The notes beneath the pieces are model-generated. The model made no database searches. It was given only the letters and a program-made list of their open reading frames with translations, and had not been told where the DNA came from. A stretch of 41,357 bases of DNA from a virus. Of the stretch, positions 1 through 41,357 are shown piece by piece; positions within the stretch are counted from its first letter, which is position 1; every line of letters starts with the position of its first letter. The stretch lies in the IMG/VR virus record IMGVR_UViG_3300027746_000041, positions 1-41,357 of that record; one strand, written 5' to 3'. The position numbers were made by a program, and so were the translations under genes.

Positions 1-86
1 CCAAATTCCATAATTTCTAGAACTTTTTCCTTTGTCCCAATTTTTCGTATGCACAATACTGGGTTGTCTATATATTCTAATGTCAT
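1..86 (-). CDS. Partial small protein (5' end only, duplicate of the gene at 40845-41114)
   Basis: The first 28 codons of an unrecognised small protein, cut by the window edge. In this copy the start is ATG at 86-84, overlapping the upstream stop as ATGA, with an AGGAG ribosome binding site in the end of the upstream gene. The full-length copy is at 40845-41114, where the start codon is GTG. The two copies are the same locus seen at both ends of a circular genome. Confidence 0.75.
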   Translation of the reverse strand, partial: MTLEYIDNPVLCIRKIGTKEKVLEIMEF

Positions 87-329
87 TTTGTTTCTCCTAT
101 GTTTGTATTTGGGTATAACGGATGTGGACTAATCAACGCTGAACGAACCAACATATTATCTCTAATCCACTTTTTCTTTAGGATTTCCCCAAGTGCTCTT
201 TGTTCTCTTGCGAGCATGAAGTATCCATTGTTTTTTTGTTCACATATCTCGTAATATTCTTTTTTGTTGACACAAACACCACCAATAAGCCTTATCATCT
301 CACCTTCCTTGAGACCATACCAAGCCATA
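1..329. repeat. Terminal direct repeat, left copy
   Basis: Bases 1-329 align without gaps to 41029-41357 and differ at five positions (72, 86, 148, 197, 203). The repeat covers the 3' part of one small minus-strand gene and the 5' end of the next. It most likely marks the overlap of a circular or circularly permuted genome rather than a true 329-bp physical end, because reading through the join restores both genes and their overlapping stop-start signal. Confidence 0.9.
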
Positions 330-382
330 TCTTGTGGTGAAATTCTTGTGTCGTACTCGTAGTCCTGTGAGACATCTATCAT
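83..382 (-). CDS. Hypothetical protein, 99 aa
   Basis: I do not recognise the family. The protein is soluble and mixed charged, with a central stretch rich in Lys, Glu and Tyr (KKEYYEICEQKNNGYFMLA) and no membrane segment. The ATG at 382-380 overlaps the stop of the upstream gene as ATGA, with AGGAG seven bases before it. It belongs to the tightly coupled run of small genes 779-83, which continues across the contig join into 41114-40430. A second, 5'-truncated copy lies at 41111-41357 with two conservative substitutions (Glu to Asp, Val to Ile). The clustered synonymous and conservative changes support real coding. Confidence 0.75.
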   Translation of the reverse strand: MIDVSQDYEYDTRISPQDMAWYGLKEGEMIRLIGGVCVNKKEYYEICEQKNNGYFMLAREQRALGEILKKKWIRDNMLVRSALISPHPLYPNTNIGETK

Positions 383-603
383 TCTGTTTCTCCTGTGTAA
401 ACGTATGTGTCATTGGTGCTGTTTGGAGGTTGTGCAATACCAGTTATTGCATACAAACTCCCGAACCTACCACGCAAATAATAGCCGTAATAGTCATCGG
501 TCAATAAATTTCCCTTGAGCATCATCTTGGTAATGAACCACCAACTGTCCCCCCAATTTCTGCCGTTCCTGTAATGCTGCTTTATGTTTCTGATGTGCTT
601 CAT
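379..603 (-). CDS. Hypothetical protein, 74 aa
   Basis: An unrecognised small basic and aromatic protein (NWGDSWWFITKMMLKG near residues 15-30, then a Tyr/Gly-rich stretch). An in-frame ATG exists at 645, but I place the start at 603 because GGAGGAGAA, an almost perfect ribosome binding site, lies a few bases upstream. That site overlaps the last codons of the preceding gene, whose stop is at 606. The stop overlaps the next gene's ATG at 379-382. It is part of the coupled minus-strand operon of small early-type genes. Confidence 0.7.
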   Translation of the reverse strand: MKHIRNIKQHYRNGRNWGDSWWFITKMMLKGNLLTDDYYGYYLRGRFGSLYAITGIAQPPNSTNDTYVYTGETE

Positions 604-605
604 TA

Positions 606-779
606 TTATTCTCCTCCGTTTGATGGATGATTCTTCATTGTCCACTCACGAGACATGAAGTCTCGCTGGGTTACATGCTTGTCTTTGCTTTCCTTGCCAA
701 CAACCCACGCAAACGCATACACGATTGAATGACTTGCCAATAACACGGTGAATACACCGAACCAATTAGTTATCATCAT
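606..779 (-). CDS. Small single-pass membrane protein, 57 aa
   Basis: The N-terminal half is one hydrophobic segment (about residues 5-28, WFGVFTVLLASHSIVYAFAW), followed by a charged cytoplasmic-type tail. This suggests a small inner-membrane protein; its role is unknown. A longer frame reaches 824, but the start at 779 (an ATGATG pair) has AAGGAG eight bases upstream, and the extra residues would run through the regulatory repeats. It heads the run of overlapping genes 779-83. Directly upstream is a GGTATC-N4-GATACC palindrome and a conserved repeat block that also occurs upstream of the gene at 1448-1906. Confidence 0.65.
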   Translation of the reverse strand: MMITNWFGVFTVLLASHSIVYAFAWVVGKESKDKHVTQRDFMSREWTMKNHPSNGGE

Positions 780-881
780 TGCTGTGCTCCTTATCCGGGT
801 ATCGGTTGATACCGTGTGGCACACAAATCAACAATCATCTGCTGACCTGTGTACTCACGCTAACTACCGACTTAATTGTAT
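780..881 (-). promoter_or_regulatory. Upstream regulatory region with GGTATC palindrome and repeat blocks A and B
   Basis: Reading leftward toward the gene at 606-779, this gap holds block A (840-870), block B (811-826) and a perfect 6-bp-arm palindrome GGTATCGGTTGATACC (798-813) just before the AAGGAG site. Blocks A and B recur at 1987-2017 and 1966-1981 with one mismatch each, in the same order and at the same place relative to a gene start. I read this as a shared operator/5' leader. No convincing -35/-10 pair is evident. Confidence 0.6.
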
Positions 882-1109
882 TTAGTATTTTGGATTGTAA
901 CCCAGAAGCCACATATTTATTTGTTGCTCCATGTTTTGCCCTTCTTTTATCTTTTGGTAGCCACGGTAAGGACCAGAAACGCCACGCAAGGCACGAAAGA
1001 AACAAGAACGCTTAGTTCCACCCGTTTGCCATCTATTGATGTACCAACGTACAAGAAACTTGTTGCCTTGTTTGTACAATCGCCATATCTTGTCTTCGTA
1101 TGTTTCCAT
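882..1109 (-). CDS. Hypothetical basic protein, 75 aa
   Basis: A Lys/Arg-rich small protein with several aromatic residues (KIWRLYKQGNKFLVRWYINR near the N terminus). I recognise no domain. Its ATG shares one base with the TAA stop of the upstream gene (TAATG at 1107-1111), so translation is probably coupled. The strong net positive charge would fit nucleic acid binding, but that is only an inference. Confidence 0.65.
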   Translation of the reverse strand: METYEDKIWRLYKQGNKFLVRWYINRWQTGGTKRSCFFRALRGVSGPYRGYQKIKEGQNMEQQINMWLLGYNPKY

Positions 1110-1321
1110 TATGCAGCCAATACAACAATTTGTGTTGCAACACCTGCATGAACCAACTCTTCACCAATGGTTGAATAGAACGGGTCAAAGTTCTCGCCAG
1201 GCTTTTCAGACTGGCGCAATATTTGTTCCCATTGCTCTTCTTGTGACACAATGCTGTCACCCACGATGAACTCGTAGGTTGCCATGATGTCATCATCCAT
1301 ACTGTCTTGTGCTCTGCTCAT
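1109..1321 (-). CDS. Hypothetical acidic protein, 70 aa
   Basis: A short acidic protein (SMDDDIMATYEFIVGDSIV, then EEQWEQIL) without a recognised domain. The start at 1321 is supported by AAGGAG with a seven-base spacer. It is the first gene after the hairpin-rich gap 1322-1447 and is overlapped at its stop by the next gene, so the two form a two-gene unit. The hydrophobic C terminus (HAGVATQIVVLAA) is probably a helix end rather than a membrane anchor. Confidence 0.7.
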   Translation of the reverse strand: MSRAQDSMDDDIMATYEFIVGDSIVSQEEQWEQILRQSEKPGENFDPFYSTIGEELVHAGVATQIVVLAA

Positions 1322-1345
1322 TCTATTTCTCCTTATTTATGTTTG

Positions 1346-1362
1346 GTGGCAAACCGTGCCAC
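1346..1362 (-). promoter_or_regulatory. Stem-loop upstream of a ribosome binding site
   Basis: GTGGCA-AACCG-TGCCAC gives a perfect 6-bp stem with a 5-nt loop. It lies in the leader of the gene at 1109-1321, a few bases 5' of the A-rich spacer and the AAGGAG site. Several leftward genes have a comparable hairpin at the same position. Confidence 0.6.
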
Positions 1363-1381
1363 AACGGGGTAATCAAACCGT

Positions 1382-1412
1382 GCTTACGACTGGAGTCGAA
1401 CCAATCGTAAGC
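1382..1412 (-). other. 12-bp hairpin resembling a tRNA acceptor/T-arm minihelix
   Basis: On the minus strand GCTTACGATTGG pairs with CCAGTCGTAAGC over 12 bp (one T-G wobble) around a seven-base loop TTCGACT. The loop and its closing G-C pair match the T-loop consensus of tRNA (TTCRANN closed by G53-C61), and 12 bp equals a 7-bp acceptor plus a 5-bp T stem. An A follows as in a discriminator base, but CGG replaces CCA. There is no room for an anticodon arm, so it is not a tRNA gene. Function unknown. Confidence 0.6.
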
Positions 1413-1428
1413 GACCACCTAACTAGAT

Positions 1429-1447
1429 GTGTAAGACCGTCTTACAC
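1429..1447. repeat. 19-bp perfect palindrome, copy 1 of 3
   Basis: GTGTAAGACCGTCTTACAC: 9-bp arms around a single central base. It begins immediately after the TAA stop (1450-1448) of the gene at 1448-1906. The same palindrome occurs at 2635-2653 and 40342-40360, always between leftward genes. The symmetry and the one-base centre suit a dimeric repressor operator; as RNA it could also fold as a tight hairpin. Confidence 0.85.
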
Positions 1448-1906
1448 TTATTTGTGTGCCAATTTCCATTGCACTACCAATGCAAGCAACTCGGCTTCGG
1501 TCAAAGCAATGACCTTGACCTCCAACGCACGAACTTTCTTTGTGCGACGAGGTGCAGTCTTGTCTGACGTCTTGCCCTTGCCCTTGCCCTTGATGGTTGC
1601 TTTCATTGCAGCCTCAACAGTTTTGTGCTTCTTGAAGAAAGCAATTGCTTCTCCAAAGAACACAACCATTGCCTGGTCTGTCTTCGCAAATGATTCTGCG
1701 TTGTTAGCAATAGCCAACTTGCGAACCGTTGTTGAAGTATCCTTGGCAACAACACCGACAATCTGCTGACCGAGCAACCAACGGTTCTTGCGAGCCGTTT
1801 CGTTTGCTGTGTCTGCTGACTTCTGTGTGGTAACGGCACGCTTCGTGGCTACACGAAGTTTGCCGAGACTTGTTGACACTGTGATGTTTTTCTTTGACTT
1901 ACGCAT
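1448..1906 (-). CDS. Lys-rich DNA-binding-like protein, 152 aa (paralogue of 2744-3142)
   Basis: A basic protein with Lys/Arg-rich ends and a helical middle. Around residues 40-110 it has a WxLGxxI segment, then a helical stretch ending in HKTVEAAMK, followed by a Gly-Lys repeat (KGKGKGK). The protein at 2744-3142 has the same order: WQLG, helices, HKTLEQAMK, then an Ala-Lys repeat. I read the two as divergent paralogues. The charge and layout suggest nucleic acid binding, possibly of phage or host DNA. No family name can be given. The start at 1906 has AAGGAG. The upstream leader carries repeat blocks A and B, and the stop abuts the 19-bp palindrome. Confidence 0.7.
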   Translation of the reverse strand: MRKSKKNITVSTSLGKLRVATKRAVTTQKSADTANETARKNRWLLGQQIVGVVAKDTSTTVRKLAIANNAESFAKTDQAMVVFFGEAIAFFKKHKTVEAAMKATIKGKGKGKTSDKTAPRRTKKVRALEVKVIALTEAELLALVVQWKLAHK

Positions 1907-2032
1907 TATATTTCTCCTTATGTTTGTATTTCACAATTAGACCGAATTGTAGCGGGGTGATAATCACCGTGTGGCTCACAAGCCATTGCTGACCTGTGAA
2001 CTCACGCTAACTACCGAATGATAATCGGTTGA
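1907..2032 (-). promoter_or_regulatory. Upstream regulatory region with repeat blocks A and B and two palindromes
   Basis: In leftward order the gap holds block A (1987-2017), block B (1966-1981), a 13-bp palindrome GGTGATAATCACC (1956-1968) and an ACAATT/AATTGT stem-loop (1933-1950). An A-rich spacer then leads to AAGGAG. The blocks match those at 780-881. A looser version of the core, CGGGGTAATCAAACCGTG (1366-1383), occurs in the leader of the gene at 1109-1321. Confidence 0.6.
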
Positions 2033-2338
2033 TTATTTGGTTGCCATTGCAACAGCAACTTCGTTTGCCCACAATGCTTTGAGTTGCTTGAGGGTGACAT
2101 TCATGCTCTCAACGAGTGCAATTTTGTTCACAGCATTTGCGCTGAAAGCCTGTGCGACTGAAAGATGGGCATTGTATGATGTGAAATCCATACGACGCTT
2201 TGCAATCATTGCATCAGTTGGCTTGATAGCACACGCAACACGAATAGCGTGTGTGCGCTTCAGAGCCTTGCTCTTGTTCTTCGCCTTGCGACGACGAGCC
2301 GAACGAACCGAATATTGCTTTGTTGTATCTGCTTTCAT
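2033..2338 (-). CDS. Hypothetical basic protein, 101 aa
   Basis: The first 40 residues are very rich in Arg and Lys (SVRSARRRKAKNKSKALKR) and the rest is Ala-rich and helical. This profile fits a nucleic acid-binding or nucleoid-associated protein, but I recognise no family. The start at 2338 follows AAAGGTAGG. The leader upstream contains the palindrome GTCCACGGTGGAC (2368-2380) and a 9-bp stem-loop (2388-2415). Confidence 0.65.
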   Translation of the reverse strand: MKADTTKQYSVRSARRRKAKNKSKALKRTHAIRVACAIKPTDAMIAKRRMDFTSYNAHLSVAQAFSANAVNKIALVESMNVTLKQLKALWANEVAVAMATK

Positions 2339-2367
2339 TACTTACCTACCTTTACGTTTGTATTTCT

Positions 2368-2415
2368 GTCCACGGTGGACAATTGAACACACAAGTCAGA
2401 GGGTCAACTTGTGTG
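2368..2415 (-). promoter_or_regulatory. Palindrome and stem-loop in the leader of the gene at 2033-2338
   Basis: GTCCACGGTGGAC (2368-2380) is a perfect palindrome around one base. CACACAAGT (2388-2396) pairs with ACTTGTGTG (2407-2415) over 9 bp around a 10-nt loop. Both lie between the gene at 2453-2608 and the start at 2338. They could act as a terminator for the former, or as operator or mRNA-protecting hairpins for the latter. Confidence 0.55.
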
Positions 2416-2452
2416 CTCTCAACCAACCGTGATTGGTGTATTTATTTGATGA

Positions 2453-2608
2453 TTAGAACTCTGGGCGTGGGTTCAAATCCTCAATTATGTTGTGAAGCCG
2501 TGCAACTTCAGCACGATAGCCAGCGCAGTTGATGCGATGACGCTCAATCCATTCTGCCCTTGACTGCTCAAGAAGAGCAATCTGCTTTTTCATTTCTTTC
2601 TTGGTCAC
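2453..2608 (-). CDS. Small coiled-coil-like protein, 51 aa (GTG start)
   Basis: An easily missed small gene. GTG at 2608-2606 follows AAAGGG, and the frame runs to a TAA at 2455-2453. The protein begins MTKKEMKKQIALLEQSRAEW and continues as an amphipathic helix with Leu/Ile at heptad-like spacing, ending in a Pro-rich tail (NPRPEF). It is probably a short coiled coil; function unknown. It lies directly downstream of the second copy of the 19-bp palindrome and of a strong terminator hairpin, so it looks like its own transcription unit. Confidence 0.65.
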   Translation of the reverse strand: MTKKEMKKQIALLEQSRAEWIERHRINCAGYRAEVARLHNIIEDLNPRPEF

Positions 2609-2634
2609 TTTATGTACCCTTTCAGTTTGTAAAT

Positions 2635-2653
2635 GTGTAAGACGGTCTTACAC
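2635..2653. repeat. 19-bp perfect palindrome, copy 2 of 3
   Basis: GTGTAAGACGGTCTTACAC, the same palindrome as at 1429-1447 with the complementary centre base. It lies 27 bp upstream of the GTG start at 2608 and beyond a terminator hairpin (2692-2713). That position suits an operator for the small gene at 2453-2608. Confidence 0.85.
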
Positions 2654-2691
2654 AAAGTAAATGCCTACAATAAGCACCTACAACCTACAAA

Positions 2692-2713
2692 GAGCCAGCC
2701 CGAAGGCTGGCTC
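2692..2713 (-). terminator. Strong hairpin terminator
   Basis: GAGCCAGCC and GGCTGGCTC form a perfect 9-bp GC-rich stem. On the minus strand the loop is TTCG, an extra-stable tetraloop, and the stem is followed by TTTG. It lies about 30 bases after the stop of the gene at 2744-3142, in the right orientation to end that transcript. The U tract is short. Confidence 0.75.
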
Positions 2714-2743
2714 AATGAGTTGACAATGTGGTACTGTCCTTAG

Positions 2744-3142
2744 TTATTTACCACTCTTTGGTGCTCTGTCAAACACCTTTGATGTGCGAAGCACATAAGC
2801 ACGCTCACGCTTGTTGAGCGAAGCAAATCCCATAGCAACTTTCATTGAACGGTCTGTCTTCAATGGTTGGATGCTTGGCTTCTTTGCTTTTGCCTTTGGC
2901 TCTTTCATCGCCTGCTCAAGCGTCTTGTGTGTCTTCGCAATAAGCATTGCTCGTTGCATCATCTTGCGAGTGGACTCTCGGTTCCCACCGAGGTCTTTGC
3001 AGACCTGAGAGATGACAATGCTCAACTGTGAACGACTCTCAATTAGATTGAGTGCCACACCTAGTTGCCAATGTTTCGCTCGGGTCGTAGCCCGTGATGA
3101 TTGACACGCTCTTGCAAGCGTTGTGTATTTGCTACCTGACAT
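2744..3142 (-). CDS. Basic helical DNA-binding-like protein, 132 aa (paralogue of 1448-1906)
   Basis: A Lys/Arg-rich protein. Residues about 20-80 look like a helical HTH-type domain (KHWQLGVALNLIESRSQL, then a helix with GGNRESTRKMMQRAMLI), followed by HKTLEQAMK and an Ala-Lys repeat. The same motif order occurs in the protein at 1448-1906. A role in binding DNA or as a regulator is plausible but inferred. The start at 3142 has AGGGAG. It is the first gene downstream of the long non-coding stretch 3143-3520 and ends at its own hairpin terminator. Confidence 0.7.
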   Translation of the reverse strand: MSGSKYTTLARACQSSRATTRAKHWQLGVALNLIESRSQLSIVISQVCKDLGGNRESTRKMMQRAMLIAKTHKTLEQAMKEPKAKAKKPSIQPLKTDRSMKVAMGFASLNKRERAYVLRTSKVFDRAPKSGK

Positions 3143-3204
3143 TATTGTTTCTCCCTATTTCTATTTGAGCCCGAATAAATCGGACTAATTGGTGGATTAT
3201 TTCT

Positions 3205-3222
3205 CGGGGACAATTGTCCCCG
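3205..3222. promoter_or_regulatory. 18-bp perfect palindrome
   Basis: CGGGGACAATTGTCCCCG is self-complementary with no spacer. It lies about 60 bp upstream of the start at 3142, within the leftward leader. It could be an operator for a dimeric regulator. A GC-rich cruciform or RNA hairpin is the alternative. Confidence 0.6.
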
Positions 3223-3391
3223 AACAAGTCACATAGCCCCACACAGTTCATTGGGTTGCCCCATCAGAACTAGGTCGGACACACGACTTACACCCTACCT
3301 AAGTGCTGGTTTCCGTCAATCGGCGCAAACAGGCGCAGACAGCAAAGAAGAGGGCATAGTGGCCCCCCCATGCCGCCGTTGAGAAATGGAT

Positions 3392-3434
3392 GGTGTTGCC
3401 TCGTGTCCCAAGCAACCACTCTTTTTTTATTTTA
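3392..3434 (+). terminator. Rightward terminator-like hairpin without an upstream gene
   Basis: GTTGC (3395-3399) pairs with GCAAC (3412-3416), extended by three pairs across a one-base bulge, and is followed by CTTTTTTTATTTT. The orientation is plus, yet no plus-strand gene precedes it in this region. Either it ends a small untranslated RNA, or it blocks read-through into the divergent promoter zone. The stem is modest. Confidence 0.45.
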
Positions 3435-3520
3435 CACTTTTATTTTTTTATATGTATTTTCTTTTTTGTCTCCGCATAGGGGGGCACCTTTTCAATAGGG
3501 TACCTTAATTCAAAATTATA

Positions 3521-3784
3521 TTAGCAATCCCATTTTCTTAGCGCCAACGCTTTGCGGGTTGGCTTGCCGTTTGGCTTTTTCATTGGTCCTGGCATGCCAC
3601 CCATTCGTGCACAAAAAGATTTGCGTCGTGCAGCAGATTTAGAAGACTTAGCAGCCTGTTTGGCTGACACTGGTGGCTTCAAAGTGCCACCTGTTTGTGC
3701 TTTGTATGAAGCACGTCCTTTTGCATTGAGACCACCCGCAGGGTTTTTGCCTTCTTTGCGTGTCCATGCTGCTGTCTTAGCCAT
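3521..3784 (-). CDS. Small basic conserved phage protein, DUF6321-like, 87 aa
   Basis: The motif order WTRKEGKNPAGGLNAKGRASY, then RRKSFCARMGGMPGPM, then GKPTRKALALRKW matches a small conserved family I know from phages and large DNA viruses, often filed as DUF6321. Its function is not established. The frame is open to a TTG at 3838, but I prefer the ATG at 3784 because AGAGG lies eight bases upstream and family members begin near MAKTAAWTRK; 3790 is another option. It is on the minus strand, back to back with the rightward terminase operon. A GC-rich hairpin covers the extended N-terminal part. Confidence 0.7.
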   Translation of the reverse strand: MAKTAAWTRKEGKNPAGGLNAKGRASYKAQTGGTLKPPVSAKQAAKSSKSAARRKSFCARMGGMPGPMKKPNGKPTRKALALRKWDC

Positions 3785-3858
3785 CTGCATTGCCTCTGTC
3801 TTCGCAAGATTGGAGGTTGCGGCGTTTTTCGCCGCCAACCTCAGGGCAGGGTTGTTTT

Positions 3859-3882
3859 CCCCCCCTCCCTACCCTCCCCCCC
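3859..3882 (-). other. G-quadruplex motif between the divergent arms
   Basis: The minus strand reads G7-A-G3-TA-G3-A-G7, a textbook quadruplex motif with loops of 1, 2 and 1 bases. It lies in the short gap where leftward and rightward transcription diverge, upstream of both the gene at 3521-3784 and the small terminase. A role in promoter activity or as a packaging or processing mark is speculative. Confidence 0.6.
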
Positions 3883-3925
3883 AATCGTTACATACGCTTT
3901 TAGGTAACAAGTAGGACTGTAGTTG

Positions 3926-4360
3926 ATGAAACAAAACGAAGAGTTAATTCTCACCCCACAACAACAAGAGTATCTTGATTGGTTGTGTACTGCCCCTTCT
4001 GAGCGTGTTCCTGCTACGAAGACGTTGTTTGCCGAATCAATTGGTTTGGGTCGAAAAACTTTGCATCGTTGGGAAAAGAAAGATATTTTTGTTTCTGAGT
4101 GGAGAAAATCTGTAGACGAAGTACAGGGTTCTCCCGAACGCACACAGCGTCTTTTGGACACATTGTACAACAAGGCTCTTGACGGAGACATTAATGCCGG
4201 AAAGTTGTATCTGCAAGCAACAAACCGTATGGCTCCTCCATCTGTAACGATTAGTTCTGATAAGAAGACAGTGGATTTGACGGATGCCGAATTGGATTCG
4301 TTGATTGCCAGTATTGCAGAACGTGAGAAGGCTGGTCGGGTTAAGTTGAGGGCTGTTTGA
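3926..4360 (+). CDS. terS: Probable terminase small subunit, 144 aa
   Basis: The N-terminal half is an HTH of the kind found in phage small terminases: LTPQQQEYLDWLC, then FAESIGLGRKTLHRWEKKDIF, about residues 9-60. A helical part with DGDINAGKLYLQATNRMAPP follows, where oligomerisation usually lies, and then an acidic C-terminal tail. The role would be to recognise the packaging site and stimulate the large terminase. It is the first gene of the rightward arm. The large terminase is 4 kb downstream at 8388, not adjacent. TTG at 3923 is also possible, but ATG at 3926 is preferred. Confidence 0.7.
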   Translation: MKQNEELILTPQQQEYLDWLCTAPSERVPATKTLFAESIGLGRKTLHRWEKKDIFVSEWRKSVDEVQGSPERTQRLLDTLYNKALDGDINAGKLYLQATNRMAPPSVTISSDKKTVDLTDAELDSLIASIAEREKAGRVKLRAV

Positions 4361-4362
4361 TT

Positions 4363-4491
4363 TTGTTGACCTGTCCTGATTGTGGTGAGGAGTATCCTCC
4401 TCAGGTAACTGACTGGCTTTGTCCGATTTGTGGTGTGGATGATAAGAAGCAAATGGTGACGTTTGAATTGAGGGATTATGGCAACGACTAA
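4363..4491 (+). CDS. Zinc-ribbon miniprotein, 42 aa (TTG start)
   Basis: A small frame right after the small terminase. TTG at 4363 (or 4366) follows GAGGG, and the frame ends at a TAA overlapping the next gene. It contains CPDCGEEYPP and CPICG, a C-x2-C ... C-x2-C zinc ribbon with cysteines at residues 4, 7, 20 and 23, then a short charged tail. Such miniproteins are common beside phage packaging genes; the partner is unknown. The four well-spaced cysteines make chance unlikely. Confidence 0.65.
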   Translation: MLTCPDCGEEYPPQVTDWLCPICGVDDKKQMVTFELRDYGND

Positions 4492-4783
4492 TGATGCGAT
4501 GTTCGAGGCTTTGTCAGCCTCGTATCCGTCTGCCGGTCAGACCCTTGGTGACTTGCTGTACACGTTCTGGTCTGAGAAGGGTTTGCAGTACCGTGGAACG
4601 CTGGCATATCAGTACCTGAAAGACCAGGGGGCTACGGGTGAGACTTTGGGCGATTTGTTCAATAGTTACTTTTCTACTACTTATGACATAACAACTTTTG
4701 ATGAAGGCACATTTGACGAGTGGTTAGAATTATTAATATTTGACCGTTATGATACGGTTGAGCAAACATTATTTTCCCTTTAG
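4478..4783 (+). CDS. Virion-associated hypothetical protein with internal repeat, 101 aa
   Basis: The start at 4478 has GAGGG four bases upstream and overlaps the end of the zinc-ribbon gene. The protein contains two related segments, GQTLGDLLYTFW (about residues 20-31) and GETLGDLFNSYF (about 53-64), so it seems built from a duplicated 30-residue unit. Similar small acidic repeat proteins occur beside fibre genes in environmental phages. A structural role is inferred from the neighbourhood only. Confidence 0.65.
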   Translation: MATTNDAMFEALSASYPSAGQTLGDLLYTFWSEKGLQYRGTLAYQYLKDQGATGETLGDLFNSYFSTTYDITTFDEGTFDEWLELLIFDRYDTVEQTLFSL

Positions 4784-4787
4784 GGAA
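4774..4787 (+). promoter_or_regulatory. Small hairpin before the ribosome binding site
   Basis: TTCCC-TTTA-GGGAA overlaps the TAG stop at 4781-4783 and is followed at once by GAAAGG, the ribosome binding site of the gene at 4805. It is a plus-strand example of the hairpin-then-binding-site layout seen in the leftward arm. Confidence 0.4.
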
Positions 4788-4804
4788 CGAAAGGTTATAT
4801 AGAT

Positions 4805-5179
4805 ATGGCAACATTTACTAAACTAGCATTACAACCAGCAGGCACCACAGGTGACGGTCTGGGTATTACCGTTGTTGCTACGGCAACAGCGGGTACAGCA
4901 ATTCACACTGCATCAACAACAGCAACAACAATTGATGAGTTGTGGTTGTATGCGGTAAACACCGACACATCGGCACGAACACTAACTATTGAATTTGGTG
5001 GTGTTTCGGTGACAAAGGACATTATCCAGCAAAGTATTGCTGCTTCTCCTTCTGGACTTGTTCTTGTTTGTGCTGGTCTTGTTGTTCAAGGTAACGCAAC
5101 AGCAAAAGTTATTCGTGCGTTTGCTAGTGCTGCAAGCAAGATTGAGATTTTTGGTTTCGTAAACAGAATCACGGCGTAA
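4805..5179 (+). CDS. Putative virion surface/decoration protein, 124 aa
   Basis: A Thr/Ala/Val-rich beta-strand protein without charged clusters (for example GDGLGITVVATATAGTAIHT). The composition is like phage decoration or fibre-associated proteins. I recognise no named domain. It sits just before the glycine-rich fibre gene, and a structural role is inferred from that and from composition. AAAGG lies upstream of the ATG. Confidence 0.6.
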   Translation: MATFTKLALQPAGTTGDGLGITVVATATAGTAIHTASTTATTIDELWLYAVNTDTSARTLTIEFGGVSVTKDIIQQSIAASPSGLVLVCAGLVVQGNATAKVIRAFASAASKIEIFGFVNRITA

Positions 5180-5181
5180 CT

Positions 5182-6090
5182 ATGACTAGGTACGCACAGC
5201 GCACACTTATAGAGCAAGGTTCGGTTGCTAATTGGGGTAAGGCTGCACCTACTGGTATTGGTGTTGTTGGAGGTTATGGTGTTGCTACAGGTGGAACTCC
5301 CACAAGCATTTCTGTCAGTTCTACCGCATACACAATGTTGTCGTTTACTTCAAGCGCAACTTTGACGGTTACAACTGCTGGACTATTTGATGTGCTAATG
5401 GTTGGTGGTGGAGGAAGTGGTGGTGGCACTGGTGGTTCGGGAGGTGGAAGTGGTGGTGGTGCAGGTGGAATTGTAACTGCAACTATTTACTTAGCCGCAA
5501 CAACTTATTCTGTTTCTATTGGTGCAAAAGCAGTTTGGTCTGGTGGTGCTGGTGGTATAGCAGGTTCTAGTTCTATTGGTTCTACAACTATTGGTGCATT
5601 AGACGCTCCTATTGCGCTAGGTGGCAACGGATACTCAGGTGGCGCAACGGAGGCAGGGTCACTGCGAAATTGGGGCAGTTATCCTTCTGGCACATCTACT
5701 ATCACAACTACTGTGCCTTCTCAAGCAAACAATGGTGGAGCAGGTTCAGGTACAAACGGTGCAGGCGGAGGCGGTGGAGCAGCAGGAGCAGGAACGGCAG
5801 GTGTCGGTTCTGTTGGCGGTGCTGGTGGTGCTGGCTTTGATGCTTCTGCGTGGCGTGGTGAAGTTGCTTTGACAACAAGATATTCCGCTGGCGGTGGTGG
5901 TGGAGCATCAACCACTGGTGGTGCAGGCGGAGCAGGTGGAGGTGGGGCAGGTTCAGGGTCGGGTGCTGGAAGTGCTGCAGCCATTTCTGGAACAAGTGGT
6001 TACGGTTCAGGAGGTGGAGGTGCAGTCAATGCTATACCTGCTGGCGGAAATGGTGCAGATGGCATAGTTCTAATTAGGTTCAAGATATGA
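5182..6090 (+). CDS. Glycine-rich tail fibre / receptor-binding protein, 302 aa
   Basis: The N-terminal 75 residues are a beta-rich attachment-like segment. From about residue 76 to the end the protein is dominated by poly-Gly tracts (VGGGGSGGG and similar) interleaved with short beta motifs, ending with DGIVLIRFKI. This is the glycine-rich domain of phage fibres and receptor-binding tips, where polyglycine II sandwiches can form. It probably contacts the host surface. The gene starts two bases after the previous stop and overlaps the next gene as ATGA. Its repetitive DNA explains the long open frames on the opposite strand. Confidence 0.75.
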   Translation: MTRYAQRTLIEQGSVANWGKAAPTGIGVVGGYGVATGGTPTSISVSSTAYTMLSFTSSATLTVTTAGLFDVLMVGGGGSGGGTGGSGGGSGGGAGGIVTATIYLAATTYSVSIGAKAVWSGGAGGIAGSSSIGSTTIGALDAPIALGGNGYSGGATEAGSLRNWGSYPSGTSTITTTVPSQANNGGAGSGTNGAGGGGGAAGAGTAGVGSVGGAGGAGFDASAWRGEVALTTRYSAGGGGGASTTGGAGGAGGGGAGSGSGAGSAAAISGTSGYGSGGGGAVNAIPAGGNGADGIVLIRFKI

Positions 6091-6272
6091 AATACGCAGC
6101 AGAAATAAGCACAGGAACAGTTACGCAAGTGCTTGTTGGCGATTATATTTGGGCAAACAATAATCTTAACGGTGAGTGGACTGATTGCACAGGTAACAAC
6201 CAACCGACAGCGTGTATTGGTTACACTTGGAACGGCACAGATTTTGTTGCGCCAGTAGTTGAGCCAGAATAA
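6087..6272 (+). CDS. Small fibre-associated protein, 61 aa
   Basis: The protein starts MKYAAEISTGTVTQVLVGDY and ends with YTWNGTDFVAPVVEPE. Short proteins of this type, with a GYTWDGTNFV-like ending, occur as small accessory or C-terminal pieces of phage tail fibres. It overlaps the glycine-rich gene by ATGA and the next gene near its stop. A role as fibre tip or chaperone is inferred. Confidence 0.6.
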   Translation: MKYAAEISTGTVTQVLVGDYIWANNNLNGEWTDCTGNNQPTACIGYTWNGTDFVAPVVEPE

Positions 6273-6273
6273 T

Positions 6274-7677
6274 GTGGCTCGCACTTCTCGTTGGCTGATA
6301 TTTGCGCCAGTAGCAATCTTGGCGTTGTTTGCGCCGCAAGCCAACGCTGAACCAATAGCGGGGCTACAGACTACTTACTACACGATTGACTCTGTACCTC
6401 CCACACGGTCAGAACACATCTATACCGTTTGCGGTAGTGAAGTGGAAAACAACATCAACCGTTCCTACAACGGTGAACCGTTTGAAGACTGTACTGTTGA
6501 CTACTTCATGGTTCACATGACAGGGTTTATCGAGATACCGGAACATAACACTATTGAGTTTATGTATGCAACAGATGACGGTGGCATCATCAACATTGAT
6601 GGTAATGAGTGGGGTAATTGGAATGACCAGCATTGCTCGTGGATGTCATCAGGACAGATAGACATTAGTGCAGACAGCCATCCTTTGAATATTTGGATGT
6701 ACGAAGATGGCGGTTCGACGTGCATAATGCTTGCATGGAATATCAACAATCAGGGATGGTCAATGGTTCCTGATGAGGCGTTTACAACCACTTATACGGA
6801 GACAACAACCACAACATGGGAATCCACAACAACATCCACGACTACAACGACGACCACTTCTACTATTGCACCCTCTACGACTGTGCCTGTGGTAAACGTG
6901 TCAACTACTACGACACCTCAAATAATTTACATCCCGCAACCAGAACCGACAATGCCAGAACCGCCAGAAACGGTTCCTCTACCACAAATAGTTGAACCAG
7001 ACCCGCCAGAGATAGTGCCTGTGTTACCAGAGATTGAAACATTTCCACCAGAAACATTAGAACTACCTCCTGACACCTACCCTACTATTGAGCCACCGCA
7101 AACGCTACCGTTTGTCGGTGAACTGCCAGAACCACCTGACACAATTGAATTGCCACCAGACACAATGCCCGAGCCTCCTGCAACCCTGCCAATTGAGTTG
7201 ATTGCAGAACTGCCACCTGAACTAGTCCAAGCCTTAGAGGACGCTAGTGATGATGTGTCTTTGACCGATGAACAGTTTGCTACAGTGGTAGAAGCCATTG
7301 CAGATTTAACACCATCAGAGGCAGTAGCACTGATTGAGCAAATCCTTACTACCGCAGTAACACCAGAGCAGGCAACAGAACTGGCATCCAACCCAGATGT
7401 GCTTGCGGTTGTCACCTCAGAACAGGCAGAAGAAATCTTTGCCACTATTGATGTAACCGAATTAGATAACACTCAACTGGACGCTTTGGTTGAAGCGGTT
7501 CAATCTGCTCCCGTGAGCGTGCGTAAGGCGTTTGAAAAGACCATCAACGTATTTGATGATGGTTTAGGTGACTACGTACCAATTGGTTCTAATGTCCCCG
7601 TAGACACTCGCAGGACGCTTATAGCGGTTGCTGCTGGGGCAGCCACCATTGCAGCAGGGCAACGAAGGCAGAAGTAA
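6274..7677 (+). CDS. Secreted PA14-domain protein with Thr/Pro stalk, 467 aa
   Basis: From the GTG at 6274 the protein has a classical signal peptide (about residues 1-25, ending APQANA). A PA14-like carbohydrate-binding domain follows at about 30-170, with DDGG and IDG motifs and several cysteines. Next come a Thr-rich linker (about 172-215), a Pro/Glu-rich stalk (about 216-315) and a helical region. Near the C terminus is a hydrophobic stretch ending in RRQK. This is the layout of an actinobacterial surface protein, not of a normal cytoplasmic virion part. It may decorate the infected cell, bind glycans, or have been taken from a host. A TTG at 6259 would add five residues and place the signal less well. 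Confidence 0.75.
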   Translation: MARTSRWLIFAPVAILALFAPQANAEPIAGLQTTYYTIDSVPPTRSEHIYTVCGSEVENNINRSYNGEPFEDCTVDYFMVHMTGFIEIPEHNTIEFMYATDDGGIINIDGNEWGNWNDQHCSWMSSGQIDISADSHPLNIWMYEDGGSTCIMLAWNINNQGWSMVPDEAFTTTYTETTTTTWESTTTSTTTTTTTSTIAPSTTVPVVNVSTTTTPQIIYIPQPEPTMPEPPETVPLPQIVEPDPPEIVPVLPEIETFPPETLELPPDTYPTIEPPQTLPFVGELPEPPDTIELPPDTMPEPPATLPIELIAELPPELVQALEDASDDVSLTDEQFATVVEAIADLTPSEAVALIEQILTTAVTPEQATELASNPDVLAVVTSEQAEEIFATIDVTELDNTQLDALVEAVQSAPVSVRKAFEKTINVFDDGLGDYVPIGSNVPVDTRRTLIAVAAGAATIAAGQRRQK

Positions 7678-7694
7678 CAGCCAGCACTATAGGT

Positions 7695-7865
7695 GTGAAG
7701 AAAATATTCTCTGAAATCCATGGTTTGACCTGGACTCTAGCCGGCACTGGAATGGTGCTGATTACGTTGTCAGGTTCTACAAGGGTTTTTGGTATTCAAA
7801 TCACATTAGTAGCAATAGCCATTCACCTACTCGGTGCTATCTTTGGAGATACCAGTGAAAAATAA
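7695..7865 (+). CDS. Small two-span membrane protein, holin-like, 56 aa (GTG start)
   Basis: GTG at 7695 opens a 56-residue frame beginning MKKIFSEIHGLTW. Two hydrophobic segments (about residues 11-27 and 31-51) are joined by a short turn, and the ends are charged. This is the profile of a small class II holin or antiholin. It overlaps the next gene, which also encodes a small membrane protein, so the two may be a holin/antiholin pair. The ribosome binding site is weak. Confidence 0.6.
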   Translation: MKKIFSEIHGLTWTLAGTGMVLITLSGSTRVFGIQITLVAIAIHLLGAIFGDTSEK

Positions 7866-8109
7866 TAATCAGTCAGTTGACCAGACCGCCAAGGGTGGTG
7901 TTTTGGGTATTGTTGTGTACTTGTGCGTGAAGTACAATGTTGATGCTGCTTTGACAGCAATGGCAATGCCATTGGTGGCTGCAGGATTGTCATGGGCTTC
8001 GACAAAGATTGGCGACCCAACTGTTGCATCGTTCATTGGTTCTAAGACATCACAGGGCAAGCCATTGACTGTCAAGAAGGCTGCTAAGAAAAAGGTTGTA
8101 GTAAAATAA
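7855..8109 (+). CDS. Putative holin, 84 aa (GTG start)
   Basis: GTG at 7855 follows GGAG with good spacing; a frame from 7834 is open but lacks a site. The protein has two hydrophobic segments (about residues 14-25 and 31-50, DAALTAMAMPLVAAGLSWAS) and a Lys-rich C-terminal tail (VKKAAKKKVVVK). This matches small phage holins that form inner-membrane pores at lysis. The endolysins lie elsewhere (30067 and 35786), so the lysis genes are scattered. The call rests on topology and context. Confidence 0.6.
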   Translation: MKNNNQSVDQTAKGGVLGIVVYLCVKYNVDAALTAMAMPLVAAGLSWASTKIGDPTVASFIGSKTSQGKPLTVKKAAKKKVVVK

Positions 8110-8387
8110 TGGCTGTTAAAAAAGCAGTTAAAAAAAATGATGCTGAGGATAAACGCAAAATTGCCGTTTATTCAGATAAACGCAAAATTGCTGAAAAAAA
8201 AGGTAAGCAAGCAAAAAAAACACAACGCAACATGGATGCCATTCGTGCTGGCGGTCAAGTGCAAAATAGGTCACGTTATTATGAAGGCATAGATGAAAAA
8301 GGTGGGTATTCTGCTCTTCAAGTGGGTAATCAATATTTTGGTGAAACCAAAAAGAAAACCAAAAGACCTACTGTCAAAAAGAAATAA
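8109..8387 (+). CDS. Hypothetical Lys-rich protein, 92 aa
   Basis: Very basic along its whole length (AVKKAVKK, KKGKQAKKTQR, KPTVKKK). I recognise no domain. The ATG shares a base with the holin stop (TAATG), and the gene ends directly before the large terminase ATG. A DNA-associated role would fit the charge and place but is speculative. Confidence 0.65.
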   Translation: MAVKKAVKKNDAEDKRKIAVYSDKRKIAEKKGKQAKKTQRNMDAIRAGGQVQNRSRYYEGIDEKGGYSALQVGNQYFGETKKKTKRPTVKKK

Positions 8388-9974
8388 ATGGAACTGACCG
8401 ACCTTCTCAATGAGAAGGAATGGCGCAAGTGTAAAGGTCCAGAGAATGCAACTACCGAGGAACTGGTGGCTGCGTTCTCCCATTTCTGCTCTAACTATTG
8501 GCACATCAGACATCCTGAGCGTGGTCGTATCAAGTTTGAAATGCGTGAAGCACAAATTGAAACTGTGCAATGTTGGATTGAAGACCGATACACAATTGTG
8601 TTAAAGGCTCGTCAAATTGGATTTTCTACTTTGGCAGCCACATTTACTTTTTGGGAACAATTCTTTTGGCCCGACCGATTTACCGTAATGCTTTCACGCA
8701 CCGAGCGTGAAGCAGCCAAGTTGCTACAGAAAACTAAATACGGTTACAAAATGATGCCTGCGTGGATTCGCCAGCGTGGACCCGACCTACTGTCTGACAA
8801 TCAATTAAAAATGGTGTTCTCTAATGATTCCTCAATTGAGTCACTACCTTCTGGCAATGACCCTGCTCGTGGAGAATCCGTATATCGAGTGTTCATTGAC
8901 GAGATGGCGTTTATCCCTAATGCTGCTGAAGCATGGGCATCCATTGAGCCAATTGCCGATGTTGGTGGACGCGTGAACTGTCTTAGCACAGCCAACGGTG
9001 AAGGCAACATATTTCACGAATTGTGGGTTGGTTCACAAACTGGTAATAACCGTTTTACTGGAATCTTTTTCCCTTGGTCTGCTGGAGACCGTGACCAAGC
9101 ATGGTATGACGCCAAGAAGGCAGATTTGCCTGATTGGCAATTGGCACAGGAATATCCGGATGACCCAGAAGAAGCGTTTATTCGTTCTGGTCGTCCAGTG
9201 TTTGACCTTGAATCAATTAGACAAATTGAACCTGTTGAACCAGACCGTGGATATTTAAAACATGGTTCTGGAAAAAATGTTTACACATTTTTGAAAAACG
9301 GTGGAGAATTTGCTATTTGGGAATACCCCGACAAATATGAATCTTATGTTGTTGGTGCAGACGTTGCGGAGGGTTTGGGTCACGGAGACTACAGTTCTGC
9401 CCATGTTCTTTCTGCAAGCACGGGAATGATTGTTGCTCATTGGCATGGACACATTGACCCAGATATTTTTGGCGAAGACACCCTGTACGCTATTGGAAAA
9501 TTTTACAATAATGCTCTTATTGGTGTTGAGTCAAACAACCATGGTCTAACAACTTTAAAAGGGTTGCAAAGGGCTGGATATAAAAATATTTTTAGACAGA
9601 GAAAGTTGAATCAAATTAGCCCACAAATTAGTGAAACTTTGGGTTGGAGAACAACTGCTGTTTCAAAGCCCCTTGCCATTGACGAGTTAAATGCGGCAAT
9701 TAGAGACATGTCAATACTTTTGTACGATTTTAAAACAATTGCCGAATTAAGAACATTTGTGCGTGAATCTAATGGGAAAATGCATGGTTCCCCGCACGAT
9801 GACCGGGTAATGTCTTTGGCAATTACAAATCAAATGCTAAAGTATGTTTGGCTTCCAGAATACAGGCAACTAACGGCAGAAAAATTCAACACTCTTGGTT
9901 GGTGGGAAAAACATCTAATAAAGAAGAAAGAAGTCAAAGAAGTCATGATTGGTTCTTTGAATGTCAGAAAGTAA
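8388..9974 (+). CDS. terL: Terminase large subunit, 528 aa
   Basis: The two-domain packaging motor is plain. The ATPase domain has a Walker A-like LKARQIGFST (about 72-81), Walker B VFIDE (168-172) and the coupling motif STANGEG (200-206). The nuclease domain has the RNase H-like acidic residues in VGADVAEG (D325), IGVESNN (E381) and HDDRV (D471/D472). It translocates DNA into the prohead and cuts concatemers, acting at the portal. Length is normal. Circular permutation of the genome agrees with headful cutting. Confidence 0.96.
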   Translation: MELTDLLNEKEWRKCKGPENATTEELVAAFSHFCSNYWHIRHPERGRIKFEMREAQIETVQCWIEDRYTIVLKARQIGFSTLAATFTFWEQFFWPDRFTVMLSRTEREAAKLLQKTKYGYKMMPAWIRQRGPDLLSDNQLKMVFSNDSSIESLPSGNDPARGESVYRVFIDEMAFIPNAAEAWASIEPIADVGGRVNCLSTANGEGNIFHELWVGSQTGNNRFTGIFFPWSAGDRDQAWYDAKKADLPDWQLAQEYPDDPEEAFIRSGRPVFDLESIRQIEPVEPDRGYLKHGSGKNVYTFLKNGGEFAIWEYPDKYESYVVGADVAEGLGHGDYSSAHVLSASTGMIVAHWHGHIDPDIFGEDTLYAIGKFYNNALIGVESNNHGLTTLKGLQRAGYKNIFRQRKLNQISPQISETLGWRTTAVSKPLAIDELNAAIRDMSILLYDFKTIAELRTFVRESNGKMHGSPHDDRVMSLAITNQMLKYVWLPEYRQLTAEKFNTLGWWEKHLIKKKEVKEVMIGSLNVRK

Positions 9975-9992
9975 CAGATTGGTCTTATAGTT

Positions 9993-10220
9993 ATGCAAGA
10001 ATTTCGCTGTTTAGATTGTTTGGCAACCTTTGTAGAGGCAGAACTCCCTCGTAGGGGTTCTATTTGTTTTAAATGCCATATTAAGGGTATTAAGTGGGGT
10101 TTCACTTACGGTAAAGAAGACTTCCACGGACCAACGGTCGTGGAACGTCAGCGTGAGCAGATGCGACAAGCAGAATCTGCAGGTATAAAGGCTGAACCAG
10201 TCGGGCAACGGTGGGTGTGA
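9993..10220 (+). CDS. Zinc-ribbon protein, 75 aa
   Basis: Cysteines at 6, 9, 25 and 28 (FRCLDC and ICFKC) form a zinc ribbon, followed by a charged helical tail. Small proteins of this sort are frequent between terminase and portal in actinophage-like genomes. The role is unknown. It ends just before the GTG of the next gene. Confidence 0.7.
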   Translation: MQEFRCLDCLATFVEAELPRRGSICFKCHIKGIKWGFTYGKEDFHGPTVVERQREQMRQAESAGIKAEPVGQRWV

Positions 10221-10221
10221 C

Positions 10222-10437
10222 GTGGAACCAATCTGGGTTCCCATTGTCGTCGCAATCCTCATGGGACCAGTTGTCGTCGTATTACAACGACTCCGAAGAG
10301 AGAATACCGACCAGCATGAAGAGGGACGCATTCTATTACGGGTCATTGGTAATAAAGTGGACAAAGTTGCTAGCAAAATTGATGGGCATATTGGTTGGCA
10401 TGATGGTGTTAAAGACAGTGTTAAGAAAGAGGACTAA
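10222..10437 (+). CDS. Small N-terminally anchored membrane protein, 71 aa (GTG start)
   Basis: The protein begins MEPIWVPIVVAILMGPVVVV, one membrane span at about residues 5-21. A basic juxtamembrane LQRLRREN and a hydrophilic helix follow. Similar one-span proteins occur between terminase and portal in actinophages. A role in lysis or at the membrane is possible. Its stop overlaps the portal ATG (TAATG). Confidence 0.65.
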   Translation: MEPIWVPIVVAILMGPVVVVLQRLRRENTDQHEEGRILLRVIGNKVDKVASKIDGHIGWHDGVKDSVKKED

Positions 10438-12242
10438 TGGCTAGGGTATCAAATTCAGACATTCTTACAAAGTATCGTTCAAAAATTGAACAATCTGAGC
10501 GTTGGAGAAAACAAGAACAATACGATGAATGCTGGACAAGAATGGTTGACCTATATCGAGGAAAACATTATTCTTCAGAGTCTAAAGAAGACCGTCTTTT
10601 AGTAAACATTGCTTTTGCAACAATTAACGTTGTTGGACCATCTGTCTCAATTAACTATCCAAAAATTAGTGTTAACGCACGAAAATTTGAAGATGCCGAC
10701 AGGGCTGTATTAACAGAAACAATTGTGAACTATTGGTGGAGGCATTACGACTGTCAAACACAATTTCGTTCTGCTGTAAAAGATTTTTTAATTGTTGGTC
10801 ATGGATGGCTTAAAAGCGGTTATCGCTTTGTTGAACAAGAAGCAGAAACTTCTGCCGTTCCAACTTTTGATTCTTTTGACGAACTTGCAGAAACAACACC
10901 AGAATCTGCTGCCGAATCTGAATTAATTATTAAAGAAGACAGACCATTTATTGAACGAATTTCTCCACACGACATTTTTGTTGACCCAGATGCTACGCAA
11001 ATGGGTCACATTAAATGGATTGCCCAAAGAAACAAAAGACTTCTTATGGACGTCAAAAAAGACAAACGCTACAATGTCTCCGCAAGAAATGATGCCCAAC
11101 CATCACATTATTCCAAATATGGCATGGATGCCGATAGACCAAAACATGCCATGGACGAAGACAACTCGTATGTTGAAGTTTGGGAGTTTTACGATATTGA
11201 CAAAGACACAATGTCTATATTTTGTAACGGTTCTGACAAGTTTCTTGTTAATCCAGTAAAAATACCTTTTTCTTTTGGTCACCCATTCATAATGTTGAGG
11301 AACTACGACATTCCAGAACACTTTTATCCAATGGGTGAACTAGAAGCCATTGAGCCTCTGCAAATGGAATTGAATCAAACCCGTACACAAATGATGAACC
11401 ATCGTAAACGGTTCTCACGCAAATGGCTGTACAAAGAGTCAGCATTTGATGCTGACGGTAGGTCTGCTCTCGAGTCAGACGAAGACAACATTATGGTTCC
11501 AGTTATTTCTGATGAGAACATAAATAGCATTGTTGGACCAATGCCAGCAATCATTAGTCCACCAGAGTTTTACAATCAGTCTGAACTTATTTCAAGCGAC
11601 ATTGACCGTGTGTCTGGTGTTTCTGAATACATGCGTGGTGCTTTGCCGGAAATTCGTCGCACAGCAACAGAAGCGGGCATTATTCAAGATAATGCCAATG
11701 CTCGTGCCTCGGAAAAATTGGCAATTATTGAGCGAGGAATTGCCGAGTGTGCAAGGCGTTTGATAATGGTTGCACAACAGTACCTGACCGGTGAGCAGGC
11801 TGTTAGGGTCGCTGGAACTGAAGCCGAACCAATGTGGCTTGAATTTGACAGAGACTACATTCAGGGTGAGTTTGACTTTGAGGTAGAAGGTGGTTCTACT
11901 GCCCCTGTTAACGAATCATTTAAGCGTCAAATGGCAATGCAGGTTGTTGAGGCTATGGCTCCATTTGCTAGTGCTGGAATTATTGACATGGGAAAACTTG
12001 CCGCATATGTTTTGCAAAATGGTTTTGGAATCCGTTCATCTGCTTCCTTTATTATTCAACCGCAGATGCCAGCCCAACAAACCACCCCACAGGGAATACC
12101 ACAGCCAGTTGATGGAGAAGTTCCTCAACAAGAAGTTCCACAAGGAGGCATGCCTCAGGATGGTCAAAATATTCCGCCAGAAATAATGCAAGCATTAATG
12201 GCAGAATCTCAGGGTGGCGGTGGAATGCCACCAGGAATGTAA
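10437..12242 (+). CDS. Portal protein, 601 aa
   Basis: The protein forms the dodecameric ring through which DNA enters and leaves the head. Length, position right after the terminase and before the scaffold, and sequence features match P22-like portals. These include an N-terminal charged helix, the segment RVSGVSEYMRGALPEIRRTATEAG near residues 400-420 in the core, and a long helical C-terminal part ending in a Gln/Pro-rich tail. The C-terminal tail of about 60 residues is low complexity (QQEVPQGGMPQDGQ). Confidence 0.9.
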   Translation: MARVSNSDILTKYRSKIEQSERWRKQEQYDECWTRMVDLYRGKHYSSESKEDRLLVNIAFATINVVGPSVSINYPKISVNARKFEDADRAVLTETIVNYWWRHYDCQTQFRSAVKDFLIVGHGWLKSGYRFVEQEAETSAVPTFDSFDELAETTPESAAESELIIKEDRPFIERISPHDIFVDPDATQMGHIKWIAQRNKRLLMDVKKDKRYNVSARNDAQPSHYSKYGMDADRPKHAMDEDNSYVEVWEFYDIDKDTMSIFCNGSDKFLVNPVKIPFSFGHPFIMLRNYDIPEHFYPMGELEAIEPLQMELNQTRTQMMNHRKRFSRKWLYKESAFDADGRSALESDEDNIMVPVISDENINSIVGPMPAIISPPEFYNQSELISSDIDRVSGVSEYMRGALPEIRRTATEAGIIQDNANARASEKLAIIERGIAECARRLIMVAQQYLTGEQAVRVAGTEAEPMWLEFDRDYIQGEFDFEVEGGSTAPVNESFKRQMAMQVVEAMAPFASAGIIDMGKLAAYVLQNGFGIRSSASFIIQPQMPAQQTTPQGIPQPVDGEVPQQEVPQGGMPQDGQNIPPEIMQALMAESQGGGGMPPGM

Positions 12243-12284
12243 CGATAAATCCATAACTATAGAGCAACCCCTTGAAAGGACTCC

Positions 12285-13073
12285 ATGAGTGAAGTAGTAA
12301 GCAATGAATTAATTGACGAAGTTATCCCCGAGGCAGGAACCGAAGGACAAATAGCGGAAGCAATTGAAGAAATTGAGAGCCTAAGTGAGCAGGAGATTGA
12401 ACTTCTTCCTGTTGATGAGTATGGCGACAAATATGTCGCCGTTCAGGTCAATGGTGAGGAAGTAAGAGTTCCACTTAAAGAGGCGCTCGCTGGATACCAG
12501 CGTCAAGCGGATTATACCCGCAAGACACAGGAATTGAGCGACATGAAGCGACAGGTTCATTTCGGTTCTGCATTGCAAGAAGCATTGCAAAATAATCCGG
12601 GAAAAACTTTGGAATTGCTTTCAGAGCATTATGGAATCAAGAATGAGGGCATCGTTGACGATGACTATTATGTTGACCCAGTTGAAAAGCAATACAGGAA
12701 TCTCGAACAACGGATACAGGCTTTTGAGCAAGATAAAGCAATGAGCGAACTAGAACGAACTGTAGAGTCACTTCAAAAAAGGTACGGAGACGATTTTGAT
12801 GCAAATGAAATTGTAGCAAAGGCAATTGCCACTGGTACAACTGATTTGGAAAGCGTTTACAAGCAAGTTGCATTTGACAGGGTGTATGAATCATCAAAGG
12901 AGGCTCGTCAGTTCAAGGAAAAATTGACTAGCGAGCAAAAAGTGATGACAGCAGCAAAACGTCAGGTGGGAGTTGTAAGTGGCGGAACCAATTCAACTAG
13001 CGCCTCTGTAACCACAAAACCAATTACATCATTGCGAGATGCATATGAGGCTGCAAAGCGTCAACATGCGTAA
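12285..13073 (+). CDS. Scaffolding protein, 262 aa
   Basis: A Glu-rich, helical and coiled-coil protein directly between portal and capsid, the usual place of the scaffold. It has a very acidic N terminus, a central coiled coil (EKQYRNLEQRIQAFEQDKA) and a basic C terminus (SLRDAYEAAKRQHA) that would contact the capsid. It shapes the prohead and then leaves. GAAAGGA lies before the ATG. No protease domain is visible. Confidence 0.75.
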   Translation: MSEVVSNELIDEVIPEAGTEGQIAEAIEEIESLSEQEIELLPVDEYGDKYVAVQVNGEEVRVPLKEALAGYQRQADYTRKTQELSDMKRQVHFGSALQEALQNNPGKTLELLSEHYGIKNEGIVDDDYYVDPVEKQYRNLEQRIQAFEQDKAMSELERTVESLQKRYGDDFDANEIVAKAIATGTTDLESVYKQVAFDRVYESSKEARQFKEKLTSEQKVMTAAKRQVGVVSGGTNSTSASVTTKPITSLRDAYEAAKRQHA

Positions 13074-13097
13074 CGCTTAACTTAAGGAGACAAGAAT

Positions 13098-14036
13098 ATG
13101 GTCGCTGCAAACAGCAACTTTGATAATCTATTAACAACAACTCTTGCGAATTACCGCAAGACTCTGACGGACAACGTGTTCACTGCACGTCCGTTGACCT
13201 ACACCCTTATGGAAAAGGGCCGCATTCGTATGCTTAATGGCGGTACGAAAATTGTTGAGCCACTCATCTACGGACTCAACGACACTGTTGGTTCGTACTC
13301 GGGTTACGACTCACTGGCACTTACTCCACAAGAAGGCATCTCTGCTGCAGAATTTGAATGGCGTCAATACGCTGCTTCGATTTCAATTAGCGGTATTGAA
13401 GAAGCCAAGAACAACGGAGACCAGGAAATCATCAACTTGTTGGAAGCAAAAATCATGCAGGCTGAAGAGTCCATGCGTGAAGGTTTTAACACGATGTTCT
13501 TCGGTGACGGAACTGGCAACAGTTCAAAGAACTGGAACGGTCTTGGCAACTTGATTGAGTCCGGTAACACTGTTGGTGGTATTGACTCAAGCACTTACAC
13601 ATGGTGGAAGTCATACGAAGAAAACACTGCAACTGCTTTGACTCTTGCTCAAATGGCAACTGCGTACAATACGGTTTCGGTTGGTAATGACCACCCAGAC
13701 ACACTGTTGACAACTCAGACTCTGTTTGAGAAGTACGAAGCATTGCTTCAACCACAACTCCGTTACACGGACACCAAGACTGCAGATGCTGGATTCCAGA
13801 ACCTGTTGTTCAAGGCTGCTCCTGTAATGTACGACACTGGTTGCACGGCAGGAACGTTCTTCTTCCTAAACAGCAAGTACCTAACTTTGGTTGGTCACTC
13901 TGACAAGTGGTTCTCACAGACCGCATTCATTTCGCCAGAAGACACAGATGCACGCTATGCGCTCATCATGTGTTACGGCAACTTGACAGTACGTAACCGT
14001 GCCAAGCAAGGCAAACTGACCGCTAAGACAGCCTAA
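13098..14036 (+). CDS. Major capsid protein, 312 aa
   Basis: The first gene after the scaffold, with a strong AAGGAG site. It has typical features of an HK97-fold capsid protein: an N-terminal arm, IVEPLIYGLN near residue 55 before the E-loop region, and a helical spine with EAKIMQAEESMREGFNTMFF. Codons here are cleaner and less A/T-biased than in neighbouring genes, as expected for a highly expressed gene. There is no N-terminal delta domain, which agrees with a separate scaffold. Confidence 0.85.
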   Translation: MVAANSNFDNLLTTTLANYRKTLTDNVFTARPLTYTLMEKGRIRMLNGGTKIVEPLIYGLNDTVGSYSGYDSLALTPQEGISAAEFEWRQYAASISISGIEEAKNNGDQEIINLLEAKIMQAEESMREGFNTMFFGDGTGNSSKNWNGLGNLIESGNTVGGIDSSTYTWWKSYEENTATALTLAQMATAYNTVSVGNDHPDTLLTTQTLFEKYEALLQPQLRYTDTKTADAGFQNLLFKAAPVMYDTGCTAGTFFFLNSKYLTLVGHSDKWFSQTAFISPEDTDARYALIMCYGNLTVRNRAKQGKLTAKTA

Positions 14037-14067
14037 GTTCAACAACTAGAAATCAAGGAGAAATATT

Positions 14068-14490
14068 ATGCCACTATTAGCAAATGACACACAGGGTGCT
14101 CTCACACGCAAGCGTGTAGAGACATGGGCATCAAAAGTAGAGAAGGCAACTATTGTTGCCGCTACTGATGCAGCAACTGTTCAAACAGCATCTGACTTGG
14201 CTGGTGCCGGTCAGGTTGTTTACACCATGACACCAACAGCAAACCGTACCCTCACTACGCCAACTGGCGCATTGTTGGGTGCAGCATTCACAGATGAAGC
14301 AGTAGGCTCGAGTTTTGAGTTCACTGTTGTTAACGTTGCAGCGGCAACTTACACAATTACTGTGACTGCAGCGGCTTCGGGTGTAACACTTGTTGGTGCA
14401 GCAGCAACCTTTGCGGTTGCAGCAGCATCATCGGCATCGTATGTTGCGGTTTTCACTGCAGCAAACACGGTGTCAATTTACCGTAAGTAA
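14068..14490 (+). CDS. Head decoration-like protein, 140 aa
   Basis: After a short charged N terminus (LLANDTQGALTRKRVETW) the protein is an Ala/Thr/Val-rich beta domain. It follows the capsid gene, has an AAGGAGAAA site, and is closed by a strong hairpin terminator, so capsid and this protein probably share a high-level transcript. A decoration or head-fibre role is inferred from position and composition. Confidence 0.65.
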   Translation: MPLLANDTQGALTRKRVETWASKVEKATIVAATDAATVQTASDLAGAGQVVYTMTPTANRTLTTPTGALLGAAFTDEAVGSSFEFTVVNVAAATYTITVTAAASGVTLVGAAATFAVAAASSASYVAVFTAANTVSIYRK

Positions 14491-14502
14491 GTAATCTGAT
14501 TC

Positions 14503-14530
14503 GGGGGGTGGAAGCCACATTCCACTCCCC
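14503..14530 (+). terminator. Hairpin terminator after the capsid genes
   Basis: The arms 14503-14513 and 14520-14530 form an 11-bp GC-rich stem with one G-T wobble around the loop GCCACA. It starts about a dozen bases after the stop at 14490. Only a weak T-rich tail follows. It probably ends or attenuates the capsid transcript, or protects its 3' end. Confidence 0.7.
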
Positions 14531-14557
14531 AAATCTATTTAGTTTTAGGAGAATGAC

Positions 14558-14773
14558 ATGCCATATAATTATCGTCAGTTAGATAATCATGCAAGTGCAA
14601 CCAAGAAGTCTGGGACTGTTACGGCACCAGGTTTGTATGGTAAAAGTTCAGTTCCAGTTAAGCAGGATAAGAATTACAAGGTTCGTCCAAACTCCGATAA
14701 ATCTGGAGATAACTCACCAAGTCACGAGCGCACAGAATCAAAATCTGAGCGAAGAATGGAATACGGAAAATAA
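14558..14773 (+). CDS. Hypothetical hydrophilic protein, 71 aa
   Basis: A Ser/Lys-rich, probably disordered protein (MPYNYRQLDNHASATKKSG at the start, then Ser/Glu-rich). No family recognised. TAGGAG precedes the ATG. It is the first gene after the capsid terminator, within the head-completion cluster. Confidence 0.6.
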   Translation: MPYNYRQLDNHASATKKSGTVTAPGLYGKSSVPVKQDKNYKVRPNSDKSGDNSPSHERTESKSERRMEYGK

Positions 14774-14775
14774 TT

Positions 14776-15045
14776 ATGGCTATGAAGAAACCAATGAAAA
14801 AAAGAGGAAAAGGCAGTGGTGATGAAGCATTTGTCTATTCTGTCAAAAGCATGAAAGCCAACAGTCCTTCTGCGAGCACACGAACAAAGTCATCTGCTAA
14901 TCGTAGTATGAAAGAAGATGCAAAAAGCAATACAACATATCCACCTTCATCATCACATAAACAGTTGGCTCCAAGACCAAAACCAGGTTCTAAAGCAGCA
15001 TTGTTGCCTTATCAGGGACCGAAAAGAAATTCGAAAGCAAAATAA
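14776..15045 (+). CDS. Hypothetical basic protein, 89 aa
   Basis: The N terminus is very basic (MAMKKPMKKRGKGSG) and the rest is Ser/Pro/Lys-rich and probably disordered. It starts two bases after the previous stop. It may be a minor internal head protein touching DNA, but this is a guess from charge and place. Confidence 0.6.
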   Translation: MAMKKPMKKRGKGSGDEAFVYSVKSMKANSPSASTRTKSSANRSMKEDAKSNTTYPPSSSHKQLAPRPKPGSKAALLPYQGPKRNSKAK

Positions 15046-15063
15046 CTTAAGTAGGTAACAATT

Positions 15064-15291
15064 TTGCCTATTGGTATGAACCAATCGGCAAAACTTGCTC
15101 ATACTCTATACGGGGAGCCAACTACTAAGCACTCCCGTCTTGCCCATGCAGAAGGCGCACGCCTTGCTGCTCCATCTGGTCCGTACATCGGACGTAACCG
15201 TTGCACTGCCAACGATGATACATGTGAGGGTCCAAAAGCCCGTGGGACAGATTTCTGTATTGGACATCTAAGAAACAGGGGTGAGGCTTAA
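15064..15291 (+). CDS. Small Cys/His protein, 75 aa (TTG start)
   Basis: TTG at 15064 follows AGGTAAC and gives MPIGMNQSAK; an ATG four codons later is the alternative. The C-terminal half has C47, C54, C65 and H68 (NRCTANDDTC, then DFCIGH), a likely zinc site. I have seen this compact Cys/His type next to head-completion genes in environmental phages, without known function. The stop overlaps the next ATG (TAATG). Confidence 0.65.
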   Translation: MPIGMNQSAKLAHTLYGEPTTKHSRLAHAEGARLAAPSGPYIGRNRCTANDDTCEGPKARGTDFCIGHLRNRGEA

Positions 15292-15980
15292 TGGCAATAA
15301 CGCTTACGACATTGCGTTCACAGGTCCGAGATATGGCTGACCTTGATGAAACCGATTTGTCTAACGCCGTTATTGACCAGTTTGCTCGGGAGGGGTTCCA
15401 GCGTATTTATGCGTTAGAACGCCGTTGGCCCATTTTGCAAGAAACATACACATTTAATACGGTTGCTAATCAGCGTGAGTACACAATATCTACAATTGGG
15501 GATATTCGAGAAATCATTTCTGTTGTAGATACATCAACTCAGGGTGCAAGACTCACCTTGATTGATTACAACGACGCTGAGAGCATTTGGCTGGGCAACT
15601 TGGATGTTGCCAGCCGACCATACTTTTATAGTTTTTGGGACAAAAAAATATGTTTGTGGGCTAAACCAGACATTGTTTATCCAATGACCGTGCGAGCATT
15701 TCGTAATCCTGTTTACACATGGTTGACCAATATTACCGAGACTATTGACTTGGATGAATTTTTTCATGCCATTTTGCCTTACTTTGTTCTTGCTCGTGTG
15801 TATCAGCGTCAAGAGGACTCTGACCTCTCCAATATGTATATGAAGTCGTTTGAAGAGGGCGTTGCTTTTGCTCGCCGTGACTTGATGAAAGCATCAAGTG
15901 CACAGCCAGTTATTATGTCCGGTGGAAGACAGTATCCAACAATGAAGCGTTGGTTGCAGACTCTTGGTAGGACCTTGTAA
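15291..15980 (+). CDS. Head-to-tail adaptor protein (P22 gp4-like), 229 aa
   Basis: An N-terminal helical part (DLDETDLSNAVIDQFAREGFQRI) is followed by a beta part and C-terminal helices with HAILPYFVLARVYQRQED. Together with its place between the capsid cluster and the hub gene this fits the first adaptor ring below the portal. The assignment is by order and general layout, not by a diagnostic catalytic motif. The stop overlaps the hub ATG. Confidence 0.65.
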   Translation: MAITLTTLRSQVRDMADLDETDLSNAVIDQFAREGFQRIYALERRWPILQETYTFNTVANQREYTISTIGDIREIISVVDTSTQGARLTLIDYNDAESIWLGNLDVASRPYFYSFWDKKICLWAKPDIVYPMTVRAFRNPVYTWLTNITETIDLDEFFHAILPYFVLARVYQRQEDSDLSNMYMKSFEEGVAFARRDLMKASSAQPVIMSGGRQYPTMKRWLQTLGRTL

Positions 15981-17581
15981 TGCCACAGATTCTTATTGAA
16001 CGATACGACGATTTCACTGGTGGTCTCAATCTTAGGGCAGACCAGTTTCAGTTGTCCAAGAACGAATCTCCCGACATGTTGAATGTAGAAATTGACCCTC
16101 GTGGTGGATTATTTAGTCGTGGAGCGTTTAGGGAGATTAACACCACTGGTGTATCTGGCACTTGGGCTCCAAAGCGTCTTACATGGTTTAAAGGGTCGTC
16201 ACAGTATTTGATGTTGACTACGGAGACATCTGTGTATCAAAGTACGGGTACAAATTTTACTCGTTTGGATTTTGGTTCCGGCACACCTATTGTCTCCGCA
16301 AGCACAAGTGGTTCATCGCTTGCCCAGTGGGGCGACACGATGTATATGACAACTGGTCAGGCTGGTGTTGCAACATATAAGTGGAAGGTTACTGACACTT
16401 ATGCAACTGCGTTGACCGCAAGTGGTCCAACGTGGCAAACTACTCCTGTTGGCGGATATTTTCCCAAAGCAGAACATGTTATTCAACATACAAACAAAAT
16501 GTTTGTTGCAAACACAAAAGAGAATGGAACTGTTTATCCAAATCGTTTGCGTTGGTCGCAAGAAGGTTTGTCTGAAGATTGGTCAACCGCTGACTATATT
16601 GATTTTAATGGTGGTGGTAACGGTATTACTGGTCTTGCTGTTGTTGCTGGACACTTGGTTATATTTAAGCCACAGGCTGTTTACGTTTTGTTTGGATACG
16701 ACTCAACCGACCACAATGTTGTTGAGTTGTCATCCAACCTTGGTGTAGATTTGCCAACCCACATTGCATCATCCGAACAGGGTGTGTATTTTTATGTTGG
16801 GTTTAAAGGATTGTTTTATTACAACGGAAACACTGTTGTTGATTTGTTTCAGAACCTTAAAGCCGTGTATCCACTTGGATACATTAACAATAACTACAGC
16901 AGCAAAATAAGTGTGTCTTATGTTAACCGTAGAGTTTGGCTTGCCGTACCTTACTCAACCGGTGTGGCTGCTACTGAAGTAACTACAAATCTTGTTTATG
17001 ACCCAAGTATTGGTCAGGGTGGTTCTTGGAACAGGCTTTCGTCTGCAGATGGTTATGGTCTTGTTGGTGGAGCAGACTTTAAAACTACTGCTGGTGTGAG
17101 CGTACCCGTTCTTGCGCATCCAACACTCCCAAGAGTGTTGGAGGTGGAAGTGTTCTCTTCTGAGACAGATTTTATTAGCCAGGCAGAAGTAAACTTTGCA
17201 ACGTATTATCGCACAGGTTGGGTTGACGGAAACAATTATTCAATGAAGAAGATGTTTCGTAGACCAGATTTTGTTCTAAAACAGGTAGACACACAACGCA
17301 CATTGAATGTCAAAGTGTTTCACAACTTTGAAGAAGCGGCTGGTAACGAGCGCAAGAGCATTGATATTGTTCTTCCCGCTTCTGCTAGTGGTGGGCAGTG
17401 GGGAACAATGCTTTGGGGAAGTGGCACCTGGGGTGTTATTGCCAAAGGTGCAGAGGTTCGTCGTGGTTCCAATCTTGGGTTGGCACGATGTGTGCAATTA
17501 TTGTTTACCGGTCCGACTGGTGGCGAATGGGGCATTGACAGTATTGCCTATAAATATAATAATCGAAAGGTCACTGGATAA
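15980..17581 (+). CDS. Tail hub / DNA-stabilisation protein (P22 gp10-like beta-propeller), 533 aa
   Basis: The protein starts with the typical DDFTGGLNLRADQFQL segment. It continues as a repeated beta-strand protein with blade-like units (SSQYLMLTTETSVYQ, NKMFVANTKENGTVY, SEQGVYFYVGFKGLFYYNG). This is the profile of the beta-propeller hub that plugs the portal-adaptor channel in podoviruses and holds packaged DNA. It supports a short-tailed virion. Confidence 0.7.
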   Translation: MPQILIERYDDFTGGLNLRADQFQLSKNESPDMLNVEIDPRGGLFSRGAFREINTTGVSGTWAPKRLTWFKGSSQYLMLTTETSVYQSTGTNFTRLDFGSGTPIVSASTSGSSLAQWGDTMYMTTGQAGVATYKWKVTDTYATALTASGPTWQTTPVGGYFPKAEHVIQHTNKMFVANTKENGTVYPNRLRWSQEGLSEDWSTADYIDFNGGGNGITGLAVVAGHLVIFKPQAVYVLFGYDSTDHNVVELSSNLGVDLPTHIASSEQGVYFYVGFKGLFYYNGNTVVDLFQNLKAVYPLGYINNNYSSKISVSYVNRRVWLAVPYSTGVAATEVTTNLVYDPSIGQGGSWNRLSSADGYGLVGGADFKTTAGVSVPVLAHPTLPRVLEVEVFSSETDFISQAEVNFATYYRTGWVDGNNYSMKKMFRRPDFVLKQVDTQRTLNVKVFHNFEEAAGNERKSIDIVLPASASGGQWGTMLWGSGTWGVIAKGAEVRRGSNLGLARCVQLLFTGPTGGEWGIDSIAYKYNNRKVTG

Positions 17582-17820
17582 TGGCTCTAACTATTCCGAA
17601 TACATTTGTTGACGCAACTATTGCCGAAGCCGCCGAGGTTAATGGCAACTTTACTGCTGTCAAAAACTTTGTTGACGCACTGCAAGCAGGCACAAACATT
17701 ACTGCTGGCGCAATTCAAACTGCTGCTATTGCTGATGGTGCAATTACTTCTATTAAGTTGGCTAGTCCTGTGAGTGGTGACAGTGACCAGATTGTTTTGG
17801 GGACATCAATATTCTCATGA
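17581..17820 (+). CDS. Small fibre-like protein, 79 aa
   Basis: The sequence ADGAITSIKLASPVSG and the preceding NVNGNFTAVKNFVDAL-like stretch resemble the N-terminal or shaft repeats of phage tail fibres. The gene overlaps both neighbours (TAATG before, ATGA after). It probably belongs to the tail, but it is too short to be a whole fibre. Confidence 0.6.
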   Translation: MALTIPNTFVDATIAEAAEVNGNFTAVKNFVDALQAGTNITAGAIQTAAIADGAITSIKLASPVSGDSDQIVLGTSIFS

Positions 17821-17993
17821 TGGAACCACTGTCAATCCCTGCCGTAACAACGCTTAATTCTTCTGACGCTGTTGCTATTCGTGTCATTGTATCTGCATTG
17901 ATTCAGGCTATTGATTCTATGCGCAAAGATATTGAAGAGTTAAAGAAACGTCCAATTCCCAGCAAGGATACTCGATACAAAGGTAATTTCTAA
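17817..17993 (+). CDS. Small coiled-coil protein, 58 aa
   Basis: ATG at 17817 (or the next codon) overlaps the previous stop as ATGA, and the TAA at 17991-17993 overlaps the next ATG. The product starts MMEPLSIPAVTTLNSSDA and continues with a helix (VIVSALIQAIDSMRKDIEEL) likely to oligomerise, then a basic end. The exact fit between two coupled genes supports it being real. It may be a tail or ejection accessory protein. Confidence 0.65.
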   Translation: MMEPLSIPAVTTLNSSDAVAIRVIVSALIQAIDSMRKDIEELKKRPIPSKDTRYKGNF

Positions 17994-18427
17994 TGGCTTA
18001 CGACATGACTGGTTATTTAAATAAAAAAAGAACAATGTTTGATTCCTATTCGGTTTCAAAAGCAATGAATGTGTTTGACAAATTTTTAAATAGACAAAAA
18101 GCAGATAATGCTAGACAAGATTTGACACAACAATATTCAAAAAGTCTTCCTGCACTATTGTCTGCGTATGGTCAGAGGGGTCTTAATTCTGCAAACGTAA
18201 AATCTGGTGCGCAAAGGTCTGGTTTGCAAGAATTTGCCAACCAGAGAATCCAAGATTTTTCTAAACTTGAAAGTGGTTATTCTGGAGATTTGGACAGATT
18301 GAATTTGGGTGACACAATGCTTGACACTCAATATGCGTCACAAAATGCAGATTTAGAAATGGAAAAAGCGGCACAACAAGCAGAGGATGCTCGAGCAATT
18401 CTTAGGGCTAGAAGCGGGAGTTACTAA
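17993..18427 (+). CDS. Putative internal virion / ejection protein, 144 aa
   Basis: A helical, Gln/Ala-rich protein (SLPALLSAYGQRGLNSANVK, then DLEMEKAAQQAEDARAIL). It is the first of four coupled genes between hub and endolysin, where podoviruses keep the proteins that leave the virion with the DNA. No domain recognised. The ATG and stop overlap neighbours as TAATG. Confidence 0.6.
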   Translation: MAYDMTGYLNKKRTMFDSYSVSKAMNVFDKFLNRQKADNARQDLTQQYSKSLPALLSAYGQRGLNSANVKSGAQRSGLQEFANQRIQDFSKLESGYSGDLDRLNLGDTMLDTQYASQNADLEMEKAAQQAEDARAILRARSGSY

Positions 18428-19407
18428 TGGCTACACGTATGTACAGACCAATGAGTGCAGAAAGTGATGCACAAAAGATTATTGATGATGCTGGAAAAAT
18501 TTCGGGTGGTGGAATTTCTGGTAATACTGGAAAAAAATTGACAGCATCGGAAATTCTTGCACAACAAAAATTTAATTGGGATAAGTCTTTTAAAGAAGAA
18601 GAAAGAGATTATCAGCGTGCACTTGAAATAGCAACATCAGACAAAACAAACAAAACTAATCAAGCCTTATTAGGTTTATACAATTCTGGTGGTTACGACA
18701 ATCTTGATTCTGTTTTGGGTGATATTTCTAATTTTGAAACTTCTTCAAAACAGGGAATTGACGAGGAAACAAGAAGGGCACTTTCAGAAATTGGTATTGG
18801 ATTTGACCTTGCAGATACAAAAACAAATACTGCATACGACACTCTTGACTCCTATCTGTCTCAGCCTCAACAAGATTTTTTTGGCAATACCGCTGTTTCC
18901 AACCCAACGGTTGGAAACGACCTTGCACAAGTGTTAAGTGCCTATGGTGCTAGTTCTCCTAGCGTAGACAGCCAGTTGGCCGCATCTAACGCAACTATGG
19001 CAGATACTTCTTCACAGTTTAAAAATCTACTTGGAGTTCTTGGTGCAATAACAAAGAAAAGCAACGAGGGTCGCCAAGTTGAAGGCAGGACTGCAAGAAC
19101 TTCAGCCAATGAGGGTTTGTTGTCTCAACGTGCTGGTTATGAAGGTGGTGTAAGGTCTTCTGCTTCTAATGCTCTACAACAACTTGCGCAGACAATTGCT
19201 GGTCAAAGAAGTGCTGCACAAAGTGCTTCCCAACAAAGGAAAACAGATTTTGCAACAATGCTTGCTGGTTTGGGAATTGATGTTTCCAAGAGTGTTCCAC
19301 CTGCCGTTACGAATAGTCCTATTGTTAATGAGGGAAACAACATGGATGATGTGCTTAAGAATTTGTTTCCATCAGGTAGTTTTAGTGCAGGGTTTTTGAC
19401 ACGATAA
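18427..19407 (+). CDS. Putative internal virion / ejection protein, 326 aa
   Basis: A helical Ser/Gln/Ala-rich protein with a Gly-rich break near residue 25-35 and a long central part without cysteines. In composition and place it matches internal core proteins of podoviruses. The C-terminal third has ALQQLAQTIAGQRSAAQSA, a likely helical bundle. No enzyme motif is visible. Confidence 0.6.
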   Translation: MATRMYRPMSAESDAQKIIDDAGKISGGGISGNTGKKLTASEILAQQKFNWDKSFKEEERDYQRALEIATSDKTNKTNQALLGLYNSGGYDNLDSVLGDISNFETSSKQGIDEETRRALSEIGIGFDLADTKTNTAYDTLDSYLSQPQQDFFGNTAVSNPTVGNDLAQVLSAYGASSPSVDSQLAASNATMADTSSQFKNLLGVLGAITKKSNEGRQVEGRTARTSANEGLLSQRAGYEGGVRSSASNALQQLAQTIAGQRSAAQSASQQRKTDFATMLAGLGIDVSKSVPPAVTNSPIVNEGNNMDDVLKNLFPSGSFSAGFLTR

Positions 19408-20693
19408 TGGACCAAGAACAACTATTAGCCCTTGTACGGTATTTGCAATCTCAGGGTGTTCCTGAGAAAGAAATTACAAATATGTTTGGTGAGTATTTTG
19501 GCATTGAAAAAGACAAACCTGACTATACGGGAATGTTTGAAAAATACATGCCTACCTTCTCTCAAATAGAGTCAATTAAGGACCCAAACAGTTTGATGAA
19601 AAGTATTGCAAAAGATGTTTCTGATGGTGTCCCTATTTGGGATATTAAAAATGGTATTGCTTCTGCAATACAAAACAATGTTGCTGGTGTTGACCCAAAC
19701 ATGACTTTTGATGAGTATGTGTCTTATGCAAAAACGCTGGAAGGCGAATTTCAATCGTACACAAATCAGGCAAGAGAGGAAGAAACAAAGTTTGGTGAAA
19801 ACGGAACATTAGATGTTTCTGCAACTTACAACTGGAGAGATGTATTTCCAGACCAATTTAAACAGGTTACGGATTATGCCAAACAAAATCCGTTGTATAA
19901 AATGGGTGCGGTTGGTTCCGGTGCTGATATGCCTGCTCGTGTTACTGGTGCGGCAGCATTACCAGCAACCAACATGAACGCTCAAGATACTTTGGATAAA
20001 GCAAAAAGCGCAATGTACAACGGAGAAAGTTTTACTCTTGCTGGAAAAACATATAGTCTTGAACAGTTGCGTGATGAACTTGTTCCAAAACTTGAATCTG
20101 ATGTAAAAACACAAGCGGGAAATATGTCAGTGTTAAAAAATCTTCAGGATAGATTTAAGAGAATATATCAAACAAAACTTTCTGCTGCTGAATCAAAAGC
20201 AAAAGATGCACCATTTCAAAAAAACAGTTCTTTGGCAGCGGCTAAGGAAAAATTTGATTTTGGTGGAAGCGGAGATGAGTACAAAAAAGCATTGGCGTTA
20301 ATCAACAAGAATGCAGACCTTGCAAAAAGTGATTACGAAAAGTTAAAAGCAGAATCAAAAAATATTCCAACCGATTACTATGGGTTATTGCAAATAACAA
20401 ACCCAACTGTTTACAATCAAATGCTTAAAGATGGAAAACTTAAACCAAACTTTTCGCTGCCATCAAAAGATGAAAAGACAACGCCAACAACATCAACCAG
20501 TGGGCCCAACGGTTACGTTGGTCCACGTGGTGGAGAAAGCACAATGGCACGAGAATATAATCCCGACCTTCTTAAGTTTTTGGCAACCGTTGATACAGGT
20601 TTAACCAAAAAAATTACAGATAGCGGAAGAACTCCAGCGGGTGACAAAGCAAGAGAATTAGCAGCATATTACAAAGCATTGAAGGGCAATTAA
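19407..20693 (+). CDS. Putative internal virion / ejection protein, 428 aa
   Basis: An N-terminal helical unit (LALVRYLQSQGVPEKEITNM) is followed by a long soluble region and a Lys/Ser-rich C-terminal part with a low-complexity Thr/Ser break near residue 355. I see no catalytic motif. It directly precedes the giant gene and is likely packaged with it. The stop lies two bases before the GTG of the next gene. Confidence 0.6.
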   Translation: MDQEQLLALVRYLQSQGVPEKEITNMFGEYFGIEKDKPDYTGMFEKYMPTFSQIESIKDPNSLMKSIAKDVSDGVPIWDIKNGIASAIQNNVAGVDPNMTFDEYVSYAKTLEGEFQSYTNQAREEETKFGENGTLDVSATYNWRDVFPDQFKQVTDYAKQNPLYKMGAVGSGADMPARVTGAAALPATNMNAQDTLDKAKSAMYNGESFTLAGKTYSLEQLRDELVPKLESDVKTQAGNMSVLKNLQDRFKRIYQTKLSAAESKAKDAPFQKNSSLAAAKEKFDFGGSGDEYKKALALINKNADLAKSDYEKLKAESKNIPTDYYGLLQITNPTVYNQMLKDGKLKPNFSLPSKDEKTTPTTSTSGPNGYVGPRGGESTMAREYNPDLLKFLATVDTGLTKKITDSGRTPAGDKARELAAYYKALKGN

Positions 20694-20695
20694 TA

Positions 20696-23600
20696 GTGGC
20701 TAGCGCAAATGATGAACTAGAGAAAAGATTGCGCAACATTCGTTCGGCTTCAAGCCTGAATGTTGCCCCATCAGAGAGTACGCAAACTTCTGTTTTGCGT
20801 AACGCTCAACTTGGTTTAAGGGATTACGGTATTGATTCAATTCGTAAGGCTCCATCTTTGTCAGAAAAGATTGCGCAAATTGCTTCCGGTGCACCACAAC
20901 CATCAAGGAACCCAGCCATTAGTGCAGCCCTGCTTCCACTCAAGGCACTAGGAACAGCGGGAAGAGTTCTGTCAACTCCGTTGTACGGAGTTATTTCTGG
21001 CATTCGAGAAACAGTAGACGCTTTGGATAATGATGCGAAGACAAAAGCGTCAATGAGTGATTTTACAAAACAGATGTTTAGTGAAGATTTTGGTTTTGGA
21101 ACCGCCTTCCCAATGAAGGGAAATGTTGGTCGTGCTATTGCTTTTGGTGTTGATTTAGGTCTGGACCCTGTTAACTGGGCAACTTTTGGTGGAACCATTC
21201 TGCCCAAGGTTGCTCTTAAGGGTGTTGCAGAGGTTGCAGGTAAAGAGGGTGCAGAGATACTTGTCCGCCAAATTCTTGGAAAGAACGTTGGCGGGCGTCA
21301 AGGCGCAGAGGCGTTGGCGGTTATTGTTGAAAAAGAATTGCGTACCGCCAATTTAGTTGAGGGTGCTGCCAAATTAAGTGACATGGAAATTGGAGACATT
21401 GTTGGTCGTGTTTATTCTCGTAACTGGTCTGCAATTCCAGAAGAGATTGCAAAAAAATATTCTATAAATCCTCCTGGAATTTATTATGCTGGTTCACGAT
21501 TCAGGGTTCCTGGTTCCAAAGTTATTGGAGAGTTTGGTCAAAGAGGTTTAATTGGTGGACGACTTTGGTTTGTTAACACCAGTGTTGGCAAAAAGATTGC
21601 CCGTGCTTTCATGCCCGGAAGAACGGCAGAAGTTGCTGCAAGCATGATGGGTAAAATTAATGTTCGTCAATTAAGAACAGAACTTCGTGCTGGACGACTT
21701 ACGGGCGAAGAAGCAGCAGCGGCAGTTGCTGCATTGGGTGTAGACCAAATGGGAAGAATGGCAAGAGGTGTTGTAAAATCTAAAGCAACAGAAATTCTTA
21801 AACCGTTTGTTGTTGGTGAAAAAATGGCAACGTTTGCTCACTCTGTTTCTCGATTAATGGAACAAGGTGGAGAAGAGTTGGCAAAGTCTGCTCCTGCAGC
21901 CGAACGTGAACTGGCACAAGAAATGACCGGAATCATGAAGAAATTTTATGGTGAAATTGAATCTGTCATGAAAACAATTGACCCAGAATTTGAGATTGGC
22001 AGTATTGATAGTTACTTTCCACACGTTCTTTCTGAACAGTCACAGGCTGCAGCAAATAACTTGGCAAACCCACGAAGCGAATTGATTCGTCAATATGCAA
22101 AATTTAAAGGTCACGACATTTCTGGTTCTTTTAAATCTAGAACTATTAAGGCTGGGCAACCATTTTTGGAAGAACTTGGTGGACCAAAAGAACTGTTACC
22201 TAATCAGGTTACGGTAATTGAGTTAAACAAAATTTCGCAAAAACTATTGGGTTTCCCAATGTTTGAAACTGATGCACGAAAAGTTTTGTTGCGTTATGCA
22301 GACCATTACGCATCCGCCATGGGCGATGCCGCAATGATGAGAGAGATGCTGTCTAAGCCGTACTTAATGGACACCATTAGAAAAGTAAACGGTATTGATG
22401 TTGATGTTTTGAATGCCCACAAAAAAGATGTTGCTAATTTGATTTCCAAAAAGATATCAACTGGAAAACAATTTTCTAGGTTGTTGCAAACAACCACTGA
22501 AAAATTGTTTGGAACATCGGAAAAAGTTGGTCAACTTCCAGCGTTGTTAGACACTTTGGAAAAAAAGGCAGCAAAACTTACTGGTGAATTAGATACACCT
22601 GAACAACTTGATGGTGCTCGCAAGATTATTGTAGATTTGTTTGAAGAACTTAAATCGGTGCATGCAGATTTTGTGGCACAAAGAGAAGTAACATCAAAAA
22701 CACTTGGCGAACAAGACGGAATTTTAAAACTTATTACGAAACAAGAGGCTGATGCTACTAAAGACTTTGAAGAAATTGGTCAAATTGTAAACAGGATTCT
22801 TGTTGATTCTTATGGTTATACCCCTGGAGCAACACTGGCAGACAATGCTGCACAATTGGTTCCAGATAAATTGGACCAAGTTATTGTTGACACTGCAACA
22901 AACAAAGCAGCAATGACCGAACAGTTGGCTAGCGTGAAATTTTTGATGGAAAAATTGCAAACAAAAGTTAACGACCTTGACAAGATGCAGGAACTTTATA
23001 ACGTTTTGGGCATGGGTGAGGGTTTGGAGAAAATCTTTAAAGATGCAATGGAAGCCGTAGATGGTGGAGATTTTGTAAACAATGTTTTGGATGGACTTGG
23101 TGTTCGTGGGGCACGAAAGAAATACACACGCACAACTAATGCTCAGGGAAAATTAACCGCTAATTGGGTTGATGATTTTTGGGGGCCTCGAGCACAGGCG
23201 CTCGATTCCAATGTTGCGTTGTTGAGAAACATGATTGACCCATATCAATCAATTTCTAGTTCTGCTCTTAAAAAAATGACAATTGGCGACGTGCGAACAA
23301 TTCTTTCTAAGTCAACCGTTGGCGTAGACAGGGTGGATGAGTTGCGCAGGGCTGTTGCTTGGTTGATAATTAGGGATACCCAGGCAAGCCCACAGGTTCT
23401 TTTAGATATAGCAACACTGCAGAGTAGCAAAGGAACTGCCAAGGTTTCTGCGACTGCCGAAAGATTTTGGAAACTAAAATCTTTGATGGAAAAGTCTGCA
23501 GAGATTTCCGAACACCTTAAGAAGTCAGCCTTAGAAGGAACGTTTAGCGGAAAACAATCTGAGTTGTTAAACGCAGAAATTGGAAATGCTGCTAGGGGTG

Positions 23601-26600
23601 GAAGAATACCGACAACTGCTCAACATCTTGAAAAAGCCATGGTTGAAAGAAATCAAGTTTTTGAAGACTTGCAAAGTGTTATTTCTGAAATAAGTTTCCA
23701 AGAAGGAATTACCCCCGGACAAAGTATTAGCGTGCTTGTTAATGATTTGCTGGACAGAAACCCTTTACAGTTAAATGAGGTAGTAAGCAATGGTGACATT
23801 GATTCTGTTCTGATTTCAATTCGTTCAAGCAAAAATACTACATTTAATGTTGAGCCACCGTCGTTTGGTCTTGAAGGAGACCGCATAGCAAACGAAGGTC
23901 TTTTTTCAGGAGACCTGTTGCAAACAGAAATTCCAGGCGTAATTGAATCTATGCGTGGAATAATGACCTACAAACAACTTAAAGATTTTGCTGAAGAATT
24001 GATGTTGGTTCAAGACGTACAATTTAAAGAAACTTTTACACAACTTAGACCAATTAAAGAATTGGTTGAATCTAGGGCAAATCTTACAGAAAGATTAAGC
24101 AACCTTGAAGAAAAGGTAATTCCAAGCATACGCAGAAACATGCTTCCTGTTCAAAAAGATGTCTACGAAATTATTTCAAATCAGGGTACGCAAGCAGATT
24201 TGATTAGAGAGTTTCAATCATCTCTTGACATATCAATGGTTGTTTCGGAAACAAACTTAAATTGGAATGCTCTAAATGCTGCACTTACTGACATAACTGG
24301 CTCAAGTAATCTTGTTGGTCTTGGGGACCAACAATATCAAGTTATGTTGGCTTTGAATGCCAAGGTTCATGCAGATGCATTGAGCGCATCAAATCGTTCA
24401 ATGCAAGAAGCAACCACATTGGTCGAAGAAATTCGAGACAGAGTTTTGGCTATGCCAGATAGGTCGCAACAACCAGAGGCTCTTGCGGGTGAAATGCGCA
24501 AATTGCTTGAGGGACCAAATGGATTAAAAATTAAAACTTACTTTCCAGAATTTGAAAAAATTCTAAGTGTTAAAAGGGCAACGGGAATTAAGAGTGCAGA
24601 ACTTGCTCACCCTGGTGTGGCACAAATAAGAGACGACCTTACAGACATTCTTGTTGATATATCTGTGCGTCCAGAAACTCCTGGTTTGTCCAGCACTATG
24701 AGGAGAACGGGAGACCCTCTTGATGGTGGAAACGAATTTCTTAAGAGTACTGCTGGGATTCCTTCGGAGGCTTCTCAGGAGGCAACAATTAGAAGTTCTG
24801 CTGGTTTGCAAAATGCAAAAACAATTATTGCCAAAATTAAAAAACAATTAGCAGAAGATATACCCACAGTTGCACGTGGTTCAAAGAAACTTGATTTAAG
24901 TGAATCGCAGTTAAAGACCGTAAGAAGAATTGAACAACAACTTGTTGCTGGCAAAGGAACAATGACTCCACTTGAGCAAAGAGAACTTGCTACACAAATT
25001 CTTGAAATTCAATATGGTGTTGATAATATTGTCCAACCATCTTACAGTTGGGCTGATGTTGACGCACAGGTAACTAAATACGAATCTGATTTACAAGAAC
25101 AATTGAAATTAATGAATGATGATTTGGCTACAGAAAAACGACGTGCTGCCTTGGCTGTTGAGGTGGGTGCTGCAACACGACCTGAAAGGTCAAGAACACG
25201 ACGAGCCAAAGATATTTTTGGTTTTGGAAGTTCGTTTAGTTCTGCAATAAAACCAAATAACAATAATTTTTATGTACGACGATTTTTTTCAGAAACAGTT
25301 GGTGGTGCCCCGATGTCGGTTGGCGACTCTGGGTTTAAGCGTCCGTGGAGCATATCTAATGTCACCACCGAAAATCGTCTTGCTGCGTCAATGAAAACAA
25401 ATACGTTGGCTAACTCTCAGGCTGGACGAGCACTACAGGCTGGTATTGAACGACGTTCAACCATGCTTGCTCTTGCTGACCCGCAATTGGCTAGAGTTTC
25501 TGCCGAAAACATTATAAATGGACTGGGAGACAGCAGCCCAATTTCTCCAGTTTTTCTTGCAGAGTCACTTGAACAACAAGTTCAAGTTTTAACAAACAAA
25601 TTAAAAGAAAATGAAAAGTTTAGAAGGCTTATTGCTAATGATGAAACTCTTTTAGCGCAACTTGACCAAAGACTTCCATATACCGAAGAACAAATAGCAT
25701 ATGTTAAAGAACTTGGATTTCTGGAACCAATTCAAACAAAAGCAGGATTACGAGTAAGACCGACAACGCCGGCTGAAGTAGCCAGGTTGTCGGAACAAGA
25801 AGCAATTGATTTAAAAGAATTGCGCCAACTTCGTCTTGTCTCCGCAAGACTCAGGAACGACCCACAGTACGCTATTGCGCAACAACAGAGGGCAAGGTTT
25901 GATATCCTTGATGTTTTGGCAAAGATTGACGGAGACAGGGTTGTCACAATGGATGGCACTCCGCAGTGGGGAACTCACTCGAGTTATCAAACTCATGTTT
26001 ATGGTGACCCACAATTTGAGCCACTTACCGATGATGTTTTGATTGAGCGTCTTCTTGGTGGTCGTGGTGGACGAGATGTTGAGTTGATGGGTCAAAACGT
26101 ATCTAAGAGACCGAGAAGCGAATCGGTTATTGCTGGTATTAGAAAATACGGCGAAGTTGAATGGGACTTCTTGCCAAGAGGAACATCAATTCATGCTGTA
26201 AAAATGGAACAAGTAGATTTTATTCCAGGCATGACAGACGCTGATTATGTTTTTGTTTCTGCTGATGGTTTGAGAATTAGTGCTGTTGAGGCACAACAGG
26301 CAGTTGGTTCTAGCCAACCAATTACTGTTTTGAAGCCAATAACTTCAGATGGTTCTCTTGGTGGTGCAAACAGGTTGCAAGAATTGTCTTTGCGCAAGGG
26401 TGAATCATTTACTCCAAAAGAAACTTGGCTTATTTCTCCTGCTGGTGAATACAGCATATATCAAAGAAACATTGCCGGTGGTACCCTTGGTGGACGTGGT
26501 GAGGGTGGTGCTATTCTTACCCTGCCTATTGAGCAGCCATCAAGAGTTGTTCAATATGTTCGTGGTGCAGAAGCAAACAACATTGTTGACTTTACAATGC

Positions 26601-29600
26601 CCAATGGTTCTCCTCTTGCGTTTAGCAAAGAGGAATGGGATTCTTTGTTTTTGCCAATTGCTCCCCATGAACGAACTTTGGTAAACATTGAAAAAGAATT
26701 TCTTGATGCAAAGAGCGATGAAGCATCGCTGCTTGCGTATCAGAGAACAAACGAATACAAAAAACTTTCCAAATCTGCACAAGTAAAACATCAGGTTGCA
26801 CGTGTAAGTGCAACAAATAGAAAACTTGCGCTTCGTGAACAGAGAAACGCAATGGCTAGACAGCCTTTGGATTCATACACATTTGCTCGTGTCCGTAGCG
26901 AAATTGCCAAGACACAGGAATACATTAATGGCTTGAAAACAAGACTTAGCGGACGGGGTGGCAATCTTCTTGACCAAACAGGAAGAACTAATGTTAAAGC
27001 AAAACTGGAAACGGCAAGCAGAAGAATGAATGAGTTGTTGGCTCATCAAAAGAAAATAACAGTATCTGGTACTGCTTCTGTAAAGATTGACCGACTTGTT
27101 GAACTTGCCGGTACGCCCGAGGTTGCAAGGGCTCTTGGAATAAAACCACAGGCTGACGGAACTTTTGATTCGTCAAAAGTTCTTAAAGCACTTGTAGAAA
27201 GAATGCAGGGTTCTGTTTCCAAAGATGGTAAACCCCTTGCTTCGTCTGCGGAAAGTGTTGCTAAAAGAGTTGCTGGGACAAAAGATGGTTGGGCGTTTAG
27301 TTCTGGAAAATCTTATATGGAAACTGTGAGTGCTGCAGATTCTGTTGTTCTTGGCGCAAATTACTTTAAAAGAATTAACGAAGAATTTGAACCAATTTTA
27401 ACTGAAATAACACGGGCAAGAAAAAGAATTGCAGAAATTAAGAGGGAACAATATAACGCTGTTGACCCGGTTGGATTTGCTGAAGATGTTGTTGGGTTGC
27501 AAACTGCTTCAAGAGAAGCAACAGATGTGTTGCGAGTTGGCGAAACTTCGCAGTTGCCAACTCCAAAATATGCAGCAGGTGATTCTGGGATGGGAGCGGT
27601 TCGTGCTTCTCAACGAAATGTTTCTCAAATGGAATCCGACATTAAGAAAATTAATCTTGAAATAAGGTCATTGAGCAAAGAAATTAACGACCTTGAAAGA
27701 AGGTCGTCAAGAACCGTAGGCGACATCCAAGAGGGATTGACCGTTGAGGGCGCAGACAGAATACAACGTCGTGCGGCTTTGCAGACACAAAAGAAAAATA
27801 TTCAACAACAAATCAAAGCAGAACTTGATTCGATTGATGATTATGCACAGTCAATTGTTGCAACACTAAGACCATCTGCTTCTGGTGAATCCCCAATGCT
27901 TGCAGATGCAACGGCTTTTATTCGTCTTGTGCGAGAAGTTAAACTTAAGACCAATTCATCTTCTGTTGTTGACGCAAAACAATTTAAAAAAGTTCTTGAA
28001 GATTTGGCTGCAGGTTTTGAGTCTGCAAGAAGCCAACAGGTAAAAGTTATGATGTTTAACGATGCAAAAGAAAACTTGAGAAACATATTGGTAAAGAGGA
28101 ATGAAGTTCTTAAAACAATTTCTAATTTGCCAGATAACAGTGCTGCAATTTTAAATGCGGAAGATACTTTGGCAAGAGCATTTGCTGGAACATCACAAGA
28201 TACGTTTACTCGTGAAGGTAAGTTAATAAAAGGTACTGCTCCGACATCTCCTGCTGGAAAGATGCTTGCAGATGCACAAAAGGCAATTGCTCCTATACGA
28301 AAAACAAAAACCAAACTTACAGACGCAACAGATGCGCTTCACAAGGCTGTTGTTATGTTTGACTATGCAGCATTTGATAACCTTACTTCTGCCAAAAAGT
28401 TGTCCGAAGTACAAGAAAGAATTAGTGCAGTTAAAATTTTAATGGACCAAAGCAGGAGTCTTGCTACACAGACACCAGAAACACTTGAGTGGAATAAGGC
28501 TGCACAAGAACTTCTTGATGAGGTAACCGTGTGGGGCAATTTTGCTTTTGCAGAAAATGGAAAAGTTGATAAAACTTTTTCTGATTGGGCTAAGCAATAC
28601 ATTGCGCTAAAGGCTGCTCACTTGGAAAGCACCGCTAACGCAGATGCTGCCAATATTCTTTTGCAAAAAGCAACGTCTTTGCATTTGGCTGCAAGCGGTT
28701 TCCCAACCGTTTTGCTTCCAGGTTTTGAAAGAGTTGAGTCGCTTCCCGAAGGTTGGGGTGCCATGATTTCAACCATGAAAGATGGTTGGGTGCACCTTGA
28801 TGCAGAAAGATTCCCAAACATTCAGGTTCATCCGGAACTTGCAAAACTGTACGAGAACGTCAACAGGATTCAATCTCCTTTAATGGCTCAAGAGTTGTCT
28901 AGGCTTATTGGTGGGTACACCAAGTTCTTCAAGGCATACGCAACATTGAGTCCTGGTTTTCATGTGAGGAACGCAATCTCCAACGCTGTGCAACATTTTG
29001 CTGGTGGTGGAGACCCAAGATATTTAATGGAGGGTTTGCAGGTTACAAATGCTTGGGGTCAGGCTTCGAGAAACGGCAAGTCTTGGGAGCAGTTCTTAAC
29101 TTCTCTTGCACCAGAGCAAGCCAAGCATGCACAGGTTGCTCGTGATTCGGTATTCGGTTCTGGCGGTGGTTTGTTTGAGTTCTTGTTTGATGGGATTCGT
29201 GGAAACAACAGAATGTCAAACAACTTTGTTGTTAACAAATCTAAATCAGCAGGACAAGCGTCAGACAACTTTTCAAGATTTCTTTTTGGTTATGACGCCT
29301 CCAAGCAGGGGCTTGGAGTCGAGCAAGCAACAGCACGAACTTCTCGTTTCTTTATTGATTACGAAGACATCTCCAGTGCTGATGAAATCATTCGTCAGAT
29401 TATCCCGTTTTGGATGTGGACATCAAGGAGTCTTCCAGTTCACATGATGAACATGTGGACAAACCCAAAGCCTTACGGTGTGTATCGTGCAATTAAGAGA
29501 AACCTTAAAGATGACAATGATGAGACTATTCTTCCAGAATACATGCAACTGTCTGGGGCGTTTAAGTTGCCGTTTGGAAACAACCTTTACGCAAACCCAG

Positions 29601-30070
29601 AATTTGGTTTCACCCAAATTGACAAACGTATTAACGATTTGGAAAACCCAAGGAAGTTATTGGGTGACATGAACCCATTACTGCGTGTTCCAATGGAACT
29701 CGCTGCTGGTAAAAGTTTCTTTAACAACAGACCGTTTAGTGAGAACCCTGTAAAGGTGTCTGGTGGTATTCAAAACATTCTTCAACCGTTGTTAGAACAA
29801 CTTGGTATGGGTAGCACTAATGCTGCTGGAGAAAAGTTTGTTCAAGATGACAAGTATTATGCTTTAAGAAACTTAATTCCATTTCTTGGAAGTTTGGAAA
29901 GACTATCCCCAACTGTTGATACAGAAAATCCAACAAACAATAATGCGCTTGCTGGTTGGCTCGGTTCACCAGTAAAAGAATACGGTGAGAACATGCAAGC
30001 AGCACAACTTAATAAACTAAAAGGACTTATTGCAAAAGAGGTCTCCAAGAACAAGGCGGTAAACGGATGA
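20696..30070 (+). CDS. Giant internal virion / DNA-ejection protein, 3124 aa (GTG start)
   Basis: One frame of 9.4 kb, about 23% of the genome. GTG at 20696 follows GAAGGG. The protein is mainly helical, with coiled coils (for example about residues 2305-2375). The C-terminal 450 residues contain segments known from large phage internal proteins: YATLSPGFHVRNAISNAVQ (near 2748), FFIDYEDIS (near 2885) and MWTSRSLPVHMMNMW (near 2906). It probably travels with the DNA, spans the envelope and may form the ejection channel, as in T7 gp16 or N4-type virions. I could not identify polymerase, transglycosylase or protease motifs with confidence. It overlaps the endolysin gene by ATGA. Confidence 0.75.
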   Translation: MASANDELEKRLRNIRSASSLNVAPSESTQTSVLRNAQLGLRDYGIDSIRKAPSLSEKIAQIASGAPQPSRNPAISAALLPLKALGTAGRVLSTPLYGVISGIRETVDALDNDAKTKASMSDFTKQMFSEDFGFGTAFPMKGNVGRAIAFGVDLGLDPVNWATFGGTILPKVALKGVAEVAGKEGAEILVRQILGKNVGGRQGAEALAVIVEKELRTANLVEGAAKLSDMEIGDIVGRVYSRNWSAIPEEIAKKYSINPPGIYYAGSRFRVPGSKVIGEFGQRGLIGGRLWFVNTSVGKKIARAFMPGRTAEVAASMMGKINVRQLRTELRAGRLTGEEAAAAVAALGVDQMGRMARGVVKSKATEILKPFVVGEKMATFAHSVSRLMEQGGEELAKSAPAAERELAQEMTGIMKKFYGEIESVMKTIDPEFEIGSIDSYFPHVLSEQSQAAANNLANPRSELIRQYAKFKGHDISGSFKSRTIKAGQPFLEELGGPKELLPNQVTVIELNKISQKLLGFPMFETDARKVLLRYADHYASAMGDAAMMREMLSKPYLMDTIRKVNGIDVDVLNAHKKDVANLISKKISTGKQFSRLLQTTTEKLFGTSEKVGQLPALLDTLEKKAAKLTGELDTPEQLDGARKIIVDLFEELKSVHADFVAQREVTSKTLGEQDGILKLITKQEADATKDFEEIGQIVNRILVDSYGYTPGATLADNAAQLVPDKLDQVIVDTATNKAAMTEQLASVKFLMEKLQTKVNDLDKMQELYNVLGMGEGLEKIFKDAMEAVDGGDFVNNVLDGLGVRGARKKYTRTTNAQGKLTANWVDDFWGPRAQALDSNVALLRNMIDPYQSISSSALKKMTIGDVRTILSKSTVGVDRVDELRRAVAWLIIRDTQASPQVLLDIATLQSSKGTAKVSATAERFWKLKSLMEKSAEISEHLKKSALEGTFSGKQSELLNAEIGNAARGGRIPTTAQHLEKAMVERNQVFEDLQSVISEISFQEGITPGQSISVLVNDLLDRNPLQLNEVVSNGDIDSVLISIRSSKNTTFNVEPPSFGLEGDRIANEGLFSGDLLQTEIPGVIESMRGIMTYKQLKDFAEELMLVQDVQFKETFTQLRPIKELVESRANLTERLSNLEEKVIPSIRRNMLPVQKDVYEIISNQGTQADLIREFQSSLDISMVVSETNLNWNALNAALTDITGSSNLVGLGDQQYQVMLALNAKVHADALSASNRSMQEATTLVEEIRDRVLAMPDRSQQPEALAGEMRKLLEGPNGLKIKTYFPEFEKILSVKRATGIKSAELAHPGVAQIRDDLTDILVDISVRPETPGLSSTMRRTGDPLDGGNEFLKSTAGIPSEASQEATIRSSAGLQNAKTIIAKIKKQLAEDIPTVARGSKKLDLSESQLKTVRRIEQQLVAGKGTMTPLEQRELATQILEIQYGVDNIVQPSYSWADVDAQVTKYESDLQEQLKLMNDDLATEKRRAALAVEVGAATRPERSRTRRAKDIFGFGSSFSSAIKPNNNNFYVRRFFSETVGGAPMSVGDSGFKRPWSISNVTTENRLAASMKTNTLANSQAGRALQAGIERRSTMLALADPQLARVSAENIINGLGDSSPISPVFLAESLEQQVQVLTNKLKENEKFRRLIANDETLLAQLDQRLPYTEEQIAYVKELGFLEPIQTKAGLRVRPTTPAEVARLSEQEAIDLKELRQLRLVSARLRNDPQYAIAQQQRARFDILDVLAKIDGDRVVTMDGTPQWGTHSSYQTHVYGDPQFEPLTDDVLIERLLGGRGGRDVELMGQNVSKRPRSESVIAGIRKYGEVEWDFLPRGTSIHAVKMEQVDFIPGMTDADYVFVSADGLRISAVEAQQAVGSSQPITVLKPITSDGSLGGANRLQELSLRKGESFTPKETWLISPAGEYSIYQRNIAGGTLGGRGEGGAILTLPIEQPSRVVQYVRGAEANNIVDFTMPNGSPLAFSKEEWDSLFLPIAPHERTLVNIEKEFLDAKSDEASLLAYQRTNEYKKLSKSAQVKHQVARVSATNRKLALREQRNAMARQPLDSYTFARVRSEIAKTQEYINGLKTRLSGRGGNLLDQTGRTNVKAKLETASRRMNELLAHQKKITVSGTASVKIDRLVELAGTPEVARALGIKPQADGTFDSSKVLKALVERMQGSVSKDGKPLASSAESVAKRVAGTKDGWAFSSGKSYMETVSAADSVVLGANYFKRINEEFEPILTEITRARKRIAEIKREQYNAVDPVGFAEDVVGLQTASREATDVLRVGETSQLPTPKYAAGDSGMGAVRASQRNVSQMESDIKKINLEIRSLSKEINDLERRSSRTVGDIQEGLTVEGADRIQRRAALQTQKKNIQQQIKAELDSIDDYAQSIVATLRPSASGESPMLADATAFIRLVREVKLKTNSSSVVDAKQFKKVLEDLAAGFESARSQQVKVMMFNDAKENLRNILVKRNEVLKTISNLPDNSAAILNAEDTLARAFAGTSQDTFTREGKLIKGTAPTSPAGKMLADAQKAIAPIRKTKTKLTDATDALHKAVVMFDYAAFDNLTSAKKLSEVQERISAVKILMDQSRSLATQTPETLEWNKAAQELLDEVTVWGNFAFAENGKVDKTFSDWAKQYIALKAAHLESTANADAANILLQKATSLHLAASGFPTVLLPGFERVESLPEGWGAMISTMKDGWVHLDAERFPNIQVHPELAKLYENVNRIQSPLMAQELSRLIGGYTKFFKAYATLSPGFHVRNAISNAVQHFAGGGDPRYLMEGLQVTNAWGQASRNGKSWEQFLTSLAPEQAKHAQVARDSVFGSGGGLFEFLFDGIRGNNRMSNNFVVNKSKSAGQASDNFSRFLFGYDASKQGLGVEQATARTSRFFIDYEDISSADEIIRQIIPFWMWTSRSLPVHMMNMWTNPKPYGVYRAIKRNLKDDNDETILPEYMQLSGAFKLPFGNNLYANPEFGFTQIDKRINDLENPRKLLGDMNPLLRVPMELAAGKSFFNNRPFSENPVKVSGGIQNILQPLLEQLGMGSTNAAGEKFVQDDKYYALRNLIPFLGSLERLSPTVDTENPTNNNALAGWLGSPVKEYGENMQAAQLNKLKGLIAKEVSKNKAVNG

Positions 30071-30588
30071 AACGGCATTACACAGGAAACAAAGATGGTG
30101 CAGCGAAATGTCTCCGCCCCGGTATGAAAGTATTCATTGACGAGACAATCAAATTGTCAAATGGTGCACTCTGGAATAACGGTGACTTTGGTGTTCGCCC
30201 GATGAGGGGCAAAGAGTCAATGAGTGTTCACGGAACTGGGCGTGCAGTTGACCTATCGTTCAGGCACATGCCACCTAAGAAGGGTATCAAGAACGGGAGG
30301 CTCGAGGCTCTGCGTGTTCTAAAGATTATTGTTGCCAACGCTGATGCGTTGGGACTTGAAGCAGTTTTTGATTACATCGTAAAGCCTCATGGTCGTGCTT
30401 GGATGTGTGACCGTGATGCTTGGTCAAACTATAAGAAAGAAACTATTCACGGAGGTGGCTCGGGGGACTGGCTACATTTTGAAGTATCTCCAGAGATGGC
30501 TGATTCCGCTGAGAAAATGCGGAAAGCATTTGCTCAACTTGTAATTCCTTCACTTGAGCCTCAGGAAGAAACACCGAAGCCTGCTTAA
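30067..30588 (+). CDS. Endolysin, M15-type D,D- or L,D-peptidase, 173 aa
   Basis: The zinc peptidase motifs are present: SVHGTGRAVDL (H55 and D62) and DWLHFEV (H137, with E139 nearby), spaced as in VanY/M15 enzymes. It would cut peptide stems of host peptidoglycan at lysis or during entry. There is no signal peptide, so it needs a holin. The N-terminal half is the enzyme and the last 30 residues are a Pro/Glu-rich tail. The last 146 bases overlap an oppositely directed gene. Confidence 0.85.
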   Translation: MKRHYTGNKDGAAKCLRPGMKVFIDETIKLSNGALWNNGDFGVRPMRGKESMSVHGTGRAVDLSFRHMPPKKGIKNGRLEALRVLKIIVANADALGLEAVFDYIVKPHGRAWMCDRDAWSNYKKETIHGGGSGDWLHFEVSPEMADSAEKMRKAFAQLVIPSLEPQEETPKPA

Positions 30589-30847
30589 GAACTGTTTGTG
30601 AAATTACCATCCCATTAGGGATGTGTGTTGGCATACCAACCGTTTTCATATTTTCTATTTCATCGGGGAAGTACGATGTCACCAACGTGACATGTCCCTC
30701 CAAACAATCTTTCCACAACCAACCTACTGTCACAACTGTGCGTGGGAAAGGTTTGTAGTCTTTGATGTCTGTCCAACCGTTCTCACCGTCAAAAGCATCT
30801 GTCCAATGGACTGATACTAAATCCCATTTACATTTGAGTGCTTTCAT
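30443..30847 (-). CDS. Conserved-looking hypothetical protein, 134 aa, convergent overlap with endolysin
   Basis: The N-terminal 80 residues have a clear protein character (WDLVSVHWTDAFDG, then PRTVVTVGWLWKDC and PDEIENMKTVGMP). They resemble a small phage family without assigned function. The C-terminal 48 residues lie antisense to the end of the endolysin gene and are less convincing in composition. The start at 30847 overlaps the upstream stop as ATGA. It is the last gene of the leftward arm. Confidence 0.7.
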   Translation of the reverse strand: MKALKCKWDLVSVHWTDAFDGENGWTDIKDYKPFPRTVVTVGWLWKDCLEGHVTLVTSYFPDEIENMKTVGMPTHIPNGMVISQTVLKQASVFLPEAQVKELQVEQMLSAFSQRNQPSLEILQNVASPPSHLRE

Positions 30848-31128
30848 ACTTCCTCCTCGTATGGATTGATTCCTTCTTCAAATAGGTGTTGTTCAATTGT
30901 TTCTATTAGTCCTGCCATAAATGAACTTATTTTAACCCATGCAAACGGGTCGCCCGATAGCGAGTGTTGCCATGTTTGACATATTTCTATTGCTGACTGG
31001 TTGCTTGCACTGAGAACAACGGTGACTCCGTTGTTCATAAAGTCTTTTATCTTCTCACCTTTTTCGTTCATTTCCTTTGCTTGCGCTTCGGGGATGATGT
31101 CATATATCCAAGATGATTCGTCAGACAT
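30844..31128 (-). CDS. Hypothetical acidic protein, 94 aa
   Basis: The start at 31128 follows AAGGA. A longer frame to 31269 exists, but its upstream part lies in the wrong frame over a real small gene (31121-31297). The product is soluble and acidic with a helical middle (IIPEAQAKEMNEKGEKIKDF), a VTVVLSAS strand, and an acidic end (NPYEEEV). No family recognised. It overlaps both neighbours. Confidence 0.7.
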   Translation of the reverse strand: MSDESSWIYDIIPEAQAKEMNEKGEKIKDFMNNGVTVVLSASNQSAIEICQTWQHSLSGDPFAWVKISSFMAGLIETIEQHLFEEGINPYEEEV

Positions 31129-31297
31129 GTTTTTTTTTCCTTTTCTTATTAGCAACATATATGAACCCGTAGGGCATACCGTTTTCCGATACTCCTTGAC
31201 CCACAGTAACGTCGCCGTAATGCGCTGCAAGAATTTTAGCAACCGTTTGCGGACTAACCTCAACATCAAAACCCACTGTTATCTGTCTTGTCGTCAA
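31121..31297 (-). CDS. Hypothetical small protein, 58 aa (TTG start, easily missed)
   Basis: TTG at 31297-31295 follows GAGAGAGG with a seven-base spacer, an excellent site. The product begins MTTRQITVGFDVEVSPQTVA and continues KILAAHYGDVTVG, ending in a basic tail (KKRKKKHV). The sequence looks like a compact alpha/beta domain with a nuclear-like Lys cluster at the end. It overlaps the end of the sigma-like gene by 32 bases and the start of the next gene by 8 bases, which fills an otherwise empty part of this tight operon. Confidence 0.65.
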   Translation of the reverse strand: MTTRQITVGFDVEVSPQTVAKILAAHYGDVTVGQGVSENGMPYGFIYVANKKRKKKHV

Positions 31298-31562
31298 GGT
31301 TAAGCCTCTCTCTAATTATTGGATGTTTGATAAGAATTGATTGTAGTCGTTCGTATGCAGAGTTTCTCAGACGCCAGGCGTGTGTTTTCGTGACACCAAG
31401 GCGTTCACCAAGTTCCTGCAAAGACACCATTTCTGAGTTAAGTGCATCAATGATAAACCTATCTTGTTCTCCTAGTTGCTCTATACAAGAAGCAATGGCT
31501 TCTCGTAATGGTTGCAATTCTTGAACAGACTCAATAGTTGCTTCACCAACACCAGCCATCAT
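31266..31562 (-). CDS. Sigma-70 region 4-like HTH protein, 98 aa
   Basis: Residues about 31-75 (EQDRFIIDALNSEMVSLQEL, then GERLGVTKTHAWRLRNSAYERL) match the region 4 helix-turn-helix of sigma factors. The pattern includes a D/E-x-x-FI helix and the GVTKTHAWRL recognition helix. Regions 2 and 3 are missing, so it is probably a small transcription regulator that binds promoter DNA or RNA polymerase. I chose the ATG at 31562 (GGAAG upstream). The frame is open to a TTG at 31604, which would sit inside a hairpin (31597-31617) and lacks a site; an ATG at 31574 is another option. Confidence 0.75.
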   Translation of the reverse strand: MMAGVGEATIESVQELQPLREAIASCIEQLGEQDRFIIDALNSEMVSLQELGERLGVTKTHAWRLRNSAYERLQSILIKHPIIRERLNLDDKTDNSGF

Positions 31563-31596
31563 TAGGGCTTCCATTGGCGTTTCAGGTCGTCTCCCA

Positions 31597-31617
31597 CCAC
31601 GCAACGTACTTGCGTGG
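31597..31617 (-). terminator. Hairpin between nuclease and sigma-like genes
   Basis: CCACGCAA (31597-31604) and TTGCGTGG (31610-31617) form an 8-bp stem around a 5-nt loop, about 20 bases after the stop at 31639. There is no T tract. It could terminate, attenuate or mark a processing point before the sigma-like gene. Confidence 0.5.
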
Positions 31618-31638
31618 TAGGGATTAAGGGATATTTCT

Positions 31639-32073
31639 CTATTCTTCAGCGTCGTACTCGGGGTTAATTAGCATGTCCATTACTTCTTCGGGTAATAGCA
31701 AGAATCCTTTTGTTGGATTATTTGAGTTCCATGCAAACTTTTTTAATCTGCCGGCTGGAAGGGTTGCAATGTATCGTTTAAGTCTGTCAACAGATACCGC
31801 AATCATTCCACCATCAAGACAGTAGATGTACACCCACCATTTTGCTTCGGTAACAAACAGTCCAGAATCTTTCCAACCTGTTTCTCTTGGGTTTTGTTGT
31901 GTCTCAACAACCATACGACCATTTCGGTATCGGTCTGTCTTAACTTCAAATGAACCGTCTGCTATTGATTGCAAAAAGTTTCGTGTTAGTTCTTCACCTT
32001 TGCTTCCGAACTTCATGTCGTCCGAAAAGTTGTATCTACGTTCTGCTGGAAAGTCCCATCTAGATTCTTTCAT
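31639..32073 (-). CDS. PD-(D/E)XK-like nuclease candidate, 144 aa
   Basis: KFGSKGEELTRNFL (about residues 21-34) resembles the first helix of restriction-like nucleases. SFEVKTDRYRNG (41-52) has the E-x-K core and MVVE (54-57) supplies a further acidic residue. A role in DNA processing would fit the neighbouring RusA, primase and helicase. The ATG at 32073 overlaps the RusA stop (TAATG). A frame to 32097 is open but would run into that gene. The nuclease call rests on motif shape and is not certain. Confidence 0.6.
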   Translation of the reverse strand: MKESRWDFPAERRYNFSDDMKFGSKGEELTRNFLQSIADGSFEVKTDRYRNGRMVVETQQNPRETGWKDSGLFVTEAKWWVYIYCLDGGMIAVSVDRLKRYIATLPAGRLKKFAWNSNNPTKGFLLLPEEVMDMLINPEYDAEE

Positions 32074-32435
32074 TATGCTTTCTCCAAATACAGGCAAACA
32101 ATCTGTTTGTCATCTGTGTATGCCACACCGTTAAGTGCGTCAAGCACAGACTTGGCATAGTTGTCTATGTCGCCTGTGAGTTTTGTTTTTGGTCCATCAA
32201 CTAATGGATTGTGAATTACTGGTTCAATCATTATTTCTGTTCCTTCTATTGTGAAACGCAACTTCACCGACAAAAGACCTGTCTCGAATAGTGGTCCAGC
32301 GTACAAGTCTGCTATTGACTTCTCGTAGTCCACTGTTGCTTTAGGTGTGTAGGCACGACCTGTTCTTGTCATTCGTGGTCGTGCTTTTGCCTTAGGTCTT
32401 ACGGCAAGGTTTTGATGGTACTGATACTTTTTCAT
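32073..32435 (-). CDS. rusA: RusA-family Holliday junction resolvase, 120 aa
   Basis: RusA features are clear: the basic N-terminal KAKARPRMTRTGRAYTP, then GDIDNYAKSVLDALNG (88-103) with the catalytic aspartates, and YTDDKQI (106-112). Length is typical. It would cut branched DNA formed during replication and recombination before packaging. It overlaps the primase stop as ATGA and is followed by the second nuclease. Confidence 0.9.
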   Translation of the reverse strand: MKKYQYHQNLAVRPKAKARPRMTRTGRAYTPKATVDYEKSIADLYAGPLFETGLLSVKLRFTIEGTEIMIEPVIHNPLVDGPKTKLTGDIDNYAKSVLDALNGVAYTDDKQIVCLYLEKA

Positions 32436-33337
32436 GGACTGAACTCTACACTATTTTGCAGACCGTAGCAGTCTTCTATTATTTTTGTCAACTGTTCAAC
32501 ACAGTCGGCACGCTCATGGTATTTGCCCCACCTTTTGTCTGCGTCAACAAGGATGATGTAGGCATCCCCCATTGAAACTCCGTCGTCCCTGAGATGGTGA
32601 ACCATCTTGCAAAGGGTTCTAGAACGGTCATTGCCAGGTAGTACCCCGTTGCGCCAAATGTTGGCAGAGTAACCACTTGCCAATTTGAGTGCATCTTTAA
32701 CAAAATGGTTTGTTGCAACTGATGTTGCATCAAACAACATTTTTGTTTTTGGTTTATGCTTTTCTGCAAGAGGTCGCAAAAGATTTATGTTAACCCTTGA
32801 CTCCTGTGCACTTTCTAGGAACTGTTTGAGTGTCATTGGTGTGTCATCCTGTTTGAATAGCATGTATCTGTTTTCTGGTATGGCGTCAATTCCGCCGGGA
32901 TATGGAAGTCGGACATAGTTGCCCAGTCCAGTTGCTTCTTCCTGTTTTGGGTTTACTTCTTTGGGGGGCAAACCGATTACTTCGTGCGCAGACAGAAAGG
33001 CTCGGCGCATGATTGGTGCTGGAATCCAGTCGTTGGCAAACACCCACACATGGAAACCTCTCACAGTTTTTTCCACAAACGATGGAACACTCTTAACTCT
33101 GAGTGCAGTTTGTAGGTTTCGTGCCGAGTCAATGTCATCAATGTCAATGTCGGAACATCCCCAACGGACGGATGAACCGTCTGTCAGGGGATAGATACCG
33201 ATGAGTTCTTCGCCGTATAGATGTCTAGCGAATGTTTCGTATGACACTGGCGACTTATTTGAGCCACCTTCCCATGTTCCGTATGCATCAGTTCTGCCAC
33301 CAAACAACGACATGAATATTTCTGTTGGGTCATTCAT
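32432..33337 (-). CDS. Primase-polymerase (archaeo-eukaryotic type), 301 aa
   Basis: The AEP core motifs are visible: CSDIDIDD (61-68) with metal-binding aspartates, VRGFHVWVF (92-100), and EVNPKQ with GLGNYVRLPYPG (127-148). The C-terminal part (about 190-301) is helical and may contact the helicase. It would make primers, and may also polymerise DNA, for phage replication. It overlaps the helicase gene by eight bases. Because no other DNA polymerase is seen, either host enzyme use or this protein must supply synthesis. Confidence 0.85.
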   Translation of the reverse strand: MNDPTEIFMSLFGGRTDAYGTWEGGSNKSPVSYETFARHLYGEELIGIYPLTDGSSVRWGCSDIDIDDIDSARNLQTALRVKSVPSFVEKTVRGFHVWVFANDWIPAPIMRRAFLSAHEVIGLPPKEVNPKQEEATGLGNYVRLPYPGGIDAIPENRYMLFKQDDTPMTLKQFLESAQESRVNINLLRPLAEKHKPKTKMLFDATSVATNHFVKDALKLASGYSANIWRNGVLPGNDRSRTLCKMVHHLRDDGVSMGDAYIILVDADKRWGKYHERADCVEQLTKIIEDCYGLQNSVEFSP

Positions 33338-34352
33338 GAAGTAGTCCCAACTGGTGATACTGCTGTGGCAGTGCTGTGTCCAAGTCTGTTAAACGACCTG
33401 TACGGACATCCAATTCAAAGTGGATGTCATCTACAAGTTGTCCAGCAGGACGCTTGTTCTTTAGCAGGTTGATGGTCACGGTGTATTCGTGAACCTTTGC
33501 TTCATAGCGCAATTCGTCGAGTCTGTCTTGTGCTCGTTCAGAGTGTGAACGGTCAAGTTTCTCTATGAGTTCCGTAATTTCTGCAGCAATCTGATATTTC
33601 TTGCGCCTTACACCAATGATTGATGTCGCTTGTTGTTCACCACCGAATGCACCTGATGACATTGAAACTTTTGCACCGTCAGCACCTGCGTACCTAGATG
33701 TTTGATGCAGAACCAACATTGGGATGTTGTGTCTACGCCCAAACCCTTTCAGGAAGTTTGCTTTGTCCGGTATTGTTTCTCCTGCTTCTACCAAGTCTAG
33801 GAAGTCTACGACTACCAAGTCTGGCACTTGACCCCACACGTCACAGAGTTCGTTATAACCCCGTTCCATGTCTGATGAAGTTAGTGGCTGGTCAAACACG
33901 GCAAGGTTTGGGAAACCTTCTTCCGCTGTTTGTCGGAGTAGGTCAATGGCGTCTTTGTCGTCACGGGCTACTCGTGCTTCCAGTTCTCGTGCATCAATGT
34001 TGTGATGCATGCAGGTGAGTTTGGTGAGGACGAGTTGTTTGGGCTCGTCTGGAATAAACATAGCGATGTGTTTGTCACGGTTGTTGCGAAGTGCATGTAG
34101 TAGCAAGAGTGTCTTGCCACCGTGAGCGAAGCCCAACATCATGCAGATTTCACCTGCCGCAATTCCACGCATCTCTGCGTCAATTTTGTCTATGCCTAAA
34201 TGCACTCTCTCATGTGGTGTCTGCGCCCATCTTACGAATGAGTCAACAGAGTCCGCCAACGGCGAGTACATGCGATACTCGGAAGGTGGAGCGACTTGTG
34301 GTCGCCCCACCGATTCCCAGCCCGCAGCAATTTGCTCTGCGGTCATTTTCAT
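33330..34352 (-). CDS. DnaB-like replicative helicase (RecA-fold core), 340 aa
   Basis: Walker A GFAHGGKT (74-81), Walker B LVVVDFLDL (179-187), the sensor-like VLHQTSR (214-220) and NLLKNKRPAG (295-304) follow the DnaB/gp4 C-terminal domain order. The usual N-terminal primase-binding domain is absent, so the protein is the motor alone. With the primase-polymerase downstream it forms the replication core. The start overlaps the upstream stop as TAATG. Confidence 0.88.
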   Translation of the reverse strand: MKMTAEQIAAGWESVGRPQVAPPSEYRMYSPLADSVDSFVRWAQTPHERVHLGIDKIDAEMRGIAAGEICMMLGFAHGGKTLLLLHALRNNRDKHIAMFIPDEPKQLVLTKLTCMHHNIDARELEARVARDDKDAIDLLRQTAEEGFPNLAVFDQPLTSSDMERGYNELCDVWGQVPDLVVVDFLDLVEAGETIPDKANFLKGFGRRHNIPMLVLHQTSRYAGADGAKVSMSSGAFGGEQQATSIIGVRRKKYQIAAEITELIEKLDRSHSERAQDRLDELRYEAKVHEYTVTINLLKNKRPAGQLVDDIHFELDVRTGRLTDLDTALPQQYHQLGLLHE

Positions 34353-34792
34353 TACTTGGCTCGTGGGGGCCAGTAAGCCTTCTCAGCCTCTACGGCTTTG
34401 AAGTGTGGACGCTTTGCGTTTGCTTCTAGACCATCACGGTTGTCATACACCTTGTCTACACCATCACGCTTGCACGCTTTGATGAGCCAGTCGGGAATGT
34501 CTCCGTGCTGTTTGCCCACAATTTTTAGTGAACCACTTGACTTGGATTGCTCGGATGATACTTCGGTTGAACCCGAAAATGATTCTTTAATCATCTGAAC
34601 AACGTTGTTGTTTTGTGCTGTTGCTGTTGCCTGTGTTGATTCCCCATAGATTGACTCAATGAGGATGTCTGTGACAGTGGAAAACAAAACTGCAAACTCA
34701 CTAATTCGTGTGTCCACATCTTTTGTCTTATCGGTCATGTCTGACGCAATCTTTGCGCAGACCTGTGTGATAATTGCTCTGTCCTTATCCAT
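34352..34792 (-). CDS. Hypothetical replication-module protein, 146 aa
   Basis: The N-terminal half is helical. The C-terminal half has a distinct segment (DIPDWLIKACKRDGVDKVYD, then NAKRPHFKAVE and YWPPRAK at the end) that I associate with small conserved phage proteins encoded beside helicases. No function is known to me. A helicase loader or single-strand binding accessory role is possible from the place only. It is overlapped at both ends (TAATG). Confidence 0.65.
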   Translation of the reverse strand: MDKDRAIITQVCAKIASDMTDKTKDVDTRISEFAVLFSTVTDILIESIYGESTQATATAQNNNVVQMIKESFSGSTEVSSEQSKSSGSLKIVGKQHGDIPDWLIKACKRDGVDKVYDNRDGLEANAKRPHFKAVEAEKAYWPPRAK

Positions 34793-35661
34793 TAGTTTGC
34801 CTCCTCGGCATTGTTGTCGCCCACACTTATGTGTGAACCCTTACATAGTGACCACACCGAACACCATCTCGGTGAACATAGAAAGTGTTGGTCATTTACT
34901 AGCCATCTTTCCGATGGCAAGTTCTGTGATACGGTCAACAAAGTGTTGACCAAAGATGTTGCTTGCTGAACAATCCATGTTCCGTGTCCCTCTGTTCTTG
35001 TTACACCGACAACTTGACCGGTGGAAGAAGCGTTGCGAATCATTACACCAAAGTTGAAATTAACATCAAAGTTGGTGAGACCCATCTTAACAGCCGAGAT
35101 TGCGTAGACAGAGGATTGAATGTTCTGTGACTGTTTCTCTGCTTCATAATATTTTCGTGCAGCAGTTTTCCAATCCCAAATACTTTCAGGGTGAAAGTAA
35201 TCCATTGTTCCCTCAAACCAAAGTTCGTACTGAAACGCAGAGTTCTCTACATCAGCAACTTTGGTTGCGAACTTGAACTCTGTTTGACCACCAGCAGGAA
35301 CATGGGGGTAGATGTCTCGTACCCATGCGTTAGCCATCGAGTCAATGTGTTTGTTCCAGTTCTTTGGGTCTGTGTTGGTGACGTTGATGTATTTGCCAGC
35401 CTCGTTCATTTCTTTTTCTGTCCAACGAAATGACTCAACAGCGTGGTCACCAATATATTGTGGGTCTAGTTCACCGTTAAGTACGGCTTCAATACCAACA
35501 TGCACAGCAGTGCCCATCATTGCTGAATCGTTTTCACGACGCAGTTCCGGATGTAGAGCACCAAGCCTTGCACGCTCTGGACACATCAACGCATCTCCAA
35601 GCCAAGACTGTCTGACATAGATACGGTTGACGGATGTACCATTATCGTTTTCTATCCTCAT
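34792..35661 (-). CDS. RecB/Cas4-type PD-(D/E)XK nuclease with Fe-S cysteines, 289 aa
   Basis: The catalytic motifs are GTAVHVGIEA (H54), FEGTMDYF (D154) and WDWKTA (D163, K165), then SQNIQSSVYA with the QxxxY motif. One cysteine near the N terminus (C27 in LMCPERARL) and three near the C terminus (C262, C267, C273) match the split four-cysteine iron-sulfur staple of Cas4/AddB nucleases. It probably resects DNA ends for recombination or host DNA breakdown. AAGGAG precedes the ATG. A hairpin and G-rich tracts separate it from the upstream gene. Confidence 0.85.
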   Translation of the reverse strand: MRIENDNGTSVNRIYVRQSWLGDALMCPERARLGALHPELRRENDSAMMGTAVHVGIEAVLNGELDPQYIGDHAVESFRWTEKEMNEAGKYINVTNTDPKNWNKHIDSMANAWVRDIYPHVPAGGQTEFKFATKVADVENSAFQYELWFEGTMDYFHPESIWDWKTAARKYYEAEKQSQNIQSSVYAISAVKMGLTNFDVNFNFGVMIRNASSTGQVVGVTRTEGHGTWIVQQATSLVNTLLTVSQNLPSERWLVNDQHFLCSPRWCSVWSLCKGSHISVGDNNAEEAN

Positions 35662-35693
35662 CTATTTCTCCTTTGTTTGTTTGTCTGCGTCCG

Positions 35694-35721
35694 AACTCGT
35701 CCTTGCTTCGCAAGGCGAGTT
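35694..35721 (-). terminator. Hairpin upstream of the RecB-like gene
   Basis: AACTCG and CGAGTT, then CCTTGC and GCAAGG, form a 12-bp stem with one bulged T and a three-base loop. It lies between the stop of the transglycosylase gene (35786) and the RecB-like start (35661). It has no T tract, so it could be a terminator of the upstream unit or a processing hairpin of the downstream mRNA. Confidence 0.55.
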
Positions 35722-35730
35722 ACTTGCTGT

Positions 35731-35782
35731 CCCCCCCCTACCCCCCCCACAGTATCACATGGGTGGGGCACGGGGGTGAGGG
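35731..35782. other. Paired G-rich tracts (quadruplex candidates on both strands)
   Basis: The minus strand has G8-TA-G8 (35731-35748). The plus strand has G3-T-G4-CAC-G5-TGA-G3 (35761-35782), a standard quadruplex motif. The tracts can also pair with each other as a long C/G hairpin. They lie in the only sizeable gap between leftward genes 36429 and 34352. Confidence 0.55.
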
Positions 35783-35785
35783 TAT

Positions 35786-36196
35786 TTAAAGATTCCACGG
35801 ACCCCAGCCGTTTCCGTATATTTCGTTTCCGTAGCCATAAATCTCCAAAGCCGACTTAAGTGCCACCTCGGGGTTGAACAGCCCCTCAGAACGCTTTAGG
35901 ACGCCCCTAGAACGAAGCCACGGAGTCCAGAACCCGTTGATTTGCATAAGACCCCTAGACCCACCGTTTGGGTCTTTCGGATTGAACGCTGATGCATCGC
36001 ATCGGCTTTCACGCCACATCAAAAAATCTAATGTGACCAGGTTCTTGCGTAACCATCCAACAGATACAGCCGTGTCCCACCATTGGGGACACTTAGCAGT
36101 CATTGGTGGTTTCACTGACGGGTACTCGAATGCGGAAGTGGGGGGCACGAAGCCCCCCACGATTACAGATAATGAAATTAATATTTTTGCTATCAA
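35786..36196 (-). CDS. Secreted lysozyme-like lytic transglycosylase, 136 aa (TTG start)
   Basis: A signal peptide (residues about 1-22, MIAKILISLSVIVGGF, then PPTSA) precedes a compact SLT-type domain. The domain has LMWRESRCDASAFNPKDPNG (catalytic E63) and SRGLMQINGFW (80-90). It cuts glycan strands of peptidoglycan after export. The start is TTG with GGGGAG five bases upstream, overlapping the previous stop as TTGA. It is encoded in the leftward arm, apart from the M15 endolysin and the holins. The DNA of the signal region itself forms a 9-bp GC hairpin (36138-36160). Confidence 0.82.
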   Translation of the reverse strand: MIAKILISLSVIVGGFVPPTSAFEYPSVKPPMTAKCPQWWDTAVSVGWLRKNLVTLDFLMWRESRCDASAFNPKDPNGGSRGLMQINGFWTPWLRSRGVLKRSEGLFNPEVALKSALEIYGYGNEIYGNGWGPWNL

Positions 36197-36429
36197 GGTT
36201 TCTCCCCTAGTACGGCGGATAAGACATCTTCCATCTCTGCTTTAGCAGACAGAAGCAACTCGTATTCCTCGTAGACAGAAGTTGCCCGTCTACCAGTATC
36301 ACCCTGACGCATTTGTTTTTTGGATAGTTGGTCTACCCCAATGGACAGGGACTTGATTACTGCACGCAACTCTGACAATGTCAGCGTCACCTCCAGCGTT
36401 GGTTCTTCTTTTCTATATGGTGTTGACAT
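36193..36429 (-). CDS. Hypothetical helical protein, 78 aa
   Basis: A Leu/Glu-rich helical protein (VTLTLSELRAVIKSLSIGVD, then YEEYELLLSAKAEMEDVLSA) likely to form a coiled coil or a small helical bundle. No family recognised. It overlaps the upstream stop as TAATG and the transglycosylase start as TTGA, so it is translationally tied to both. Confidence 0.65.
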   Translation of the reverse strand: MSTPYRKEEPTLEVTLTLSELRAVIKSLSIGVDQLSKKQMRQGDTGRRATSVYEEYELLLSAKAEMEDVLSAVLGEKP

Positions 36430-36968
36430 TAAAAGTCTTCTTTCTGTGTAGGTACTTCACCCAGTTCTCCACTGGCTACTGCAAGTTTACCTGAGCGCAC
36501 AAGGCGACAAGTCTCGGCTATGTGGTGAAAATCAAGCATGGCGTCCCTCATGGAACCACGAGCCTGATTCTCGTCGTATGTGACTTCTCCTTCCTTATTG
36601 GCAAATCGTAACGAAGATGTAATACGACCATCTGTATCACAAAAAGAGAACAGGCGAACCCGTACTCTTTCAGGATGTTCAGAAGGTTTGACACCATTGT
36701 CTTCACCATTTACGGTTGGTGCAGCCCATCCGGTGGTCACAAGACCAAAGGCATCATAGTCTGCCCCAAGTATTGCATGCATCGGATTCAGCATGTCATA
36801 CACATCTGCGTGGTCACCAATCTTTTGAACGATTGGGTCTACCGTTTTGTAGATGTCAATGCCGAATAGTTGTGCCTTACCAAGTGTGTAGATGTCATCA
36901 AAGTTCTTGACAACATACTTCTCCACCTGCTCGTCTACTGCTTTGAATATGTCCATTTTGCTTTTCAT
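36429..36968 (-). CDS. Conserved-looking hypothetical protein, 179 aa
   Basis: The central part (LVTTGWAAPTVNGEDNG, then PSEHPERVRVRLFSFCDTDG and SSLRFANKEGEVTYDENQA) looks like a compact beta domain. I have an impression of similar GWAAP proteins in actinobacteria and their phages, without known function. GGAG precedes the ATG, which overlaps the zinc-ribbon stop as ATGA. It lies directly downstream of WhiB and its zinc-ribbon partner. Confidence 0.65.
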   Translation of the reverse strand: MKSKMDIFKAVDEQVEKYVVKNFDDIYTLGKAQLFGIDIYKTVDPIVQKIGDHADVYDMLNPMHAILGADYDAFGLVTTGWAAPTVNGEDNGVKPSEHPERVRVRLFSFCDTDGRITSSLRFANKEGEVTYDENQARGSMRDAMLDFHHIAETCRLVRSGKLAVASGELGEVPTQKEDF

Positions 36969-37090
36969 TTTGTTTTCTCCATGTCTGTTGGCTTATGTTT
37001 GTTTGAACACTTAGGGGTTTCCCTAAGTGGTATGAAGGTGGTCAAAATCTGCTTACAGACTTTGCACACCCAATTCTGCCTTATTTGCAT
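36965..37090 (-). CDS. Zinc-ribbon-like miniprotein, 41 aa
   Basis: From the ATG at 37090, which has AGGAAGG seven bases upstream, the product is MQIRQNWVCKVCKQILTTF and on, with C9, C12, C28 and H32 as a probable zinc site. Longer starts at 37126 or 37177 lie within the WhiB gene and lack a site. It overlaps the WhiB gene by 38 bases in another frame and the next gene by ATGA. Confidence 0.6.
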   Translation of the reverse strand: MQIRQNWVCKVCKQILTTFIPLRETPKCSNKHKPTDMEKTK

Positions 37091-37352
37091 TTGGCTTCCT
37101 TCCTCTTTTTCTATTTGGTATTCCATTGCGTAGAGTAATGCCACCCCAAATACCGTATGACTTTGTGTCAATACCATATTCGAGACATTCTACTTTTACT
37201 GGGCAGGTAGAACAAATACGTTTTGCCTGCATAGCACCACTACCTGGGTCCCCCAATTCGGGGAACCACAGGTTATGAGGATGACCTAAACAACTACCTC
37301 TCGTAGCGTATTCTGCTTTGTTTATGTCAAGTACGAATTTGAACTCAGACAT
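37053..37352 (-). CDS. whiB: WhiB-family Fe-S transcription regulator, 99 aa
   Basis: The four cluster cysteines are C21, C47, C50 and C56 (GSCLGHP, then RICSTCPVKVEC). They are followed by the family turn YGIWGG (66-71) and a basic C-terminal stretch NRKRGRKPN that would contact DNA. WhiB proteins bind the sigma-A region 4 of actinobacterial RNA polymerase through a [4Fe-4S] cluster. A phage copy likely alters host or phage promoter use. The ATG at 37352 follows GAGG inside the end of the upstream gene. Confidence 0.92.
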   Translation of the reverse strand: MSEFKFVLDINKAEYATRGSCLGHPHNLWFPELGDPGSGAMQAKRICSTCPVKVECLEYGIDTKSYGIWGGITLRNGIPNRKRGRKPNANKAELGVQSL

Positions 37353-37845
37353 CCAACCTCGCATTGAGACGAGTTTGAATGAGTGTAACTGCACGCTCTG
37401 ATGCATCGTTCACAACATTGAGCATTGCGGTGTTGACCGCCTCTTGAACCAATGACGTGATACTCACATTTGTCATGTATGTATCTACAGCACCACGCAC
37501 AACATTTCTGAAGCGTGTTGTGTCAGTAAGTGTACGGATAAACCTATCCGTAGACAAAGCATTCTCCAACATCTCTGCATCTATGTACTCTGCCGAGCGC
37601 ATAGCAATGTCACCGAAGTCAATGGACTCAATCGCCCAGTCACGGATGCGACGGAGAAAGTTTGAGTTGTCAATAACATTTTCAACGGTGTTCTCCATGA
37701 TTGTTTCCTGTAGCCCAATCATGTTTGCGTCCACACGCTGATGAACCATAGTTTCCACAGACTCATCAAACAAACCACTGAGGCTTGATGGGTCAATGCG
37801 TACATCTAAGTCCATTGTTGATGGAACCAATCTAATTGTTGTCAT
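37345..37845 (-). CDS. Hypothetical protein, 166 aa
   Basis: An acidic protein of regular amphipathic helices with repeated units about 20 residues long (FLRRIRDWAIESIDFGDIAM, RFIRTLTDTTRFRNVVRGAV, SITSLVQEAVNTAMLNVVND). It may be a helical repeat or coiled-coil scaffold. No family recognised. It overlaps the upstream gene as ATGA and WhiB at its end. Confidence 0.7.
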   Translation of the reverse strand: MTTIRLVPSTMDLDVRIDPSSLSGLFDESVETMVHQRVDANMIGLQETIMENTVENVIDNSNFLRRIRDWAIESIDFGDIAMRSAEYIDAEMLENALSTDRFIRTLTDTTRFRNVVRGAVDTYMTNVSITSLVQEAVNTAMLNVVNDASERAVTLIQTRLNARLDV

Positions 37846-38054
37846 TTCTTTTCTCCTTCTTTGTGTGTTGGATTTTCTTTGAGTTCATCCGGTATCAGGT
37901 CAAGGAACTCAACCCGTGTAAGCGTTACGTTTGTCTTAGCAAACCCACGCTGAAACGCATCAAATATCCGCTGTGCCTTTTCTTCTGAAGTCATTTGCTC
38001 GTACCTTTCTAGTAGTAGTCCGAATATCTGTTCTTCTTTTTCTTGTTCATTCAT
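37842..38054 (-). CDS. Hypothetical acidic helical protein, 70 aa
   Basis: The start at 38054 follows AGAAGG. A longer frame to 38183 runs through the repeated hairpin and is rejected. The product begins MNEQEKEEQIFGLLLERYEQ and ends in a basic tail (NPTHKEGEKK). Function unknown. A GTGGGGGC hairpin lies directly upstream of its ribosome binding site, as for the amidotransferase gene. Confidence 0.65.
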   Translation of the reverse strand: MNEQEKEEQIFGLLLERYEQMTSEEKAQRIFDAFQRGFAKTNVTLTRVEFLDLIPDELKENPTHKEGEKK

Positions 38055-38066
38055 TTGTGTGTACCC

Positions 38067-38096
38067 TTCTGTGGGGGCTTGCGCCCCCACGGTTGT
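38067..38096 (-). repeat. Intergenic hairpin repeat, copy 1 (GNRA loop)
   Basis: A 30-bp sequence identical to 39126-39155. Its core (38071-38090) is an 8-bp stem, GTGGGGGC/GCCCCCAC, with loop GCAA on the minus strand, a stable GNRA tetraloop. It follows the amidotransferase stop (38101) and is followed at once by AGAAGG, the ribosome binding site of the next gene. Termination, mRNA protection or processing are all possible. Confidence 0.8.
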
Positions 38097-38100
38097 GTGT

Positions 38101-39111
38101 TTAGTAATAACTTGGATGAGTTGTTGTGTACGTTTCTTTGATGGACATTGGCATTGGTATTGGCTCTTGCTCAACTTCTGCAATCATCTCAACACCCTCC
38201 AATGCGTCCCAACAGGTGCAACCGTAATCCGAACCACAGAACAAACATGCACTGCAAGCATTGCAATGCGTTTGTAAACAGTTCACATCACTGGTTGTTT
38301 CTGATGCAGCACATGAGTAGCACTCAATGAGCACTCCACCTGCACCGATGTCGGTCATGAACACTTGAAACTGCTCTAAGCATTTATCCAATTCATCTGC
38401 TTCTAGCAATCCCGCTTCATCGTCGTAGTCTTCAGTCGCTACATGAACACCACTAGTGGAACTGGAATAGCCAGAGTACGACTTGTAGCCGTAATCCCAA
38501 CTGTCGCTCCAACCAATAGCATCGCTGTATGGTCGTGTTGAATATACGATGGGTGCATGCTTGTATGAACTATTGGACCACCACATATCTGAGTCCCAAT
38601 GACCATCTTTCTCGTTGATGATGTACCAATCAAACTTGGCTTCATCATGAACGGTAAGAAACGCCAACTTAGAACCAGCAGCCCACAGGGCTAACTTGGC
38701 AAAGTAGTCGTTGTCATCAAGCGATGTGATGCCACCAATACCTGGCATGACATCCTCTGCAAACACTCTCGAGTCTGAACGCTTGTCACCTTTCGGTATC
38801 GCAACAGGAAGTATCCCGTTGTGCGCCATAACTGAACTGGGGTCGTCACCGAGTGCAAACGGATGACAGTTATCTAATGTCTCCGCACCGTGAGTAGCCC
38901 AACGAAAGTGGAACAGAGCAGGACCCTTGTTGGTGGCACGCAAGTCGGTAAACTTGTTTGCCACTTCTTCAAAGTTCATGCTGTGAGCCTTGATGATTTT
39001 TTTGCCTGTTGATATTGCGAAACCAAATCCGTCAGGGTTGTTCAGGGATGCAATACGAAATCGCTCCATGTCCGGTGTGACGTAATCTGGAATCATTGTT
39101 AGCAAACACAT
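38101..39111 (-). CDS. Class II glutamine amidotransferase with Cys-rich C-terminal module, 336 aa
   Basis: The Ntn-hydrolase domain is clear. Cys2 becomes the N-terminal nucleophile after Met removal, with FHFRWATHG (67-75), NCHPF (81-85) and MAHNGIL (95-101) as the conserved glutamine-binding motifs. It releases ammonia from glutamine for a partner. The C-terminal 100 residues add a Tyr/Ser-rich linker and a cluster of nine cysteines (264-300, for example ECYSC, HCNACSACLFC, GCTCW), a probable zinc or metal module not usual for this family. The upstream neighbour is an amidoligase, the natural acceptor of the ammonia. Confidence 0.85.
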   Translation of the reverse strand: MCLLTMIPDYVTPDMERFRIASLNNPDGFGFAISTGKKIIKAHSMNFEEVANKFTDLRATNKGPALFHFRWATHGAETLDNCHPFALGDDPSSVMAHNGILPVAIPKGDKRSDSRVFAEDVMPGIGGITSLDDNDYFAKLALWAAGSKLAFLTVHDEAKFDWYIINEKDGHWDSDMWWSNSSYKHAPIVYSTRPYSDAIGWSDSWDYGYKSYSGYSSSTSGVHVATEDYDDEAGLLEADELDKCLEQFQVFMTDIGAGGVLIECYSCAASETTSDVNCLQTHCNACSACLFCGSDYGCTCWDALEGVEMIAEVEQEPIPMPMSIKETYTTTHPSYY

Positions 39112-39125
39112 ATGTTATGTGTCCT

Positions 39126-39155
39126 TTCTGTGGGGGCTTGCGCCCCCACGGTTGT
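39126..39155 (-). repeat. Intergenic hairpin repeat, copy 2 (GNRA loop)
   Basis: Identical over 30 bases to 38067-38096; the stem is at 39130-39149. It lies eight or so bases after the amidoligase stop (39164) and directly before AGAAAGGA, the ribosome binding site of the amidotransferase gene. The two copies therefore flank the amidotransferase gene exactly. Confidence 0.8.
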
Positions 39156-39163
39156 TTGTATGT

Positions 39164-40243
39164 TTAAAAGTCTTCACCCAACATCGCACCACAACGCTCT
39201 GTGATACGAGTGTCAAGCACTTCGTACTTATCTATACGGTTACGCACCCACTTGCGGAACGACATAAACGCCAAAGCGTTATTGCCAACAACTTCCTTAG
39301 TGCTGAGCATATCTGTGTAATCAAAGGATGCTTTGCAGAATTGCAATGCAGCCTGAACGGTAGTCACATTGAGTGACGGTCTGAAGAAACGCAACTCAAC
39401 AGTATTGGCGTTCTGTATGTTGATTGCACAGTAACGGTCATTGTTTGTGTCGCGGTCCTTGAGCATGCTCATCAAAGATTTCTGACTGCGTGTGCCCGTG
39501 TCGTAATCCATCCACGAACTAACAAAGTTGTCTAAGCCAAACTTCGCATAGGACGACTCACGTCCAACGAACTTGACCAAGTCAACACGATTAGAGTAGA
39601 TGAACTTCACAAACTTGAACAGATGCTTGTCATCTGCGAAAGCATTGCGAGACATGTGAACATGCAAGCCACAAGAACTTGCGTTCCATGACTCAAAGCC
39701 CATACCCTTGAGTGCTGTGATACCAGCCCAATTCAGATGGTTCATTGCATAGTCAATCGTCATCGGATGCGAAACAATCTCGAATCCGTTGCTGATTGAA
39801 CCATCTTCTTTGAGGTACACAACATCCTCGGTCGAACCCGAGTTCATTGAGGCAAGAACTTTGATTGCACCATCACGACGACTGAACGAACGATGATTAC
39901 GGTACTCAACCTCTTGCTCAAACCCGAGATACAACTCAGGTCTGCCTGTACCGTCAGCATTCACGCTGGACATTGAGGCATACCTTGATGCTGTACCATC
40001 AGAATTGAGAAACGACGGACGAGGTCTGTATGAATAAGAATGAACTAATCCATTCTCACTGTTGTCCTCCTCGTCTTCTGGGTTGTTTTCTTCCCACTCG
40101 GCTTCAAACTGACGGTGACAATCTAAACAACGCTGATTGTCGTAACTGTCGTACTCGCTGCCGTGTGAGTTGTCATCATTGATGATGTCGTCACAGTCGT
40201 GACACTCCCAACCTGGCTCCTCTTCTTGATTTATAATTGGCAT
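39164..40243 (-). CDS. Amidoligase (glutamine synthetase-fold, Amidoligase_2-like) with N-terminal zinc ribbon, 359 aa
   Basis: The amidoligase signature is LGFEQEVEYR (106-115), DGSISNGFEIVSHP (147-160), CGLHVHMSRN (191-200) and RYCAINIQN with TVELRFFRPSLN (270-292). It would use ATP to join a carboxylate to an amine, most likely ammonia from the adjacent amidotransferase. A zinc ribbon with C14, C17, C39 and C42 and a very acidic linker (about 46-65) precede the enzyme domain. The substrate is unknown; cell-wall or protein carboxylates are proposed for the family. The ATG at 40243 has AGAGG; a frame to 40291 is longer without a site. Confidence 0.85.
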   Translation of the reverse strand: MPIINQEEEPGWECHDCDDIINDDNSHGSEYDSYDNQRCLDCHRQFEAEWEENNPEDEEDNSENGLVHSYSYRPRPSFLNSDGTASRYASMSSVNADGTGRPELYLGFEQEVEYRNHRSFSRRDGAIKVLASMNSGSTEDVVYLKEDGSISNGFEIVSHPMTIDYAMNHLNWAGITALKGMGFESWNASSCGLHVHMSRNAFADDKHLFKFVKFIYSNRVDLVKFVGRESSYAKFGLDNFVSSWMDYDTGTRSQKSLMSMLKDRDTNNDRYCAINIQNANTVELRFFRPSLNVTTVQAALQFCKASFDYTDMLSTKEVVGNNALAFMSFRKWVRNRIDKYEVLDTRITERCGAMLGEDF

Positions 40244-40292
40244 TACCAACCTCTTTCTGTTTATGTGTACGCATGTATGGAAGTCCCACACA

Positions 40293-40332
40293 TGACCGAG
40301 AACGCACTAGCAAACCAATGCGCTCTCGGTCA
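40293..40332 (-). promoter_or_regulatory. Long stem-loop upstream of the amidoligase gene
   Basis: TGACCGAGA (40293-40301) pairs with TCTCGGTCA (40324-40332), extended by three pairs after one mismatch, around a 14-nt loop. It lies between the amidoligase start (40243) and the 19-bp palindrome. It may terminate the upstream operon, which ends at 40430, or act in the leader. Confidence 0.6.
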
Positions 40333-40341
40333 CGGGCTAAA

Positions 40342-40360
40342 GTGTAAGACCGTCTTACAC
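40342..40360. repeat. 19-bp perfect palindrome, copy 3 of 3
   Basis: GTGTAAGACCGTCTTACAC, identical to 1429-1447. It lies about 100 bp upstream of the amidoligase start. A GGTAT-CAGT-ATACC palindrome (40375-40388), preceded by the same CCGGG as at 795-799, is next to it. The amidoligase/amidotransferase unit thus shares this putative operator with small left-arm genes. Confidence 0.85.
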
Positions 40361-40374
40361 TCCAACCTGCGCCG

Positions 40375-40388
40375 GGTATCAGTATACC
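40375..40388. promoter_or_regulatory. GGTAT-N4-ATACC palindrome
   Basis: GGTATCAGTATACC resembles GGTATCGGTTGATACC at 798-813 in its arms and in the preceding CCGGG. It is a possible second operator type in the leftward control regions. Confidence 0.45.
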
Positions 40389-40429
40389 ACAATCACCCAC
40401 CACCCGCAAACCCTTATGGGCATTGGGTT

Positions 40430-40636
40430 TTAGCCTACTTGCTCGCCCTCTCCTGTGCGAATGTTGCCAGCCTGCTCACGAGTCTTAGACAGCAAACGCT
40501 CGAGATAATCTTTCATCATTTGCAAATCATCCGAACGCCTGAGAGCCTCATTGTAATGATGAATAAGGTTCCACGTAAAGTCAATTAGTTCTGATTTACG
40601 CATTGCGTGTAAAGATGTTCTTGTTGCTTTATTCAT
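40430..40636 (-). CDS. Small helical protein, 68 aa (paralogue of 40633-40848)
   Basis: The start at 40636 follows GGAG and overlaps the upstream stop as ATGA; a longer frame to 40696 lacks a site. The segment HAMRKSELIDFTWNLIHHYN (residues about 10-29) recurs in the upstream gene as DAMRKSELVQFTWLLVKCYN, so the two genes are tandem duplicates. The rest is a charged helix. The function is unknown; DNA-binding or regulatory partners are possible. Confidence 0.7.
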   Translation of the reverse strand: MNKATRTSLHAMRKSELIDFTWNLIHHYNEALRRSDDLQMMKDYLERLLSKTREQAGNIRTGEGEQVG

Positions 40637-40848
40637 TTTGATTTCTCCATTTCCAATTGTCCAACGACCCTGTTGTAACATTTGACAAGCAACCAAGTGA
40701 ACTGCACGAGTTCACTTTTGCGCATTGCATCAAGATTTGTCATGCTCGAATCATGTCCAAATGGATATTTCGCATTTCTTGTATGCAATACGGCATCTTG
40801 TTGTGCAACACCACGCCAACAAGTATGGTCTTCAATTCTATTTTTCAT
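40633..40848 (-). CDS. Small protein with duplicated AMRKSEL motif, 71 aa
   Basis: The N-terminal 40 residues are unique, with a Cys/His pair (HTCWRGVAQQDAVLHTRN). The C-terminal 30 carry DAMRKSELVQFTWLLVKCYN, shared with the next gene. AAAGG precedes the ATG, which overlaps the upstream stop as ATGA. It is part of the coupled operon that continues through the contig join. Confidence 0.7.
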   Translation of the reverse strand: MKNRIEDHTCWRGVAQQDAVLHTRNAKYPFGHDSSMTNLDAMRKSELVQFTWLLVKCYNRVVGQLEMEKSK

Positions 40849-41114
40849 TTTGTTCGTACCTTTCTTGCAATAATGGAATAATTATTTTCACCAATATGAA
40901 GAGCCCACTCAATTTGAGTGTATTCTTCGTATGATATTCGGAAGTTGCATGTTCTTACAGACATTTTCTTTCTGTCTGCTTTTGTCTTTGTTTCTGAAGA
41001 ACAGATGATTACCCATTGGTCCAACAATCCAAATTCCATAATTTCTAGAACTTTTTCCTTTGTCCCAATTTTTCGTATGCACAATACTGGGTTGTCTATG
41101 TATTCTAATGTCAC
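40845..41114 (-). CDS. Hypothetical protein, 89 aa (GTG start)
   Basis: A mixed alpha/beta-looking protein (VLCIRKIGTKEKVLEIMEFG, DQWVIICSSETKTK, then CNFRISYEEYTQIEWALHIG). No family recognised. The start is GTG here and ATG in the duplicate at 84-86, due to one base difference in the terminal repeat. AGGAG lies upstream, and stop-start overlaps join it to both neighbours. Confidence 0.72.
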   Translation of the reverse strand: MTLEYIDNPVLCIRKIGTKEKVLEIMEFGLLDQWVIICSSETKTKADRKKMSVRTCNFRISYEEYTQIEWALHIGENNYSIIARKVRTK

Positions 41115-41357
41115 TTTGTTTCTCCTATGTTTGTATTTGGGTATAACGGATGTGGACTAATCAACGCTGAACGAATCAACATATTATCTCTAATCCACTT
41201 TTTCTTTAGGATTTCCCCAAGTGCCCTTTGGTCTCTTGCGAGCATGAAGTATCCATTGTTTTTTTGTTCACATATCTCGTAATATTCTTTTTTGTTGACA
41301 CAAACACCACCAATAAGCCTTATCATCTCACCTTCCTTGAGACCATACCAAGCCATA
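41029..41357. repeat. Terminal direct repeat, right copy
   Basis: Matches 1-329 without gaps, with five substitutions. Two of them change amino acids conservatively (Glu to Asp and Val to Ile in the gene at 41111-41357), two are silent in the affected genes, and one turns the ATG of the following gene into GTG. The pattern looks like natural variation between sampled genomes. Confidence 0.9.
41111..41357 (-). CDS. Hypothetical protein, 5' end cut by window edge (duplicate of 83-382)
   Basis: The C-terminal 81 or so residues of the protein complete at 83-382. The true start lies beyond the window and, in a circular genome, corresponds to 382. The in-frame Met at the edge is internal. Its stop overlaps the GTG of the next gene. 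It should not be counted as a separate gene. Confidence 0.75.
   Translation of the reverse strand, partial: MAWYGLKEGEMIRLIGGVCVNKKEYYEICEQKNNGYFMLARDQRALGEILKKKWIRDNMLIRSALISPHPLYPNTNIGETK

Follow-up and report, generated by a model that had tools for sequence, protein, structure and literature searches.

Evidence for a family of structured RNA leaders in the intercistronic gaps of a metagenomic virus

Do nearly identical stretches of DNA in front of two different genes of a virus form an array of operators, or do they encode a structured RNA? The window, i.e. the whole stretch of DNA analysed here, is a 41,357-base virus record, and an earlier note on its sequence had offered both readings for two blocks repeated in the same order before the minus-strand ATG starts at 779 and 1906. 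The repeats and their order are as described. Block A, 31 bp with one mismatch, lies at 840-870 and 1987-2017, with 0 occurrences expected when the whole window is dinucleotide-shuffled 100 times; block B, also with one mismatch, lies at 811-826 and 1966-1981 and is weak taken alone (3 matches vs 0.60 expected, allowing up to 3 mismatches). The spacing between the blocks is unequal (13 nt and 5 nt), and palindromes are present on the ribosome-binding-site side at 798-813 and 1956-1968. Read on the minus (coding) strand, the blocks are not two separate sites: together they supply both arms of a single hairpin, P2, along with its flanks. In the 779 leader, block A joins the 5' strand of a helix P1 to the 5' arm of P2; block B spans the end of the P2 3' arm and CACACGGT.

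Two more leaders, before 2338 and before 40243, were found beyond the three seen previously, giving five in the window (Table 1). On the minus strand all five beat each of 200 shuffles, and the same stretches on the plus strand were weaker in every case (z -1.31 to -4.42). The minus strand of the window contains seven hairpins of at least 12 bp with G-U pairs allowed, whereas 30 dinucleotide shuffles gave 0.67 on average and never more than 3; the plus strand contains one. These seven are the five P2 stems, a palindrome hairpin at 40335-40367 and a hairpin at 31593-31621. The third, weaker version proposed before 1321 stands in part: its TAGTTAG core, 12-bp P2 and P4-type hairpin are there, but neither of the covariance models described below (R1 and R2) matches it at E<=1, and shuffled versions of its P1/P3 flanks fold just as well. 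A tRNA-like reading of this leader, based on a T-loop-like TTCGACT, was dropped, since ARAGORN reported no tRNA or tmRNA and the loop letters vary in other leaders. Searching Rfam 15 at gathering score gave no matches in the window or in the related records L096, L103, L111 and L086; weak matches to PsrR1, Yfr1 and P9 were far below their gathering scores and were discarded.

Table 1. Leaders of the window, their helices and one adjoining palindrome
Feature	Position	Strand	Details	Fold z
Leader of gene 606-779	798-870	-	P1 5' strand within 856-870; P2 15 bp, arms 854-840 and 833-819	-6.98
P3 of 779 leader	813-798	-	GGTATC-AACC-GATACC	
Leader of gene 1448-1906	1932-2017	-	P1 2015-2008 with 1966-1959; P2 12 bp, 2001-1990 and 1985-1974	-4.55
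P3 of 1906 leader	1968-1956	-	GGTGA-TTA-TCACC; bases in common with P1	
P4 of 1906 leader	1951-1932	-	Hairpin	
Leader of gene 1109-1321 (weaker copy)	1346-1425	-	P2 12 bp, arms 1412-1401 and 1393-1382; TAGTTAG core	-3.40
P4-type hairpin of 1321 leader	1362-1346	-	Loop CGGTT	
Leader of gene 2033-2338 (class B)	2366-2442	-	P1 2431-2426 with ACCGTG; P2 14 bp, 2418-2405 and 2398-2385	-4.04
P3 of 2338 leader	2380-2368	-	GTCCA-CCG-TGGAC	
Leader of gene 39164-40243 (class E)	40286-40345	-	P2 20 bp, arms 40334-40315 and 40310-40291	-8.36 (40264-40370)
Perfect palindrome GTGTAAGACSGTCTTACAC	1429-1447		Adjoins 1321 leader	

Relatives were collected with the terminase (80 loci), with the amidoligase-like protein (72 loci) and with patterns of the leader flanks (9, 3, 16 and 19 stretches of viral contigs, partly overlapping). 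The resulting sample, hand-picked and not exhaustive, comprises 39 leaders with 36 distinct P2 stems, and was divided into type A (779, 1906 and L094/L096), B (2338 and its relatives), C, D, and E (before the amidoligase gene). The 779 leader has the letters of the window's A type, its label C_W779 grouping it by downstream gene. In the main test, contigs were chosen by the flanking letters only, and the free inner part was scored for a stem of at least 12 bp. Such a stem was present in every distinct insert of class B (6/6), D (12/12) and C (8/8), with none of 200 shuffles as good in each class, and all 26 stems were 12-17 bp long. Among the type A inserts chosen in this way, three of four had a stem; the exception, L093, is a chance flank match without a stem and was dropped as a leader.

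The pairing is kept while the letters change. In the long fold of class B (8 sequences) 99.0% of cells are paired and 9 of 24 pairs have changed on both sides; the figures are 98.0% and 5/27, all within P2, for class C (11 sequences), and 97.1% and 14/26 for class D (19 sequences), and 0/500 shuffles equalled them in each class. Sliding the partners as a control lowers pairing to 46.2% or less. Further pair types are not unusual in class B (62/500 shuffles for the long fold, 305/500 for the local fold) or class C (227/500), and in class D 25/500 shuffles did as well. Alignment A7 is biased towards the model structure, to which it was fitted; from alignment A5, which was not so fitted, RNAalifold recovers P1+P2, with a kept two-sided change in 15/26 pairs. 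Within the window, the 1906 leader, where both P3 and P4 are present, has class D covariation and the 2338 leader class B covariation. Both P1 and P3 of class B have changes on both sides, in P3 in 2 of 5 pairs, with row L096 misaligned there. P0, a hairpin before P2, has partial support in class B, with 71.9% of cells paired, and in class C P0 and P3 hardly vary and carry little information. The P3 hairpin occurs in 19/19 class D sequences and P4 in all 18 that cover the region, always with a C[CG]-rich loop of 5-6 nt, carried by many different stems. Since relatives keep the pairing with changed letters, the leaders almost certainly constitute a family of structured RNAs, and the structured RNA element reading is thus supported by covariation in related phages, a check that the earlier note had itself proposed. 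Conservation of shape under drifting letters suggests a hitherto undescribed element of RNA control or processing; the portions of the literature available to the search, including those of PMC8708148, hold no description of these leaders.

The departures from perfect pairing are also informative about the strand. The strand search scores G.U and A.C alike, both as mismatches, and the leader stems contain 54 G.U, 2 A.C and 4 other departures (56, 2 and 4 with a slightly different loop limit), counts that are not independent events because the sequences are related. Leaders of classes C, D and E were first picked allowing coding-strand G.U, which may inflate the ratio there; class B alone, mostly found by flank patterns, has 16 G.U vs 0 A.C. 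Such an asymmetry in strand-symmetric stems indicates selection on RNA rather than on DNA. The letters of P2 differ even among the leaders of one genome, and none of 940 cross-class arm pairs binds as well as the leaders' own arms, in a sample picked for having stems.

Two covariance models, R1 for class B and R2 for class D, serve to look for the module elsewhere. R1 finds class E leaders outside its training set (L096, E 1.1e-6; L097, 0.003; L107, 0.0043), and reaches only E 0.8 on the class E copy of the window. R2, built without the 779 leader, finds 766-880 at E 9.3e-6, block A being common to this leader and the 1906 leader used in training. Weak matches of the models on the antisense strand arise because hairpins are self-complementary. 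In whole-record searches R1 or R2 match 11 of 14 records at E<=0.001, the records without a match at this threshold being L014, L040 and L018. With R1, sense-strand matches were obtained in three of the 72 terminase loci plus MW202803, many of these loci lacking the region; neither model matched the stretches of T7, TM4 and MW202803.

The first 329 bases of the window recur at its end with 98.5% identity, and a near-identical contig joins its end to its start. Thus, a leftward operon starts with the minus-strand genes at 83-3142 and runs on across position 1 into 41,356-30,443; judging from gene order it is probably an early operon. The repeat itself (1-329 and 41029-41357) is 98.5% rather than 100% identical, which suggests that the assembly of this genome, about 41.0 kb and circular or permuted, includes strain variation. 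A WhiB protein encoded at 37053-37406 points to a host that is probably actinobacterial; RusA, primase-like, DnaB-like and PD-(D/E)XK proteins are also encoded. The small genes behind the leaders have no Pfam or PHROGs family match. Within the phage collection, MW202803 (named Podoviridae sp.) has the nearest terminase, at 53.5% identity, and searches of genome contigs for a host gave no matches by leader pattern and none by terminase. Leaders sit in the intercistronic gaps. Where the upstream ORF is clear, its stop codon precedes P2 by about 30-41 nt, and the start codon follows P2 by 39-71 nt. They are not bound to one gene: gene 83-382 is leaderless in the window and its homologue in L086 has a leader, and near-alike class C leaders precede genes beginning MNWFG or MRNPF. 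For the window, it proved wrong to take the genes behind class D leaders for homologues of gene 1906, as tblastn of the 1906 protein matches only L074 among the fetched loci; the genes after class D leaders and gene 1906 have their place in common and no detectable sequence likeness.

The shared anatomy comprises a long P2, P1 continuing it below, and P3 overlapping the 3' strand of P1, to which class D adds the P4 hairpin before the ribosome binding site. Each leader therefore has two possible folds, one long hairpin (P1+P2) or P2 with short hairpins, and these are mutually exclusive because P1 and P3 use common bases. Fold energies were computed with pairing restricted to flank-to-flank (long) or within flanks (local). 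The long and local folds each gain on average 6.4 kcal/mol over shuffled flanks and beat the shuffled mean in 33/36 and 36/36 leaders, respectively, the local gain including a 5' flank palindrome hairpin in three of the four class E leaders (all but L097). The mean of long minus local is -2.4 in class B, -0.8 in C, -6.7 in D and +3.6 in E; the two folds are thus close in energy in B and C, and the long one is not favoured in E. The duplex of the long fold measures 30.9 +- 3.4 bp over 36 distinct leaders, flank pairs included, and in class B its 3' strand carries a bulge of 3 nt where P1 meets its continuation.

The reading preferred here, at a probability of roughly 0.45, is that the leaders are intercistronic processing and stabilising elements in the style of the RNase III sites of phage T7. 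The nascent RNA would form the long P1+P2 duplex, which a double-strand-specific RNase of the RNase III type would cut; the released 3' part would refold into P3 (and P4), and the mRNA of each gene would thereby gain a 5' end that is structured and protected, and a stability of its own. The mutual exclusion of P1 and P3 fits one fold before the cut and another after it, and the position, the duplex length and the indifference to sequence fit cutting at structured gaps as in T7. For comparison, the early gaps of T7 (NC_001604) were folded at the sites R0.3, R0.5, R1, R1.1 and R1.3. These are likewise hairpins in early-operon gaps, of about 17-21 bp with a lower and an upper stem, shortly before gene starts, and they have a 3' bulge of about 3 nt, as in class B; the leaders share with them a hairpin of about two helical turns in the gaps of what is probably an early operon. 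The departures in the T7 sites are 9 G.U, 3 A.C and 4 other. Unlike the T7 sites, the leaders have a longer upper stem and the alternative P3 fold, and belong to another phage and host; as neither covariance model matches T7, the likeness is one of design only. The class E leaders, in which the long fold is disfavoured, also speak against the processing reading. T7 R1.1 RNA is treated as an RNase III substrate in the part of PMC4858673 available. A bacterial parallel is the cip-cel operon, whose intergenic stem-loops are described, in the available part of the paper, as cleavage signals and transcript stabilisers tied to single-gene transcripts, although there its authors consider the enzyme to be probably RNase Y (PMC10311766).

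The main rival, less probable but not remote, is a switch acting on translation or mRNA stability, which would also explain the two folds. Long and local hairpins would alternate and tune several genes together, the choice being made by a phage or host RNA-binding protein or by ribosomes ending on the upstream gene. The equal gains of both folds over shuffled flanks, their near-equal energies in B and C, and the two-sided changes in both P1 and P3 of class B would all suit such a switch, and the C[CG]-rich P4 loop of class D, kept on varied stems, could be a protein site. However, none of P1, P2, P3 and P4 includes the ribosome binding site, no masking fold was seen in an unsystematic look, and P2 has no conserved letters that a protein could read across classes. 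Exclusive folds in leader RNA are also what attenuation would use, and nut- and put-like sites exert an antitermination-type control of transcription. Control of either kind is improbable, given that no T run follows P3 or P4 in the leaders listed, that no minus-strand terminator-like site falls on P3 or P4, and that one operon contains several copies instead of a single copy at its start. At 1-3600 terminator-like sites are enriched (12 vs 3.4 expected) and promoter-like sites are not (4 vs 5.7).

At the DNA level, inverted repeats before genes in an actinophage recall operators and the ESAS-type repeats of Cluster K mycobacteriophages, which in the available part of PMC3203893 also have a variable spacer and lie upstream of a subset of non-structural genes. 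Operator-like palindromes do adjoin some leaders. The palindrome of Table 1 occurs three times in the window (1429-1447, 2635-2653 and 40342-40360) vs 0 expected, and among viral contigs only in the near-identical one; 12 of 13 related records (L096-L113) have 3-6 copies each of AACTGADA-N6-TMTCAGTT with fixed spacing, located next to leaders or forming the tip of P2 in class D. These dispersed palindromes look like the operators of a DNA-binding protein that acts as a dimer and varies in specificity from phage to phage. As an account of the leaders themselves, operators or ESAS-type repeats are very improbable: the stems of one genome differ where the same letters would be expected in each copy, and the excess of G.U over A.C contrasts with 3 G.U, 6 A.C and 10 other departures at the SAS sites of TM4. 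Departures in the ESAS arms are reported, in that part of PMC3203893, not to support RNA pairing generally. The operator-array reading of the blocks is not supported, their stem letters changing with the pairing kept. Identity with mycobacteriophage ESAS repeats is ruled out by the RNA pairing of the leaders and by a search for the 13-bp SAS, which finds no match in the window even when 2 mismatches are allowed. Least probable of all is a recent, functionless duplication of leader DNA; block A is 30/31 identical at two places of one genome, as a duplication would leave it, but related phages keep the structure with changed letters, which refutes this account unless all alignments mislead.

If the processing reading or the switch is right, a phage group seen only in metagenomes sets the output of single early genes by a repeated RNA module conserved in structure, and T7-type RNA processing or leader switching extends to actinophages. 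A bolder and rather doubtful proposal is a post-transcriptional regulon residing in structure alone, in which bistable early leaders with different letters and the same two folds would be reset by one dsRNA-directed factor, the module moving independently between genes and phages; several early genes of one phage would then be reset together.

Some other features of the window may be mentioned. The hairpin at 31593-31621, of 12 bp on the minus strand, lies between gene 31639-32097 and ORF 31266-31604, whose listed TTG start falls inside it; the end of this ORF resembles sigma region 4 or an HTH motif by eye, with no Pfam match. A single gene at 20696-30070 encodes 3124 aa, one third of that length being already unusual, and has no PHROGs match at E<=0.001. 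The product of gene 39164-40243 is amidoligase-like (PF12224); Mycobacterium phages, among them Marvin, encode relatives. A 46-bp direct repeat (91%) occurs at 38055-38100 and 39115-39159, each copy just behind one of two neighbouring minus-strand genes.

Follow-up and report, generated by a model that had tools for sequence, protein, structure and literature searches.

Known amidoligase–amidotransferase systems

Phage amidoligase cassettes have reportedly been noted since 2009, with the claim of host wall alteration repeated, and Iyer et al. 2009 is said to be the source cited for a role in wall modification or superinfection exclusion. The pairing of an amidoligase with an amidotransferase is already known from many phages. 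In the cassettes of phiEco32/LUZ24/RIO-1-like podoviruses, an amidoligase and a glutamine amidotransferase lie, as in the locus described here, in the early/replication region; these cassettes also hold an ATP-grasp protein, a gamma-glutamyl cyclotransferase and a COOH-NH2 ligase (PMC5498523). One paper interprets the amidotransferase-like protein of the larger cassettes as an enzyme of degradation (PMC5498523). For such cassettes, three papers suggest wall modification or superinfection exclusion (PMC5498523, PMC10580990, PMC11318856), and none of them reports a direct test of that role.

The OM43 phages MEP401 and MEP402 carry a two-gene unit in which, as here, the amidoligase precedes the amidotransferase and bears a zinc ribbon; their genes have overlapping frames, and their amidotransferase ends in another C-terminal domain, which lacks the cysteine module described below (PMC10580990). 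In mycobacteriophage Marvin (Marvinvirus, cluster S), gp105 and gp106 are likewise an adjacent amidoligase and amidotransferase in the same order, with a zinc ribbon on the former and the same eight-cysteine pattern on the latter, and the Marvin amidotransferase is 39% identical to the present one over the first 187 aa. Unlike the present pair, gp105 has a long C-terminal extension, the TTHPSYY tail is missing, and Marvin is a different type of phage. In its presumed working and on sequence grounds, the unit described here belongs with those of Marvin and the OM43 phages. New are its occurrence in an uncultivated, probably actinobacterial, phage group, all checkable members of which have it, and a conserved eight-cysteine module common to this group and Marvin.

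The locus and its genomic context

Both genes come from a 41,357-bp IMG/VR virus record, which is the window analyzed here at its full length. The record encodes TerL, portal, scaffold and major head proteins, together with a DnaB-like helicase, an AEP-type primase, RusA, a PD-(D/E)XK nuclease and WhiB, the last of which we take to point to an actinobacterial host. Both the amidoligase and the amidotransferase gene are encoded on the minus strand; the DNA replication genes follow downstream in the same direction. The features of the unit are as follows.

39164..40243, minus strand: amidoligase gene, 359 aa, GS-fold (Amidoligase_2, PF12224), by profile, alignment and predicted fold
40118..40204, minus strand: N-terminal zinc ribbon of the amidoligase, C14-x2-C17 ... 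C39-x2-C42, codons 14-42
38101..39111, minus strand: class II glutamine amidotransferase gene, 336 aa, with Cys2 as nucleophile after Met removal
38557..39111, minus strand: Ntn glutaminase domain of the amidotransferase, codons 1-185, by alignment and predicted fold
38212..38322, minus strand: eight-cysteine module of the amidotransferase, C-x2-C-x15-C-x2-C-x2-C-x2-C-x5-C-x-C, codons 264-300
38104..38127, minus strand: C-terminal tail TTTHPSYY of the amidotransferase, codons 329-336, kept in many relatives

The record ends in a near-direct terminal repeat (positions 1-329 and 41029-41357), whose two copies agree at 324 of 329 bases; a true terminal repeat would not be expected to differ at five positions, and these differences may stem from assembly or from variation in the population. 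A DNA-level search of the phage collection gave no match, and neither did an Rfam scan or a tRNA scan.

The amidotransferase

The amidotransferase reading frame runs from an ATG at 39111 to a stop codon at 38101-38103. Against the Pfam families GATase_4 and GATase_6 the protein remained below the cut-off (E 0.001 and 0.009; 18.4 vs 23), and a related protein from a Paludibacteraceae genome (L105) exceeded both cut-offs. The protein matched PHROG 25883 (E 3e-35), a profile built from its relatives matched the glutaminase domain of GlmS (E 5e-4), and a Foldseek search with the predicted model, whose Ntn domain has a pLDDT of mostly 85-96, returned 1xff (E 2e-7) as well as PurF and EgtC. The PHROG, profile and fold matches together settle the class II (Ntn) amidotransferase identity proposed in the preliminary description, and the catalytic set is complete. 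Residues C2, R70, W71, T73, H74, N98, G99 and D113 are invariant among 28-29 aligned relatives, and the R-W-A-T-H-G and H-N-G motifs align to GlmS. The GlmS and PurF glutaminase domains share the fold, the Cys nucleophile at residue 2, the R-W-T-H and N-G motifs and a later Asp; unlike these enzymes, the phage protein has no fused synthase domain and instead continues into a Tyr/Ser/Gly-rich linker and the cysteine module. The TTTHPSYY tail is probably selected as a peptide, because codon changes among relatives are synonymous.

The amidoligase

The amidoligase frame extends from an ATG at 40243 to a stop codon at 39164-39166; a GTG start at 40291 is less likely, since relatives begin with MPxxxEE. 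The protein matched Pfam Amidoligase_2 above the cut-off (E 4e-8, 33.8 bits, cut-off 22), and a search of the whole record recovered the same match. Residues E109/E111, K145, D147, E155, H194/H196, R270, N275 and E283/R285 are invariant among 28 relatives. They include the full GS-type series of metal/ATP residues (E-x-E, a later Glu, H-x-H, R and E-x-R), whose roles we assume by motif analogy to glutamine synthetase. The AlphaFold2 model (pLDDT 82) has a predicted GS/GCS fold: Foldseek returned YbdK (E 5e-6) along with glutamine synthetase, Dop, glutamate-cysteine ligase and GmaS, with good E-values and modest TM-scores of only 0.3-0.4. Profile, fold and residues thus bear out the amidoligase assignment made earlier from the sequence.

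Compared with the relative L044, both genes are under purifying selection (dN/dS about 0.14 and 0.24). Because the catalytic residues are invariant in 28-29 relatives, both enzymes are most likely active.

A second, shorter amidoligase that lacks the ribbon and has E-x-E, H-x-H and E-x-R intact was observed upstream of the pair in some genomes, at the following positions.

L003:3145-3957: second amidoligase
L009:3134-3940: second amidoligase
L016:3632-4447: second amidoligase
L024:3617-4423: second amidoligase
L028:3742-4392: second amidoligase

Its conserved GEQQ end was considered as a signal and dropped, as its codons may at the same time form the next ribosome-binding site.

Cysteine module and zinc ribbon

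The cluster at residues 264-300 of the amidotransferase had first been described as one of nine cysteines; nine are indeed present, and the conserved set is eight, with C278 variable. The pattern C-x2-C-x(10-16)-C-x2-C-x2-C-x2-C-x(4-8)-C-x-C was found in 47 sequences, and further Marvin-like and divergent relatives have it too. In 100,000 shuffles of the amidotransferase tail it arose 0 times. With a dN/dS of 0.11 (vs L044), the module is under constraint equal to that on the catalytic domain. It is specific to the phage group of this record and Marvin-like phages, being absent from the MEP402 lineage, ctgrD200, C75C1 and the Bacteroidales pair.

The spacing resembles the RING/cross-brace pattern C-x2-C-x9-39-C-x1-3-C/H-x2-3-C-x2-C-x4-48-C-x2-C at every position except the last, where the final pair is C-x-C, unlike the C-x2-C of that pattern. 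A profile search returned a single RING chain at E 0.34, and the module is modeled with a pLDDT of about 70-77. Searches against Pfam and PDB profiles gave scattered single matches in which no family recurs and no binding function is identified; no known domain was accordingly assigned to the module.

The four amidoligase cysteines C14, C17, C39 and C42 are exactly where they had been claimed to be. The ribbon is the fastest-evolving part of the amidoligase, and its last ligand is Cys or His among relatives. Nearly every phage amidoligase examined has the ribbon, whether or not the partner bears a cysteine cluster: in L051 and its relatives, L052 and L054, the amidoligase has the ribbon and the amidotransferase is without the cluster, and the L105 pair has neither. 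The two modules thus do not form a matched pair, and the proposal that they dock to each other was abandoned as a general rule. Each module may handle substrate or assembly on its own.

Conservation of the pair

An amidoligase adjoins the amidotransferase in all 46 viral (IMG/VR) relatives of the latter, several of these loci being near-duplicates, and the distance is usually within 100 bases. In a DnaB-seeded collection of contigs, which is independent of selection on the pair, both genes were detected in 30 of the 30 contigs with enough upstream sequence, at identities down to 30-33%. The pair was also found in Marvinvirus, in ctgrD200 and in a human gut contig; in MEP402 and IMG/VR metagenomic relatives its reading frames overlap, and in a Bacteroidales prophage-like region it lies beside a terminase-like ORF. 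The expectation that homologues occur together is thus borne out across several unrelated lineages of phages, with either gene first, and the linkage is therefore most likely functional, beyond inherited synteny.

Variant arrangements were observed. In the Paludibacteraceae genome (L105:5778-7290), a bare pair with neither cysteine module sits amid the structural genes of a prophage-like region. A Marvin-like contig (L109:124-2200) has the reversed order, with the amidotransferase first, and its amidoligase carries several zinc-finger-like repeats. In phage C75C1 (L056:5001-5894), the amidotransferase-like domain carries a fused gamma-glutamyl cyclotransferase (GGACT) domain in place of the cysteine module.

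The window and 14 related records of 38-51 kb were searched for two other components of the larger cassettes. GGACT (PF06094) was found in 0 of these 15 records, the control for this search matching in 9 of 14 genomes; ATP-grasp_4 (PF13535), the sole ATP-grasp profile used, also matched 0 of 15. Since GGACT is missing and the ATP-grasp_4 profile found nothing, the unit was not filed under the peptidoglycan modification cassettes.

A lysozyme-like gene (35786-36196; SLT_3 and SLT above the Pfam cut-off) with a signal-peptide-like start was noted in the same gene row as the pair. It is undetected in divergent relatives: lysozyme-like and WhiB genes were undetected in 8 of the 30 DnaB-seeded genomes with the pair, so a link between the pair and the lysozyme-like gene was considered weak and set aside.

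Possible function

We lean slightly towards a two-component, glutamine-dependent amidoligase, in which ammonia released by the Ntn protein would be joined as an amide by its ATP-using GS-fold partner. The Ntn protein, with its complete catalytic set, would split glutamine to ammonia; the ammonia would pass to the ligase; and the ligase, with its predicted fold and metal/ATP residues, would use ATP to activate a target carboxylate and join the ammonia to it as an amide. The zinc ribbon and the eight-cysteine module would probably act as substrate-handling or scaffold domains.

The chief competing reading, which we consider rather unlikely, is gamma-glutamyl chemistry in which the Ntn protein is an EgtC-like hydrolase. 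The ligase would link an amine to glutamate or to a glutamyl peptide, or else a non-ammonia amine to a carboxylate, and the Ntn protein would trim or reverse the product in an add-and-remove or exchange cycle. The predicted folds leave room for this reading: that of the amidoligase also fits ligases of non-ammonia amines, its neighbours including YbdK, glutamate-cysteine ligase and the gamma-glutamyl-methylamide synthetase GmaS, and that of the amidotransferase is also compatible with a gamma-glutamyl hydrolase like EgtC. A gamma-glutamyl cyclotransferase is present in, or fused into, related phage units, and some genomes of the group have the second, ribbon-less amidoligase. However, the GlmS and PurF glutaminase domains are closer to the Ntn protein by both fold and sequence, and neither GGACT nor ATP-grasp_4 was detected in the record or its 14 relatives.

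Alternatively, the pair might act on a protein or on nucleic acid and not on the wall, for instance in early host takeover or in the protection of a phage macromolecule, with the zinc modules recognizing the target. Zinc ribbons often serve to bind nucleic acids or proteins, the pair lies upstream of the replication genes in the same direction, and the cysteine module is constrained like the catalytic domain; yet no profile or PDB match gives that module a binding function, and the ribbon, evolving faster than the rest of the amidoligase, is missing from other pairs. We regard this reading as improbable. Nutrient salvage, in which host glutamine or wall peptides would be processed and their nitrogen recycled during infection with no specific target, seems very improbable: one paper does read the cassette as recycling host material (PMC5498523), but an ATP-consuming ligase fits salvage poorly, and genes so constantly paired, with conserved add-on modules, point to a specific product. 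That the two genes are chance neighbours acting separately is equally hard to credit, for although Bifidobacterium phage BP742P1 has a GATase-like gene with no amidoligase detected nearby and Clostridioides phage AR1086-1 an amidoligase with no GATase detected nearby (in the stretches examined), the pair is adjacent in several unrelated lineages, with overlapping reading frames and in both gene orders.

The pair is found in unrelated phages, some with Gram-positive and some with Gram-negative hosts. The leading guess at a target for the glutamine-dependent amidoligase, though itself judged rather unlikely, is therefore a carboxylate that many bacteria share, for example a carboxyl of the peptidoglycan stem peptide. 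A bolder and distinctly less probable version is that the cysteine module, as an undescribed two-metal domain, would act with the ribbon to target a glutamine-fed amidation complex to one host or phage macromolecule early in infection. If true, the module-targeted complex would be a phage-encoded protein or cell-wall amidation system in the core genes of uncultivated, probably actinobacterial phages. The unit is here cut down to two genes that every checkable group member has, and Marvin gp105/gp106 in M. smegmatis is a cultivable counterpart of the same architecture; the old wall question is therefore directly testable in a minimal system.

Palindromes, hairpins and other features

The following elements were located around the unit and near the other genome end.

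40342..40360, no strand assigned: 19-bp perfect palindrome GTGTAAGACCGTCTTACAC, about 100 bp upstream of the amidoligase start
1429..1447, no strand assigned: second copy of the same 19-bp palindrome
2635..2653, no strand assigned: third copy, with G as the central base
40293..40332, no strand assigned: imperfect inverted repeat TGACCGAGAACGCA / TGCGCTCTCGGTCA in the amidoligase leader, identified by eye, with the arm cores located
39128..39151, minus strand: GC hairpin with a GCAA loop, directly 5' of the amidotransferase ribosome-binding site
38069..38092, minus strand: the same hairpin, directly 5' of the next gene's ribosome-binding site

The palindrome upstream of the amidoligase is real, but it is not the unit's own, as the preliminary description had it: with three copies in the record, each preceding a minus-strand unit near one or the other genome end, it was discarded as a unit-specific element. 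The copy at 40342-40360 is probably an operator. L007 and L045 have an AGAC-N-GTCT core at about -2.4 and -1.9 kb; in many other relatives the neighbourhood of the amidoligase gene holds palindromes with other sequences. The similar-distance sites and the differing palindromes suggest an operator with lineage-specific specificity. The palindrome thus looks like an operator common to several early units, or a hairpin element, whose sequence is lineage-specific. Near the other palindrome copies, no convincing Pfam match to a repressor gene was obtained. The GC hairpins described as flanking the amidotransferase gene are present and identical, and are not specific to the function of the unit, because relatives have swapped them for other hairpins or lost them.

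Downstream of the pair, a conserved gene (37345-37845) has no family match and gives no hint of the substrate. A 3124-aa ORF at 20696-30070 is without a convincing family match, and the region 31266-31604 is weakly similar to RNA polymerase sigma factors (PHROG 351, E 3e-5).
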